From assembly GCA_033816765.1 (NCBI GenBank), contig CM066287.1:186001-250000 (forward strand): 64,000 nt of DNA. The letters run 5' to 3'. The notes under the pieces are model-generated. The model saw only the letters and a program-made list of their open reading frames with translations, was not told the origin of the DNA and made no database searches. Source of the stretch: Nothopassalora personata. Lineage: Eukaryota > Ascomycota > Dothideomycetes > Mycosphaerellales > Mycosphaerellaceae. Within the stretch, counting starts at the first letter, position 1; every line of letters starts with the position of its first letter. Below are positions 1 through 64,000 of the stretch, piece by piece. The position numbers were made by a program, and so were the translations under genes.

Positions 1-357
1 TGGAAGCGCTTATCGCTTCAGCGGAAGAAATTGTTGCAGGAACTGGATACCGCGAAGAGGATTCTTGGTGAAAGGTAGGATGCCTTAATGGAAGCGCATG
101 CAAAGGAAATGCGCCTCCGTAAGCAATTGGATGCGGTTGATCAGAAGGTTGCGGAGGGTCGTTCGTTGGAAGATCGGTTGTTGCTAGACGAGGATCCAGG
201 GGCGCAGGAGTACGCTGTAGCAGACGCGGATCCTAGTGCTCCCAATCTGTCCTTGTCTCCTTGGACCTGGAGTGCTGTCGAAGGTCTTCCGGACGACTTC
301 TGGCTTTCTCCTTCTGGCGAGACGGTGCCGTCGGTGGCTCAGCCGTCTCCTTCGTAA
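1..357 (+). pseudogene. Antisense accessory ORF of LTR-A, C-terminal part, with one in-frame TAG
   Basis: This frame is open from the window edge except for a TAG at 76-78 and ends at 355-357. The part after the stop (88-357) reads as a charged helix, probably coiled coil (MRLRKQLDAVDQKVAEG), followed by an acidic, Ser/Pro-rich tail (LSPWTWSAVEGLPDDFW). Upstream of the stop the frame also reads as helix (RKKLLQELDTAKRI). The RIP-degraded relative at 6.9-7.4 kb encodes the same succession on the strand opposite to its own pol, and its codon at the position of this stop derives from glutamine, so the TAG is probably a C-to-T change. The cysteine clusters expected at the N-terminus would lie outside the window. 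The gene is antisense to LTR-A gag-pol. Function unknown. Confidence 0.6.
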
Positions 358-397
358 GGGTATTTATTTGTAAGTTGTGTCCCTGTTCTTATCAATC

Positions 398-471
398 GGC
401 TGGGTAGCTCAGTGGTAGAGCGCAAGCTGTCTACACTCTTGAGGTCGTGGGTTCGATTCCTACTCCAGTCG
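398..471 (+). tRNA. tRNA-like sequence, irregular anticodon arm
   Basis: A near-complete cloverleaf can be folded by hand: acceptor GGCTGGG/TCCAGTC (two G-U pairs), TA linker, D arm GCTC-AGTGGTA-GAGC, T arm GTGGG-TTCGATT-CCTAC, five-base variable loop. The internal promoter boxes TAGCTCAGTGG (A) and GGTTCGATTCC (B) fit the consensus. The anticodon arm is abnormal: only CAAG/CTTG pairs, leaving an 11-base loop, so no anticodon can be assigned. Its 3' end overlaps the last codons of LTR-A pol (stop at 460-462). It could be a tRNA pseudogene, a SINE head, or a captured tRNA. Confidence 0.5.
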
Positions 472-3400
472 TCCGTTTTGATACTCCCGAATCTTCTGCT
501 GACAGTTTCGTAGGTTTTCTTTTGGTTCCCAGGTATTTTCTGATTCGTCGTATCCCTTCCATTTGATAAGGTATCGCTGACCCTTTTTATCTAGGATTTT
601 TTCGACTTCGAATTCGTTTTCTGCTTCCGGTTCGAAATGGAAGCTCTCCTGGCAGGGTGTTTCGGCGTCTGCGGGTTCCAACTTAGAGATATGGAAGACT
701 GGGTGGATTCTTGCGTCTAGTGGTAGTCGTAGGCGGTAGTTAACTGGTCCTACGACTTTGTCGATTAAAAATGGTCCGACCTTGACGTGATCCAGTTTCT
801 TGGTCTGTCTTCTTGTTCTCAAGTTTTTTGTGAGGAGATAGACCTTATCCCCCTTTTTTAGCAGAGGTGCCATTTTTCTCGTGTCCTGCCGTTGTTGAGA
901 CAGTTTTCGTTGTGCATCTTCGATCGCCTTGCGTGTTTCTTTGTGCACTTCCTTAAGAGTATCCGTCGTCACGATTGCTCTCTCGGCCTGTGGATGGGAT
1001 CCAGGTATTCCGAATAGGTTAGGATCTTTACCAAAGTTCGCATAAAATGGCGTCGTTGAAGTTGTCTCCGATTTGTGGTTGTTTAGTGCAATCTGCGCTA
1101 TTGGCAGTAATGAAACCCAGTTGTCTTGTGCATAGTTGATGTAGTGTCGTAGGTATTGTTCTAGCGTTTGATTCATCCTTTCGGTTTGTCCGTCTGTCTC
1201 CGGATGATATGCTGTTGACAGCTTGTGTTTGATTCCGATCGTTCCCATAAGCGTCTTCCAGTAGTTTGATGTGAATAGCTTGTCTCTGTCCGTTATAAAC
1301 GCTTGAGGGAATCCGTGGTATCGGATAAGTCTATCCAGTACGAGGTATCCGAGCTGCTCTGCATTGTACGTTTCTGATGCAGGAATGAAGTGTGCGTATT
1401 TCGTAAGTCTATCAACCATGACTAGTATCATGTCGTATGGTTGTTTCGTAACTTGATCTCTTGACGGTGGGAGTTTCGTAATAAAGTCCATTGTGACTTC
1501 GTCCCATGGTTTCGTCGGTGGTGTCCTGAACTGTAGGTGACCGTATTTTGCATGTCTCGCAGCCTTGTTTCGTTGGCAGTGTACGCATTGTTTAATGTAG
1601 CGTGACACCTTAAGTCTCATCTGTGGAAAGGAGAAACTGCGCTGTATTAGGTCCATAGTTTTTGAAGTTCCAGGGTGTCCATAAGTTGGTCCGTCGTGAT
1701 GTTGTCGTATGCATTCTTCTTCTCGATCCTTAGGTACTTGGTATTTTCCTTGCGATATAGGGAATTGTTCGTTCCTGTCGCCTAATATCCGTACGATGTT
1801 GTTGAATTCTCTTGTGTTGGCACTAAGACTTCCGTCGGGGTTCGTCTTTAATATCTTATGTTGCACTGGTTCTTTTCCTTCCATGTAGTCGCTTCTTCGG
1901 CTCAGCGCGTCGGCGCGGCCATTCTCTCGTCCTGGAGTATATTTGATTTCGAACTTATACTGTCCTAGCAGCTCCGACCAGCGGGCTTGCCTTCGGGTAA
2001 GTTCTTTCGTCGTCGTGAAGTACGTAAGATTCTTGTGGTCAGAAAGAATCGTTAACTTCGGTGGGCCCTCGACATATACTCTCCAATGTTGCATGGCAGC
2101 AACAATGGCTAGAAGCTCTTTATCATGGATGTCGTAGTTCTGTTCCGCTGTGGTCATTTTCCGGGAGTAATAGGCTACTGGGTGTCTCTGCCCATCGTGT
2201 GTCTGTGTTAGACATGCGCCTATTGCCATATCAGACGCATCGGTCTCGATGTGGACTTCCTTGCTACCATCGAATAGTCGAAGCGTGGGGGCTGAAGCGC
2301 ATTGTTCCTTAAGTTTCTTAAATGCTTCAATCTGTTCTTTTCCCCATTTCCAGGTGACGTCCTTTCTTGTAAGCATCGTCATTGGTGCTGCTATTTTCGC
2401 GTAGTCCTTAATGAATTTCCGGTTGTAGTTCGCTAGTCCAAGGAATGATTGTACGTCCTTGACTGTTTTCGGTTCTGGCCACTCTCTAATTGACTGTGTC
2501 TTCGCAGGGTCGATCGTTATCCCTGTGGTGCTAATAATGAAGCCTAAGAATTTGACTTCTTTCTTGTGGAATTCGCATTTCTCGGGTGCCGTCTTGAATC
2601 CTGATTGCGTGAGTCGTTCGAAGACGTCCTGGACTTGTCTTATGTGTTCCTGTAGGGATCCTTTCGTGTAGACTAGTATGTCGTCCATGTAGGCGATAAC
2701 GCATACGTCGAGTAGGTCTCTAAGTGTTTCGTTGACAAGGTCCTGGCAGGATGCGGGTGCGTTGGTTAATCCCATTGGCATAACTAAGAATTCGTAAAGT
2801 CCGTATCTTGTTCTGAAAGCGGTTTTCCATTCTTCTCCCTCTGCCATTCGTATAGCATAGAAGGCATCTCGTAGGTCAATCTTCGTGTACCAGTCTGATC
2901 CGGTTAATCTGTCTTGTGCTTCTTCGATGTTAGGTAGCGGGTATCGGTTCTTGATCGTGATCTCGTTTAACTTCCTGTAGTCTTGTACGAGTCGTAACTT
3001 CCCGTTTGCTTTTGGAACGAACATGCATGGAGTTCCTGCACTTGAGGTGGATCTTCTTATCCATCCTTTGGCTAGCTTCTCCTTCAGCCATTCTCGTAGG
3101 GTCTGTAGCTCTTTCTCAGACATTTGATATAGGGGTCCCCATGGAGGCTCTTTCCCTGGCTGAATGTTGATCTTGTGATCCCATGGGCGGTGCTTAGGTA
3201 AGGCGGTTTTGCCTCTTTCCTCTTCAAAGAGTCGCGACCACTTGCGATACTCCTTGGGAATACTCAACTCTGAGATGTTAGTATTCTTCGATGGTGCGTT
3301 ACTTCCATCACTTCCAGTGACTTCGTGACCCGGCGGCCCCACGCCAGTGTCTGTCCCGGTCGAAGGTGGTTCTTCTGTCCTTCTATTCGGCGCAAGCTGT

Positions 3401-3876
3401 ATCTCGTTTAGCTGTTTCCTTGCCTCATCTGCCAGTGAACGCTGCCACTGCGCAGGCTGAATGTCGACAACGCAATCGCATTCCCTAAATGTGAGTACTC
3501 CTCTTCTCCAGTCGATTACTGGATTGTGCTTTCTCAACCAAGGCATACCTAATACTATGTCATGACTGGCCATATCAGTGACATCCAAGGTAATATTCTC
3601 GTGGTGCTGTTGGATAGCCAGTGGCAATGGTATCGTCTCCCATTCCACGCTAGGTAACGATGATCCGTTTACCGCGATCAACTCGTAACCCCATTTCTTC
3701 TTTAGGGTAGCTAACCCGTTTCTTCTTGTGAAAGACTCGGAGATAAAATTCCCCGCTGCTCCTGAGTCGATCATGACACTAGTCTTGTGTCCGTTAACGA
3801 TTGCTTGTGTCTGGAAAACTGTGTTTGATGTCGATGCGTGAGCCTGAATATTGCATAACTCCCTCCGGTCGCTCAT
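460..3876 (-). CDS. LTR-A Pol polyprotein (protease, RT, RNase H, integrase, chromodomain)
   Basis: An open frame of 1138 residues that copies and integrates the element. Domains in order: retropepsin with DSGA at residues 37-40; reverse transcriptase with YMDD at 396-399; RNase H beginning near TDASDMAIG; integrase with an HHCC zinc module (HHDGPTYGHPG followed by CVHC), then TMDFITKLPPS, ITDRDKLFTSNYW and HPETDGQTERMNQ carrying the DD(35)E triad; and a C-terminal chromodomain (YLIKWKGYDESENTWEP), which in this class tethers integration to modified histones. The ATG lies two bases after the gag stop in the -1 frame relative to gag, so translation needs reinitiation or frameshifting. The last codons overlap the tRNA-like sequence, and the C-terminus is shorter than in the degraded relative downstream. 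Confidence 0.95.
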   Translation of the reverse strand: MSDRRELCNIQAHASTSNTVFQTQAIVNGHKTSVMIDSGAAGNFISESFTRRNGLATLKKKWGYELIAVNGSSLPSVEWETIPLPLAIQQHHENITLDVTDMASHDIVLGMPWLRKHNPVIDWRRGVLTFRECDCVVDIQPAQWQRSLADEARKQLNEIQLAPNRRTEEPPSTGTDTGVGPPGHEVTGSDGSNAPSKNTNISELSIPKEYRKWSRLFEEERGKTALPKHRPWDHKINIQPGKEPPWGPLYQMSEKELQTLREWLKEKLAKGWIRRSTSSAGTPCMFVPKANGKLRLVQDYRKLNEITIKNRYPLPNIEEAQDRLTGSDWYTKIDLRDAFYAIRMAEGEEWKTAFRTRYGLYEFLVMPMGLTNAPASCQDLVNETLRDLLDVCVIAYMDDILVYTKGSLQEHIRQVQDVFERLTQSGFKTAPEKCEFHKKEVKFLGFIISTTGITIDPAKTQSIREWPEPKTVKDVQSFLGLANYNRKFIKDYAKIAAPMTMLTRKDVTWKWGKEQIEAFKKLKEQCASAPTLRLFDGSKEVHIETDASDMAIGACLTQTHDGQRHPVAYYSRKMTTAEQNYDIHDKELLAIVAAMQHWRVYVEGPPKLTILSDHKNLTYFTTTKELTRRQARWSELLGQYKFEIKYTPGRENGRADALSRRSDYMEGKEPVQHKILKTNPDGSLSANTREFNNIVRILGDRNEQFPISQGKYQVPKDREEECIRQHHDGPTYGHPGTSKTMDLIQRSFSFPQMRLKVSRYIKQCVHCQRNKAARHAKYGHLQFRTPPTKPWDEVTMDFITKLPPSRDQVTKQPYDMILVMVDRLTKYAHFIPASETYNAEQLGYLVLDRLIRYHGFPQAFITDRDKLFTSNYWKTLMGTIGIKHKLSTAYHPETDGQTERMNQTLEQYLRHYINYAQDNWVSLLPIAQIALNNHKSETTSTTPFYANFGKDPNLFGIPGSHPQAERAIVTTDTLKEVHKETRKAIEDAQRKLSQQRQDTRKMAPLLKKGDKVYLLTKNLRTRRQTKKLDHVKVGPFLIDKVVGPVNYRLRLPLDARIHPVFHISKLEPADAETPCQESFHFEPEAENEFEVEKILDKKGQRYLIKWKGYDESENTWEPKENLRNCQQKIREYQNGRLE

Positions 3877-3878
3877 TC

Positions 3879-5897
3879 CTAGGGAGCTGATCCTTTTCCC
3901 GAATGGTATGTGGTTCGCTGTGCTTCGTGCCTAGAGGCTTCGGCTAGAACCTGTAGCTCGTTGCCCTGTGTCCACACTTGTAGTCTGTTGCGTTCCTGGA
4001 TCTTCTGCGTTTCTGAGTAGAGTGCGCGTGCGTGCTGCACTATGTTGCGTAATTCATTCGATATAAATGTTCCTGACGGTGTAAGATATCCGGTTCCTGT
4101 TATTCGGCTTCCTATCGGTGGTCGTTCTGTAACGGTGGTTGCTAGATTCTCGGTTGTTTCCATGAGTGGGTATCCCCAGGCCATGCCTCGTAGGGTGTCG
4201 AGTGTCTTGTCAAACTCAATGGAATGTAGCCTCCTTCGTCCACCTATCTTAGGTAGGAATTCCTCGTGCCTTCTTTGTAGGTAGATGATCATGTCGTACA
4301 GTTTTTTAGGTGCATCTACCGTGAAGGTAAGTTGTTCGTTGTCGCCGTCAGTGTCGCTCTCTTCTCCTTCGGAGGAATCTTCTTCGCTGGATTCTTCCGG
4401 ATCCTGTTCTTCCTCGATGGTATCTAGCCCGGTGGTTTCTTGACTTTCTTCCTGTGGTTCTGGTGACCATGATCCGTTCCATCCTGGGTCCTGATTTTCT
4501 TTATCGCTTCCATCTTCGTTGAAGTAGGATTCATCGATGTCCACTTCTCTGAGCGTGGCGTTTTGCCTATGCGTCGCTCCTAGGGTTCCTCGTGGTTGCT
4601 GAGGCCAATACCCTGCGCCTGATTTCGCGGCGTAGTGGATTTGACACGAGTCTTGGTAACAGAATCGCCAATGAAGGCTTCCATGACCATTTCGAGACTC
4701 GGATTCGGTCTCGTAGTCGACTCTTCGTGTCATCATGTTGAACTGTCGTGGTTGGTTCTTCGCATCAAATGGAATGACCACCATTTGCTGCCCATGGTAT
4801 CCTCCTCGTCCTTCTGAGGGGTCCAGGAGAGGCGTCGTGTTTCTGTTGCTAGCTCTCTCCTCCACTCTCCGAGTATAGTCGGTATCTCCTCGAGATCCAA
4901 CGCTGCTCTCAGATTTACTAGTTCGGGGTTGCATCATATTGAATTGCTCGCGGCGCACCATATTTTTACCGCGGCAATCTCGCGCCATGTGGCCTTCCTT
5001 GCCACAGGCATAACATGTGAGTTTTCCTTTTCCTTTGAAGGGCTTTCCGTGGCCCCTACTCTTATCGATCTTCCGTCCTCGTTGGGTAACGTCCAGTTCC
5101 ATTGGCTGTGGTCCATAGTAGGGTTGGCTTTGTCGTGAGAATTCTCCCTTCGCAACGTATCCTCCTAAGGGTCTGCGGTCCGGAGCATATCCTGCTATTC
5201 CTCCTACTTTGGAGTCGTATTTCTTCTCCTGGTGTCGTTCCCAGAGCTGGTCATCGATGTTGATCGACGCCTTCATTAGCTCTTCGAGGTTGGTGATCCG
5301 TCCCCCGTGTCTCATTAACTCGTCCTTGACGGAGTCTTTGAGTCCACGTCGGAACATAGTCATCAACGCCGTCTGGTCCCATCTGGTGATTTGTCCGTAC
5401 TCTTCGAATTTGGCGGCATACTCTGAAGCAGACGTCTTCTGTTTCAGGTGTTGAATGATTCGTATGGCCTGTTGGACTTCGTTCGAGGTTCCAAAGATTG
5501 ATTTCATCTTTTCTTTGAAAAGGGTGTAGCTCCTGAACATTCCAGTGGGGTCTAATCGTCCCATACCTTCAAGGTATTCCTTAAGGTAAGGTTTGATCCA
5601 GTTCTGCGCACTTCCGCGAAGGTACGTGATGGCGAAGATAGTCCTCTTATTAGCATCGACTGGGTTGAACATGAGATACATATCCATCTGATTGATCCAG
5701 TCGTCGAACTTGGCTCTGTCTCCATGGAAGAGGTCTGGCTTGGCGGCCTTAACGTCGTTCTTCCTTGGAGTAGACTCGTCATCGTCATCAGACTCATCGT
5801 CCTTCGTGGTGGTAGTCTGTTGTGGTGGCGCACGGCGGATGCTTCCTGCTTCGCTGGGGGCGGGTGTTCCCCTACCAGCTGCTTGAGTAGCGCTCAT
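3879..5897 (-). CDS. LTR-A Gag with CCHC zinc knuckle
   Basis: The structural protein that forms the particle and binds RNA. The frame is open up to an ATG at 5945, but the LTR ends at 5915, so I place the start at the ATG at 5897 (MSATQAAGRG), just inside the element. The order is: low-complexity acidic N-terminus, a retrotransposon gag domain (FDDWINQMDMYLMF ... YLRGSAQNWIKPYL), a zinc knuckle CYACGKEGHMARDC, then an acidic linker rich in Glu and Asp. Length is about 672 residues. It stops with TAG, followed two bases later by the pol ATG. Homologous to the LTR-C gag at 41.7-42.7 kb (shared YLRG/FLRG and PYLK motifs). Confidence 0.9.
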   Translation of the reverse strand: MSATQAAGRGTPAPSEAGSIRRAPPQQTTTTKDDESDDDDESTPRKNDVKAAKPDLFHGDRAKFDDWINQMDMYLMFNPVDANKRTIFAITYLRGSAQNWIKPYLKEYLEGMGRLDPTGMFRSYTLFKEKMKSIFGTSNEVQQAIRIIQHLKQKTSASEYAAKFEEYGQITRWDQTALMTMFRRGLKDSVKDELMRHGGRITNLEELMKASINIDDQLWERHQEKKYDSKVGGIAGYAPDRRPLGGYVAKGEFSRQSQPYYGPQPMELDVTQRGRKIDKSRGHGKPFKGKGKLTCYACGKEGHMARDCRGKNMVRREQFNMMQPRTSKSESSVGSRGDTDYTRRVEERASNRNTTPLLDPSEGRGGYHGQQMVVIPFDAKNQPRQFNMMTRRVDYETESESRNGHGSLHWRFCYQDSCQIHYAAKSGAGYWPQQPRGTLGATHRQNATLREVDIDESYFNEDGSDKENQDPGWNGSWSPEPQEESQETTGLDTIEEEQDPEESSEEDSSEGEESDTDGDNEQLTFTVDAPKKLYDMIIYLQRRHEEFLPKIGGRRRLHSIEFDKTLDTLRGMAWGYPLMETTENLATTVTERPPIGSRITGTGYLTPSGTFISNELRNIVQHARALYSETQKIQERNRLQVWTQGNELQVLAEASRHEAQRTTYHSGKGSAP

Positions 5898-5914
5898 CCT
5901 GAGGGCGTTCAAAG

Positions 5915-6323
5915 TGTTATTGTCTCGTTCCAGGGCTAGTCTCAAAAGAGAGATAAGTCAAGTCACGTGGCGGTATTATTCTTTGGAGAGGCTGAAGCAA
6001 GCTGAGCGAAGATAAATGATAGGAATAAGAGTTGTATTCCAATCAGTGAGATAGTAACATGAGTTGAACGCATCAGAACCATAAGGGTTTCTAGCGTTCC
6101 TAAATACAAAGGAGATAGAGCGTTTGCTCTCCGTGCTCTCCATGCTCTCCATGCTCTCTCGAGATCACCGAGATCAACGAGATCAAGGAGATCACTTCAG
6201 TTGCTCTCTCGGTTCCTTGGTTTTATTCCTGCGGGTGAGAGAGCACTTCTCGGGCGGAAGCGCCCACCAATTGTGGAGGTCTGATTGGTTAGCTTCCTTC
6301 AGCCCCAGATCAGAACCGTAACA
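5915..6323 (-). repeat. 5' LTR of LTR-A
   Basis: On the minus strand it starts TGTTACGGTT (6323) and ends AATAACA (5915). The R-U5 part, 5915-6114, matches the solo LTR at 9817-10016 with one mismatch that I can see. The U3 part, 6115-6323, is unrelated to that copy except for the terminal GAACCGTAACA. U3 contains short tandem motifs: three CTCTCC(A/G)TG-like units and four GAGATCA(A/C)-like units near 6126-6200, which may be activator sites. Immediately inside the element comes CTTTGAACGCC, a possible primer-binding site similar to the one in LTR-C. Confidence 0.85.
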
Positions 6324-7890
6324 CCTATAAGCCGAAAGAGCAATCGTAACGATAGATACTCTTAAGGAAGTATATAAAGAAACACGTAAGGCGATCGAAG
6401 ATATATAATAAAAACTATCTTAATAACGGTAGGACATAAGAAAAATAGTACCTCTACTAAAAGAGGGGGATAAGGTCTATCTCCTTATAAAAAACTTAAG
6501 AACAAGAAGATAGACTAAGAAACTAGATTACGTTAAGGTCGGACCATTTTTTATTAATAAAGTTATAGGACTAGTTAACTACCGTCTACGGCTGCTACCT
6601 AACGCAAAAATTCACCTAGTCTTCTACATCTCTAAGTTAGAACCCGTAGACGCCGAAACACCCTACTAGGAAAGCTTCTATTTCGAGCTAGAAGTAGAAA
6701 ACGAATTTAAAGTCGAAAAAATCCTAGATAAGAAAGGTTAGCGATACCTTATTAAATAAAAAGGATACGACGAATTAGAAAATACCTAGGAACTAGAAAG
6801 AAACCTTAAGAACTGCCGGCTACTTCTAATAAAGTATTTCTAGCACCGGAAGAACCTCGAAGAGAAGGAGAACTATATAACTAGAAATCGGAGGAGACAT
6901 TATAACCTTAGTCGACTAAAAGATTCTAAGTGTTAGGAGCTAGGTAGAAGTCCGCTAACTCCTCCTACTCTAGCTCTAACAGGTTCGCCAACTCCACGGC
7001 AATAGCCTCGTCGGCTCTCTAGTCTACGAGCTCTATCTACCTACGCAACCGTTCTTCCTTTACATACATAGTATTTAGGGCCTCGCAAGCACGCTCTTAA
7101 GCCTCGCGAGCTTCCTTTATCTACCGCTGCAATTTCTTCTTTTTACTAATAAGGCGATTAAACTCGGAACGCGACACCTTTATATTATAACGGATGTTTT
7201 AATAAACATACTTATTGTACCACCCCGATTACACGTGCACCTTACACATCCGCGAATGCGCCCGATAGTTAAAATAGGACCGTACTATTATTTCTCCGAA
7301 GTTATCGATAGTTTCCGCTAACTTAAGACGACGAGAGGTACTCGAGGAAGAAGGAGCCTTTAGTATATTAAGGAAGACATAAATAAGAACACTAAACGAA
7401 GGGACAAGGCGGTAGAACTATAACCTAAGCTCGTAGCGAGCTAAGCTAAGAGGGGGATAGTATTACGGGTTAGATTAAGCTAATGCTTAGCGACCAATTA
7501 GAGCCTCTATAGTTAAGTAGGCGCAACTATAGCCGGAAAGGCACAGCTACCGTAGAGTATCTATTGCTCTATATAATCTATAAAATAGATTAATAGATTA
7601 GAATAGAGCACGACACTAATTGATCTATTGCTCTATATAATCTATAAAGCAGATTAACCGATTAGAGTAGATTAATAATAATTTCCTTTATATTTAGGAA
7701 CGCTAAGAATCCCTTATAGCTTCGAGGCGTTTAACTCACTATTCAATATTACTGTTTAGAATACACTATAACCCAACCTCTACCTTACTGCTACTTAGTC
7801 TTTGTAAGACAAGACAGCTACTGCTTCATTACTCTCCCTTAACTTCCTATCGGCCCGAGAACAAACCCGATTAAGCTTGTCTTCTTAACT
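6324..7890 (+). mobile_element. RIP-degraded relative of LTR-A, 3' part (pol end, antisense gene, 3' LTR)
   Basis: Translated on the plus strand, 6330-6850 reproduces the C-terminal end of LTR-A pol, including KVYLLIKNLRTRR and the chromodomain KVEKILDKKG, with many TAG/TAA stops at former Gln and Trp codons. A purine tract ending GAGGGGGATAG (7446-7457) precedes TATTACGGGTTAG, a TG-to-TA decayed LTR start. The R-U5 segment is recognisable at about 7690-7890 (TATTTAGGAACGCTA). Its 5' part is separated by the LTR-A insertion and lies outside the window. The substitutions are almost all C-to-T or G-to-A in CpA/TpG context, as RIP makes. Confidence 0.85.
6870..7440 (-). pseudogene. RIP ghost of the antisense zinc-cluster/coiled-coil gene
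   Basis: The minus strand, antisense to the pol remnant, reads YFNYRAHSRMCK, then YNKYVY*NIRYN, then SEFNRLISKKKKLQR and a second helical stretch ending IELVD*RADEAIAVEL. Reading TAC/TAT as RIP-mutated TGC/TGT turns the first two strings into two CX2CX6C clusters, eight residues apart, the same motif as in the LTR-C antisense protein. The helical part aligns with the LTR-A antisense ORF at 1-357. The gene is dead in this copy. It shows that the antisense gene was present in an older generation of the family. Confidence 0.7.
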
Positions 7891-9816
7891 TATAATATCA
7901 TTAGGTTATACTAAACCTAACATCTAGCCTTGTTAATAATAACTTTATTAGAAGCTTTAGCAATTCTATTTTACTTAGGAGTATATAGTAATACAAAGTC
8001 CTATCTAATCCCTTTATATTAGGTATATATTCTAAGTTTAATGTTATTAAACTCCCCTCTACTATCTAAGAACTAGATCTTAGGTGTTTTCTTGTAGTAG
8101 TTCTATATTATTATAAGCTAAGTTTTAATTAATGCTAGAGTATTACTCTTCTTTAAAAGTAGTAAGCACTATCTTATCCTAGTTTTAGTATAGATAAGTA
8201 TAAGGCAATATACGTAACTATTATAAGAGACTAGAGTAATTAGACTAACTAGGTTAGTATAGATTTTATCTAATGCTTCTAGTATAGGTCTCCTAGGGAT
8301 TCTTAAAACAACTCTTTATAACCTTATAAGCTTATAAGTCTTATAATGTCCTAACTCTATAGTATTAACATCTTCTAGGCCCTTAACTGCTTCTTTTATA
8401 GTATTAAGTAGTATGCTTCTAATATGCCTAAGTCTTTAACGCTATCTAACTATATTAGTTCTTAGCTTAGTAAATGTAAGAGTAGTAAGTCCTTTTAATG
8501 CTAATCTATCTTTATTCTTCCTAGAGCCCCTCTTTACCCTAAGGTTCCTAAAGACAATAATATTCTTTATTATCTAAATATAGCCTATAGGCTTGTCCTT
8601 CTAGAATAGCATTTTAGATAGTCTATCTAGATAAACTCTATATTTCTTATATAGGAGTTCTATAGAGCTTAGTATTATATCTAACTCTAGAGAGTAAAGC
8701 ATATTACGAAGGAGGAGGGTAGTCTCTTAACTAAGATAATTCTTTATAACCTATTCTAATTCTCCTTTAGTTATAAGGGATCCTTACCTAACGGCCTATA
8801 AGAAGTATATAGGCCTAAGTCTTAGCCTAACATTTTAAAGGTCTATAAGATTATTATAGATATAGAAGGATATACCTATATTATAGACTTTGTCTATTAA
8901 TATTAGGTTTAATATAGTAGCTGTTACCCTTCCTATATACACTAGTTATATAACTATAATAGCTACTCTAGACCTTTTATATAGTTATCTCTAGCTGCTA
9001 TTACTATTAGAGCTATACTCCTAATTAGATAATATGTCTAACTAGTTATTAATTGCTATAGCAATCCTCTTCCTAGAGGACTTACTGCCCTTTACCTTCT
9101 TTACCCTATCCTTTAGGGTCTCTCTACCCTTCTTAGACTTGTTCCTAGGATTCTTCTCTAGATACTACTTATAGTAGTTCGCGTTAGTATACTTATATAA
9201 GTACTATATATACTGCTTATTATTATTCTTACTTAAGAATGCTCTAATAAAGCTATTACTATACTTATAGGTAGTAGGCACTTGCTCCTTCCTAAGAGTT
9301 ATAAACATTCTCTCTAGGGTAGTTAATTCTAGGGGATTATTATATCTCTATGTCCTAAGCTATTTAACATAGTTTAGGCCTTTAATGAAGTACAGTCTAT
9401 AGATGCTATCTAGGAGGACAAATAAGGATTTAAGTAGTAACTTATTATTAAGTAGGGAGGATCTAATAAATTGCTCTATAGTAGTCTTATAGTTATGCAC
9501 CTAAGCTTAAAAGTCTTTATAGTACTTTAATATATTAGGTCTTGCACTATCTAACTCAATATGCCTAACTGCCTTTAGAGTATTATATAGATTAATTATA
9601 ATAACTAGCTTATATATTGCCTTAATTAAATTATATAATTCCTTAGCTAAATTATCTATATCTCTAAAGTTTAGCCTTAGGGTAGAGTATAATCTAGCTA
9701 TAATAATACTAAAAGCTTATATATCCTCTTTCTTCTATTGCTTATAGGCAGCTTTGTATCCTATACTACTAGTAATGTCCTAAGGAGCTTTATTCTAGGC
9801 AGTAGTCTTATTCTAG
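7891..9816 (-). mobile_element. RIP-degraded copia-like element, internal region
   Basis: Extremely TpA-rich sequence with stops in every frame. On the minus strand, near 9100-9230, a degraded zinc-knuckle-like stretch is readable (YLYKYTNANYYKQY with Tyr at likely Cys positions) followed by a basic tail, as in copia Gag. The region continues beyond the solo LTR at 9817-10251 into 10252-10706 and ends in a copia-type LTR (10707-10861), which would be its 5' LTR. No intact gene remains. Assignment to copia rests on the LTR type (starts TGTTGTGAATC, about 155 bp) and on the better-preserved copia fragment at 62.3-63.0 kb. Confidence 0.55.
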
Positions 9817-10251
9817 TGTTATTGTCTCGTTCCAGGGCTAGTCTCAAAAGAGAGATAAGTCAAGTCACGTGGCGGTATTATTCTTTGGAGAGGCTGAAGC
9901 AAGCTGAGCGAAGATGAATGATAGGAATAAGAGTTGTATTCCAATCAGTGAGATAGTAACATGAGTTGAACGCATCAGAACCATAAGGGTTTCTAGCGTT
10001 CCTAAATACAAAGGAGGTTCGTATGCCATCCGGTGTTAGATGTCCGTCTGTCCACTCGACCGGTCGTCTGGTCGTGTGGTCGTGTACGTCCATACGCTAC
10101 TTCTGCGGTCGTGTTCGACCATGCACTAAGCGCGCGGTCGTGCACGTGACCCGGGCGTGGGGTCCCTTTCTCTTCCTAGCGATTGGTTCGTGTCTTCTGA
10201 TTCTTCCTCCCCATGCCACGTCCTGCACCGTCCTTCATCCGAACCGTAACA
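9817..10251 (-). repeat. Solo LTR of the LTR-A family with target duplication TCTAG
   Basis: The repeat runs from TGTTATTGTC to ACCGTAACA and is flanked on both sides by TCTAG (9812-9816 and 10252-10256), which proves a complete insertion event followed by LTR-LTR recombination. It is 435 bp and not RIP-degraded although it sits in RIP-degraded copia sequence. Its R-U5 matches the LTR-A 5' LTR almost perfectly. Its U3 (10017-10251) is a different sequence, with repeated GGTCGT(G/C)T-like motifs around 10058-10090. Confidence 0.9.
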
Positions 10252-10861
10252 TCTAGGCATTCTTAGTCGTATCTTAGGGTTGTTTATAAGCTGCCCTATT
10301 TAGAGTATACTTTAGATTAACCTAGTCTAGGTTATAGATTATATATCTAACTAGATCCTTCTCTAGTAGTATACTAATTAATATAGACTTCTATACTTAG
10401 AACTATACTCCCTTTCTAAGTACCTATTTATCCTTAGTAGATCTTACTAGGTTACTAAAGGTATTATTTCTAAACTCTATATCTAGTCTAGCTCTTTTAG
10501 ATACTATACTATAGTAATAATACTTAGTGCTAATGTCCTATAGTAGTTCTTAAATCGATTAGATAGTTATCCGTAAAACAAATATAGGGTCGGGTCTACT
10601 AGTAAGGCAAGCTAATCCTTAATAGAGCTTCGATAACAATTTATGTTTTAAATTAAATAGGCAGAGGAGCACTCGGGCTTATAACCTATTATAAATAGGT
10701 ATTTAACGAGTACAAGCTTCTAGATTAAAACGATAGGGTAGATTAGTAACCCTTATAAATTGCTATAGGGTGTAAGACTATCTAGCTACAGAAACAGTGT
10801 AATATAGTGTGTGTGTGCCAAGTCCTAACTAACACAGCCATTGGTCACCTGATTCACAACA
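10252..10861 (-). mobile_element. RIP-degraded copia-like element, 5' end with LTR
   Basis: This continues the copia-like remnant interrupted by the solo LTR. The segment 10707-10861 matches 31848-32004: both carry the CGAGTACAAGCTTCTAG block and the AACAGTGTA and GTCCTAACTAA blocks, and both end AACA. On the minus strand it begins TGTTGTGAATCAGGTGACC, a typical LTR start. The right end of the LTR at 10861 marks the border to the host gene island. Confidence 0.6.
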
Positions 10862-11348
10862 CTCAAGTTCCAACGCCGAATCGGAGAGACCTCGGCAAAG
10901 GCGAGCTTTTTTCACCTGGCCAGTATGTACGCATCTTCCGAGTATCATATGGCGGCCATTGTCAAGAGAACAAATCCCACGACCAACCCAAGAGATGTTC
11001 AGACCATTGGCCAAGGCGGAGCAACACCGAAAGAGAGATATAAGATCTCGCGTGACGACAATCGACATCGCCCTGTGCAGCCGCCCGTTACGCGTGTATG
11101 CCGTCCGATCAGGGAAGAGTCACTGTTATGATCATGCCAGCTGCAGACGGGAGCTTGAGCATTGGAGGAAGCCAGCTGAAGTATGGGAATATGTATGAAT
11201 GGTAGAGGGAGATGCGGGATTTAAGGTGACGCCCGAGATGGCGCATCCCTTGCTGCCAAGGATCCTGCAAGGGGGTCGACATTGCAGCCGGATAACTTAA
11301 AGGTCAAAGCACTCGAGATGGAAACTGTGATGGTAGTCAGACAACAGC
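10862..11348. other. Intergenic, 5' flank of the arylsulfotransferase-like gene
   Basis: 487 bp of ordinary, non-RIP sequence between the copia LTR and the first host gene. Short overlapping ORFs occur on both strands, none with recognisable domains. It must contain the promoter of the gene starting at 11349. I see no convincing TATA box or repeated motif. Confidence 0.5.
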
Positions 11349-13150
11349 ATGCATCCGAGGTGTGCAGCACGTCCTACCATCCTATTGCTCGTCTTTCTGG
11401 CATCGCTCACGAAAGCTGATGTGGATCCGTGGGCACATCAAGTGCAGCACTTTGTGACCGTAAGTCTATTGCATTCGTGTCACTCAAGCCGAATCTTTGC
11501 CTGATAGTCGAGCAGGAACCAAACATAACAGCCATACCATGGTCAATCACCGAACACGACCCTCAAGCGATTACCCCAGGTTACTGGTTTGTCGCGCCGC
11601 TCATCTTAAGCAAACAAGCACTTCCCGGGAATCGCGAATTTGCTCCCTACAAACCGGGAGCGCAGATCTACGATCGTAATGGTGTAAGCCTCCCGATCAC
11701 GTACGTTGGGACGCAAGTGCTAAGACACAATTAGGGCCTCGTATGGAGTATGAAACTTGAGCCCATGCCACTAGTGCAAGCATTCGAACCTGTAAATGGT
11801 CATGGCGAGCAGCGACTCGCGTTAGTGGTCCAGGACAGAGTCCAGGATTTCGGCCTAGTCATGGACCATCATTTCGAAAAAATCGCTCGAGTATCACCCA
11901 ATGACCGAAGCGTCGTGCAAGACTTCCATGAATTTCATCTGAATCCCGACGGGAGAACAGCGATCTTAGCAGCAAAGTTTCTGAACCCTGATGACAGATC
12001 TCTACCCGGCTGGTCTGGCTTCCAGGAGGTTGATGTCTCGACAGGAGACGCCACATTTAGATGGGACACACGCTCGGCGGGAATAGGTCCAGATGAGAAG
12101 GAGCAGCACTACAATCGCACCGTTGACGCCTTTCACCTGAATTCCATTGATAAGAATGCCGGAGGCGATTATCTGGTATCAGCACGCCACACCAGTACAG
12201 TCTACAAGATCTCCGGGAAGGACGGGTCAATCCTCTGGAGGCTGGGCGGTCGTCGATCTGACTTCAGCCTGGAGAACGGCGTAGACTTCCACTGGCAGCA
12301 TGACGCTCGCTTCCGCTACGAGAACGCTACTCACACGATCATATCTCTTCTGGACAATGCCGTACCTGGGGTCGGAGAAGACGAGAAGGGCGAAAGCTCA
12401 GGCAAGATCATCCTTCTCAACCATGCGAGCCGGACTGCTAGCTTACTGCGCCACTTCCCCCGTCCACAGGGCCTTTTAAGTCGGAAGATGGGAAACTTAC
12501 AGACGCTCGGTGATGACCCTATGACCTCGAATGTCCTGATCAATTGGGCAAGTCCAGGCGGTATCAGCGAATTCGACTCGGAAAACAGACTTGTCCTGGA
12601 AGCATCACTCATTGGGGGTGCCGTGACGTCGTATCGCATTTTCAAAAGTTCTTTCATCGGACGTCCTCTTCTTCCTCCCGTCTTGAAAGTCCTAACGTCT
12701 CTGACGGGACCGAACGGACCTGGGACTACATCGACACTTTACATGAGCTGGAACGGAGCGACAGAGGTAAGGTCATGGAAGATCTACATTTTCGATGATG
12801 AACAAGGACCTCCTCAACTCATGGCCAGTATTCCCAAGCAAGGATTCGAAACTGCTTGGACATTACCGGCGGCTGGGAGAAGAGGGTTAGCGTTCGCTGA
12901 AGCGATTGACGCCAGCGGCAAAGTGCTGGGCAAGTCTAACACGACCTTGATAGACGGTGTGCATAGCCGGCCATCGGTCACAGTGCAGGAGCAGGAGGAT
13001 CGAGACAACGCTCGCGACCGACCGAGCTCACCCTCGGTATTACGGTGGCTGGTGTGCGCTTCTGCACTGTACGGGGTCTACACCGGCGTGCACAAGGTGC
13101 TAGTTGTATACCAGCGACGACGTCATGGGTATAATTTACTTGGTATGTGA
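11349..13150 (+). CDS. Arylsulfotransferase (ASST) family secretory/membrane protein
   Basis: Predicted exons 11349-11459, 11516-11683 and 11735-13150 give about 564 residues. The introns are 56 and 51 bp with GTAAGT...CAG and GTAAGC...TAG ends and keep the frame. The ATG at 11349 opens a hydrophobic signal peptide (ILLLVFLASL). The body matches fungal ASST-fold beta-propeller proteins: ITPGYWFVAPL, DGRTAILAAKF, DAFHLNSIDKNAGGDYLVSA, ILWRLGGRRSDF and HWQHDARF. A single transmembrane segment lies near the C-terminus (LVCASALYGVYTGVHKVLVV), followed by a basic tail. The family transfers or binds sulfated aryl compounds, but the fungal members are uncharacterised, so the substrate is unknown. 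It converges with the MFS gene, 141 bp apart. Confidence 0.85.
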
Positions 13151-13291
13151 GCAGCGGAAAGTAGCGCTCGTGTAGATCGGGTAGACACCTTATGATGTTG
13201 ACTTCCGGCCGCCACCCAGGTTAAAAGTAATCTTACATAGCGGTCTCGACCTCTCTCTCTCTCTCTTTCTCGCCCAAGTCTGTCGACAGGT

Positions 13292-15106
13292 CTAATGCGC
13301 AAACCTAAAATCCAACCTCTTATTTCCCTCATCCTTCGAACTCTCCAAGTACTCCTGCTTCTCCTCCGCACTCATGGCACCCCAAATCCTGTCCCTCCTC
13401 TTGTTCCTCCACGAATAGTACGCCTTGGTCGCCGGGAAAAGTAAAATCGCCAGAACATTAATCGCAATCAAGATATTATTCCCCCGATGGTACAAAGGCT
13501 TATCATCAGCACGGTAGAAGTTCGAATCAATGACACTCCCCAGCTGGACCATCATATTGTAGCACGCCGCACTAACAGATCTCGTTCTCACGCTCCCAGA
13601 ATTTCGACTCGCCCAGGCCACCACGATGGCGTGGCAGTATGGATATGCAAGGAGGGTCGTGATCAGGGCATATGTGCCCCAAGCATCAGACATAGTCCCC
13701 GGCCAGAAGCGGAGCGCCAGAAGGCAGGGCATGGCCCAGACGTTCTGGATCATGGCGAAGAAAGATCGTTCGCGGAAACGTTCGCTGAGCCAGGTCAGGC
13801 CGACCAGGGTGAAGCAGCTGATTGCGGTCGAGGGGATTACAAGAAGGTTCGTGTCGAATGTACTGAAGCCGAGACTTCGGAGCGTGAGAGTGAGGTATGT
13901 AGACGGCGGACCGACAGGCATAAAAACGATCAGACCTATAGCATAGATAGGCCAGAGGTCGTAGTCGGATAAAGCGCGCCACAGGCGTGCCGGAGTGATG
14001 GCCATGCGATTGTGCATATCGCCTTTCGAGGGATCGTCGCGTAGGACGCGATTGACGACGATGCCGACTTCGCGGTCTGTGAACCAGCCTTTGGGTCGGA
14101 ACCAAGTCTTGGTTGCGACTGCGGAAGCGGGCATGAAGAAGAAAGAGGAGAAGCCTACGGCGAAGGTAATGAGGCCTTCGACGAGAAAAAGCCAGCGCCA
14201 TCCCGAGAGGCCGTGAATGCCGTCCATACGAAGAAGGCCGAACGCGAGGAGGGAAGTGATGATTTGTGTGAGGTCTAGGCCGGTCCAGAAGAAGGAGAGC
14301 CGGATGGGGAGCTCGGAGGATGTGTAGAAGTAGGATAGCCAGAGGACGAGATCTGGGATGAAGCCGCCTTCCAGTACGCCGATAAGTGCTCGACAGGCGT
14401 AGAAGCTTGCTTTGCCGCTAAGCGCTGCTTGCGATGCTGCGACGATTGACCACAGACACATTTGCATTGGGATCCAGCGATCTGGCCCGAGCTTCTTTGA
14501 GATGAGTTGTGATGGCAGCTCGGCAAGTAGGAACGATACTCGGAAAACGGTATTGCCTGGGAAAGTCAGCAAGGTTATTTGGTTCATGTTTGAGAGTTTA
14601 CTCACCATAATTGTACTCGTTCGTGGTCAATCCCAACTCATCCAACATGTTGTCACTCACGGCCTGAGACAAATTGCCACGGTCGACCTGAAGGGCAAAG
14701 AACATAATACAAGCCCATGTGCATACATGCCTTCTCACTATCAGCCCCAAGGACTCTGACGATGCTGGATCAACAGGGCATACCAATCAAGCTTCCTCAC
14801 AATCTTCCTCTCCTCCTTCCGCTCCCACTCCAAGGCCGGGTCAAAGACATGTCGACACTCGTACGAAGCCTTCTCATACAGGTCGACGTAGTAGTCTGCG
14901 ACTTTCGGATCTCGAAATGGGTTTGTGGAAGTGTCGCTTTCGTCTTCGCTGGCGCACGCAGGATCGACTGAAACGACAGGCTGTTTTGCAGTCACATCTT
15001 GCTCGTGTTCCTTGTCAGAGACAATCGTTCCTTTAGACTCCATGGTGCCGTAGCTTGATGGGGAGGACTCTGACGAGCAAGACGAAGAACTTTTATGATC
15101 CGCCAT
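13292..15106 (-). CDS. MFS transporter, anion:cation symporter (Dal5/Tna1-like) family
   Basis: Predicted exons, in reading order, are 15106-14784, 14730-14606 and 14556-13292. The introns are 53 bp (14731-14783, GTATGC...AAG) and 49 bp (14557-14605, GTGAGT...CAG). The joined product is about 570 residues. The start at 15106 (MADHKSSSS) gives a Ser-rich cytosolic N-terminus before VRKLDW and the first membrane helix. Family marks are QVDRGNLSQAVSDNM, LLAELPSQLISKKLGPDRW, the loop GVLEGGFIPDLVLWLSYFY, and about twelve hydrophobic segments. The family carries small organic anions such as allantoate, nicotinate or pantothenate into the cell; the substrate here cannot be told. An upstream ATG in frame (15229) would add 41 residues and is less likely. 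Confidence 0.88.
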
Positions 15107-15987
15107 GGAAGTCCGGCGTTGCACTTCGCCACCACGGAGCCGCAGTACTGCTTCGTTGAGAAGCAGATCCTTCGTGACGGGCGGCGATGGGTACCCATGA
15201 GGAAGAGGCAGGTGTCGTTGCCATCGCACGCCATGTGCGAAGTGGGGGCGGTAAGGTATATTAACAGGGTTAGGCAGGGTGTCGCATCAGTACCTCGAGT
15301 ACTTCGCCACGAGGTCGGCTGGAGGTCGAGAAAGGATGCCATGACGTGCTCAAGCAGTACTCCACTAGGCTTTATCATAGTGTGTTCTTGAACATCTTGG
15401 TATCGCGCGTGCAATTTCAACGTGAAGAAAGCTCTGGTTTCGTTGCTTATACGATGCAAGAATCATGAGTGTGCCAGCATTCAGAAGCCTCTCCATTTGC
15501 AGTCCGATAGGTTTCGGGTGTACCGTGCGAGTCCTCGGGAAAGTCCTTGAGTGTGTCGAGAATTGTTGTTGAATGGAGAATTTCATGGGTTGCAGCCAAT
15601 AAATCCCATATCTTAAGGCCAAAAGCTAGCGGGATCTAGATGACCACGAGTCTCCAGACGGATATCGTAGCCAGTCTCTTTTGTGCGCCATGTCAGGGTA
15701 TTGAAGCATCTTTGTAACCTACCATGGCGTGCTGCATTGTAGCATGTTCAGTGGAGAGTCGCTGGAAATCACGCTTTCCTGGATCGTCGTGGCGCAATTC
15801 TCGGATCCACTTACCCGGGCACACTCGCATACTCTGCAATGCCAATTTCTTGCCACAGAGAGCAGCTGTTTTCAAGTTACCAGCAAAGTGACGCGCATGG
15901 AACGGGTATTCGCATCGTAAATGTCGTACAAGTACAGAGTGTCAGCGGCGGTATCGCTTAGGTCAGAGCCCATCCTGCTTAAAGTGG
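15107..15987. other. Intergenic, no gene seen
   Basis: About 0.9 kb between the MFS gene start and the HET remnant. Small ORFs occur on both strands but none shows a domain, a splice structure or consistent coding bias. The right-hand part of the MFS promoter should lie here. Confidence 0.5.
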
Positions 15988-16645
15988 TTAAACCGTCAAC
16001 TGCTGCAACGACTCATCCTTACCATCCGCCATACCCACAATACGAGACCATCCATAAGCACTCGGCTTCTTGCAGAAAATACTGCTGGCAAGCACAAATT
16101 TCTCCACATGTCCGCAGTCACGCAAGCATTTTTCTTCGACGATGCGTAGACCTGGCTCGCCAGTCGCCTTGATACTGAGACGAACGGCAACTTGTCGGCC
16201 GTGGTTGATTCTGAAGGCAACTTGAAGACCGTTCTCACTTGAACTGCTGGGCTGTTCGTCTGAAGTTGTCATCTGACGCAGCTGAGAGGCAACAGGATTG
16301 AGTTGCGGCTGCGTTCTGTTGCGGACAGCTCCAGCGAGGCTGGGACGCTGAGCTTAAGTTTCAGGCCTTTGTCGCTCATGGATAAGGGTTGCCGTTCAGA
16401 AATGCTTCTTGCCTTTACAGCATGTGTCGATCCAGACCCAAGACAGTTCGCAGGGGCGCGCCAGATTGCAGGCCTTGATGATCTTGAACCAGCCAGCCAT
16501 TGCCTGTGCCAATTGGGAGGCGGTCAGCGGAGACGTCTGGGTATGTTACCTCATCGTCAACCCAGCGATAAGAGACAATGGCGTATCGTGGTGCCGAGAC
16601 TTGCTTAAACTCGTGGAAGCTGAGGTCTATGGCAACGTGGTTCAA
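15988..16645 (-). pseudogene. HET (heterokaryon incompatibility) domain gene, broken
   Basis: On the minus strand an ORF from 16645 reads APRYAIVSYRWVDDEVTYPD, the typical start of a HET domain. The next conserved HET block, WFKIIKACNLARP followed by LSWVWIDTCCK, is present only in another frame (about 16400-16510) and ends at a stop instead of continuing. Further down, MSDKGLKLKLSVP and an open frame of 94 residues (16272-15988, beginning MTTSDEQ) resemble the C-terminal part of such proteins. The middle is missing. A 46-bp GTAACA...CAG intron could restore the first frame change but would remove the EVTYPD part. HET genes trigger cell death when incompatible strains fuse. I call this a decayed copy. 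Confidence 0.68.
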
Positions 16646-16898
16646 TGGCCTTCATCAGGCGTCATGCTGTGCCCACGATGAGATCCTTCGATCTGACCGA
16701 AGGGCTCTCAAACTATATGCCCCGAATAATGATGGCACAAATGAGTGAACATGTGGTTGTTGGAGCAAGACACTGCAACAGAATCGAGCTCGCGTCAAGG
16801 TCGCGTTTCTGCTGACTGATGCTGCCGTCATGGACATCAACAATTCTCGACCATCAACACCAACTTACACATAACCATTGCCAAACCACGCCGGAGCA

Positions 16899-17519
16899 AT
16901 GGGCTCATCAGCGTCAAAAACAGCCAAAGCAGCCGGGTCAGCAGCTCGCAGATACCCCACTCGACCTGCAGCATCAACACACCCACCACCTCCCAACACC
17001 AACGCGCCGCCTCCTCCACCTCCCGCAGCACAACACAAGCCAGGACCGACAGTGAAGCCACAGCCGTATGCGAGTGGCGACCGCTCAGAAGCCATTAATC
17101 TCGACGCCTCAGATCCCGACTTTGCACAATCACTGAGATCCATCGGCCCAGTACAACCGAACCCGACACTGTCTCCAACATCAGCTTTCACATCACAACC
17201 TGGTAGTGCACGAGCGAATGCCCCGAATCCTCGGAACAACCCTGCTATCACGATTCTAGATTCACGAGCGAAGCTGCAAGAGGCGGCAGATGCAGAGTTT
17301 GAAGAGGCTGGCATTCGAGGACATCAGCGACGGCAGTTTTTGGATGTGTATCAAATACGGCAGATTCTACAGTTGAGGGACGAGAGAGGCATGAAGCATT
17401 CTGATATTGAACAGAGGCTTGGTCTCAAAGAGGGCGCTGTGGCAAGATTGGGATCTGCGGGAGTGGTGGAGCTGGCACGAGAGCAGGGTAGGGCGGAGAA
17501 GGACATTAGGATGGTATGA
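16899..17519 (+). CDS. Small conserved-looking fungal protein, Pro-rich N-terminus and HTH-like C-terminus
   Basis: An intronless frame of 206 residues. I place the start at 16899 (MGSSASKTAK): Gly at position 2 with Ser nearby fits an N-myristoylation signal. An in-frame ATG 21 bases upstream (MPNHAGA) is the alternative. The N-terminal half is Pro/Ala-rich and probably disordered (TNAPPPPPPAAQ). The C-terminal part is helical: RGHQRRQFLDVYQIRQILQL, then RDERGMKHSDIEQRLGLKEG and AVARLGSAG, which looks like a helix-turn-helix where a recognition helix reads the LGLKEG unit. I do not recognise a named family. It ends 25 bp from the end of the convergent phosphodiesterase gene. Confidence 0.72.
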   Translation: MGSSASKTAKAAGSAARRYPTRPAASTHPPPPNTNAPPPPPPAAQHKPGPTVKPQPYASGDRSEAINLDASDPDFAQSLRSIGPVQPNPTLSPTSAFTSQPGSARANAPNPRNNPAITILDSRAKLQEAADAEFEEAGIRGHQRRQFLDVYQIRQILQLRDERGMKHSDIEQRLGLKEGAVARLGSAGVVELAREQGRAEKDIRMV

Positions 17520-17544
17520 GCATTGCATTACGACTTTTAATGGA

Positions 17545-18633
17545 CTAAAGAGGCGATCTCGTCCCGGACACATTGAAGACAGCCTTCACACCAAGATGAT
17601 CTGTAATCCACGGCTCGTCAAACCCGAGCTTGACGATCGCCTCCCGCTCCTGCTCATCCTCGACACAAACCCCGGCACCGAACCTTCCGAACGACAACAA
17701 CTCAAGTCCACCGCAGAAGTACACCTTATCCATTCTACTAGTTCCAAACTGGTCCCTCAACTTGGTAGCAGCCTGCTGTCCCCAAGTGTGCCCATCCGCC
17801 GCATCATCTTCCTGCCCGCCGAGCTCGAGGAACGCATCCTTCAACCCATTCACCTCATGCAGCGTCCGATCAAAATCCTGGATAGCATTGAAATCTCCCG
17901 CCACAATGGCGCCATCGACCTTAGGCTGGCGCATGTACGCGGCACACAATTTCATCTGCGGAATCCGGTAAGGTGGTTCGAACGCCATAGACTCCAAGTG
18001 CGAGTTGCAGCATCGGATCATTTTATCTTTCACCCGCACATCAACGAATAGTCCATCCCGCTCCATCCGCGTTTGAGAGTAATGGACGCGGAAGCACGAA
18101 GTGATTGGCAAGCGTTTGTGGATCAGAGTAATTGTCCCGTAGTGGCCGGACTGCCAGTTTGAGATGTCGATATCTGAGAGGTGGAAAGTCTCGCGGACCC
18201 ATGGGGAGGCGGCGATGACTTCAATGTCGGTGTCGGTGCATTCTTGGAGGTAGACGATGCTTGCGGTGTCTTCATCTTGGCTCTCACTGGAGATGAGGGA
18301 TCGCAGGTGACTGAGGCCCTTTTGCATACGAGAGGAAGGGAAGGGGAGCATGAAGTCTATGTTCCAGGTGTAGAGGGCTAGCTTCTGAATCTGTGTCCTT
18401 GCAGAGGCTTCAGTAGGAGGTGCTTTCGCGTCCGTGGCTTGCCACTTATCGGCTTGCCATGTATAGAGAGGTTGATGCCATGGTTCGTCCAGTTTCCAGG
18501 GTACATTAGAGCGAGTCTTGGATTGGACTTGTCTTAGTGCTTTTTGGATGATTTCGTCCATGACGGATGGCCGTCGTTGTGCTCGCGAGCGTGATAGTGA
18601 TGTTGAGATGTAAAGGAAGCAGGGCCGGAGCAT
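17545..18633 (-). CDS. Endonuclease/exonuclease/phosphatase fold protein, Tdp2-like
   Basis: An intronless frame of 362 residues. It carries the four motifs of tyrosyl-DNA phosphodiesterase 2-type enzymes: TWN at 89-91, LQE at 129-131, GDFN at 246-249 and TDH at 344-346, plus the SHLES segment at 211-215. Such enzymes are Mg-dependent. Tdp2 removes topoisomerase II residues from 5' DNA ends, but the fungal homologues are little studied, so the substrate is inferred. Translation may start at 18633, giving a basic, hydrophobic N-terminus that could be a mitochondrial leader, or at the second ATG, 18561 (MDEIIQK). It converges with the HTH-like gene and shares a promoter region with the reductase gene on the other side. 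Confidence 0.85.
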   Translation of the reverse strand: MLRPCFLYISTSLSRSRAQRRPSVMDEIIQKALRQVQSKTRSNVPWKLDEPWHQPLYTWQADKWQATDAKAPPTEASARTQIQKLALYTWNIDFMLPFPSSRMQKGLSHLRSLISSESQDEDTASIVYLQECTDTDIEVIAASPWVRETFHLSDIDISNWQSGHYGTITLIHKRLPITSCFRVHYSQTRMERDGLFVDVRVKDKMIRCCNSHLESMAFEPPYRIPQMKLCAAYMRQPKVDGAIVAGDFNAIQDFDRTLHEVNGLKDAFLELGGQEDDAADGHTWGQQAATKLRDQFGTSRMDKVYFCGGLELLSFGRFGAGVCVEDEQEREAIVKLGFDEPWITDHLGVKAVFNVSGTRSPL

Positions 18634-19060
18634 CGATAGAGAGTAGCAGTCGATGGAGAGGTGCAGTTCTGGACATAAAGATCTTCTTCCCTACTTCCGT
18701 GTGATAGGATAGCTATGAAACTGCTAGATCGTAGCCGTGAGGTCCAACCTTGGTTGATGTCAGCTCTCCAGCCGAGAAAGTCGAGTGGGTCCGAGATGTT
18801 GAACCTTGCTGGCTCCTTCCAATCCTGTCACTTCACCATTTCAACCTCTCCTCTTGGCTAGGTATCGTACCACGTGATCTTCAAACATCGCTGTCAGACG
18901 CCGTCGACCTGCTACTCGCCAGTTCAGATCATCTCGCCACTGCGTTTCCAGAGCGGATCCGCACCCGTAGCCGAGGTCCAAGTCAGCCCAACCGATCGAA
19001 CAGCAAGGGAAACAACCATAATCCCTCGACAGACAATATATCCCAACCAAAATCCTCATC
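18634..19060. promoter_or_regulatory. Divergent intergenic region between the Tdp2-like and Ayr1-like genes
   Basis: 427 bp separate two divergently read genes, so both promoters must lie here. The stretch before 19061 is rich in CA/AA as is usual upstream of fungal starts (ATATATCCCAACCAAAATCC). I see no clear TATA element or operator. Confidence 0.5.
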
Positions 19061-19924
19061 ATGGCCCAAAAGCAGAAATCTGTCCTCATAACGGGCTGCA
19101 CCCCCGGCGGCATAGGCCACTCCCTCGCCCGCGAGTTCAAATCGAAAGGACTCCGCGTCTTCGCCACAGCCCGCCAAGCAGCCTCCATCTCAGATCTTGA
19201 CCAACAAGGCATCGAAACTCTCTCCCTCGAAGTCACATCCTCCTCCAGCATCGCGGTCCTCAAAGATGAAATCTCCTCCCGCACAGGCGGAACTCTAGAT
19301 TACCTTGTCAACAATGCCGGCCGAAACTACACCGTGCCTGCGCTCGATGTGGAAATGTCCGAGATCCGGCAAACGTTCGAAGCAAACCTCTTCGGCGTCA
19401 TGGCAATGTGCCAATCCTTCGCCCCTCTCCTCATCGAAGCGAAGGGAACAATCATCCAAATCGGCTCCCTAGCAGGAATCATGCCCTACGTCTTCGGCAG
19501 TGTGTACAACGCCTCCAAAGCCGCTTTGCACTCCTACTCCGACACTCTACGCGTCGAGCTCGCGCCTTTCGACGTGAAAGTCATCACCGTCGTCACCGGA
19601 GGAGTTAAATCCAATATCGCGCGAACGCACCGGGATCTTCCGGAGAATTCTCTCTACCTCCCGCTGAAGGAGGAATATGAGCACCGCCTGACGCATAGTC
19701 AGGCTATGGGGATTCCGAATGAGGACTATGCGAGGAGTGTGGTGAGGCAGGTGCTGAACAATCCTAAGAAGACGCAGATTTGGGAGGGTGGGAAGGCGGG
19801 GTTGGTGTGGTTTGTGAGTAATTTATTCCCGAAGTGGGTGCTGGGCTACGCGATGACGAGGATGTTTAAGCTGTGGAAGTTGAGGGGGACGTGGAAGGGA
19901 CAGGGGGTGAGGAAGGTGCAGTAG
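19061..19924 (+). CDS. Short-chain dehydrogenase/reductase, Ayr1-like (1-acyl-DHAP reductase)
   Basis: An intronless gene of 287 residues. The SDR features are complete: NADP-binding TGCTPGGIG at 11-19, Arg in ATARQ following strand 2, NNAG at 84-87, catalytic Ser136 and the Tyr149-x3-Lys153 pair (YNASK). The glycine motif and overall layout resemble yeast Ayr1, which reduces 1-acyl-dihydroxyacetone phosphate to lysophosphatidate and also acts on triacylglycerol, on lipid droplets and ER. The hydrophobic C-terminal part (GLVWFVSNLFPKWVLGYAM) fits membrane attachment. The function is assigned by family resemblance; other SDRs share these motifs. Confidence 0.85.
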   Translation: MAQKQKSVLITGCTPGGIGHSLAREFKSKGLRVFATARQAASISDLDQQGIETLSLEVTSSSSIAVLKDEISSRTGGTLDYLVNNAGRNYTVPALDVEMSEIRQTFEANLFGVMAMCQSFAPLLIEAKGTIIQIGSLAGIMPYVFGSVYNASKAALHSYSDTLRVELAPFDVKVITVVTGGVKSNIARTHRDLPENSLYLPLKEEYEHRLTHSQAMGIPNEDYARSVVRQVLNNPKKTQIWEGGKAGLVWFVSNLFPKWVLGYAMTRMFKLWKLRGTWKGQGVRKVQ

Positions 19925-22727
19925 AGGTGGAGATGGGTGATTGATGGCGCGATGTAGTCGTGGGTGGAGTGTGGAGCTGGGGAGTCGTTATGGTCTGGGA
20001 GACAATGCACGCCGGGGACAAGCCTTCGATTGTCGAGGCCCGTCAGAGATGAGAAAGGTGCATAGCGAAGCTTCCAGGCTCATAGGACGATCCGGAAATA
20101 CCACAGCTGGCAAGCGAGGTGTACAATGCGGACGATTGTAAGTGGAGATAGATCACATCTTCAGTGCGAGAAGTTGAGCCAGCACAAGTCAATTCTCAGT
20201 TCGCACATCTCATATGGCACTACAATCTCCAAATTGAGCCTAGCCAGGTTGGATGGGTATCGCATACGCGTCGTCGCGGACAGTACGCCACCTTGGCGAG
20301 ATGGCCTCTCTGCCTTGTCAGAACGTCTACAGCTTTGATGGCCGGAGGCCACATTCTTAACAACTGGTTGACCTGCTTCGCTCTGGACCTTCAATCTTCG
20401 GCTGCGGTCTGCACATGTGATAGCCCGAGCACATTAGACATCTGAAGGGTGCATTATCGTGGGGCTGTGCAGAAATCGCCGAAAAAGCATGGCCTCCAAG
20501 CATATTGATTGTGACGCTTGATTCATATCGTCAAGAGCTTGGTGATGAATACCAGCTGTCAGCAGACGTGAGACGAGTCGGAAGGAAGCCTGCTAGAGTC
20601 GTGAAGACGACGTGAATGGCGAAGGACAGTGAGCATAGACTCGGGCACAAATTGCGTGGCACGTACTTGAGCTTCTGTGACAAAATCTTTCAGCAGACGC
20701 GGCAATACCCGCTTTTGCTTCCATCTCTGCCAACTTCATCTCTTGCATGGTTCTCTGTCGTGGTACTATTTGCTTGGTCGTAACGCTTTTCATCTCTATT
20801 GTCCTCGCATTGCCGTGTCGCGAAGATCGAATGATGCATGATAGCCAAGATGGATCCCTCCACCCACCCTACGCGCGCGCATCTCTTGGTCACCAAGCCC
20901 TTCCGAGCTGCCACAGTGGGAGTTGTAGATGCTCAGTCATGCGCAATCATGGCTGTAGCAGTGTGGCAACTCCAGCTTGCAGAGGTCTCTTCCTAAATTG
21001 TCGCGAGGCAGCAATACCAGCATCGCGATCCTGAGGATGACGAGAACCGGATTCCGCCGACAACTAAGAACAGTGGACAAGATGCGCGATCGAAGAGGGC
21101 ATAATGCGAAGGCGTCTGGCAGAGAGAACGAATCCCTCGCGTGCCTAGCGTACACTTTCGTATGGCTTTGCTGCGAAACCTGGGTCACCCACGTTATAGC
21201 ACTTCGACAAAGTTGCGTCTCGAAGCACCGCTTGCTCTCGGCGAAGTACTTTATGTGCTTGAAGGCACTGCTAGCCCGAATACTCTCATTTGCGCTTACA
21301 CCGCTAGATCTTGCGGCCTTGACGTCCCGCCGGGCAATCTCTTGCCTGGCTTCATCACTGCACTTTCTGGAGCAAGAACACCTCTCTGCGGGCTGTGGCA
21401 TCGCAGGCCTGATGCATCAGGCGGACTGTTGCACCAGTGATACTCGACGATGCGGCGGCCTATACTTTTGCCCGCGACGAAGTGATTCTTTGCTGAGAGC
21501 ACTTGCGCCCTCGAGGATTTCTGTCGTCTGTCCCTTTCTTGGCTCTTGTTTCCAGACTCTAGATACCCCTGACTCTTAGCTTTGTCTCACGGACTTCTCT
21601 TACCCTCGCTCGGTGGGGCTTTTCTTGCGTTAGTCTCCCTGCGACCCGCAGTGGCGGCTTTCGTGGGACATGGATTGCTGCCGCGGAATCTGGCTTGTGG
21701 AGCGATCGATACATGCCTGATCATCTCTGGACCTTCACATCAGCAGAATATGGGTTACATGCTGCATGCATATATCGAAGCGATTCTGTGTTGTTGAGCT
21801 GGGGTGCAGCACAGCGTGGTCGCTCAGCCGGCCCAGCCTGGACTGGAAGTTGCAGCAAGAAGCACTGGCCTCCACTCCGAAGGGGAAGTGCTTTCGGTTC
21901 GGACACTCTCTCGTACCCTCTCACGAGCAAGCCGCCAACATTGCACAACGTTACCAAACAATGCACCCACGTTCGGAATTCTCGTCAAAAAGTGCAATGC
22001 TGATGGTGTGACGGAGCTATAAGACGATCGACTCACATGCAGAAAAGCAATAGTTGTCTGCAAAATCTCCAGGATTTGCACCTGCGCTATACATGTATCA
22101 GTACTGAAGCAATGCTACCTGGGAGGTGTTGGCTTACCTCCCGCAGGAAACGGAATAAACTTGGCCAGTGCATAGCCTTACCGAAGGCATCATTTCGTCG
22201 CAATGATCACTCTGCCAAGATGCCTCGATGAAGTGCAACAGCTTGAGCTGAGTGCATATTGTGGTAGTTAATGGCCTGTGCAGGAAGCTCAGCAACGATA
22301 TAGGCCAACCACCTCTGCCTCGGCTCCTCATCGCCAGCAGTAGGCGCTGCGGTAGGTGCGTTACTTTCTCATGTATTTGTATGAGGTCAGCGAAGCGCGG
22401 CTGTGACGATTCTGCTTCAGCCCCTGGAGAAAGAGCAAGCCAACGAAGCGGATGCCGGCTCAGCTGAGTCGATGGCGAGGCAGGTAAGGTGAAAACGTAC
22501 CGCTTTCGCTACATTTTGTCCTTTTCGTAGACGTAGAAACACACTGAGCGCATTCACTGCAGGAAGTGCTGACTGACAGATGGTTCTCTGAAAAGCTGGA
22601 CCAGAAATCTCACGTGACATGCTCACCGAAGCAGAAATTGCGGGCGACCGTGGTCCTCAGTCAAAATGCAATCAAAATCTCTCCTTGCAGACTGCAGCTT
22701 CGCACATTTAATCCACTCAGATTAGCC
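19925..22727. other. Long intergenic stretch, no gene supported
   Basis: 2.8 kb without a credible gene. ORFs of up to 200 residues occur, but they overlap on both strands (for example 20977-21579 plus against 20937-21401 minus), lack domains and have Cys/Ser/Leu-rich compositions typical of chance frames. The base composition is ordinary and shows no RIP. It may hold a non-coding RNA or decayed gene that I cannot recognise. Confidence 0.5.
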
Positions 22728-24047
22728 ATGTCACATACTCGCATCGGCGTCCATCTCGACGAAAATCAAGCCATTCGTGCAGGCGCACACGCGTGCATGG
22801 CCATACCCCTATTGTCACGAGGTCCGCTACACCACGGTTTGCGAGATGTCACCAATCTGGAAGATGCACTGCACGGCATGGGCTATCAGGATCGACGAAA
22901 ATACATTGCTGCTGATCGTCTCGAGCGCATGTTCAGCCGAAGCGCGCTATGTGAGCAGTCTCAACCTCAGCCTGCAGTCGACTTTACAGGCTTGTGGCAT
23001 GCCTACAGGGACCGGTGGAACATACCCGCTCTTGGACTTCGAGAACTTCACAATCACAACACTAGAGCTTATGTGAGGGCCTTTTGGTTTAAGTAAGAGG
23101 TTCGACACTCCACTCCCAACTCACGCAATATTCCGAGGTACTGACGATTCACTTAGGTGCTTGATACTATCCTCGAATGTGGTATGAAGGCTTTCACCAT
23201 GATCACCCAACGTCTCGAGAGAACAGCGCTCCAAAAAGATCATACAAGATCGGATCTCGCAGTCGGCAGACTGGCGCTCGACACTCTTGGCCACGTTCTG
23301 GCGGGCACATCGTCTCGGACTACAAGTCACGATGCAAATGTTGTTCTGGTATCGATAGACTTCGAGGGCGGATACCAAGCACGCGGCATAAATGGCTTCG
23401 GTGCCACAACATTCGACCCGAGGCTGGTCAATACTCAAGACCGTTCAATACTGCAGACCAGGAACTTCAGATGTCGGTCAAAAAGCAACAATAACTTCGT
23501 CTTTGGACACACAACGCGCATAGATGGAGACGAGATTAAGAAAATCGTCATCGATGCCGTCAGAACCAGAACCAATGCCGAGCGACGAAGGGTCGTACTG
23601 GTTGAACATGGCCTCTTGATTAGCGACGTGGCGCTTCTAAAGACGCTGGGCATCACCTTCGAGGACTTGCACGCGGTCGGCCTTTTGGATACGTTGGCAT
23701 TGGCTCGGGAGATACTCGGTATCCAAGGATCGCTGGAGTCACTGCTACAGTACTTCCAGATCGAATATACCAGGAGCTCGCTGCACTGCGCTGGCAACGA
23801 CGCATACTACACAATGCAAGGACTCCTTGCTCTGCTGGAGAGATCCCACTTTGTAACCCACCCGGACTCGCCGAGGGGAGACTTCACGAAAGTGATCGAT
23901 GTGGTCACGCGACCTTTACCGAGGCTACATCGTAGACCGAGATGGATCGAAGGTGGATCGGAGGAAGAAGGGGAGGAGAGCAACGACAAGTGCCGGGAAG
24001 ATCATGGTGCTTTAAAAAGCGGCGATCTCGGCGCGCTTTTTGCCTGA
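22728..24047 (+). CDS. Gfd2/YDR514C-like protein with RNase H-like nuclease fold
   Basis: Predicted exons 22728-23072 and 23157-24047, with an 84-bp GTGAGG...TAG intron that keeps frame, give about 411 residues. The second exon carries the family marks: VLVSIDFEGG (acidic pair Asp183/Glu185), LVEHGLLISDVALLKTLG, and HCAGNDAYYTM (His325 and Asp330), an order typical of DEDD-type exonuclease folds such as the Gfd2/YDR514C C-terminal domain. The yeast proteins are linked to mRNA export by genetics; catalytic activity is not established. The C-terminus is charged. The first exon (MSHTRIGVHLDE...) is less certain, as its domain content is not recognised. Confidence 0.68.
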
Positions 24048-24380
24048 AGATTTGCCTCGCCCAGCCTTAGTAGAAATAGCAATTGTGCCGAAATCAAAAG
24101 TTCAGCAGCGGCGCTATCCACTGTCAGGTTTCATATGGTACTTCCCTTCCCAGCTACTTGACCTTCCATGCTCAAACACCTTTAATGCCCGACTTTGCGG
24201 TGCATCGCACTTTCCAATCACAGGCCGAGCGTGAGGAGACAGACATGGTAAGTTCTGATGATACCAACGAGCGGTCGCGCCGTTGCAAGGCTCTGACTCG
24301 ATTCTCACATGCTCTAGTCTCCTCCTCCACCACTCTTCACTCTCGTTGTTGTACACCACCATTCCCACCTCCTTCTCCTT

Positions 24381-24415
24381 CTCCCGCTCCCGCTCCCGCT
24401 CCCGCTCCCGCTCCC
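24381..24415. repeat. CTCCCG hexanucleotide microsatellite
   Basis: About six units of CTCCCG in a row, followed by CTCTTCCTCTTCC. Chance ORFs reading through it give Pro-Ala or Arg-Glu repeats and should not be taken as genes. Confidence 0.85.
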
Positions 24416-24707
24416 TCTTCCTCTTCCTCTGCTTTACGCCACCTCCTTCCACCACACCCATGCAAACTCCCCGGAACTCGGAACATCAACAGCGCAAGCA
24501 ACAGAGTCATTCGAAAAATTGCGAGTCCAGTGTAAGTTTCGATAGCATACTTCCTAGCTATGGTGTAAAACTTGCTATGTCCCAGGTTGTGGATGGCGCA
24601 GTGAACGCACAATTTGTCCACTATATTGAGTGCCGATAGCGTGCTCGCGTGCACTCGAACGGTGACGGGAGGAGAGTGAGTAGTGCAGTCTTGGGGGATT
24701 CTGGACT

Positions 24708-25608
24708 TGATGTGTGGTGCGTGTCTGGATTGTGGGTCTCTTAAGGTGGAAGAAAGACCGCTATATAACTAGCTTGTGCGCGGGCACAGACCCATGACCC
24801 TATTCACTTGTAGTCGTCACCCCCTCGTGCCTATTGCAAGTGTATGAATTCCAGCAACACTGTTTATTCATTCAGTTCGGCTGCCGCACCCCCTGGTTTT
24901 TATAGGTTGCGTTGTTTATAATTTGTTTATTCACCTAGTTTCGAAGGTGTTATACTTCATCCTGCTTCGTATGTGCTACACTTCACCCTACTTCTCAGGC
25001 ATTATAAAATGGTCAGGTTGATTGCCTTAGTCCTGCTTCTTAGGCATTGAAGGTCTTTAGATGTAGGTATAGGTGTAAGTATAGGTATAGAGTATAGGTA
25101 TTGGGATAGGTGTATTTAGAACTGCTATCCGCCGCTCTGGTTCTAGCTATATAAGTTGTTAAAGGCCTCTATTATTGCGCAATTTAGCTTATTAGAATGT
25201 GTGATAGCTATTTTATCTTACATGTAATCGTGCTCTTACTGCTACTTATTAGTTCGACGCTCTAAGTCGCGTAGTAATTGTTACGATCCGCCTTTAAATT
25301 ATTTATAATACAGCTGTTGGTAATAGCTATATTTGCTAGGTCTCGAGTAACGTCGCGTGTTCTCGGATTTGGTGTTGTTTTTAGGGTTGTTTCTGCTGAT
25401 TGTGTGTGGCCGCACCCCTGCTTCTCAGGCGGGTGTTGTTTGCGACAGTGACAGTGAGGTTATGAGGAAGAGAGATAGTGTGGAAGCGCTTGAGGGCGCA
25501 TAACCACTTGATCTATGGTGCGTGTCTGAATTGTGCGTCTACGAAGGTACCGCTATATAACCAGCTTGTGCACGGGCACGGACCCATGACCTATTCACTT
25601 CAAGTTTT
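24708..25608. repeat. Pair of direct repeats of about 100 bp, roughly 800 bp apart
   Basis: Segments 24708-24812 and 25508-25608 share GGTGCGTGTCTG, CCGCTATATAAC, AGCTTGTGC, CGGGCAC, GACCCATGACC and TATTCACTT in the same order and orientation, with a few substitutions and small gaps. Each holds a TATA-like CTATATAA. They could be remnants of transposon promoters or LTRs bracketing a decayed interior. Confidence 0.65.
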
Positions 25609-25972
25609 GGATGGGTGGTGTTGGACGGGGAATGTTCCATGATAGCAGTGAGTGTGGTAGTATTAGTAAGATCGAACTGTCGGTGGTGCTGCTGCTGGCT
25701 AGGGACTTCGCGGATGCTGTAGTGTTCCGTATTCAGACTGTAAGTCGCGTCTTCCTTCCCTGAAAATTTCGAACACGCCGGAAGAAATTCTCTGGAAAAA
25801 AAAAACACCTAGAGAAATGGTACAGAATACGTTGCTCTCTGTAATCTTTCGGAAATTTTACTGACCTCTTCCCATATTGGCAGCTGAGGACTCTCCTCTC
25901 TCCTGTCACGGATTTTGGCAGCACGTACGTATCTCATTCAATCGTTCCTTCATCTCTGTACATTTTCATATC

Positions 25973-27877
25973 CTACTCCCTCGAGTCCCAATACAGTCTC
26001 ACCCCATCACCCTCGTCGATCCTGGAGACTGCGTATCTAAGGTCGCTGCCCATAGCCTCAGGTCCACTGCCCACAATCTCAACGGGTCCGCCGATGTTCG
26101 CAGACCTCTCCCGGAAATCCGTTACGACCTCCGCTACAGAAGGATGATGGTCCTGCAAGAAGTGGACCCTGAAGCGGGGACCTGCTGGAGCCAAGAGTTC
26201 TCGCAACGAGACGTCGAGAGATGTCGTGTCGACAGTGGATATGTCTTTCCCTTTCCCAGGACTCGCGTCCCGTGAATCACTTGACGAGCTCTCGCTCTCG
26301 CTCCCCGTCTTCTCCTCACCACCCCTCCACAAACTCTCCCGACTAACAAAGACAGTAATCGTCAATCCCATCATCTCCTTCAGTAGCCCCTTTATCGCCC
26401 TTAATTCTTTCCCAAGCCAAAGTAGATCCTCACTCCTCCTCACCACCCAAACGAAATCCAGCATCGCCCTCCTCGTCAGACTCTGCCTCACAAACTCCAT
26501 CACAATGGGGTACGTAAAGGTAACACCGGTCCCGCCCGCAATTGCCAAAACATGCTGAGTATCATAGTTCGGGAACCCATGACCGTAAGGACCAGCAATG
26601 ATGACGGGGATGGTACAAGCTCCCAGAGCTGCCATCTTCTTCGTTTGCCCGTCTCGGACGCGGATAAGGTATGTGTGTGTTTGAGCTGTGGCGTTTGGGT
26701 CTGGGACACTGGACACGGTGTATGGATGCGCTTGCCAGATACTCAGACTCGGGAATGTCAGGTAGAAATGCTGGCCTGCTTTCCAGGGCGTGGCGTGTTG
26801 ATGTTCAAAGTCCAGACGGATCACGGTGCCGTTGTCGTCGGTGAGGACTTGCATCCGGGCTTGCGTGCATTTGAAGCCCGATGTTCTGCCTTGGATACCG
26901 GGATTGTGGTGAAGATACGCCATCCTACCGTATCGCACGCACTGGTCGATAACGATCAAAGCGAGACTGGGCACCATCCAGCAGTAGAGCTTATCCCAGT
27001 GTCCCCAGCACGCTCCAATGTAAAGAATTGCAACAACCCAGTGAGTGACTTTGAAGAACTCGTAGCCTGTCCAGCGAATCACGGGTTTGAAGCTGAAGAC
27101 TGTGAGGAAGCTGATAAAGAGCATGGTCACGCAGCCGAAGATCATGTACTGTTGCTGGATGAATGCAACATAAACGCTCGGCTGCGGCTGGTACAGTTTT
27201 GCTTCGACGATGGTCCAGCCGATGGTGTGGAGTGCGGACTGGATGAAGATGATGCGGCCGAGCCAGCGGTGGAGGAAGTTGAAGTGTTGGTAGGGGATGC
27301 CGGTGAGGATGGATAGGACGCTTTCGCGCATGCAGAGGAGAACGGCGAGTGGTGTCAGAGCGTAGGACAGGACACCGACGCGATCTGCCCAGCCACCGAG
27401 CCCAGTCCGGGTGTTGTGGAGTGTCGAACCTTTAATGGGAGTAACCCAGGTCTTGTAGACGATGCCGATCAGAGAGAAGATGAGCAGGTAAGCGAGGATG
27501 ACGGCCAGGACCAAGACCTGTAGTCGGGAGACACGGCCGAACAGCCATGGCATGGGTGCATCAGGTAGAAACGACTTCTTCATCCTCTCAACTGGACTGC
27601 AAATGTCGTCGACCAGTCCGCCTCGTCCTTGCGACGCTACGCCAATGCTTCTGATTCGCAATGCAGCCCAAAGCGCCAGCACTCCGAGGATGACGCCCCA
27701 AAGGATGAAGGAGTACGACATGGATGTTTCGTGCATCGTATAGACGGCTTGCAGGTATGCGCAGGTGCCTTCATCTTTGGTGCAGGGCAGGATACGTTCT
27801 GCATAGCCCCAGTACTTGACAGTCGTAGTGTTCGCTTCGCCATGATCCTGGATGTGTCGAGCAACGACGGAGTCCAT
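25973..27877 (-). CDS. Ferric/cupric reductase, FRE family transmembrane flavocytochrome
   Basis: An intronless frame of 634 residues. It moves electrons from NADPH via FAD and two hemes across the plasma membrane to reduce Fe(III) before uptake. The ferric-reductase transmembrane domain spans about 115-310 and contains two HX13H pairs for bis-heme binding: His203/His217 and His279/His293. The FAD-binding motif HPYTVSS is at 384-390, GPYG at 429-432, and the NADPH-binding AGGTGVTF at 447-454. The C-terminus has VEIVGSGPEAM, the usual last nucleotide-binding element. Membrane helices also occur near 55-75 and 118-140. The region 525-560 is a Ser-rich insert. No siderophore or permease gene is adjacent. 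Confidence 0.92.
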   Translation of the reverse strand: MDSVVARHIQDHGEANTTTVKYWGYAERILPCTKDEGTCAYLQAVYTMHETSMSYSFILWGVILGVLALWAALRIRSIGVASQGRGGLVDDICSPVERMKKSFLPDAPMPWLFGRVSRLQVLVLAVILAYLLIFSLIGIVYKTWVTPIKGSTLHNTRTGLGGWADRVGVLSYALTPLAVLLCMRESVLSILTGIPYQHFNFLHRWLGRIIFIQSALHTIGWTIVEAKLYQPQPSVYVAFIQQQYMIFGCVTMLFISFLTVFSFKPVIRWTGYEFFKVTHWVVAILYIGACWGHWDKLYCWMVPSLALIVIDQCVRYGRMAYLHHNPGIQGRTSGFKCTQARMQVLTDDNGTVIRLDFEHQHATPWKAGQHFYLTFPSLSIWQAHPYTVSSVPDPNATAQTHTYLIRVRDGQTKKMAALGACTIPVIIAGPYGHGFPNYDTQHVLAIAGGTGVTFTYPIVMEFVRQSLTRRAMLDFVWVVRRSEDLLWLGKELRAIKGLLKEMMGLTITVFVSRESLWRGGEEKTGSESESSSSDSRDASPGKGKDISTVDTTSLDVSLRELLAPAGPRFRVHFLQDHHPSVAEVVTDFRERSANIGGPVEIVGSGPEAMGSDLRYAVSRIDEGDGVRLYWDSRE

Positions 27878-28373
27878 GTCTGGTATTACCTAGGCCACGA
27901 ATGGCCTGTTGTGAGGTTCAATACAGTCGCCCTGAGATCAAAAACACGAAATGCGGTCCGTCGTAAGAGTTGCTAGCATCATATAGATCTAGGGTATGCC
28001 TATTGCTCCAATGTGATGCCAAGAGCTCGTGAGCAAGATGGAAAATTGAAACGCCGTTGAGCGCGACGGCAATGCAGTCCGTCAATGTCTACAAAACACG
28101 TACTGTATGTAGCTGCCGTGCCTGCTCAGTGCTGCTGCAGAGACGGAATCGAGCGAGAGATAAAGTGGAAAACCAAATTGCCACGCGCCTTCGTCCGTAG
28201 ATTCGCTTGGCATGAGCAAGTATCCACTTCACTGTCTTGGCGTTGTGTGACTTTCCGCGTCGGCGTCACTCGCGGCTAGGGATGTCTCGTGTATCAATGT
28301 CGATGCCACACTGTTGGTTCTCATGTGCCGTGTTACCATGCGCTCATATTGCTTGGTGCCACACGTCGCACGG

Positions 28374-29204
28374 TCAGAGCCGCACCACGCTACGGCGACC
28401 ATCGCGTTTCTTGGGCCTTGTATCCGGTGGGGCGAAAGAAACAATAGCCTTGAAGACGTACTGCTTCGTATCATCGCCTTCTGTTGCTCCGTTGTTGAGC
28501 AGCCTCAATACTGCCTCGGATAAGAAGCCTAGAGTGATGCCGGTGTCGCAATGTATCTTCGCGATCGCCCGTGACCTTGCACCATCCTTCGAGTCACGCG
28601 AAGGACCGGCAGCTCGTTGTGAATTTATTGTAAATGCTTGCAGACCAACTATGGGCGGCTGAACGATGTACAGGCTCTCATGCTGGAGCTGTGATGCGAC
28701 GACGTTCGGTAGCTGTTGATCGAGCTTACTGACATTGCCGGACGATTCCCCAGCCCTCGTCAAGCCTCGCAGTCCTTCGTGGACGGAGAGTGCCCGACTT
28801 CGACTGCCTCCTTTCGGACAGATTTGAGATGCTGCTGCTCTCGTCATGGTGACTTCGATCCAGCGGCCCATATCAACTGGATCACCAGATACTATGGTGA
28901 AACCGGGCAGGTTGAGGTCAAGGAGCTCGTAGTCCTTTGGATGGCGGTGCCATTGTGGGTTGACAAAGTAGTGGAATTTGAGCAGAGGCGAATTTCGTGT
29001 GACACCCTCCCATTTACTATTGATCCGGCGCAGAGCGAGGACATCAGATGTGCCCATAAAGCCGAGGACGATCTCCAAAAGCTCTGGGGTCTCGAGGACT
29101 TTTGTGATAGCACACTCCGTCGCTGTGCACGTGTGTTGACGAAGGGGCGCTGTCGATGCTGTTTGAAGTGAATCACTCTGTGTCTGCTGCTGATCCTCAC
29201 CCAC
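28374..29204 (-). CDS. F-box domain protein
   Basis: An intronless frame of 276 residues. Residues of about 33-70 form an F-box (TPELLEIVLGFMGTSDVLAL then RRINSKWEGVTRNSPLL), which would bind Skp1 in an SCF ubiquitin ligase. The rest has no repeats such as WD40 or LRR, as in many fungal F-box proteins with unknown substrates. The C-terminus is basic (RPKKRDGRR). It lies on the same strand as the ferric reductase, about 500 bp upstream, with no sign of joint regulation. Confidence 0.85.
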   Translation of the reverse strand: MGEDQQQTQSDSLQTASTAPLRQHTCTATECAITKVLETPELLEIVLGFMGTSDVLALRRINSKWEGVTRNSPLLKFHYFVNPQWHRHPKDYELLDLNLPGFTIVSGDPVDMGRWIEVTMTRAAASQICPKGGSRSRALSVHEGLRGLTRAGESSGNVSKLDQQLPNVVASQLQHESLYIVQPPIVGLQAFTINSQRAAGPSRDSKDGARSRAIAKIHCDTGITLGFLSEAVLRLLNNGATEGDDTKQYVFKAIVSFAPPDTRPKKRDGRRSVVRL

Positions 29205-29385
29205 GAACAGACGGCCGAATGCTACGGTAGCTTGGTCGGCATCGGAAAATCTTCTGTTTGCACATTAGAAGGGAAGCACTAACATCGTGCTCTGTATACA
29301 ACGAATGTCTACTGGTGATGACGTTGCGCTGAGGCTGGTTTGCGTGGATATTTCACACTGTTGGAACAACACCGTGTGCATCATC

Positions 29386-29415
<30 letters not shown>
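29386..29415. repeat. ATG trinucleotide microsatellite
   Basis: About ten ATG units in tandem, followed by ACACGG. It lies in the non-coding space upstream of the F-box gene. Confidence 0.9.
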
Positions 29416-29416
<1 letters not shown>

Positions 29417-30231
29417 CACGGACTCACCTCGAACCCGTCGCTCGAGCCGGAGAGCCAATGCTGAGGCTGAGGTTCATGATGGACTGAGAGCCAGCTGTGA
29501 TTCTTGGGATGTGTGATAGTCAGTCTGCAACGTCCAGCGATTTGCGATGTGTTTGTTCTGGTGTTTCAAGACAAACGCTGGGAAGAATGAGGAAGCTCCC
29601 TGCGAGGGTCGTCGACAAGCGCCTGCCCGGGATCATTAACTAGCGCATGCCTCAAGCGGGTTTTGCTCACTGGTCAATTCAGCGCCCGCCCACCCTCCCG
29701 CAACTCAATCCCCATCCTTCTCACGCAGGAAACCAACCCTCTTTCATCCTTCGATCAACATGGCAACACAAACATATGCAAATATGTCACAGCCCCGTAG
29801 CGCACATCGTTGCAGTTCCTCATCACGGTACAAGTCGGTGAAATGCAATCGCCGGCGCATGAAGACAGCGATCCGTCGTGACGCGCTGCCAGCCACCTTC
29901 CAGCCTCGCCTCACGCGAGAGTGGCAGGCAAGCTGAACAACGAGAACAAAATGTCAACACCCTTTCTGTGGTTTCACTTTTCACATTCCATCTCTCACAA
30001 AGCTCTTGTCTCGACTGCATATCTCATATCAAAGTGCTTCATAACTTCGTACTGCTGTCCTCCCATACAGAACAGTCAACCACGACCTCCGAAGACTGCA
30101 TCGATCGACACAGCACAGCTTCGTTACCCCAACAACGACAACGCATAAAAACACCAACACCAAGCCATTACAATTGAGACCTTCACGAGAAAACCACTGC
30201 CCGCCACCCACACAACACCCATTCGCCCGTC
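29416..30231. other. Intergenic, upstream of the microprotein gene
   Basis: No domain-bearing ORF. The final 150 bp before 30232 are CA-rich (ACAACGACAACGC, CACCAACACCAAGCC), as in many fungal 5' untranslated regions, which supports transcription into the small ORF that follows. Confidence 0.45.
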
Positions 30232-30378
30232 ATGAAGGGTAACCTCGTCGTCTTCACAATCATCATCGTCCTCTTCGTCGTGTTAGCTTTAATAGGCTTT
30301 GCGATATACTGGGCACAGACAAGTGTTACTGGCCAATCGGCAGGCGGTTCATCGATCACAAGCGGCGAGGAGGGTTGA
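30232..30378 (+). CDS. 48-residue single-pass membrane microprotein
   Basis: A small ORF starting MKGNLVVFTI with a strongly hydrophobic core of about 20 residues (positions 5-25), then WAQTSVTGQSAGG and an acidic end. One membrane span with a short Ser/Gly-rich tail is predicted. It is supported by a CA-rich leader, a good start context (CGTCATGAAG) and a composition very unlike neighbouring chance frames. I do not recognise the family. Small tail proteins of this kind can be subunits or regulators of membrane complexes, but nothing here says which. Confidence 0.5.
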   Translation: MKGNLVVFTIIIVLFVVLALIGFAIYWAQTSVTGQSAGGSSITSGEEG

Positions 30379-30819
30379 GTGATGCGATAAGACAATGACG
30401 AGAAGCTCACTTGGATGTCGAGAGGTCATCGTCACTGCACACTCTCCCGTTCGACGGGACTCGATGGACGGATCCGAAACCATTCACGACGAACGTCACC
30501 TTCTACAGTGGCGACAGGATTGAAGACTAGGCGATTTGGCACGGTATTTGAAGGAAACTTTTTTTGCATATATTGGGGGGCATTTGAAGCATAGCGATGG
30601 CGTTCACAAAAGGGTTTGGGATATGAATCCGGATACGGATACGGACACTGACCCCGCGGCACGGAACTGCTCGCCTTGACGTATGAAGATGGAAGAACGA
30701 AAGAAGACCAGAAAGGAACGTACGACGATACCCATACCAGACACATTGTGCAGTCTGTAAATAGATAGAGACAAAGCAAGCTTGGGAGCTTCCACACCAA
30801 ACCCGCTCCAGCCATTCCA
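30379..30819. other. Intergenic, convergent region
   Basis: 441 bp between the microprotein stop and the cupin gene stop. Overlapping minus-strand ORFs (30432-30820) are Tyr/Pro- and Ser-rich chance frames. No feature seen. Confidence 0.45.
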
Positions 30820-31548
30820 CTACTCCTCCTCCTCCTCCTCCTCCTCCTCCTCCTCCTCCCTAACCATCCACTCCACCTCCTCCGCCTGCCTCTCCTCCAC
30901 GAGGACCCTCATCCTCTCCCCTGTCAAAAAATCATGATCCCCAAACTCAAACCCCGGCACAACAGTCTCACTAATCAACAACCCCTCACTTTTACCATCC
31001 CCTCCCTCCTCGTTCTCATCAGGTAACAAGTACGAGCACTTATACTTCCCCCCCTCCACAATCCACTGCACCCTCTCCCCCTTCAAAACATCCTGTCCCA
31101 CGACGAAAGTTTCCACTCGCGCTTTACCAGTCCACCTTTCCTCCTCGGCTACGTCTTCCGATCCGTACCCGGAGGGACAAGATGCAGATGCCACTTCGTC
31201 CGCGTGGATTATTACGTATCTCCCCCTCCCGCGGTGCAGGGTATGGATTGTGCGGGCGCGGTTGCGGTGGAAGTGGCCGAGGGGTGTGGTGGGGGTGAGG
31301 AGGTAGTGGATTGTTGTGCTGGCGTTGTGGGTTGCGGATGTGCTTGCGAGGGTGGTCCAGGGCGCGGGAATTTTGCGTGGGTCGCGGTCTGTTTCGATGA
31401 AGTAGCCGCCTTCGGGGTGCGCGTGGAGGGAGAGGTGGGCTATGAGGGCGGAGAGGAAGGGGGATTCGGTTTCGGGTGAGGGTTTGGAAGTGGAGGGTGT
31501 GAAGGAGGGGAGGAGAGGTGGGAGGGAGGAGTCGATGGAGGAGGACAT
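30820..31548 (-). CDS. Cupin_5 / DUF985 family protein with a polyglutamate tail
   Basis: An intronless frame of 242 residues. The DUF985 signature is present: LSLHAHPEGGYFIETDRDP, TTIHYLLTP, LGHFHRNRARTIHTLHRG, and near the end ETVVPGFEFGDHDF. The family has an RmlC-like cupin barrel whose histidines may hold a metal; its reaction is not established. The C-terminus is a run of about twelve glutamates encoded by a CTC/CCT microsatellite (30823-30859), whose length is likely to vary between strains. A Ser/Pro-rich N-terminal 25 residues precede the domain. Confidence 0.88.
   Translation of the reverse strand: MSSSIDSSLPPLLPSFTPSTSKPSPETESPFLSALIAHLSLHAHPEGGYFIETDRDPRKIPAPWTTLASTSATHNASTTIHYLLTPTTPLGHFHRNRARTIHTLHRGRGRYVIIHADEVASASCPSGYGSEDVAEEERWTGKARVETFVVGQDVLKGERVQWIVEGGKYKCSYLLPDENEEGGDGKSEGLLISETVVPGFEFGDHDFLTGERMRVLVEERQAEEVEWMVREEEEEEEEEEEE
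30823..30859. repeat. CTC trinucleotide microsatellite inside a coding region
   Basis: About twelve CTC units encode the glutamate tail of the cupin_5 protein on the minus strand. Length changes would be in frame. Confidence 0.9.
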
Positions 31549-31847
31549 GTTGAGTGTGACTTACTGGACTGTGACGAGTGATGTATTGTGTAGATATGGT
31601 CTTGTTATGGTACGGCGACCCACATTTTTAGCTGCGATGATGCGTTAGAGGATCTATGTCAGCGACTTCGGCAGGGTCGTTGTGTCTTGCTGACGGCGCA
31701 GCCTTCTTGAGTACACGTCGCATATGTCTTTGCGTCTTGAATACTACATTATGGAAGCGAACGCGACGATACAGCATAGAGAAGAGCAGGACAGGAAAGC
31801 ACGGCCGGATGCTCTGTCACGAAAATGATGTTGTAGATAGGATATTG
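31549..31847. other. Intergenic border of the gene island
   Basis: Contains the promoter of the cupin_5 gene, then ordinary sequence up to the copia LTR at 31848. No other feature seen. Confidence 0.45.
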
Positions 31848-33487
31848 TGACGAGTACAAGCTTCTAGATTAAAACAATAGGATGGATTAGTAACCCTTAT
31901 GAATTGCACAATGTGTAAGACTATCTAGCTATAGAAACAGTGTAGTATAGGGTGTATATGCTAAGTCCTAACTAATATAGCTACTAGTTACCTAATTTAT
32001 AACACTTTCCCTTTAGACTAACTACTATAAAGGTAGCCTAATTAACTTAATGTTACCTATATTGCTATATTAGTCTCGAATACCTTTACTAGCTTTAGAT
32101 ACTAGGTTTACCGCTATAAGTAAGTATATACTAAGGATAAGGATCTTATCTAATCTACTTATATAAGAGATCTTTATAGACCTACTTTAAGTATATTTTA
32201 GCCTTATCTTTCCGCTTTTAGAAGCGAATAGAAGGTTCTCTTAGCTTAAGAAGACTCTTATACCTAAGCAGTAGCATATAGGCCTTATAGGTATATATAA
32301 AAGAAGCTAGTTCTGTACTAAGTAACTGTCTCTACTTTATACTACTTTATACCTCTCTTAACCCCTCCTAGACTACTATATATACTTATATATACTAATA
32401 ACTACTATATATATATATTCTTAAAGCTTCTTAAGAAGCTTTAGTAAGATATACTATATATATATAATATTTTAAGGGTATTTACTAACTTATAAGTAGT
32501 ATTATAGTAGATATTATTAAGTAGACTCCTATAAACTAACTTAGTAACAATAGTAATGTCTTTAGTAGTAGAACTAGCTCTAGTAACGTTAACAATCTAA
32601 ATAAGCGTCCTCCTAGTAATAGTAGAAAGGGGCTACCTATATCTAGTAAGCTCTCTAAGCATAAGGCCCTTATTAAAGAACTTAGACTAGTTAGGTATAT
32701 TATTAATAATAAGCGTAAGATTACTAAGAAGAATATAACCTTATAGCTTACTAAGGTATCTCTTAAGATTACCTTCTATAAGAAGAAGCTCCTAACTACT
32801 AATGGTAGTATTACTAACCTACTAAACTAGGGTTAGATTAACGCGGCTACTTAGGACTTTAATTATATAATAGTCGAACCTTAAGGCCGTATCGCTAATA
32901 CTATAACTATAAATATTAATAGTAGTTAGAACTACCTTTCTACCTTATAGGCTTCCGCTATAGACTATCTTATTTAGCACTTTAGTAGCGCCTATAACTA
33001 CTATAAGGAGAGATCTAACCTTCCCTTCTCTAGCTACTATACTATTCTAGGATAGTTTAAGGGCTATTATACTAACTACGCTCTTAATAATTACTACGAT
33101 AAGTATAGCTTCTTCTCTCTATAGACTCTATAGTAAGGTACTACCGGTTATACTAGCTGTCTAAGTATAGCTAGTCTATCTAGAACCTACTAGTAGCTAG
33201 GTATAGGTTACTCTTACTCTACTAGTACCGCCTTCTAGGGTAGTATATAAGCTAGTCGCTCTCCTCCTATTATACGTAGTAGTCCTCTACGTAAGGGCTT
33301 CCTATCTCTAGCTCTAGATTCTCCTAGTATAAGTACCTCTAAATACAGTTTTTAGATACTACCTACCTAGCTTATTCCTAGCAATATAGATTAGTGCCTA
33401 AGTATCCCTAGGGCTCCTAGTAATAGTTCTAGAACTATCCTCCTTAAGGTTCGCCTCCTATTCTCTAACTCCCTCTCTTAGGATAAG
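31848..33487 (-). mobile_element. RIP-degraded copia-like element, 3' LTR and part of the interior
   Basis: 31848-32004 is an LTR matching 10707-10861. On the minus strand a purine tract AAAGGGAAAG (from 32014 down to 32005) directly precedes its TGTTATAAATT start, so it is the 3' LTR. The interior to the right is TpA-rich with many stops. From about 32540 to 33480 the plus strand has a long frame with RIP-type stops (KGLPISSKLSKHKALIKEL, KKNITL*LTKVSLKITFYKK) that I cannot place in a known family; it may belong to another element. LTR-B is inserted at 33487. Confidence 0.5.
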
Positions 33488-33684
33488 TGTTAAGGGGATG
33501 TCGCAATGTATAGCACGCCCACGACCTGCCAGTCGTAGATGAACTAATTCTTGCCTTTTGTTCAAGACGCATCGCGCGTCGCAAGGTGTACTCATGCGTG
33601 TCACGTGCGGCTTGGCAGCCGGTCGCGACCGCATGTCACATGCAAGGCCACATGTAGGGGTTAGCCACTGGGCTGCCCCTTACA
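33488..33684 (-). repeat. 3' LTR of LTR-B
   Basis: 197 bp, identical by eye to the LTR at 40216-40412. Ends TGTTAAGG...CCTTACA in plus-strand reading. Identity of the two LTRs means little time has passed since insertion. Confidence 0.95.
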
Positions 33685-33985
33685 ATTGCCTCCCCTCCCG
33701 TGCGAGCTGTCCTCAGCTCGCTAGTTGCTACGTAGAGGCTCCTATGTACTTCCAGAACCATAGTTGCTATGCGGCCCACATGCGGGTTGCGTGCGTGTCG
33801 TCATGTAGGTGTAGGTGAGTGAGGCTTGGTTGCCATGCCGACGCAGCTGGTTAGGGGCATAAAACTCCAGCCCAACCCAGCCCTTTCTCAGCACGCTCCC
33901 CAGCTCATCACCTTCGCCACACCACCACCACGCACCCGCACCGCACCATCGTCGCAAGCGCCTCGCCAGCATCATCATCATCATC

Positions 33986-34756
33986 ATGTCTGCCGTGCCC
34001 TCCTCGCCGCCATTCTCTGGCCGCTCCGCCTCCTCCAGCAGCACCAGCAGCGACAGCACCACCAGCGCCGCAGAAGACGAGCGCCGCCAGGCGGCTCTGG
34101 TGCGCGACGCACCCAGAACGCCTGGTGGTCGCAAGCGACCAGCATCACCCTCGCAGCCACCAACGCCCTCGCCAGCCACCAAGCTCTCGCAGAGAATCAA
34201 CATGTGCATGCGGTGCCTCCCGTACTTCGTCAGGGGTAAGTCTCCACGCGCGTCGCCTGCGATTCGCATGCTAACCACTTGCTAGACGAGGCCGATGACT
34301 GTGATAGTGTCACCACCGGCGAGCTCCTGAAGAAGTGTGGCCGCTGCAGGCGCAGCAAACACAGCTGCGTGCCCAACACCAGCCACGCCATCGCCTCGCT
34401 GGTGAGCCGCCTGCGCGCCGCGCGGTCCCAGCGCGACTTCCTCACGGCCATGATGGGCCAGGCGCCCACAGACCTCCAGCAGCAGGAGCTGGTGGAGCAG
34501 ATCCGCCTGTGTGCCCAGCTGGGCAACGACATCAAGGAGGTAAGTCGCTGCTTCGCTCGTGCGAGTCGACTGCTACTCGCGGGGGAGGGCTCTAGTGCGT
34601 CCCCTGTGCTTCGGCTGACCCTTCCTATAGGCCATCAGGCAGTTCAATGCCTACAAGCACAAGCGTGCCGGGGAGACCCGCATGCGTGCCTCCGCCGCCG
34701 CCGCCACCACTGCCGACCAGGCATTCTTGCCTGAGTCACTGCGTGACGACAACTGA
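33986..34756 (+). CDS. Antisense accessory gene of LTR-B: cysteine-cluster/helical protein with two introns
   Basis: Predicted exons 33986-34235, 34286-34539 and 34631-34756 join in frame to 209 residues. Introns of 50 and 91 bp have GTAAGT donors and TAG acceptors; the first has a branch site GCTAAC. The order is: Ser-rich disordered start, basic region (GGRKRPASPSQ), cysteines at 74, 77, 89, 101, 104 and 111 ending in the cluster CGRCRRSKHSC (CX2CX6C), then helices likely to coil (SLVSRLRAARSQRDFLTAMM; QQQELVEQIRLCAQLGNDIK) and a basic, Ala-rich tail. The cluster recalls zinc-binding DNA-contact modules, but the spacing is not that of Zn2Cys6 factors. It lies inside an LTR element, opposite to gag-pol, between pol and the 3' LTR. 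A RIP-degraded copy exists in the second LTR-B element. Role unknown. Confidence 0.75.
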
Positions 34757-34890
34757 GGCGCTCGCCTCACACGCTGCTCGCGGGCTCCTCGCCTGCTACC
34801 ACTCTGCGTGGCCCCTGGTGGGCGCGCCACTCTTCAGCTTTTGTTTTGTTTATAGTTGAGAAAGGTTTTGTTTGTGCTCCAGTGCCAGTC

Positions 34891-35397
34891 TCATTTGCTT
34901 CTCCTTGACGCCTCATAGCCGGCTACCATGCGATCCGCATTCGCGAGGCCCTCCGCCGGTTCCCAGCTGTTGTACTCCTCTGGCCAGTCCTTCCACTGGA
35001 CTAGATACTGCAGCTTGCCCTTGCGCTTACGCCTATCCAGCACTGCCTCTACCTCATACTCTCCGTCCTCATTAGCTAGAGGGGGTACGGGTCCATCCTC
35101 ATCGCTACCGATATACGGCTCGAGGAGAGAGACATGGAAGACGTTGTGGAGCCTTGAGTCGGCTGGTAGCGCTAGGCGGTACGCCTGCGAACCGACAGCG
35201 TCCGTAATGCGGTATGGGCCGATGAACTTCGGACCCATCTTCTTCTTTGGCACTGCCAACTTGAGGTTCTTCGTTGACAACAGGACTAAGTCACCTACGC
35301 GGTAGGTCTTGGCTTGGTGGGTCTTGTTGTAGTAGCGAGCCTGGCTTTCTGCTGCAGCCTTCCATCGCTCCTCGAGTGTAGCGCGTAGTTTTCGCAT
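34891..35397 (-). CDS. LTR-B Pol C-terminus: integrase end and chromodomain, frame-shifted from the rest
   Basis: 168 residues beginning MRKLRATLEERW. They contain the integrase C-terminal part (YRVGDLVLLSTKNLKLAVPK, KFIGPYRITDAVGSQAYRL, HNVFHVSLLEPYIG) and a chromodomain (YLVQWKDWPEEYNSWEPAEG). In the other copy of the family (47608-54202) this part is in the same frame as the rest of pol. Here a run of ten C (35430-35439) breaks the frame: the other copy has six G and an A at this place. It is therefore the end of the 35412-38984 polyprotein rather than a separate gene. Confidence 0.9.
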   Translation of the reverse strand: MRKLRATLEERWKAAAESQARYYNKTHQAKTYRVGDLVLLSTKNLKLAVPKKKMGPKFIGPYRITDAVGSQAYRLALPADSRLHNVFHVSLLEPYIGSDEDGPVPPLANEDGEYEVEAVLDRRKRKGKLQYLVQWKDWPEEYNSWEPAEGLANADRMVAGYEASRRSK

Positions 35398-35411
35398 GCG
35401 ACTCGCAGCTG

Positions 35412-38400
35412 TTACCGCTGCTGGTACTTCCCCCCCCCCTGGGTCTCGTCTCGAGATCCAGTTGGTGCAGGGGCAATCTCAGGTCGCCAACCGTGCGCTA
35501 TTTCGAACGGACTCATCCGCAGTGTTGGGTGGATGCTGTTATTAGCTGCGAATTCAGCAACTGCAAGCCACTCAGCCCACTCAGTTTGATTGTCACTGCA
35601 GTAACAACGAAGGTATTGTTCGAGGGTTTGGTTTGCCCTCTCAGTTTGGCCGTCAGTCTGAGGGTGAAAGGCCGTGGATAGCTTGCGCTTCACACGCGCC
35701 TCGAAGCAGAAGTCACTCCAAAACTGACTAGTGAAGACCGGACCTCGGTCGCTCACTATGCCTGACGGGACACCATAGTGTCGCACGACTTCGTCTCGCA
35801 GGAGCCTCGCAAGCTCCACGGCTGTGCAAGTCTTCGTCGTCGGGATGTACAAGCTCATTTTTGAGTAGCGATCGACTATCACTAGGATCGCATCATACAC
35901 GCAACCGGCTCGCGTGCTTGGAGGTAGGTCCGTAATGAAATCCATGGTGATTTCCTGCCACGGTCGCTCCGGTCTAGGAAGCGGTTGCAGCTCGCCGTAG
36001 GGTCGATGGCGCCTCGCCTTCGAACCCTGGCAGGTTCTGCAGGCTTGGACGTATTGTTTCACGTCCGTGCTAAGTGAGTCCCACCAATAATTACGTCGCA
36101 ACAGCTCTTCAGTCTTGGTCCTTCCAAAGTGACCCGCGAGGACGTCGTCGTGGTGCATGCGAATCAGATGCGACCTGATTGCGTGATCCCTGGGTACCAC
36201 GATCGCGTCTCCGCAGTACACAAGGTCATCCTTCACATGCCATCCCTTGGCGTCCCTCGCGCTTGGCGCCTGCGCCAAGCATGCGACACACTGGTCGTCT
36301 TGCTGCTGCGCGATCTTCATCAAGAGTGGGATCAACTCACCCGTCGAGCTGTAAGCTTGACCCTGTATCACTGCAGCGCACACTGCTGCTGGTAAAGACG
36401 GCTTGTCTTGATGGGGAAGGTCACCTCTCCGCATTGCCATCGCCGCGCCTATGTCGCCCTGCATCGCCTCGCAGGTGGCAAGCACGCGCTTCACCGTCGG
36501 CTCGCTTGTCCCTTCCAGAGACTCCTTCCAGAAAGACAGCTTACTTTGCAAGGTAGGCAGCAAGTTCGAAGTTTGTTGCGTTATGGCTGCGTAGTCACTG
36601 CGTCTCGAAGGCGCGTCGGCTGGGTTAGTCTTACCCGGCCGATGCTCCACTACAAAATCAAAAGACTGCAGGAACGTAGCCCATCGAGCTTGCCGCCCAT
36701 TCAGCTGCTTTACTGTCATGAAGCCCTGTAGGTTAGCGTGGTCGACTAGCACTCGCACCGCATGCGTAGCGCCCTCCAAGTATGGCCTCCAATGCTTGAA
36801 AGCCTCAACCACTGCAAGTAGCTCCTGATCGTGCGTCTCGTAGTTGCACTCAGCTGGTATCATCTTGCGTGAATAGAACGCGATGGGATGCCACTCAGCA
36901 CCAAACAATTGGGATATGATACCTGCGATCGCGAAACCTGAGGCATCCGTCTCGACTCGCGTGCGCAGCGCAGGATCGAAGTGCCTAAGTATTGGTGCAC
37001 CTAAGAATCCGGCCTTAAGCTGTCGAAACGCCTGCTCTTCGCTTAAGGTCCACGTGAGAGGGCCGTGCTTCTTGCCGTCCTTGGATCCCTTTAGCAGGTC
37101 CGTTAGGGGCTTGCAGACCCTTGAGTATCCTTCTATAAAACGCCGGTAGAAGTTGCAAAACCCAAGGAAGGACTGGACCTCATGAAAGGTCGTAGGTGTA
37201 GGCCATTCCTCGATAGCGGCTACCCTGCTCCTGTCCATCGACACGCCTGCGGCGCTCACGACAAACCCAAGGAACTCTGCACTCTCCTGGAAGAAGTGAC
37301 ACTTCTTAGGGTTTGCGAACAGGGCAAACTTTCGTAGCCTCTCCAGCACCGCGCGTACGGCTCGCACGTGTGCCTCACGCGTCTCGCTGTAGATGAGGAT
37401 ATCATCTAGGTAGACCACGCAAATGTCATCAACTAAGCCGGTCAGCGCCTTGTTGATATACCCTTGAAAGGTTGCCGGTGCGTTGGTTAACCCGAACGGC
37501 ATCACCAGGTACTCGTAGTGTCCGTATCGCGTGCGAAACGCAGTCTTCCACTCATCGCCTCGCTTAATAGGGATACGATGGTAGGCGTCCTTCAAATCGA
37601 TTGTAGTGAAGAACCTGGAACCTGATAGCCTATCTAGCGTCTCGCTGATTAGGGGCAGGGGGTATCGGTTCTTCACTGTAATCTCATTCAGGCCTCTGTA
37701 ATCAACACAGAGCCTAAGAGTGCCATTCTTCTTTGGCACGAACAGGATAGGCGCACCCGCCTCGCTTGCGGACCGCCTAATCCACCCCTTCTCCATTGCT
37801 TGCGCAAGGTACTCCTTCAAGGCCTCCAACTCAGTCAAGGACTGGTGGTACAGCGGCTTGAAAGGGGGTTTCTTTCCTTCAACGAGATCAATCGCATGCT
37901 CAACCCCGTCGGGCATCTTGCGCTTCGCCTGCTCATTAGGTGCGTATACATCTCGGAAGTCTGCAAATTCTTCAGGCCACGAGGGGCCCTCTCCTTCAGG
38001 TACTGCTGCAGCAATAGCCCGAACACTCATCGCATAAACCTGCTTTGAGCTCTCGAGATCCTCAAGGAACTCGCGTGCGTCACGCTGCTGAACCGCAGGC
38101 GTCTCTGCACCGTAGTACCACTGGTCATCCTTATCGGCCTTCACTATCCGATTACGATGCCGCCAGGGTCTACCCAAAATCACTGATGGCCTACCCATAG
38201 GCACCGCGTAGCAGATGGCGTCACTCACGCGCTCTACTCCCGCGTCATCAGCGAGTCGCAGCCGAACCGCAAAGGCGCCGTAGCAATACCCTGGGTCATG
38301 CGCATACGACTCTAACTTCGGCAGCCTTGCCCCATCAATGGGTTGCATTTGATGTCGGAGTACATACTCATACGACACTAGGCTGAGATCCGCACAGTCA

Positions 38401-38984
38401 TCCAGGAGAAACGTGGCCTCGCGAAAGCCCTCACGAGTCTCGACTGCGCCTCGCAAGTGACGCGCTGGACACGCATCCACTCGCCTCAAGGGGTCGACTT
38501 CAGGAAAACTCGGACTCAGGAGCGACCCACTTCTGGTCCTCTGCCTTTTCCCTGGTCGCTGCGATGGACACACATCCACTCGCCTCAAGGGGTCGACTTC
38601 AGGAAAACTCGGACTCAGGAGCGACCCACTTCTGGTCCTCTGCCTTTTCCCTGGTCGCTGCGATGGACACACATCCACTCGCCTCAAGGGGTCGACTTCA
38701 GGAAAACTCGGACTCAGGAGCGACCCACTTCTGGTCCTCTGCCTTTTCCCTGGTCGCTGCGATGGACACACATCCACTCGCCTCAAGGGGTCGACTTCAG
38801 GAAAACTCGGACTCAGGAGCGACCCACTTCTGGTCCTCTGCCTTTTCCCTGGTCGCTGCGATGGACACACATCCACTCGCCTCAAGGGGTCGACTTCAGG
38901 AAAACTCGGACTCAGGAGCGACCCACTTCTGGTCCTCTGCCTTTTCCCTGGTCGCTGCGATGGACACACATCCACTCGCCTCAA
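35412..38984 (-). CDS. LTR-B Pol polyprotein (protease to integrase core)
   Basis: A 1190-residue frame. The first 170 residues are translated tandem repeats (RRVDVCPSQRPGKRQRTRSG), an unusual N-terminal extension. Then follow a protease-like region (FLLDDCADLSLVSYEYVL, with a degenerate active-site motif), reverse transcriptase (VVYLDDILIYSE), RNase H (VETDASGFAIAGI), an integrase zinc module (HHDDVLAGHFGRTKTEELL ... CRTCQGSK) and core (TMDFITDLPPS, IVSDRGPVFTSQFW, FHPQTDGQTERANQ). It ends early because of the C10 run, beyond which the chromodomain continues in another frame. Pol is in the -1 frame relative to gag. Confidence 0.93.
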   Translation of the reverse strand: MRRVDVCPSQRPGKRQRTRSGSLLSPSFPEVDPLRRVDVCPSQRPGKRQRTRSGSLLSPSFPEVDPLRRVDVCPSQRPGKRQRTRSGSLLSPSFPEVDPLRRVDVCPSQRPGKRQRTRSGSLLSPSFPEVDPLRRVDVCPSQRPGKRQRTRSGSLLSPSFPEVDPLRRVDACPARHLRGAVETREGFREATFLLDDCADLSLVSYEYVLRHQMQPIDGARLPKLESYAHDPGYCYGAFAVRLRLADDAGVERVSDAICYAVPMGRPSVILGRPWRHRNRIVKADKDDQWYYGAETPAVQQRDAREFLEDLESSKQVYAMSVRAIAAAVPEGEGPSWPEEFADFRDVYAPNEQAKRKMPDGVEHAIDLVEGKKPPFKPLYHQSLTELEALKEYLAQAMEKGWIRRSASEAGAPILFVPKKNGTLRLCVDYRGLNEITVKNRYPLPLISETLDRLSGSRFFTTIDLKDAYHRIPIKRGDEWKTAFRTRYGHYEYLVMPFGLTNAPATFQGYINKALTGLVDDICVVYLDDILIYSETREAHVRAVRAVLERLRKFALFANPKKCHFFQESAEFLGFVVSAAGVSMDRSRVAAIEEWPTPTTFHEVQSFLGFCNFYRRFIEGYSRVCKPLTDLLKGSKDGKKHGPLTWTLSEEQAFRQLKAGFLGAPILRHFDPALRTRVETDASGFAIAGIISQLFGAEWHPIAFYSRKMIPAECNYETHDQELLAVVEAFKHWRPYLEGATHAVRVLVDHANLQGFMTVKQLNGRQARWATFLQSFDFVVEHRPGKTNPADAPSRRSDYAAITQQTSNLLPTLQSKLSFWKESLEGTSEPTVKRVLATCEAMQGDIGAAMAMRRGDLPHQDKPSLPAAVCAAVIQGQAYSSTGELIPLLMKIAQQQDDQCVACLAQAPSARDAKGWHVKDDLVYCGDAIVVPRDHAIRSHLIRMHHDDVLAGHFGRTKTEELLRRNYWWDSLSTDVKQYVQACRTCQGSKARRHRPYGELQPLPRPERPWQEITMDFITDLPPSTRAGCVYDAILVIVDRYSKMSLYIPTTKTCTAVELARLLRDEVVRHYGVPSGIVSDRGPVFTSQFWSDFCFEARVKRKLSTAFHPQTDGQTERANQTLEQYLRCYCSDNQTEWAEWLAVAEFAANNSIHPTLRMSPFEIAHGWRPEIAPAPTGSRDETQGGGKYQQR

Positions 38985-39057
38985 GGGGTCGACTTCAGGA
39001 AAACTCGGACTCAGGAGCGACCCACTTCTGGTCCTCTGCCTTTTCCCTGGTCGCTGC
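38464..39057 (-). repeat. Six 99-bp tandem repeats at the gag-pol junction of LTR-B
   Basis: Six nearly identical units of 99 bp (33 codons), each containing CATCCACTCGCCTCAAGG and CCTTTTCCCTGGTCGCTG. The length keeps the pol frame, giving a repeated EVDPLRRVDVCPSQRPG motif, while the gag frame stops in the first unit. The degraded copy at 47608-54202 has a single unit (about 48970-49060), so the array expanded in this lineage. ORFs on the plus strand over the array (38457-39604) are shadows. Confidence 0.93.
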
Positions 39058-40178
39058 CCTTCTCAGTCAGAGCCTTCGCAGCGTCTACCCTGCGAACCGC
39101 TTGCGCGCCACGGTCCTTCCACAGGTGCCTGTTCGGGCAATCCGTCTTAATGTGACCCTTCTTATGGCATCCATAGCACTCCGCTTTGGTCCTATCAAAG
39201 GTCACAGACGATCCGCCGGCGTCCCGCTGGTAACTCGCACCCGGGTCGCGCGACGCCTGACTATGCTTCTGCTGCTTCGAGCCACGATCGCTTCGCCCTT
39301 GGTCGCCCTCAGTCTCTCGCCTGCGGCGACCATGCTGCCCGCGGTCGTGCCCTCCGCTGCCACGCTCCGTGCTTTCAATGCGCGAAGCCAGGATCACCAG
39401 TTCCTCTCTGGTTGTTGGGATGTCATGAAACTTGACGATTGCGGACCGCAGGCCAGGCGCAAGCTTAGCGAGCATATGTCGCACGCGTTGCGCCTCCGTA
39501 TAGTCCCCCAACTGATCCTCCATGACATCCAGCTTCAGTCGCAAACTGACGCACTGTCTGGTTGTCCTTCTGTTTCACCGCCTCATACTCCAACATCACG
39601 TTGAGCACGCGGTTCACAGGATCACCGCATGCGTCTCGACAGAACTCCTCAAAGTCCTGGTATGTATACCCTTTAAGGTCAAGGACGCTATGGTTGGCGT
39701 GCCATCGCTCACTTGCCTCTCCGCTTAGGTACATAACCCCATACAGGACCTTTGACTCGTTCGTCACATACGTGCCGCCTGAGAGGGCAAAGACAAGAGA
39801 GAGCTCCCTTAGGAATACCCGTGCTTTCTTGATCGAGTCCCCTCTAAAAGGCGTAGGTTCTTTGAGACGCAAACGTGTCGCATGCGATGCGACCGCGCCT
39901 CGAGCTGCGATATCATCGTCAGTTACTACAGATGGAGGAGGGGGAGGGGGAGTAGGGGATAGTTCTCCGCCGGATTCGCCCTGAGGGTCCGCCGGCGGCA
40001 CGCTTGCGTCCCGCAAGATCTCCAACTGTTCAATCTCCCTCTGTATCTCCTTCTCCTCAACCTCTGCCCGAAGGGCATCCCTCCTTGCGACTAAGGCTGC
40101 ACGCCTCGCTTGTTGCTGGGCCCTAGGGCTCAGGGGAGCCGCAAGCGTAGCGCTGCTGTCGTCGCGTTCGGACTCCAT
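39011..40178 (-). pseudogene. LTR-B Gag with CCHC knuckle, one-base insertion
   Basis: Gag begins at MESERDDSS (40178; an ATG at 40196 is in frame upstream), 38 bp inside the 5' LTR. It contains coiled N-terminal helices (RRAALVARRDALRAEVEEKE), a retrotransposon gag domain (IKKARVFLRELSLVF), then switches frame near 39536 to VMEDQLGDYTEAQRVRHML and the knuckle CYGCHKKGHIKTDC. The degraded copy of the family reads through this site in one frame, so this copy has one additional base. Either it is inactivated or the base is an assembly error. It ends GPEVGRS at the tandem repeats. Confidence 0.85.
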
Positions 40179-40215
40179 GGCGTGTATGGATTGCAACGAA
40201 GAGAAGAATTAGAAC

Positions 40216-40412
40216 TGTTAAGGGGATGTCGCAATGTATAGCACGCCCACGACCTGCCAGTCGTAGATGAACTAATTCTTGCCTTTTGTTCAAGACGCAT
40301 CGCGCGTCGCAAGGTGTACTCATGCGTGTCACGTGCGGCTTGGCAGCCGGTCGCGACCGCATGTCACATGCAAGGCCACATGTAGGGGTTAGCCACTGGG
40401 CTGCCCCTTACA
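40216..40412 (-). repeat. 5' LTR of LTR-B
   Basis: Identical by eye to 33488-33684. On the minus strand it ends CCCTTAACA and is followed by GTTCTAATTCTTCTC, the probable primer-binding region, before gag. Confidence 0.95.
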
Positions 40413-40428
40413 ATAAGGTTACTACTAA

Positions 40429-41385
40429 TGTCTACTAACCACCCTATGTAGGCCTATCCGAGTTGTGGTAGTATGGAGCGGTGCTTACGTAAGCAGGGGT
40501 ATTTGCCGGTCCCGGGACCGGGAAATTAGGTCACGTAACGAGTAGCGTAGTAGCTAGATAAAACAAGAGGATTAGCGGACCCTAAACCCCTATGCCCTCT
40601 ACTCGAGAGGCATAAATTGAATTGTTGCCTTAATGCTACGCTTACAATGCTTAACTGCGTAGTATATATCTTAATAGCTATACTAGGTCCTACTAGCTTA
40701 CCTAAATGTCTAATTAAACCTAAATGAAATTAAGGCAAGTTAGACCTAAGGGACCCCCTCTAAACCTAAGGTTAATCCAACCTATTAGTCGTTAATATAT
40801 CCTCCCCTATTACGAACCTGTCCTTAGGTTCTAAAGTAGTAAGCCCGGGCACTATAGGTAGCGTAGTTAGTCGCTACGAGCTAAGGTAGTCTTATAGTAG
40901 TAATGTCTACTAACTACCCTATGTAGCCCTGTCCGAGTTGTAGTAGTATAGAGCGGTGCTTACGTAAGTAGGGGTATTTGCCGGTCCCGGGACCGTGAAA
41001 TAAAGTCACGTGACGAGTAGCGTAGTAGCTAGATAAACAAGAAGATTAGCGGACCCTAAACCCCTATGCCCTCTACTCGAGAGGTATGAATTGAATTGTT
41101 ACCTTAATACTACGCTTACAATACTTGACTGCGTAGTATATATCTTAACAGCTATACTAGGTCCCGCTAGCTTACCTAAATGTCTAATTAAACCTAAATG
41201 AAATAGGGGCAAGTTAGACCTAAGGGACCCCCCCCCCTCTAAACCTAAGGTCGACATAACTAAACCTAAGGTTAACACAACTAATTAGTCGTTAATATAT
41301 CCTCCCCCATTACGAACCTGTCCTTAGGTTCTAAAGCAGTAAGCCCGGGCATTATAGGTAGCTTAGTTAGTCGCTGTAAGCTAAG
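40429..41385. repeat. Two tandem LTR-like units of 475 bp
   Basis: Units start at 40429 and 40904 with TGTCTACTAAC(C/T)ACCCTATGTAG and are highly similar over about 475 bp. The second is interrupted at its end by LTR-C and finishes at 43755-43775 (CTAAGGTGGTCTTATAGTAG). The first 369 bp of the unit are also found at 61407-61773. Each has TTACGTAAG and the palindrome CCGGTCCCGGGACCG. Changes between the units are mostly RIP-type transitions. Best read as LTRs of a gypsy-type family, in tandem without an interior. Confidence 0.7.
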
Positions 41386-41701
41386 TGTTACGGTTTAGAC
41401 CAATCACCGAAGAGCAGGAGCGATTCGGGTCTAACAAGCGGATCGCACACATCACGTGGCTACGACGAGAGCGATAACCCAGAGGGATCGGGCTCGTGAT
41501 AGCGCGACTCATGGTGGCCGATCGCACTCGTGCGGAGGCACTATATAGACGACGCTCTTTTACAAGTAGATAGGAGCTTCGTGCTCAACTCATTTCAAGT
41601 ATACACCATATACTGTTTGGGACCACTACCTTCTCAACGAGTCAGAGACATCACTGCAAAGATCCAAGCCCAGTTGGGATAACGTACAGCGGTTCCTAAC
41701 A
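41386..41701 (+). repeat. 5' LTR of LTR-C
   Basis: 316 bp with TATA element CTATATAGA at 41541-41549. Identical by eye to 43434-43749. Followed by ACTTTGAGCACC, similar to CTTTGAACGCC after the LTR-A LTR, the likely primer-binding site. Confidence 0.95.
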
Positions 41702-41727
41702 ACTTTGAGCACCACCACCAGGGCCCT

Positions 41728-42726
41728 TTGCATATGTCTGGGAGAGACGCTACCCGGAGTCCGTCACGACAACAGCCACAGTCAACTGGCATCACGGAAC
41801 GAATGAGCGAAATGTCGATTACAGGAAGCAGCAAGAACAACAACACTCCTATGGGTATGCTGAACCCATTGGACCACCACCGTGCACCTAAGGTGTCTAC
41901 GCCGGAGACGTTCGACGGGACCAAGGACAAACTGGAGGCTTTTCAACTGCAGGTTCAGTTGTACCTTCACTTCAACGCACACCAGTTTCAAGGCGAGGCC
42001 AGCAAGGTCTTGTACGCCGCATCCTTCCTACGAGGAAAAGCAGCTAGAGGATTCCGACCATACCTCAAGGACTGGCTACACAACCAGGGCGAGGGAGAAA
42101 CACCGAAAACGGAAACTCGAAAAATTTTCCACGACTACGACGAGTTTGAGACGAAACTCGATGATCTATACGGGATACCAAATGAGGAGGTATACGCCGA
42201 CCGACATATCCGACAACTTCGACAGACTACTTCTGTAGCGCTGTACGCCTCAGAATTCCAAGGATATGCCGCCGACCTGGAATGGAACGACGCAGCTTTG
42301 CGATCGCAGTTCTACCTCGGGCTGAAAGACAACGTCAAAGCCGAACTATCCCGAAACGCCAGCGTCGTTACGCTAGGGGCGATGATCAAGGCAGCAAAGG
42401 AGATCGACGAAAGGCTCCAGGAGTTGAGGTACGACCGACACGTACAGCCTGGATACCAGAGACCCGCCGCGGGCGGAAGAGGGGGCTTCAAGGCCAGAAG
42501 TCAGGACCCTAATGGTTACGGAGACCCAATGGAATTGGACGTAACGGAACGTAGGACAGGAAGGGGGCTGAAGAGCAAAGGTTCCACCTGCTACGTATGT
42601 GGCGAGCAAGGCCATTTTGCAAGGAACTGCAAGAAAAAGAACATGGTTAGCCGCGAGTTCAACGCAATGATTCGCGAAGAGAATACATACCAGGAATGCG
42701 AGAACTTCTTCTCGAAATCTGCCTAG
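41728..42726 (+). CDS. LTR-C Gag with CCHC zinc knuckle
   Basis: A frame of 332 residues starting 27 bases after the LTR. It has a retrotransposon gag domain (LEAFQLQVQLYLHFNAHQF, ASFLRGKAARGFRPYLKDW, IRQLRQTTSVALYASEFQGY) and the knuckle CYVCGEQGHFARNC, then ends shortly after at FFSKSA. It is shorter than LTR-A Gag because the acidic C-terminal part is missing. Intact Gag in an element without pol suggests it supplies or joins particles formed with an autonomous partner. Confidence 0.92.
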   Translation: MHMSGRDATRSPSRQQPQSTGITERMSEMSITGSSKNNNTPMGMLNPLDHHRAPKVSTPETFDGTKDKLEAFQLQVQLYLHFNAHQFQGEASKVLYAASFLRGKAARGFRPYLKDWLHNQGEGETPKTETRKIFHDYDEFETKLDDLYGIPNEEVYADRHIRQLRQTTSVALYASEFQGYAADLEWNDAALRSQFYLGLKDNVKAELSRNASVVTLGAMIKAAKEIDERLQELRYDRHVQPGYQRPAAGGRGGFKARSQDPNGYGDPMELDVTERRTGRGLKSKGSTCYVCGEQGHFARNCKKKNMVSREFNAMIREENTYQECENFFSKSA

Positions 42727-42836
42727 CAGAAACAACCTGAGGACAGCAAGGCATCAAACAGCGGCTTCTTGATTTGATGACCTAGGACACAGAAGTCAAC
42801 AACGCAAACGGACGAATGACCATTGGATACCACAAC

Positions 42837-43397
42837 TTACGAGGGATGGCCATCCGGCCATGAAAACGGAGAAGCAACGCCGGCTTCAAGAAGATCGTTC
42901 TCTAAACCAGGGAAGTCCGACAACTCAGGATCGTTGGGGTCGAACTCGGTGTTGGCCGCCAAGTGGCGCACCTGTTCCTCTACCTTCTTGTTGTTTTCGT
43001 CGCGAACCTTCCTGTTTCGTTCGATGCGATAACGGATTTCGTCTACTCTACGAAGGAGGGCAAGGGCCTGCGCGGTTATCCTTTCCGCGTCCTTCTCGTC
43101 CCTCACGATCTTCTCGGACAACTCATCGACGACACGGTCCAACCGAACAAGAGAGGTCGAAACGCAGGAATTGCCGTTGCGCGTGCATTTGGCGCAGGAC
43201 ATGATGGAGAAGTCGGCGATGACAACACAACAGGAGTTGGTTTTGGCGCAGTTCTCGCAGGGATATGGCGGGAAGAGAGGATTCGCAAAGATACGTGCGA
43301 GACGACGATTGCGGGATGAAGTGCTCGTAGATGACATGGCGAAGTTGCAATTGCGGAGGGAATTTGGACGAACACCGCTCTTTATGACTAATGACAC
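42837..43397 (-). CDS. Antisense accessory ORF of LTR-C: double CX2CX6C cluster and coiled coil
   Basis: A frame of 186 residues on the strand opposite to gag. After a basic start (RNRRLARIF) come two clusters, CENCAKTNSCC (residues 47-57) and CAKCTRNGNSC (68-78), each CX2CX6C, ten residues apart. A charged helix likely to coil follows (VRLDRVVDELSEKIVRDEK, ALALLRRVDEIRYRIERNRK), and then an acidic tail. The architecture matches the antisense genes of LTR-A relatives and LTR-B. Translation could start at residue 21 (MSSTSTSS). The end lies about 110 bp from the gag stop, tail to tail. Zinc binding is inferred from the cysteines; role unknown. Confidence 0.75.
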   Translation of the reverse strand: MSLVIKSGVRPNSLRNCNFAMSSTSTSSRNRRLARIFANPLFPPYPCENCAKTNSCCVVIADFSIMSCAKCTRNGNSCVSTSLVRLDRVVDELSEKIVRDEKDAERITAQALALLRRVDEIRYRIERNRKVRDENNKKVEEQVRHLAANTEFDPNDPELSDFPGLENDLLEAGVASPFSWPDGHPS

Positions 43398-43433
43398 GTG
43401 ATCGCTGGGACATCGATCTTAGGAGGGGGATGG

Positions 43434-43749
43434 TGTTACGGTTTAGACCAATCACCGAAGAGCAGGAGCGATTCGGGTCTAACAAGCGGATCGCACACAT
43501 CACGTGGCTACGACGAGAGCGATAACCCAGAGGGATCGGGCTCGTGATAGCGCGACTCATGGTGGCCGATCGCACTCGTGCGGAGGCACTATATAGACGA
43601 CGCTCTTTTACAAGTAGATAGGAGCTTCGTGCTCAACTCATTTCAAGTATACACCATATACTGTTTGGGACCACTACCTTCTCAACGAGTCAGAGACATC
43701 ACTGCAAAGATCCAAGCCCAGTTGGGATAACGTACAGCGGTTCCTAACA
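43434..43749 (+). repeat. 3' LTR of LTR-C
   Basis: 316 bp, identical by eye to 41386-41701, preceded by a polypurine tract and followed by the target duplication CTAAG. Confidence 0.95.
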
Positions 43750-43775
43750 CTAAGGTGGTCTTATAGTAGTATAGT

Positions 43776-46700
43776 AGCTCACCCTACTATTTAGCTTAAC
43801 ATATAAGATGTTAGGCAGTCCTAGGGCCTACTAGCGACAGTTTATAAAGATCGAAACGATCCTTCTAATAGAGACCGTAATAATAACGTTAATAACCGCG
43901 ACTCGCATCCGTCGTACTGTACTAACGTATGCTACGAAACTAGCGAGGTAATAGGTAGCTATGTTAGCATTAATCGAGCGGGCTAGATAGTCGAATAACG
44001 TAAACGCCACTTATGAGACAAGTGAGCGTTAGTACTAGTAACCTAATAAATCTAAAGACGAGTCTACCGCGTAGCTAGAAGGTAAGTTAAGGGAAGATAA
44101 GTAACTATAAGAAATAAGTAAGATCTAAGGACTAGAAGCAACTATACCCGAAGCATTAGAACTAGAATTAGAACTAGAATTAGAACTAGAATTAGAACTA
44201 GAATCCTATAGGCTATAGCTGTAGCCGGAAATCAACTAGAAACTAGGAGCCTATAAACCCGTACTAACTACTTAGGTCCACTCAATCTTATACAACTCCT
44301 TTATCTAGACCCACTCGTTGTCGTAGCTAACACTAGTCTTACTAGACGCGTCCCTAAGTAGCTAGCTAGTGAAGTTCCTATAGTAGTTGCGGAAGAAGCT
44401 CTTATTACGCCCTTCGCTTATAAAGCACATCTACTCGAGAGTAGTAACTAAGCTAAGCTACTTATCTATCAATTTTATAGCTCGGAGGCGCTAATTATGC
44501 ATCTTCTTATAGAAGAGCTCCGAGTCTAGGCGGACCGTAGCATTAAGCTACCTCCTAGCATTAAGGATAACTTCGTTGTCGTTCTAAGACTTTAAACCCG
44601 CTAGGGCATCGGATAGAGGGCTAATGCTACTAAGGTGTACGGCCGTAGGGAAAGGATAGCCGGGTACTAGGCGTCGATACTTAAACCCTATAGCGCTCTT
44701 ACTTAGCGTCTTAAAGTCACGATAGAGGTCTATCACCTAGTGCATGCTCTAGCTTCTCTAGAGTTTAAGATAGTCGTCGTCGCGGATCTTAATAAAGTAA
44801 GGGTTAATCTAACGTAGTGTCCTCTTATGTGCGGCCTACCTTATTAGAACGCCTATAGTAGTTACCCGCATTTGCCTAGCGCTTAGGTCCTCTCTAAACT
44901 AGCTAATGCTATTCTTACTTAGGTAATTCTAGACCCTAACCGAGAAGAAACGCTTAAATCGGCCGTCTTCTATATAGTCGTTAATCTAGCACTACTAGAT
45001 AAACTCTCTAGCATTCCCTTACTTATAAAAACCGTGTAAAAACTCCGGCCTACTAGTGCCCTCTAAGTTAAGAGAGTACAGTATATTAAGCCGGTTACTA
45101 GTCTAAGAGTTTTCAATTTCGAGGTTTAAGTCGACCCTAGCATACTGTACTATAGTGTTCGCGTCACCCCCCTAATAAGCCCTATTAAAGCTAAAAATCG
45201 TAAGCCTAGGGAAGGAGATGAACCGAGTACAGTACTAAGGGTGCAGCGCTACTTATAAGAGCTATAGCCCGGGGTCTTGTCGCATAATCTATTAGCTTAG
45301 AGAATACTACATGTTCTAGTAGACGCCGCCGTTACTAACCTTATTCAATTCTCGTAGGTGCTATCGGTACACGTCGAATTCTCGACTTATTATTTCTCTA
45401 ACTGTTTTAACCCGCGGCGCCAGTTTAGCGTTATTATACTAGTATAGCATGTTACTATTAATGTAGGTACCGGTGCTATTAAGATCGGCTTAGTTAGCTT
45501 TATTAATGCCGAATTTGTTGAGGATCTAGTTATAGTTAGTATGCGTAACGATACTACTCGTAGTACCGACTTTACCTCGAACGCGGAGGTAGCTAAGTGG
45601 GTTAATAGTCTTCTAACTACGCTTATTAGGGCAAAACCACGACCTATTCTTTACCTTAATAGCTGAAAAACTCTTACCTTTAAAGAGCTAGTCTTAGACC
45701 TTAAGCGCGGGCTCACATAGGGTATTAGCGGTAATACCGGGATTCGTAATAAAGTAGAGGGCCTTATAGTAGAAATCTCGAACATACTAATCGTACATTA
45801 TAGCGCTAACCTTACTATCCCTCTTAAGAACGTCCGAGATAGCATATTCGAGCATCTTAAGGCCCGCCATCCGGTACTTAGGTAGCTAGTTAATGCTATC
45901 TACATTAATTGAGTTTCTAAACTTAATACTATAGTACCGCTTATTATAGGTGCAGTTAGCGCGCTTAATCCGGAGGGCCTCGTCTTCTTATAGGATCTAA
46001 TCCTTAAAGACTAATACATCCCTAATTATAGCTAAAGGTAACATAGTAAGTATCGGATTGCTATTCTTACTTAAGGCCGGAGTGGATCGTAGGGTACTAA
46101 CCGGTGTACCTAGCGGACTGCCCTCGCGTATAGGTACGCCGTCTAGCGTTCGGTTAGGCGAGGATCGAGTAGGCGTAGTTATACCCTCACCTATACTCTC
46201 GCCTATACGGAGCTACTTAAGTCGACTCGACTTACGACCGCCTCTCGATAGGACTGTAGGCTAGGTAGAAGCTAGTAGTAGAGTTAGCGTAGTACTCTTT
46301 ACACGTCCTTTACCTTTACTACCCGGTAGTAGCTAACGTAGCTATTGCTAGCTAGATGGTCTAGGTTAATCTATGCTGTCCTCTAGGGACGCGGACTTCT
46401 TAGTAATAGTACCCTCTATAAAGTATAGAAGGCTATCCTTATAGACGGCTAGGCGGTGTCTTCTAATAATCTCCCTACTCTTAGCCGATTACGGATTAAT
46501 GCTACGTGCTTTAGCCTCCCTATCGCACCGGGTAAGATTACTAGGCTCTAGAATTCGCTTACGATCTATGCCCTTACGGCCGATCCTTATACGCTAAATT
46601 AATGCCCTCTATATTCTACTAATAGCCCTACTATAGTCTAGGTACTTATTAATAAAGGCCGTAAACTGGCGGCGCCCGCTGTTAGTACTATAAAGCTCGG

Positions 46701-47607
46701 AGATAACGCGTCGATTAAGAATCTTATTGTCTATCTACTATAGCTAGTAGCGGGTAAGCGTAGCTCGAAGAGTCTTCTCTCGGTTACGAATCTCTAAACC
46801 GGTCTTACGAATCTTACTAACGATAGGAAATAAGACATCGAGCTTCTTATTACTAAGGAATTTATCCTAGTAGCTCTTACCTATACCGCTCTTAACTTCC
46901 TCGAAAAACAGGTTAACCTAGACGGAGTAGTCTTCGAACACCTTCTCGAAGCCCTTATAGAAGTCCTTTAACACCTTAACCTACTTCTAAGGACTAAGCT
47001 CCCGGAACATAACATTAGCGGCGGACTTTGGCGTATTCGTATTAGTAAGGACATACTTAACGTTATCCCGTAGACGAAGGGACTCGAACAAGGTCTAAGG
47101 TAGGCGGGTAAGCCTAGTAATAGTACTAGTAAGCGCTATACTCGAGCTAGCCGGGCGTAACGATAGACTAGCCGAAGCTATAATAACTAGGATTCGCTAG
47201 TAGTAAGATCGTAAGAGCTAGCTATCTCGTAGTGCTACTCTAGAGTGTTAGTAAGCTTTAAAAGCTTAGTGTTAGGTAGGAGCTTTAAAGAAGGTTAAGG
47301 TCGTAAAGAGAGAGAGGCTAAAGAACCGTCTAATATGTGTAGTAGTAGTAGATGGATGTGTTAGTAGCTCTAGTAATAGTATTAGTATTTAAAGAAAAGG
47401 AGAGGAAGTAGTAGGTAGAGAGCTATACTTAAGTATACCTCTTAGCGTATGTCCCTATAACCGTTATAAGGTAGTAGCGCCGAGACCGGTCTTATAAGCG
47501 GTAAGAGTAGTGCTATTAAGGTCACACTAAAGGTCCGATAACCCTACATGTAACGGAAAACTAGTGCTAGTAACTACCTAGGTAAGCATTCGGTAGGGGT
47601 ATACTAC
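43776..47607 (-). mobile_element. RIP-degraded element of unknown class
   Basis: 3.8 kb of TpA-rich sequence. On the minus strand a long frame is readable through RIP stops, roughly 46.3 down to 44.2 kb: for example REIISREFDVYR*HLREL, QDPGL*LL*VALHP, TRFISFPRLTIFSFN and ARVDLNLEIENS. It is not reverse transcriptase, integrase or a transposase that I can name. A 12-bp repeat TTAGAACTAGAA occurs four times at 44157-44204 and would encode Ser-Ser-Asn repeats. A DNA transposon or the accessory protein of one is possible. The second LTR-B copy is inserted at its right end. Confidence 0.4.
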
Positions 47608-48999
47608 TATAAGGGGTAGCCTAGTAGCTAACCCTTACATGTAGCCTTACATATAATATACGGTCGCGACCGGCTACTAAGCCGTACGTAACACGCATAC
47701 GTACACCTTGCGACGCGTAATGCGTCTTAAACAAAAGGTAAGAATTAGTTTATCTACGACTGGAGGTCGTGGGCGTGCTATACATTACGACATCCCTTAA
47801 TAGTTCTAATTCTTCTCTTCGTTACAATCTATACACGCTATAGAGTCCGAACGCGACGATAGCAGCGCTACGCCTACGGCTCCCCTAAGCCCTAGGGCCT
47901 AGTAATAAGCGAGGCGTGTAGCCTTAGTCGTAAGGAGGGATGCCCTTCGGGTAGAGGTTAAGGAGAAGGAGATATAGAGGGAGATTAAACAGTTAGAGAT
48001 CTTACGGGACGTAAGCGTGCCGCCGGCGGACCCTTAGGGCGAATCCGGCGGAGAACCATCCCCTACTCCCCCTCCTCTATCTATAGTAACTAACGATAAT
48101 ATCGTAGCTCGAGGCGCGGTCGCGTCGTATACGACACGTTTACGTCTTAAAGAACCTACGCCTTTTAGAGGGGACTCGATTAAGAAAGCACGGGTATTCC
48201 TAAGGGAGCTCTCTCTTATCTTTACCCTCTTAGGTGGCACGTATGCGACGAACGAGTTAAAGGTCCTATATAGGGTTATGTACCTAAGCGGAGAGGCAAG
48301 TAAGCGATAGTACGCTAACTATAGCGTCCTTAACCTTAAAGGGTATATATACTAGGACTTTAAGGAGTTCTATCGAGACGTATACGGTAACTCTATAAAC
48401 CGCGTACTTAACGTAATGTTAGAGTACGAGGCGGTAAAATAGGAGGATAACTAGATAGTGCGTTAGTTTACGACTAAGCTAGATGTTATAGAGGATTAGT
48501 TAGGGGACTATACGGAGGCGTAACGCGTGCGACACATGCTCGCTAAGCTTACGCCTAGCCTACGGTCCGTAATCGTTAAGTTTTATAACATCCTAACAAC
48601 TAGAGAGGAACTAGTAATCCTAGCTTCGCGCATTAAAAGTACGGAGCGTAGTAGCGGAGGGTACGACCGCGGGCAGTATAGTCGCCGTAGGCGAGAGACT
48701 AAGGGCGACTAAGGGCGAAGCGATCGTAGCTCGAAGTAGTAGAAGCATAGTTAGGCGTCGCGCGACCCGGGTACGAGTTACTAGCGGGACGCCGGCGGAT
48801 CGTCTATAACCTTCGATAGGACTAAAGCGGAGTGCTATAGATGCTATAAGAAGGGTCACATTAAGACGGATTGCCCGAATAGGCACCTATAGAAGGACCG
48901 TAACGCGTAAGCGGTTCGTAGGGTAGACGCTACGAAGGCTCTAACTAAGAAGGGCAGCGACTAGGGAAAAGGTAGAGGACTAGAAGTGGGTCGCTCCTA

Positions 49000-51900
49000 A
49001 GTCCGAGTTTTCCTAAAGTCGACCCTTTAAGGCGAGTAGATGCGTGTCTAGCGCGTTACTTACGAGGCGTAGTCGAGACTCGTAAGGGCTTTCGCGAGGC
49101 TACGTTTCTCCTAGATGACTATACGGATCTTAGCCTAGTGTTATATAAGTATGTACTCCGATATTAAATGTAACCTATTAATAGGGTAAGGCTACCGAAG
49201 TTAGAGTCGTATACGCATAACCTAGGGTATTGCTACGGCGCCTTTACGGTTCGGCTACGACTCGCTAATAACGCGGGAGTAGAGCGCGTAAGTAACGCTA
49301 TCTACTACGCGGTACCTATAGGTAGGCCCTTAGTAATTTTAGGTAGACCCTAGAGGCACCGTAATCGGATCGTAAAGAGCGATTATAAGAACTAGTGGTA
49401 CTACGGTATAGAGACGCCTACGATTTAGTAGCGTAACGTACGCGAGTTCCTTAGGGATCTCGAGAGCTTAAAGTAGGTTTATACGATAAGTATTCGGGCT
49501 ATTACTATAGCAGTACCCGAAGGAGAGGGCCCCTCGTAGCCTAAAGAATTTGTAGACTTCCGAGATATATACGTACCTAATAAGTAGGCGAAGCGCAAGA
49601 TGCCCGACGGGGTTAAGTATGCGATTAATCTCGTTAAAGGAAAGAAACCCCCTTTTAAGCCGCTATACTACTAGTCCTTAACTAAGCTAGAGGCCTTAAA
49701 GGAGTACCTTACGTAAGCAATAGAGAAGGGGTGGATTAGGCGATTCGTAAGCGAGGCGGGTGCGCCTATCCTATTCGTGCTAAAGAAGAATAGTACTCTT
49801 AGGCTCTATGTAGATTATAGAGGCCTAAATAAGATTATAGTAAAGAACCGGTACCTACTGCCCCTAATTAGTAAGACCTTAGATAGGCTATAGGGCGCTA
49901 GGCTCTTTACTATAATCGACCTATAGGATGCCTACTACCGTATTCCTATTAAGCGAGGCGATAAGTAGAAGACTACGTTTCGCACGCGATACGGACACTA
50001 CGAGTACCTAGTAATACCGTTCGGGTTAACTAACGCACTAGTAACCTTTTAAGGGTATATTAATAAGGCGCTAACCGGCTTAGTTAATAACATTTACGTA
50101 GTCTACCTAGATAATATCCTTATCTACAGCGAGACGCGTAAGGTACACGTGCGAGCCGTACGCGAAGTGCTTACAAGGCTACGGAAGTTTACTCTATTCG
50201 TAAACCCTAAGAAGTGTCGCTTCTTCTAGAAGAATGCCGAGTTCCTAAGATTTATCGTAAGCGTCGTAGGCATATCGATAGATAGGAGTAGGGTAGCCGT
50301 AATCGAGGAATAGCCTACGCCTACGAGTTTTTATAAGGTTCAATCCTTCCTAGGATTCTATAACTTCTATAGGCGCTTTATCGAAGGGTACTCGAGGATT
50401 GCGAAGCTATTAATAGACCTACTAAAGGGATGTAAGAATAGTAAGAAGCAAGGGCCTCTTATATAGTCCGCTTACGAGGAGTAAGCGTTCTAACGGCTAA
50501 AAGCTAGGTTCCTCGGAGCACCTATCCTAAGGCACTTCGATCCTTCGTTACGTACGAGGGTTAAGACGGATGCCTTAGGCTTTACGATTGTAGGCATTAT
50601 CTCTTAGCTATTTAGGACTAAGTAGCATCTAATTGCCTTCTATTTACGTAAGATAATACTAGCCGAGTGCAACTACGAGACGCACGATTAGGAGCTACTT
50701 ATAGTAGTTAAGGCTTTTAAGTATTAGAGGCTATACTTAGAGGGCGCTACGTATACGGTACGAGTACTAGTCGACTACGCTAACCTATAGGGCTTTATAA
50801 TAGTAAAGTAGCTAAATAGGCGGTAAGCTCGATAGGCTACGTTCCTACAGTCTTTTAATTTTATAGTAGAGCATCGGCCGGGTAAGACTAACCTAGCCGA
50901 CGCGCCTTCGAGACGTAGTAACTACGTAGCTATAACGTAATAAACTTCGAACTTGCTACCTACCTTATAAAGTAAGCTATCTTTCTAGAAGGAGTCTCTA
51001 GAAGGGATAAGCGAGCCGACGGTAAAGCGCGTACTTACTACCTACGAGGCGATGTAGGGCGACATAGGCGCGGTAATAGTAGTGCGGAGAGGTAACCTTC
51101 CCTATTAAGATAAGCCGTCGTTACTAGTAGTAGTGTGCGCTATAGTAATATAGGGTTAAGCTTATAGCTCGACGGGTAAGTTAATCCTACTCTTAATAAA
51201 GATCGCGTAGTAGTAAGACGACTAGTGTATCGTATGCTTAGCGTAGGCGCTAAGCGCGAGGGACGCTAAGGGATAGTATATAAAGGATAACCTTATGTAC
51301 TACGGAGACGCGATCGTAGTACCTAGGGATCACGTAATTAGGTCGCATCTAATTCGCATATACTACGACGACGTCCTCGCGGGTTACTTTAGAAGGACTA
51401 AGACTAAAGAGCTATTATAACGTAATTATTAGTAGGACTTACTTAGTACGGACGTAAAGCAATACGTCTAAGCCTATAGAACCTACTAGGGTTCGAAGGC
51501 TAAACGCTATCGACCCTATAGTAGACTATAACCGCTTCCTAGACCGGAGCGGCCGTAGTAGGAAATCACTATAGATTTTATTACGGACCTACCTCTAAGT
51601 ACGCGAGCCGGTTACGTATATAATGCGATCCTAGTAATAGTCAATCGCTACTTAAAAATGAGCTTATATATCCCGACGACGAAGACTTGTATAGCCGTAG
51701 AGCTTACGAGGCTCCTACGAGACGAAGTCGTACGACACTATAGTGTCCCGTTAGGCATAGTAAGCGACCGAGGTCCGGTCTTCACTAGTTAGTTTTAGAG
51801 TAACTTCTACTTCGAGGCGCGTGTAAAGCGTAAGCTATCTACGGCCTTTTACCCTTAGATAGACGGCTAAACTAAGAGGGTAAACTAAACCCTCGAACAA

Positions 51901-52620
51901 TATCTTCGTTATTACTATAGTAACAATTAAACTGAGTAGGCTAAGTAGCTTACAGTTACTAAATTCGTAGCTAACAATAGCATCTAGCTAACACTACGCA
52001 TAAGTCCGTTCGAGATAGCGCACGGTTAGCGACCTAAGATTGCCCCTACACTAACTGGATCTCGAGACGAGACCTAGGGGGGAGAAGTACTAGTAGCGGT
52101 AATAGCTGCGAGTCGCATGCGAAAACTACGCGCTATACTCGAGGAGCGATAGAAGGCTATAGTAGAAAGCTAGGCTCGCTACTATAATAAGACCTACTAA
52201 GCTAAGACCTACCGCGCAGGTAACTTAGTCCTATTATTAACGAAGAACCTTAAGTTAGTAGTGCTAAAGAAGAAGATAGGTCCGAAGTTTATTAGCCTAT
52301 ACTGCATTACGGACGCTATCGGTTCGTAGGCGTACCGCCTAGCGCTACTAGCCGACTTAAGGCTCTATAACGTCTTCTATGTCTCTCTCCTTGAGCCGTA
52401 TATCGGTAGCAATAAGGATGGACCCGTACCCCCTCTAGCTAATAAGGACGGAGAGTATAAGGTAGAGGTAGTGCTAGATAGGCGTAAGCGTAAGGGTAAG
52501 CTATAGTATCTAGTCTAGTAGAAGGACTAGCTAGAGGAGTATAATAGCTAGGAACCGGTAGAGGGCGTCGCGAATGCGGATCGCATAGTAGCCGACTATA
52601 AGGCGTTAAGGAGAAGTAAA
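49000..52620 (+). pseudogene. RIP-killed LTR-B pol
   Basis: Translation follows the young copy closely: TPTTFHEVQSFLGF appears as a decayed [14 protein letters not shown], and the RT site reads YLDNIL in place of YLDDIL. Tryptophan and glutamine codons are replaced by stops throughout. Near 52070 the frame passes through GACCTAGGGGGGAGAAG without the shift found in the young copy, so it is the better guide to the original reading frame at the integrase end. Confidence 0.85.
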
Positions 52621-52799
52621 TAAGACTAGCATAGGAGCACTAGAGTATAAACAAAACCTTTCTTAACTATAAACAAAATAAAAGCTAAAGAGTAGCGCGC
52701 CTACTAGGGGCTACGTAGAGTAGTAGTAGGCGAGGAGCCCGCGAGTAGCGTGTAAGGCGAACGCCTTAGTTATCGTTACGTAGTAACTTAGGTAGGAAC

Positions 52800-53697
52800 G
52801 CCTAGTCGGCGGCGGTAGTATTAATGTTCTACGCCTATAGAAACTAGGACTACGGTTAGTAGGGTACACGTATATAAGGAACATGCGACTTGCGGCGCGG
52901 CCGAGTTCGAACAGCTTATTAAGGGCGCGGTTCTACTCCTACTAGAGCGCGAGGGCTTCGGCGGCGGGGGCGGCGGCAGTAGTAGCGGCGGTAGAAGCAC
53001 GTATACGGGTTTCCCCGGTACGCTTATGCTTATAGGCATTAAATTGCCTAATAGCCTATAGAAAGGGTTAGCCGAAGTATAGGAGACGTACTAGAGCCCC
53101 CGTACGCGAGTAGTAGTCGACTCGTAGGAGCGAAGTAGCGACTTACCTCCGTAATGTCGTTACCTAGCTAGGTACATAGGCGGATCTACTCTACTAGCTC
53201 CTACTACTAGAGGTCTATAGGCGCCTAGCCTATTATAGCCGTAAGGAAGTCGCGCTAGGAGCGCGCGGCGCGTAGGCGACTTACTAGCGAGGCGATAGCG
53301 TAGCTAGTGTTAGGCACGTAGCTATGTCTATTACGCCTATAGCGGCTACACTTCCTTAGGAGCTCGCCGGTAGTAACACTATTACAGTTATTGGCTTCGT
53401 CTAGTAAGTGGTTAGCATATAAATCGTAGGCGGCGTATGTAGAGACTTACCCCTAACGAAGTATAGGAGGTACCGTATATACATATTGATCCGCTACGAG
53501 AGCTTAGTAGCGGGCGAGGGCGTTAGTAGCTACGAGGGTAATGCTAGTCGCTTACGACCACTAGGCGTTCTAGGTACGTTACGCACTAGAGCCGCCTAGC
53601 GGCGCTCGTCTTCTAAGGGGCTAGTAGTACTATCGCTACTAGTACTACTAGAGGAGGCGGAGCGGCTAGAGAATAGCGGTAAGGAGGGCCCGTCTAA
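52800..53697 (-). pseudogene. RIP-killed antisense accessory gene in the old LTR-B copy
   Basis: The minus strand aligns with the young gene at 33986-34756. The block GGCGAGCTCCT(A/G) and the cluster region (young copy CGRCRRSKHSC) are readable near 53300-53400, as is a CAT/AAT repeat at the start (about 53698). Splice sites are at corresponding places. After the YKHKR motif the old copy continues with an additional stretch of roughly 50-60 codons not present in the young copy. This shows the gene is a fixed part of the family rather than a chance passenger of one copy. Confidence 0.75.
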
Positions 53698-54202
53698 CAT
53701 AATAATAATAATAATAATGCTAGCGAGGCGCTTACGGTACGGGTACGGTACGGGTGCGTAGTAGTAGTATAACGAAGGTAGTGCGCTAGGGAACGTACTA
53801 GGAGAAAAGGGCTAGGTTAGGCTAGAGTTTTATGCCCCTAACTAGCTACGTCGGTATAGTAACTAAGCCTCACTTACCTACACCTACATAATAACACGCA
53901 CGCAACCCGCATGTAGGCCGTATAGTAACTATAATTCTAGAAGTACGTAGGAACCTCTACGTAGCAACTAGCGAGCTAAGGACAGCTCGTACGGGAGGGG
54001 AGGCAATTATAAGGGGCAGCCTAGTAGCTAACCCTTATATGTAGCCTTATATGTAACATACGGTTGCGACCGGCTACTAAGCCGTACGTAACACGTATAC
54101 GTACACCTTACGACGCGTAATACGTCTTAAACAAAAGGCAAGAATTAGTTCATCTACGACTAGAGGTCGTGGGCGTGCTATACATTACGACATCCCTTAA
54201 TA

Positions 54203-57200
54203 GCTACGCTATTACGTAATCCGATTTACCGGTCCCGGGACCGGTAAATGTAACTCTACTAACTAAGGTCTAACTAAGGTAAGAACACCCTATAAAGTAA
54301 AGTCTAGATAACCGAATCGGCTTAATAAACTGAAGGGCATATATAACACATGCCTAAGGGAAGTAAACTCCGTACGCTATTACTAACTAATTAGTTCTTA
54401 GCCTCGATCCTACTAAACTATAAAATTTCGGCTATAGAAAGGTTATAAGGCCTAACCTATAGCTTCTTAGATTCCGGTTTAGGATACGATCCCGTTTCGT
54501 TAACTCCTATAGGTAGCATGTCTTCGTCGGCGATGGGCTCGATCTCGTTCGAATTACTACTATCTTCGCTATTAGCGACTTCTCCCTCCCCTATTATAAG
54601 ATCGATCCTATTATCTAAGCTTAGTACTCCTATGTTATCCGGGCGAAGCTCTAGAACTAGCTTAAGGTTTTCCCGTGCCTAAATACCCTTTATTAGCGTG
54701 CTATTAAGTTCCTTAAGAATATAGGTACTAAATTCCCTAGAGACACCGGACACCCGATATAGACCTTACTATCGGTAACCGATCTTACGTAAGAAGTTAT
54801 CCTTATATAGCTTATCGAATCTTATAATAAGGTCGCTCTTCTAGAATCTAATAGAGTTAACATTCCGGTAAGAATTAAAGTAGTCCTTACTAAGTTCTCT
54901 TAGTCGCTTCCTTCGAGCATGTAGCTCTTCTAAACTAAGGTCTCGAGCCTAGAGTTGACGAGCACGTATAGTAAGTAGGTCCTTAGTCGTTCTTACTAAT
55001 CCCCATTAGTAATTCGCCTACGTCGGGTACTTAACCTTAATTGGTAGAATCGTGCGATAGCTATATAGGACCTAAGCTAGCGTTATTCTAGTAGTACGAT
55101 AGGTCGTAGTCCTATTAGCCTATAACACAGCGGGTGTAAGGGCACCTGCTTAGGTAGTACGAAGTTGTTAGACAAGCTACCATGGCCGTCACAGCGGGTA
55201 CCTATTGTTCCCATCCGCGGTATGTGTTCCTTATGAGCTTTACTAACGCTATAAGAATCGGACGGTGTCTAGCCTCGACCGGAGCATTAGACTACGGATA
55301 GTACGGTAATATTTGGATCCTTTGAACACTAAGCCCTACGAGTAACCGCTTAACCTTAGCCGTATAAACCGTAGCGTTATTAAGCACAATTTTAGTATAG
55401 TAGCCGTGCCTATAGAAGATATCTTCGTATAGAAACTTAGTAACCGTCTTAGAGCTAGGAGGTGCCCTTATTACTCTAGCCTCGATCTAGTTGCTAAGTG
55501 CTTCGCGCGCAACTAGGAGGTATCTATTTTTATGCACCTAGACGGGGTCCGAGTACTACTTCTTACTAATGACCTAAGGGCTCGATAAGTAAAGCTTACT
55601 AGCGCGCTAGTTACCTTCGCGAAACCTATAAGGAGTATAACTTCGAACCTACGTAGAGACATCGGCGAAGCACCCGTCCTAGTAATACCGATCGGAAATA
55701 AGGTTATACACGACCTTAGCGCTACGGTAACCGTGTCTCTTATAGCACTCTATAACGATCTCCTTCTAAGCCTTATTATCGTTAACTACAAGTTGTAACG
55801 GTACTCCTCGGCGCTTCTAGAAGAATAGCAATTAGTCTCGGATAAAGAAGTTAACGCTTTTCTTTACTAGCCGCCGGTACTTAGTACGGGTAACACTATT
55901 AGGCCGGGTCCTAGTTTCTATAACCTAAGTAAGCTACTAAGAGCCCTTAGAATATTAGTTCCCGAGATGTCGTGTTTTCTAGATTTCAACTAGATAGGTG
56001 TCGACCGGCTCCGGGTACCCGAATAGCTTATTATTAATTATCTAGTCGACTTCGTCTTCGTTAGCTTTCCTAGGTTCCTTAGGTGTAGAGGGCCTACGAG
56101 ACAGGGCATCTAGGCTAGTGTGTCTAGTCCCCGTAACGTGCTTTACCTCGAACGTAAATAGCCTAATCTATACGACCTACCGGGCCATTGCCGAGTTAGG
56201 TAGGTCCGAAGCCGGCCAGTTAAGTTACTATACAAGTGTCTTAGTATTAACCTTAAGGACAAAATTAACGCTAGTGACATATCTCTAGATCTTCTTAAGC
56301 CCCTTAAGGACCCTAAGGCATTCTCGCTTACTAGTATTATACCTAGATTCTAACGCGTTCTAGATTCCGCTCTTATACCGTACCGGGTAACGCCGTCGGG
56401 TACTGTCCATTAATTCTTAAGAAACGATACATCCCTATCTAGTGCCGCTAGCATTAACTAAGATAAAGATAGACCTAGTACTAGGTAAGTAGTAGAGGGT
56501 AACTAAGGCTAGAGCCTACATAAGATATCTAGTAACCTCTTCTTTTAAGAACTGCTTATTTTCTATCTAGGTGAACTCGGCGTTCTTCTTTAGTAGCTTG
56601 TACATTAGTCGAGCGATAATAACGAACTAGGGAATCTATATCCGGAAGTACATACATAGCCCTACATAGGTGCGGACCTCCTTAATATAGGTAGGCGTAG
56701 GCTAATCTAGGATCTTAGCTACAACCTTTAGGTTAGGATAGCGACTATCCGGGCTAGTAACGTACTTAACAATCTTAAGCTTCTCGTATAACTATTGGGA
56801 TTTGCCTCTAGCAACTACCGTACTAGCTCTCTCTAGGTTAGCAAGAACTAGATCTAGGGAAACGATGTGCTTAACGACCTATCTCCTTAACCTAGGCTCT
56901 ACTTCTACGTTCCTATAGTCCTTAGTTAGTCCCTTAATACCGATGTTATCGAGAAACGGCTTCGCTTAATGCGAGATATAATTAAGTAGAATCTTTGTTA
57001 CCGTACGCACGAACTAAGTAACTAAATTAGTAGCTCCTTAAGGTAGAGTCGTGTTACGTACTAGGCTAAGAGGGGTTATGAAGGCTATTAAGTCCCGGTA
57101 GGACTTATCTAAAGTAATCTAATTATAACCTAAAAACAGGTCCATAAGTGAAGCGACTCGGTACCCGGTAAAATCCTCTAAGAAGCTATCCGTGTCCGGT

Positions 57201-60200
57201 GGAATGTTAGTATCGCGTATAGTAACCTCATTTAGGAGCATAGCTAAGTTAATTAACCGATATAGCACATCGCTTCTAGAGGTATTAACCTTCTTTACGA
57301 CTAGGAACTAGCTATTAGAATATGCCCCTTATAAGTATTCTAGGATGTTATTCTTAATCCGGGCTCTAATTATACGCTTAACAATTGCCCTAAGACTTAG
57401 GTGCAACCGGATAGGGCGTGCCTACTATAGCCTATAAGGGACCGTGTTAATCTTCTAAGGTAGCATAACGTCGTACCTAATTTACCTTATATAACTAAAA
57501 TCCTAAGTAAGGACTGCCTCCCGGTTGTAGAGCATCTCATCGAATAAGGCCCTTTCTATTAGCAATAGCTTAATACTAACCTTAATTAAGGTAAGTCGTT
57601 CTAGAGTAATCTGGCTACCTCGCTTAATACTTAAGAATTTCTTAGTTAAGTACTTCCTATCGAACGGACCTTGTCCTTTAGGCATCTTAGATTCTAGGTA
57701 TAGTGCCCTACGCTTCTATTCTATATCTCCCTTAACTCGTAATTCTAGGCGTTTGTGAACGCTCGCGTCTACTAGCTTCTTTTTGTCCGCCTTACGCTTA
57801 TACATCGTAAAGACCTGCGGCATCCTAATGTTAGCTATATGTTAGCCTACCTATTACTTCCGTGCCTAAGTATTTAATGTAGATTGCCTTAGGATCTCGG
57901 AGGGCTAATCCCCTTAAACTAAATAAACATTAGTAATAGAATCTCCCTTAAATGCGCCTATTCCAATTTCTATAACTCGTTCCTTTACTCTAGTAGTCCT
58001 AAGTAATCCTAATAAGTGAGCTGAATAGTTGCTAGGCGCTAGAGCCTTACCGGGTTCCTATAGATACGTCGTGTCGTAGTCGTATCCGTTTTCCTTACTA
58101 TAGCTATTTACCGGTCCCGGGACCGGCAAATTAAAGTCCGAGGTTTCTCCGAGATAGTGCGAGAACCTTACTAATTTTATTAAATCCGGCTTTAGTAAGT
58201 TGGTAAGTTAAGCGCCGTAACTTAACCTACCCTTCCATTTCCCGACGCTTTTAATAGTTCTTAAAGGGTCTTGTACCTATCCGATCTAACTAGGGTAGTA
58301 AACATAACACTTTCACCTTTGCGGCTAGTAATAGTCCCCTCCTATAAACCATCATCGCAGTTACGGGTAGTAAGTCGCACCTTACGGGCCTACGGACGTC
58401 CTAGGATTATTAGTGAGTTTAGATCCGAGGAGATAAACATGTCTATTTAGTAGTAAACCCTAAATACCTAAATATCTAAATTGCCTATAACACCTTTAAA
58501 CTAGGCCCGCCCTCTAGTACCTCGAAAGGTAAGCTAAGTACTTAACATTACCGGTAACTTAAATCTATAAGCGTTCCTCTAGCCGATAATATTTACCTCC
58601 GAACCCTTATTAATTAGGCACCTAATCTAGTTCTTATTTATCCTAAACTCCGCTACTACCTAAGGACTAGGGACTATAGCAAAGTTATTAAGGATACTAG
58701 AGAGCCCGATTTTCTTAACGTCCTTATATAGCTTAGTAGTAGGGACCGTACCCTTAGAGTAAAGTATAGTTAAATACACTCCGACATACTAGGCCTAACT
58801 ATCTTCGCGGAAGACCTCCTTATTATACTTAGGTTCATCTTTATAGGTAACTACTTGTCTAGTGCGAACCTTAGGGTCCTTTCCTATAAGACGTCGCACT
58901 ATAGCGAGCTTCTCCTAAAGAGCGGGGGTGTTAGTAACGCGACCGAAGAGGGTAGCCTCGAACTAGCGACTATATCGAAACTAATCCTAGGCATTTATAT
59001 TAGGAAACGTCGTCTAGAGGATCTAATTAATCTAGCAGATAATACCCTCTTCCTTTATAACCGGGCTATTACTAGCTAAACTATATTGTCGGACGTAGTT
59101 GTTAATCCTTATAGTCTTAGCATTCTACATACGCTTTCTTTCTACGAAGGGGGCGTTTACGGGACTAATAGGCATATCCTTAGGTAGTCCTTTATTAGCA
59201 TCGTTCCCTAGTCTATTTACTTAGGCATTATTTCCCCTTCCTAGGGTTACCCCGGATTCGGCTAATAATTAAGTTTCGCTTATTTAAGCACTAACTTCGT
59301 TAATTATTTTAACCTCCTACTAGTTAATCTTAGCTTACCGGATCTCCTATTCTAATTGTAGGCGAACTTTCTTAGTAGCCTTAGCTCGGGCTCGTAGATC
59401 CTAGGCTAAGGACCGGGTCCTCGGGTACGGATTCTTTAGAATACCTACGGGTAACTTCCCTTTTACTTTGTTAGACTATATAGGATAGGTAGATACCTCG
59501 TTAAGCTCGCCTAAGTTGCTTGCCTACTCCGCTTCACTTTCTCCGAATAAGACCTAATATGTCCTAGTAGCCTTCTCTATTTAGCTAGACCGTACGTCCT
59601 AAGGGCTATACTCTATTAAATGCCTAAAGTTAGGAGGGGGCTTAAAATAATTAGGAGGCGTAACCTTAGTTACCCTAGTGTAGTCCCTACCTATCTATTA
59701 CTTACGTAGTGTAGGAATCTTATACTAGTTGTTAAACTCGATCGGTCTATAATGTTCTTCGAGTAGAGGGAGCATATATAGTAGTTTCGTTTTACTATAG
59801 TCCCTCCGAAAGTTGAACTTAGTAGGACGTAGATCGCCTTCTTTCCCTAGATACTACTAGTTGTTCGGGGCGAGGTATACGTAGCCCCGGGATATTGAGG
59901 ACCTTATCGCCCTATAATTGCTAGCCTAGTGCTTCGAACTACTACAGTTATAGTAATAACTATCTATCGCTTTAGACTGTTCGCGATTCTACGATAGGGG
60001 ACGCTACATTACGTAAACCTACAGTTTAGTGTCTAGGTCGTGCCTTTCCGGTTGCATAGAGCGTTAATTCTCGCTCGGGTAGAAGGCACCCGCGTCCGCG
60101 ACGCGACCGCGCTATTATGCACGTATGCTCATTTTAGCTACCTTCTAGATTAGGTTATTATTAATAACAGTCCTAGAGGTAGCCTTCTTAAGCGTGTTAA

Positions 60201-61406
60201 TCTTAGGCTTAAGGCGCGGCATTTGCTTTACGACTAAGCGGTATAGCTAAGGTAAAGTAAGAGGGAAATCTATATATATAGCTTTCTATCCCTCCTTACT
60301 ATCTACGATACTAGTAGCTTCATTGAGAATCCTCTAAAAGTCCCTAAACTTCTTAGGTTACTTTAGGTAAAGCCCGTAAGCCTTATAGACCGCTTTCGTA
60401 ACTGCCTCTAGTAATCCCTAAAGGAGAAGGCGACTCCGGGAGCTATTATCTAAATCCTTAGGTTCAATTAGGTTACTTAAGGATACAAATAGGCGGATAA
60501 ATTCCTTCACATCTTATTCTTTAGGCCTCTTACCTTACTGCGCCCTAATAATCTCCTTAAGATATTCCCGACTTCCTAATATCGAGTAGGCGTTAAACCT
60601 TAAGAACTCTAATAAGAACGCCCTCCTAAAACGTGCCTTGTTAGTGAACCACCTAGGTAGTCTTATAACTACGCGCCGGATAGTAGTTTCGCAATTGCGC
60701 TTAAACCTGCCCTAGAAATCATCCTTCTTAATAGATGCCCGAGGCGGATACTAGTCCATTAGGTCGCTAAACCGCTCCTAGAACTTAGTAGCATTAGTGC
60801 TATTAAAGAACGGATTCTCAGCACCTCCTAGAGGTAGAAAGCGAGGGCTAGCGTTTTCTATTACTACTACTAATCGTCTAAAGAGGGCAGTTATAGTATC
60901 TATTCCAATTGTACTGTTCGTTCCTACACCTATACCTAATTTAGCGGCGCTAGTTCCGCTTCTCCCTTCTTTACTAGATTTAGGTGTTTCTCCTTCCTCC
61001 GATTCCTCTATCCCCTTATTAGGGATAGAATCCCTATAGACCCCTTCCATTTTCGTGGGGTTTATAGGCTGTTCGTAGCCTCTACCTATGTCGGTAAAGG
61101 TACTAAGTGTTTCTAGCGATGTAGCCGTATCTATTGTTACGTGGTACTTACTTTAGAATGTGCTAATACTAGTTATTGTTGCTTAATAGGACCTTGTAAC
61201 CGTAATTGTTGCTAAATACCTTAGACCTTAAGTGTTTTCGACCTTAGTCGACCTTAACCGTAAACCTTAACCTTAAACCTTAACCTTAAGTGATAACCTT
61301 AACCGTAATCCTTAGACCTTAAACCGTAATTTTAACCTTACAAACTGGATGCTAATACGCTACCGGGTGTACACTTAATATCCCCCCTTATTAACTACTA
61401 AAATAA
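54203..61406 (-). mobile_element. RIP-degraded third gypsy family (LTR-D)
   Basis: On the minus strand, decayed gypsy domains follow in order: Gag around 61.3-58.5 kb (an open piece at 60778-61050 begins MEGVYRDSIPNKG); reverse transcriptase around 57.6-56.9 kb (ASLMDLFLGYN, NYISRKAKPFLDN); the RNase H end at about 56.1 kb (TSLDALSRRP); and an integrase part around 55.3 kb (ILPYYPQSNAPVEARHRP). Stops and TpA excess are extreme. An LTR-like unit at 61407-61773 lies at its 5' side; a related, inverted piece with the same palindrome lies at 54203-54260. No intact gene remains. Confidence 0.75.
54224..54249. repeat. 26-bp perfect palindrome around CCGGTCCCGGGACCGG
   Basis: ATTTACCGGTCCC followed by its exact reverse complement GGGACCGGTAAAT. 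The 16-bp core recurs at 40506-40521, 58111-58126 and 61484-61499, and with one change at 40981-40996. Having no CpA or TpG, the core is immune to RIP, which helps it stay visible. Confidence 0.9.
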
Positions 61407-61773
61407 TGTCTACTAACCACCCTATGTAGGCCTGTCCAAGTTGTGGTGGTATAGAGCGGTACTTACGTAAGTAGGGGTATTTGCCGGTCCCGGGACCGGG
61501 AAATTAGGTTACGTAACGAGTAGCGTAGTAGCTAGATAAAACAAGAGGATTAGCGGACCCTAAACCCCTATACCCTCTACTCGAGAGGTATAAATTGAAT
61601 TGTTGCCTTAATGCTACGCTTACAATGCTTAACTGCGTAGTATATATCTTAATAGCTATACTAGGTCCTACTAGCTTGCCTAAATGTCCAATTAAACCTA
61701 AATAAAATTAAGGCAAGTTAGACCTAAGGGTCCCCCTCTAAACCTAAGGTTAACACAACCTATCAGTCGTCAA
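61407..61773. repeat. LTR-like unit related to 40429-40903
   Basis: About 367 bp matching the first part of the two tandem units at 40.4-41.3 kb, from TGTCTACTAACC to CAGTCGTCAATA, with RIP-type differences. Placed at the 5' side of the degraded gypsy LTR-D, so probably its LTR. Confidence 0.6.
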
Positions 61774-63002
61774 TACTACCCTAATTTGTTAGTTCCTATA
61801 GCGTCTAGGTACTAATAACAACTTTTAGGAGGGTACTATAGCTAACTCGACTTCCTATAAGAGGGGTTTTAGAGACTCTAGTAGTTCTAGTAGTAAGTAG
61901 TAGTCTAGAGGGTATACTTATATACCTAAAGGACTTTAGGTCTTAGTAAGGTTCTTAGGATCTAGTTAGGACTAAAGGATAAGATAGCCGTTATAAGTAA
62001 GGGCAGTCTACTTCTCTATTTCCTTTTACTTTTACTTTTAATACTATAGCTCCCTAGAATTAGAGTCTATAATAACAAACTAGATCTTACCTTAAAAGGT
62101 AGTTCTAAAGTAAGCGTCTCTATAGCCTAGTTATATAAGTATTGTAAGATATATAATACTATAAATAAATCTAGCCCTTAAGGCTAATAAATAAAAGCTT
62201 TCCTCTACTATCTAAAAACAAATAAACTATTACTTTATAAATACTTATGAATAAATAAAAGACTTATTATATATAAATAAAAGTGTAGTAAGCTTTAGAA
62301 GCCTACTTAGAGGATATAGTCTAGTAACTTTAGCTTCATAAGCTAATCTACTAGCTACTATATAGTAGGGATATACTTAACTATAATTAAGCCTTTATTA
62401 TAAACCTGTCTATAGAAATGATTCCTAAGCCTAATATACTTAGTTCTTTTATAGTTAGTATAGTCCCTAACTAGCTTAATAGTAGACTAGTTATCTATCA
62501 AGATCTTAAAGGCTTAAGCCTTATAGTTAGTTATTTTCTAGGTTTTATAGAGTAAGTCTCTTAACTATATTACTTCCCTATAGCATTTAGTTAAGGCTAT
62601 ATACTCTACTTTAGTGCTTAATAGTACTATCTCCTTCTATAGGTTAGACTTCTAGATAATAGGACCTCTAGCTATTTTAACTAGGAGTCCTAAGGTTAAC
62701 CTACCTTTTAGATCTCTAGAGAAATTAGAGTCTATAAAGATCTCTAGCTTTAGGGATTGTATCTTTCTAAAGATTAGGCACTTATCAATTATTCTAGTAA
62801 TATATCTCTAAATATGTTTTACTATAGTAATATGCTCTACTAAAGGATTAGCTAAGAATTTAGCTAAGTAGTTTATTATATAGGAGATATCTAGCCTTAT
62901 CTAGTTAGCTAGGTACTAGAGTTCCCTAATTAATGTATTAAATAGATTATAATCCTAAATATTATATTACTCTTTATAAGCTTTATATAGGTAGTTAAGG
63001 GG
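61774..63002 (-). mobile_element. RIP-degraded copia fragment
   Basis: On the minus strand the copia RNase H signature is readable near 62560-62640: LLSTKVEYIALTKCYREVI with a stop at Gln, followed by LRDLLYKT. This region is otherwise TpA-rich with stops in all frames. It is interrupted by a solo LTR at 63003-63312 and resumes for a short distance after it. Confidence 0.7.
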
Positions 63003-63312
63003 TGTTAGGAACCGCTATACGTTATCCTAACCGGGCTTAGATCTTTATAGAGATGTCTCGAACGTTAAGAAGGTAGTAGTCCTAAATAGTATATAGTAGT
63101 ATACTTAAAATAAGTTAAGCACGAGGCTCCTATCTACTTATAAAAGAGCGTCGTCCATATAATGCTATGTCTTAGCGCGACTAGCTAGTCGAGCACAACC
63201 TAGTTAGTTAGCTAGTCGGTTAAGTACGACCTAGCTAGCTAACCGCTTGACTGCTCGTCTCGACTACTCGTCTAGCTAGGTCCTTCTACGTTACCCGTAA
63301 CGGACCGTAATA
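63003..63312 (-). repeat. RIP-degraded solo LTR related to LTR-C, target duplication AGGGG
   Basis: In plus reading it runs TGTTAGGAACCGCTATACG to GACCGTAATA. It matches the reverse complement of the LTR-C LTR in the U5-R part (AAGCACGAGGCTCCTATCTAC, AAAAGAGCGTCGTC), while U3 differs. AGGGG lies on both sides (62998-63002 and 63313-63317). It contains GCTAGTCG-like short repeats in U3 (about 63180-63250). Confidence 0.85.
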
Positions 63313-63479
63313 AGGGGATACTTATACTTTTAGCTAAGTCTAGGCTATGTTTCTAAAGTTTCTCTAAAGTATAGTACCTTTAGGAGATATAGAGATCTCT
63401 ATTCTTTTTACTCTATAGTTATATACCTAGGAAGAGGTTAGTATTAGGTTTAGTTAAACCTATAATCTTACTAAGTTAA

Positions 63480-64000
63480 CTAACGAGTTAGGTAACCTTC
63501 GTTCGATCGGGATTTGTTCTCGTCGAGTAGGAGTAGGAGGGAGAGTAGTATAAAGTAGTAGTAAGGTAGCGGTTAGGTAAGGTTATATTCTAAACAGTAA
63601 GATTAAATAGTAAGTTAAACGCCTCGAAAGCTATAGGGCATTTCTCTACGTTCCTAAATACATAGGAGATTCTATCCTAATTACCTAGTTACCCGTAAGC
63701 GAGTAATTCAATTACTTAGTCGCTCGTAAGCGAGTAATCTTATGTAGGTATCGGTTACGTGCGCTCGAAGCCCGTTCGCTAGGCTTCCCGTAAGGAAGCA
63801 ATCCCGTATAGGCTACTACCCGCGAGGAGACGCGCCCGGTTACTAAGTCGCCCGTAAGCGAGTAATCCCGTACGGTCGTGCGGTACGTAACTTTCCTTAT
63901 GTAATCTTCGTTATCTAATAAGTATAGTAGTCGAAGCGCGGCTACTTTAATCCGTAATACTATCCCCCTTCCGTCCTAGCTTCGTCCCGAAGCTCGTAGC
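63480..64000 (-). repeat. RIP-degraded LTR of the LTR-A type, runs off the right edge
   Basis: GGGATTTGTTCTCG, then AGGAGGGAGAGTAGTATAAAG and TTTCTCTACGTTCCTAAATAC, match the reverse complement of the 3' LTR remnant at 7690-7890 and the R-U5 part of LTR-A. The U3 part (63670 onward) is different from both and has CGTAAGCGAGTAAT three times (63694, 63725, 63853). Confidence 0.7.

Follow-up and report, generated by a model that had tools for sequence, protein, structure and literature searches.

A two-intron antisense gene in a chromovirus of Nothopassalora personata, and related elements in which antisense genes and U3 appear to be exchanged together

How can a gene with introns persist inside an element that multiplies through an RNA copy of itself? 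The question is raised by a stretch of 64,000 nucleotides from Nothopassalora personata (assembly GCA_033816765.1, contig CM066287.1, positions 186,001 to 250,000; hereafter the window), in which an LTR retrotransposon, here called F1 (33488-40412), carries a predicted spliced gene on the strand opposite to gag-pol. F1 lies on the minus strand between a 3' LTR (33488..33684) and a 5' LTR (40216..40412) of 197 bp each; as originally predicted, the LTRs are identical and a perfect 5-bp target site duplication, ATAAG, adjoins both sides (33483-33487 and 40413-40417). The interior holds, all on the minus strand, a gag region (39011..40196), pol with reverse transcriptase, RNase H and integrase (35412..38984), a pol C-terminus with SH3_Tf2-1 and chromodomain matches (34891..35397), and a polypurine tract (PPT) placed by eye at 33685..33698 (sense GGGAGGGGAGGCAA). 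The domain order and C-terminal chromodomain found with Pfam, together with a match to Ty3 (E 2e-134), identify F1 as a Ty3/gypsy chromovirus, and its identical LTRs, target duplication and PPT are those of such an element. In the window copy gag and pol (34891-40196) are split between frames, with pol and its C-terminus in different ones, despite the identical LTRs and the intact antisense gene. A 99-bp tandem repeat (38462-39055) lies upstream of the reverse transcriptase domain, and the length of F1 copies varies largely by steps of about 99 bp. Elsewhere in the window are an older F1 copy that has diverged and runs the opposite way (47608-54203, LTRs about 94% identical), and a tandem repeat of about 475 bp that adjoins F1 (40420-41385) and has another similar copy at 61404-61782.

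The antisense gene sits on the plus strand, in the interval from pol to the 3' LTR. Its three exons (33986..34235, 34286..34539 and 34631..34756, the last with the stop) join into 209 codons plus stop, and every coordinate of the original prediction, with its introns of 50 and 91 bp and consensus ends, was confirmed. Exon 1 encodes a Ser/Pro-rich segment, a basic GRKRP motif and cysteines 1-2 of a cluster, and exon 2 contains four of the six cluster cysteines. Both introns are on the plus strand; intron 1 (34236..34285) reads GTAAGT..CTAAC..TAG and intron 2 (34540..34630) GTAAGT..CTGAC..TAG, with branch-like GCTAAC and GCTGAC, respectively, recognized by eye, as was a candidate TATA-like sequence, CATAAAAC, upstream of the ATG (33858..33865, plus strand). 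A strict splice consensus applied to the real region returns the 209-residue two-intron model, and the structure is unlikely to have arisen by chance, because none of 300 dinucleotide-block shuffles of the region gave any two-intron model. Third-codon GC is 0.83 in this gene compared with 0.615 in pol. Searches of protein collections found no relatives of the 209-residue protein, and it has no Zn_clus match in Pfam.

The behavior of the introns across copies bears directly on the question. Searching the genome (54.5 Mb, 40 contigs) with the 209-residue protein gave at least 201 matches (1093 first-look candidates, 150 scored), and a 30-mer from the cysteine cluster has 28 exact copies. We compared 21 complete copies, the window copy and 20 others; LTR pairs are identical in all 21, the 5-bp target duplication is perfect in 19, the spliced antisense frame is intact in 20 and the 398-codon gag frame in 13. 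Both introns are kept in all 21 complete copies and in all 39 decayed copies aligned, and 30-mers spanning either exon-exon junction are absent from the genome at up to three mismatches, a search that junctions altered by RIP could escape. Intronless retrocopies were rejected on the same grounds. Two apparent spliced copies were also dismissed: one (L067) has lost part of exon 1 and kept both introns, and the other (L001) has lost 34222-34312, that is, intron 1 with exon sequence on both sides, and is a deletion. At a further locus (L068, C7:2932054-2936282), two incomplete F1 copies meet head to head, and both retain a portion of the antisense gene. The persistence of introns in an antisense cargo gene, as predicted, is thus borne out by the copies, and the proposed reason, that the introns survive since the genomic RNA does not correspond to the antisense strand, is itself inferred and fits the copy data.

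Is the 209-codon frame maintained by selection? The original prediction had proposed dN/dS across copies as a check, for which the near-identical F1 genes are unsuited. We instead used changes in the 39 RIP-altered antisense regions, of which 20 were taken from all along the match ranking and 19 chiefly from among its more divergent entries; C>T and G>A changes were excluded, and expectations came from type-matched placement. Among distinct non-RIP coding changes, 24 of 63 are silent against 11.0 expected (P ~0.0002); for changes seen in at least two copies the values are 16 of 39 against 6.5 (P 0.0006), and for those in at least three, 10 of 28 against 4.7 (P 0.012). Exon 1 has 18 silent and 17 replacing changes, compared with 9/27 and 5/30 in the shifted frames, while exons 2 and 3, with 4/11 and 2/10, show no frame-specific silent excess relative to shifted frames. 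Coding selection is therefore shown for exon 1, the only exon to depart from the shifted frames, and the remainder of the gene is compatible with it. Distinct non-RIP changes per site are fewest in exon 2 (0.059), followed by intron 1 (0.080), intron 2 (0.099), exon 3 (0.133), exon 1 (0.144) and the leader (0.161). Exon indels, leaving out a CAT run at the ATG, measure 9, 6 and 3 bp, all multiples of three, and sit by eye in repetitive or low-complexity sequence; those in introns measure 1, 1, 1, 2, 2 and 5 bp, none a multiple of three.

F1 does not stand alone in this genome, since an antisense gene is found in the same place in eleven other element types (F2-F5 and F7-F13), opposite gag or pol, two of them in the window and unnoticed in the original prediction. 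F2, the second chromovirus of the window, is 47% identical to F1 over 470 residues of the reverse transcriptase part of pol. Its pol (460-3876) and gag (3879-5945), both from Pfam, and its 409-bp 5' LTR (5915..6323, target duplication CCTAT by eye) are on the minus strand, with the other LTR just before the window; the antisense frame, on the plus strand, begins 206 bp before the window, continues over 1..357 and gives a six-cysteine, coiled-coil protein. The window copy has one in-frame stop, and intact copies exist elsewhere. Using an intact F2 product (187 residues), we obtained at least 150 matches (607 candidates, 150 scored), with intact frames at 55%, 41% and 38% identity among the matches listed. 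F7 (41386-43749) is a gag-only element with a 5' LTR (41386..41701, target duplication CTAAG), a gag with Retrotrans_gag and a CCHC knuckle (Pfam; 41728..42726) and a 3' LTR (43434..43749) identical to the first, all on the plus strand; on the minus strand, a single uninterrupted frame (42837..43337) encodes 166 residues with a six-cysteine cluster, a coiled coil and a C-terminal SPFSW. This protein returned 95 genome matches, including intact families at 63, 62, 57, 44, 39 and 28% identity.

In the stretches read around family members (one member per family, two for F5/F6 and for a further antisense frame, G1), every antisense gene lies opposite the 3' end of gag or pol. The 62% family (F8b) was left out of this reading; it is known from matches alone and is perhaps an F8 variant. 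F13 comes from one stretch with a partial frame, whose best match is F5 (33%, E 9e-15). In F3, F5, F7, F8, F9, F11 and F12 the antisense gene comes directly after the end of gag and no pol intervenes, and the intact antisense frames read in the other types are uninterrupted, compared with the two introns of F1. Single in-frame stops interrupt the antisense gene in 10 of 24 near-identical F2 copies and in each of the two G1 copies read, and the gene is therefore dispensable in single copies. Six F8b antisense genes (G000:C12:1355698-1366475) are spaced by exactly 2056 bp, which suggests a tandem array of elements with shared LTRs.

The antisense strand of F2 also contains a tRNA-like sequence (397-474) that overlaps the end of pol; it scores 50.6 bits against the Rfam tRNA model, is given a CUA anticodon and a mismatched anticodon stem by ARAGORN, and is present in the five further F2 copies that were aligned, followed by extra sequence in four. 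Three observations led us to abandon the idea that it might act as an amber suppressor of the antisense in-frame stop: gag and pol do not share one frame, the anticodon stem contains mismatches, and some copies of the antisense gene are intact. Similarly, F2 copies about 50 bp longer do not reflect presence or absence of an intron, the extra bases lying beyond the open reading frame, after the tRNA-like sequence.

The antisense products of F2-F5 and F7-F13 form one protein family. Its members combine a basic N-terminus with six cysteines and a coiled coil, and most also have a C-terminal SP..W-like motif. The products of F2-F5 and F7-F12 can be aligned, and in a nine-member alignment leaving out F3 the nine invariant columns include all six cysteines; their spacing in the ten types is C-x2-C-x6-C-x8 to 11-C-x2-C-x6 or 7-C, with a wider gap between cysteines 2 and 3 in F13. 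In leave-one-out tests, the five members used reached 92-132 bits, whereas the decoys peaked at 22-24. The F1 protein has its cysteines in the same order and scores 5.8 bits against the family profile, a value reached by 51 of 300 cysteine-keeping and 3 of 300 plain shuffles; with F13 added to the profile, it scores 3.2 bits and 192 of 500 shuffles reach that score. The profile gives no support for counting the F1 protein as a homologue of the others, its score not exceeding that of cysteine-preserving shuffles.

The six-cysteine spacing and the neighboring coiled coil of the family resemble fungal Zn2Cys6 (GAL4-type) regulators (Zn_clus, PF00172), but members other than F11 fall below the Pfam cut-off or have no match. 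Four of nine members are matched at E up to 1; F11 is a borderline match that equals the gathering cut-off (21.0 bits for both) and none exceeds it, and the gathering score is not reached by F1 (209 residues), F2, F4, F7, F8 or F12. In a search of the family profile against PDB, coiled coils were best and LAC9, GAL4, AlcR and LEU3 also appeared, none below E 0.01, with LAC9 and GAL4 weakly matched at E 0.035-0.05. A single-sequence prediction for the F7 protein, poor overall (mean pLDDT 65, pTM 0.34) and in the cysteine region, contains a helix over residues 67-130 with block pLDDT of 79-98. The dN/dS check did yield an answer for these related genes. Nine pairs were computed by NG86, three of them with saturated dS, and the six measurable values are 0.16 (F7-F8), 0.22 (F8-F9), 0.23 (F10-F11), 0.26 (F8-F10), 0.28 (F2-F4) and 0.39 (F2-F5), all rough because dS is 1.5-2.7. 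Judged from these comparisons of sequence, the six-cysteine family is under purifying selection.

How are these antisense genes distributed among the elements that carry them? The pol ends of F2 and F4 match at 96.4% over 920 bp, and their LTR sides away from the PPT at 98% over 217 bp, about 202 bp of it within the LTR; the region between contains unrelated U3 sequences and antisense genes of about 50% identity. F7 and F8 have identical gag over 207 residues and 165 bp of LTR at 99.4%, with unrelated U3 and antisense proteins at 63%. In each pair, identity is 98-99% on the R/U5 side of the LTR and 96-99% in pol or gag. Across F3, F5, F7, F8, F9, F11 and F12, gag-end stretches aligned alone are 93-99% identical, and the antisense proteins 23-63%; where gag end and antisense gene were aligned together, as for F7-F8, F7-F9 and F8-F9, identity is 81-84%. 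A 501-bp gag query found 22 copies at the top score and 18 that, judging by score, have one or two differences (40 scored of 231 candidates). By position, the 22 belong to F12 (eight), F8 (six), F9 (three), F7 (two), F3, F8b and F13 (one each), so that one identical gag is paired with at least six different antisense genes; the antisense gene itself was read in the window F7, in the F12 copy at C1:1546030 and in the F13 copy, the others being assigned by position. Eight of the 18 near-identical copies were assigned (F9 four, F12 two, F3 and F8b one each) and ten were not. Among 40 copies of F2 pol listed at 97-100%, 11 are with F2, five with F4 and 24 with an antisense gene not identified; two of these 24 were read, and both carry G1 with a stop in frame. 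The possibility that the F1 engine is likewise joined to another antisense gene was rejected; only one of 27 near-identical pol 3' ends is without the F1 gene, a copy that ends at 34830, the remaining 26 having been compared by eye with the match lists.

From these alignments, the antisense gene, PPT and U3 have been exchanged as one block between near-identical engines (gag or gag-pol), which suggests that the antisense gene and the promoter region constitute an exchangeable unit of self-control. The linkage may be positional alone, because gene and U3 adjoin at the 3' end of the RNA, where a single template switch would swap both. We found no description of U3-linked exchange of antisense genes in the open-licence literature searched, as far as its passages were available.

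An additional feature connects F1 with the other types. In the sense RNA of F1, a stem-loop 5' of the PPT (33702..33721, minus strand; GCGAGCTG-AGGA-CAGCTCGC) has counterparts adjoining the PPT in all of the 12 types tested, a set with F1 and without F13, with the PPT anchors of F10-F12 placed by hand. The arms are perfect, 5-8 bp long and mostly different in sequence between types, with one set common to F7-F9 and another to F3 and F5. The loop contains GGA or GGG, and for each type a match was obtained in 0-2.25% of shuffles. Because the loop motif was defined after the first cases had been seen, more weight rests on the arms. The stem is formed in the minimum-energy fold of a 75-nt stretch in nine of the 12 types, not in F8, F9 or F11. 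Its presence ties the F1 module to the others, though the F1 protein is not so tied. Many overlapping short palindromes occur in U3/leader regions of F3, F4, F5 and F12, among them TGATCA in F4 and F12 and CTCTCGAGAG in F5 (L079, L080 with L090, L082, L089), which are candidate binding sites. They are absent from the regions of F7, F9 and F10, U3 being partly covered for several types, and in F11 and G1 they are the stem-loop itself. CGG-N-CCG was rejected as a common U3 motif, occurring in only five of 12 regions.

Antisense accessory genes of LTR retrotransposons are already known. The statement in the original prediction that no fungal system of this type had been described is incorrect. 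Boty-like elements of Botrytis cinerea carry an antisense gene, brtn (Zhao et al., 2011, as cited in PMC7264820, PMC8365987, PMC4227169, and PMC5987419), and in the available passages of these papers their gag-pol has a chromodomain (PMC4227169), brtn lies between pol and the 3' LTR and is also present in Sclerotinia (PMC7264820), a Monilinia transcript resembles BRTN (PMC5987419), and one BcGypsy1 consensus is without the brtn start but has a putative ORF (PMC8365987). By description, the only level at which they were compared, brtn and the F1 gene are alike as extra antisense genes at the same site of fungal chromodomain LTR elements. A survey of fungal LTR elements (PMC3248453) uses none of the terms antisense, additional ORF and third ORF. 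Plant elements with antisense ORFs include Grande (gene23), RIRE2, Retand (TRP28), and PvRetro13 (PMC7264820; PMC11963269), and the passages available describe the same place and orientation as in F1, presence in most copies of a family and a proposed nuclear or DNA-binding role. The plant genes differ in their hosts, and no U3-linked exchange is described in those passages; the word intron is absent from the main text of both papers. TRP28 (PF04195) is not among the Pfam matches listed for F1, nor among the 25 of 54 Pfam families listed for nine F2-F12 members. According to the available text of PMC7264820 the function of such accessory genes is not known, and that of PMC11963269 names HTLV-1 HBZ. 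The gag-only types F3, F5, F7, F8, F9, F11 and F12, with no pol between the end of gag and the antisense gene, recall a different class. Non-autonomous, gag-only LTR elements are known as the TR-GAG type; unlike these, the fungal elements here carry an antisense gene, and their antisense/U3 block varies.

What might the antisense proteins do? The gene structure and its copies, block exchange, the stem-loop and the purifying selection acting on the family are established here, and from them we give a probability of about one half to the reading that the F1 frame is a spliced accessory gene of a wider antisense/U3 block system whose protein regulates its own U3. HBZ of HTLV-1 is the model: it is spliced, encodes a bZIP protein and acts on the HTLV-1 LTR. 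Likewise, the antisense gene would be expressed and spliced in vivo, and its product may be a nuclear, dimeric, DNA-binding regulator that would act on the U3 promoter with which its own gene travels. HBZ is similar as an antisense gene at the 3' end encoding a coiled-coil nuclear regulator of the sense promoter, but differs in being a bZIP without the cysteine cluster and in belonging to a retrovirus, and we claim no homology. The F1 protein would do the same job as the family despite undetectable homology.

That undetectable homology is also what one would see if the F1 gene were an unrelated capture, for example of a host gene, alike in place alone. Its two introns and its high third-codon GC relative to pol point the same way, and we regard a capture, which is compatible with the other readings, as a real possibility that falls somewhat short of an even chance, given that place, kind of PPT-side stem-loop and cysteine order are all shared with the other types and no host relative was noticed among the genome matches listed. 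If only an antisense transcript mattered, controlling copy number through dsRNA with the ORF incidental, the in-frame stops of some copies and the missing frame signal in F1 exons 2-3 would be expected; the low dN/dS of the related genes, the silent excess in F1 exon 1 and the frame intact in 20 of 21 copies make this very improbable.

Other readings give the protein or its block a different task. VANC of plant VANDAL elements is the model for proteins that counter silencing or host defence, diversify in an arms race and act on the chromatin of the element. The diversity of the family, its linkage to non-coding sequence in the element that carries it and the many young copies in a genome heavily affected by RIP would suit such a role, but nothing about the proteins is chromatin-specific, selection is purifying on average rather than positive and many copies are still hit by RIP; we think it unlikely. 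Somewhat more unlikely is that engines change their U3/PPT end to suit different helpers or promoters, with the antisense gene no more than a passenger inside the 3' block. The exchange of a single contiguous 3' block and the several swapped types that are without pol, and presumably helper-dependent, are consistent with this, but hitch-hiking alone would not maintain purifying selection and six invariant cysteines. A nucleic-acid chaperone or packaging factor that binds the element RNA, possibly at the conserved stem-loop, would account for the cysteine cluster, the basic N-terminus and the GGA/GGG loop seen in all 12 types tested, yet the stem-loop is common to types with quite different proteins, a CCHC knuckle is already present in F2 and F7 gag, and the coiled coil with Zn2Cys6-like spacing points, weakly, to DNA, so that this role is quite improbable.

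Regulation of U3 by the protein encoded next to it, the reading we prefer, has a bolder extension that we offer only as a doubtful suggestion: U3 and antisense gene may form a specificity cassette like the immunity region of a temperate phage, in which each protein would recognize its own U3 only and swaps of whole cassettes would evade relatives or the host. If true, retrotransposons would fall into 'immunity groups' set by the cassette and not by gag-pol phylogeny. Action on the protein's own U3 becomes testable with the roughly one dozen natural combinations in this genome, in which a few near-identical engines are joined to different antisense/U3 blocks. Moreover, the PPT-side stem-loop is a conserved addition to the known features of these elements, and classification by pol or gag alone hides the exchange of control regions. 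As for the question posed by the F1 locus, antisense placement suggests a possible route by which an intron-bearing gene may persist in a retroelement.
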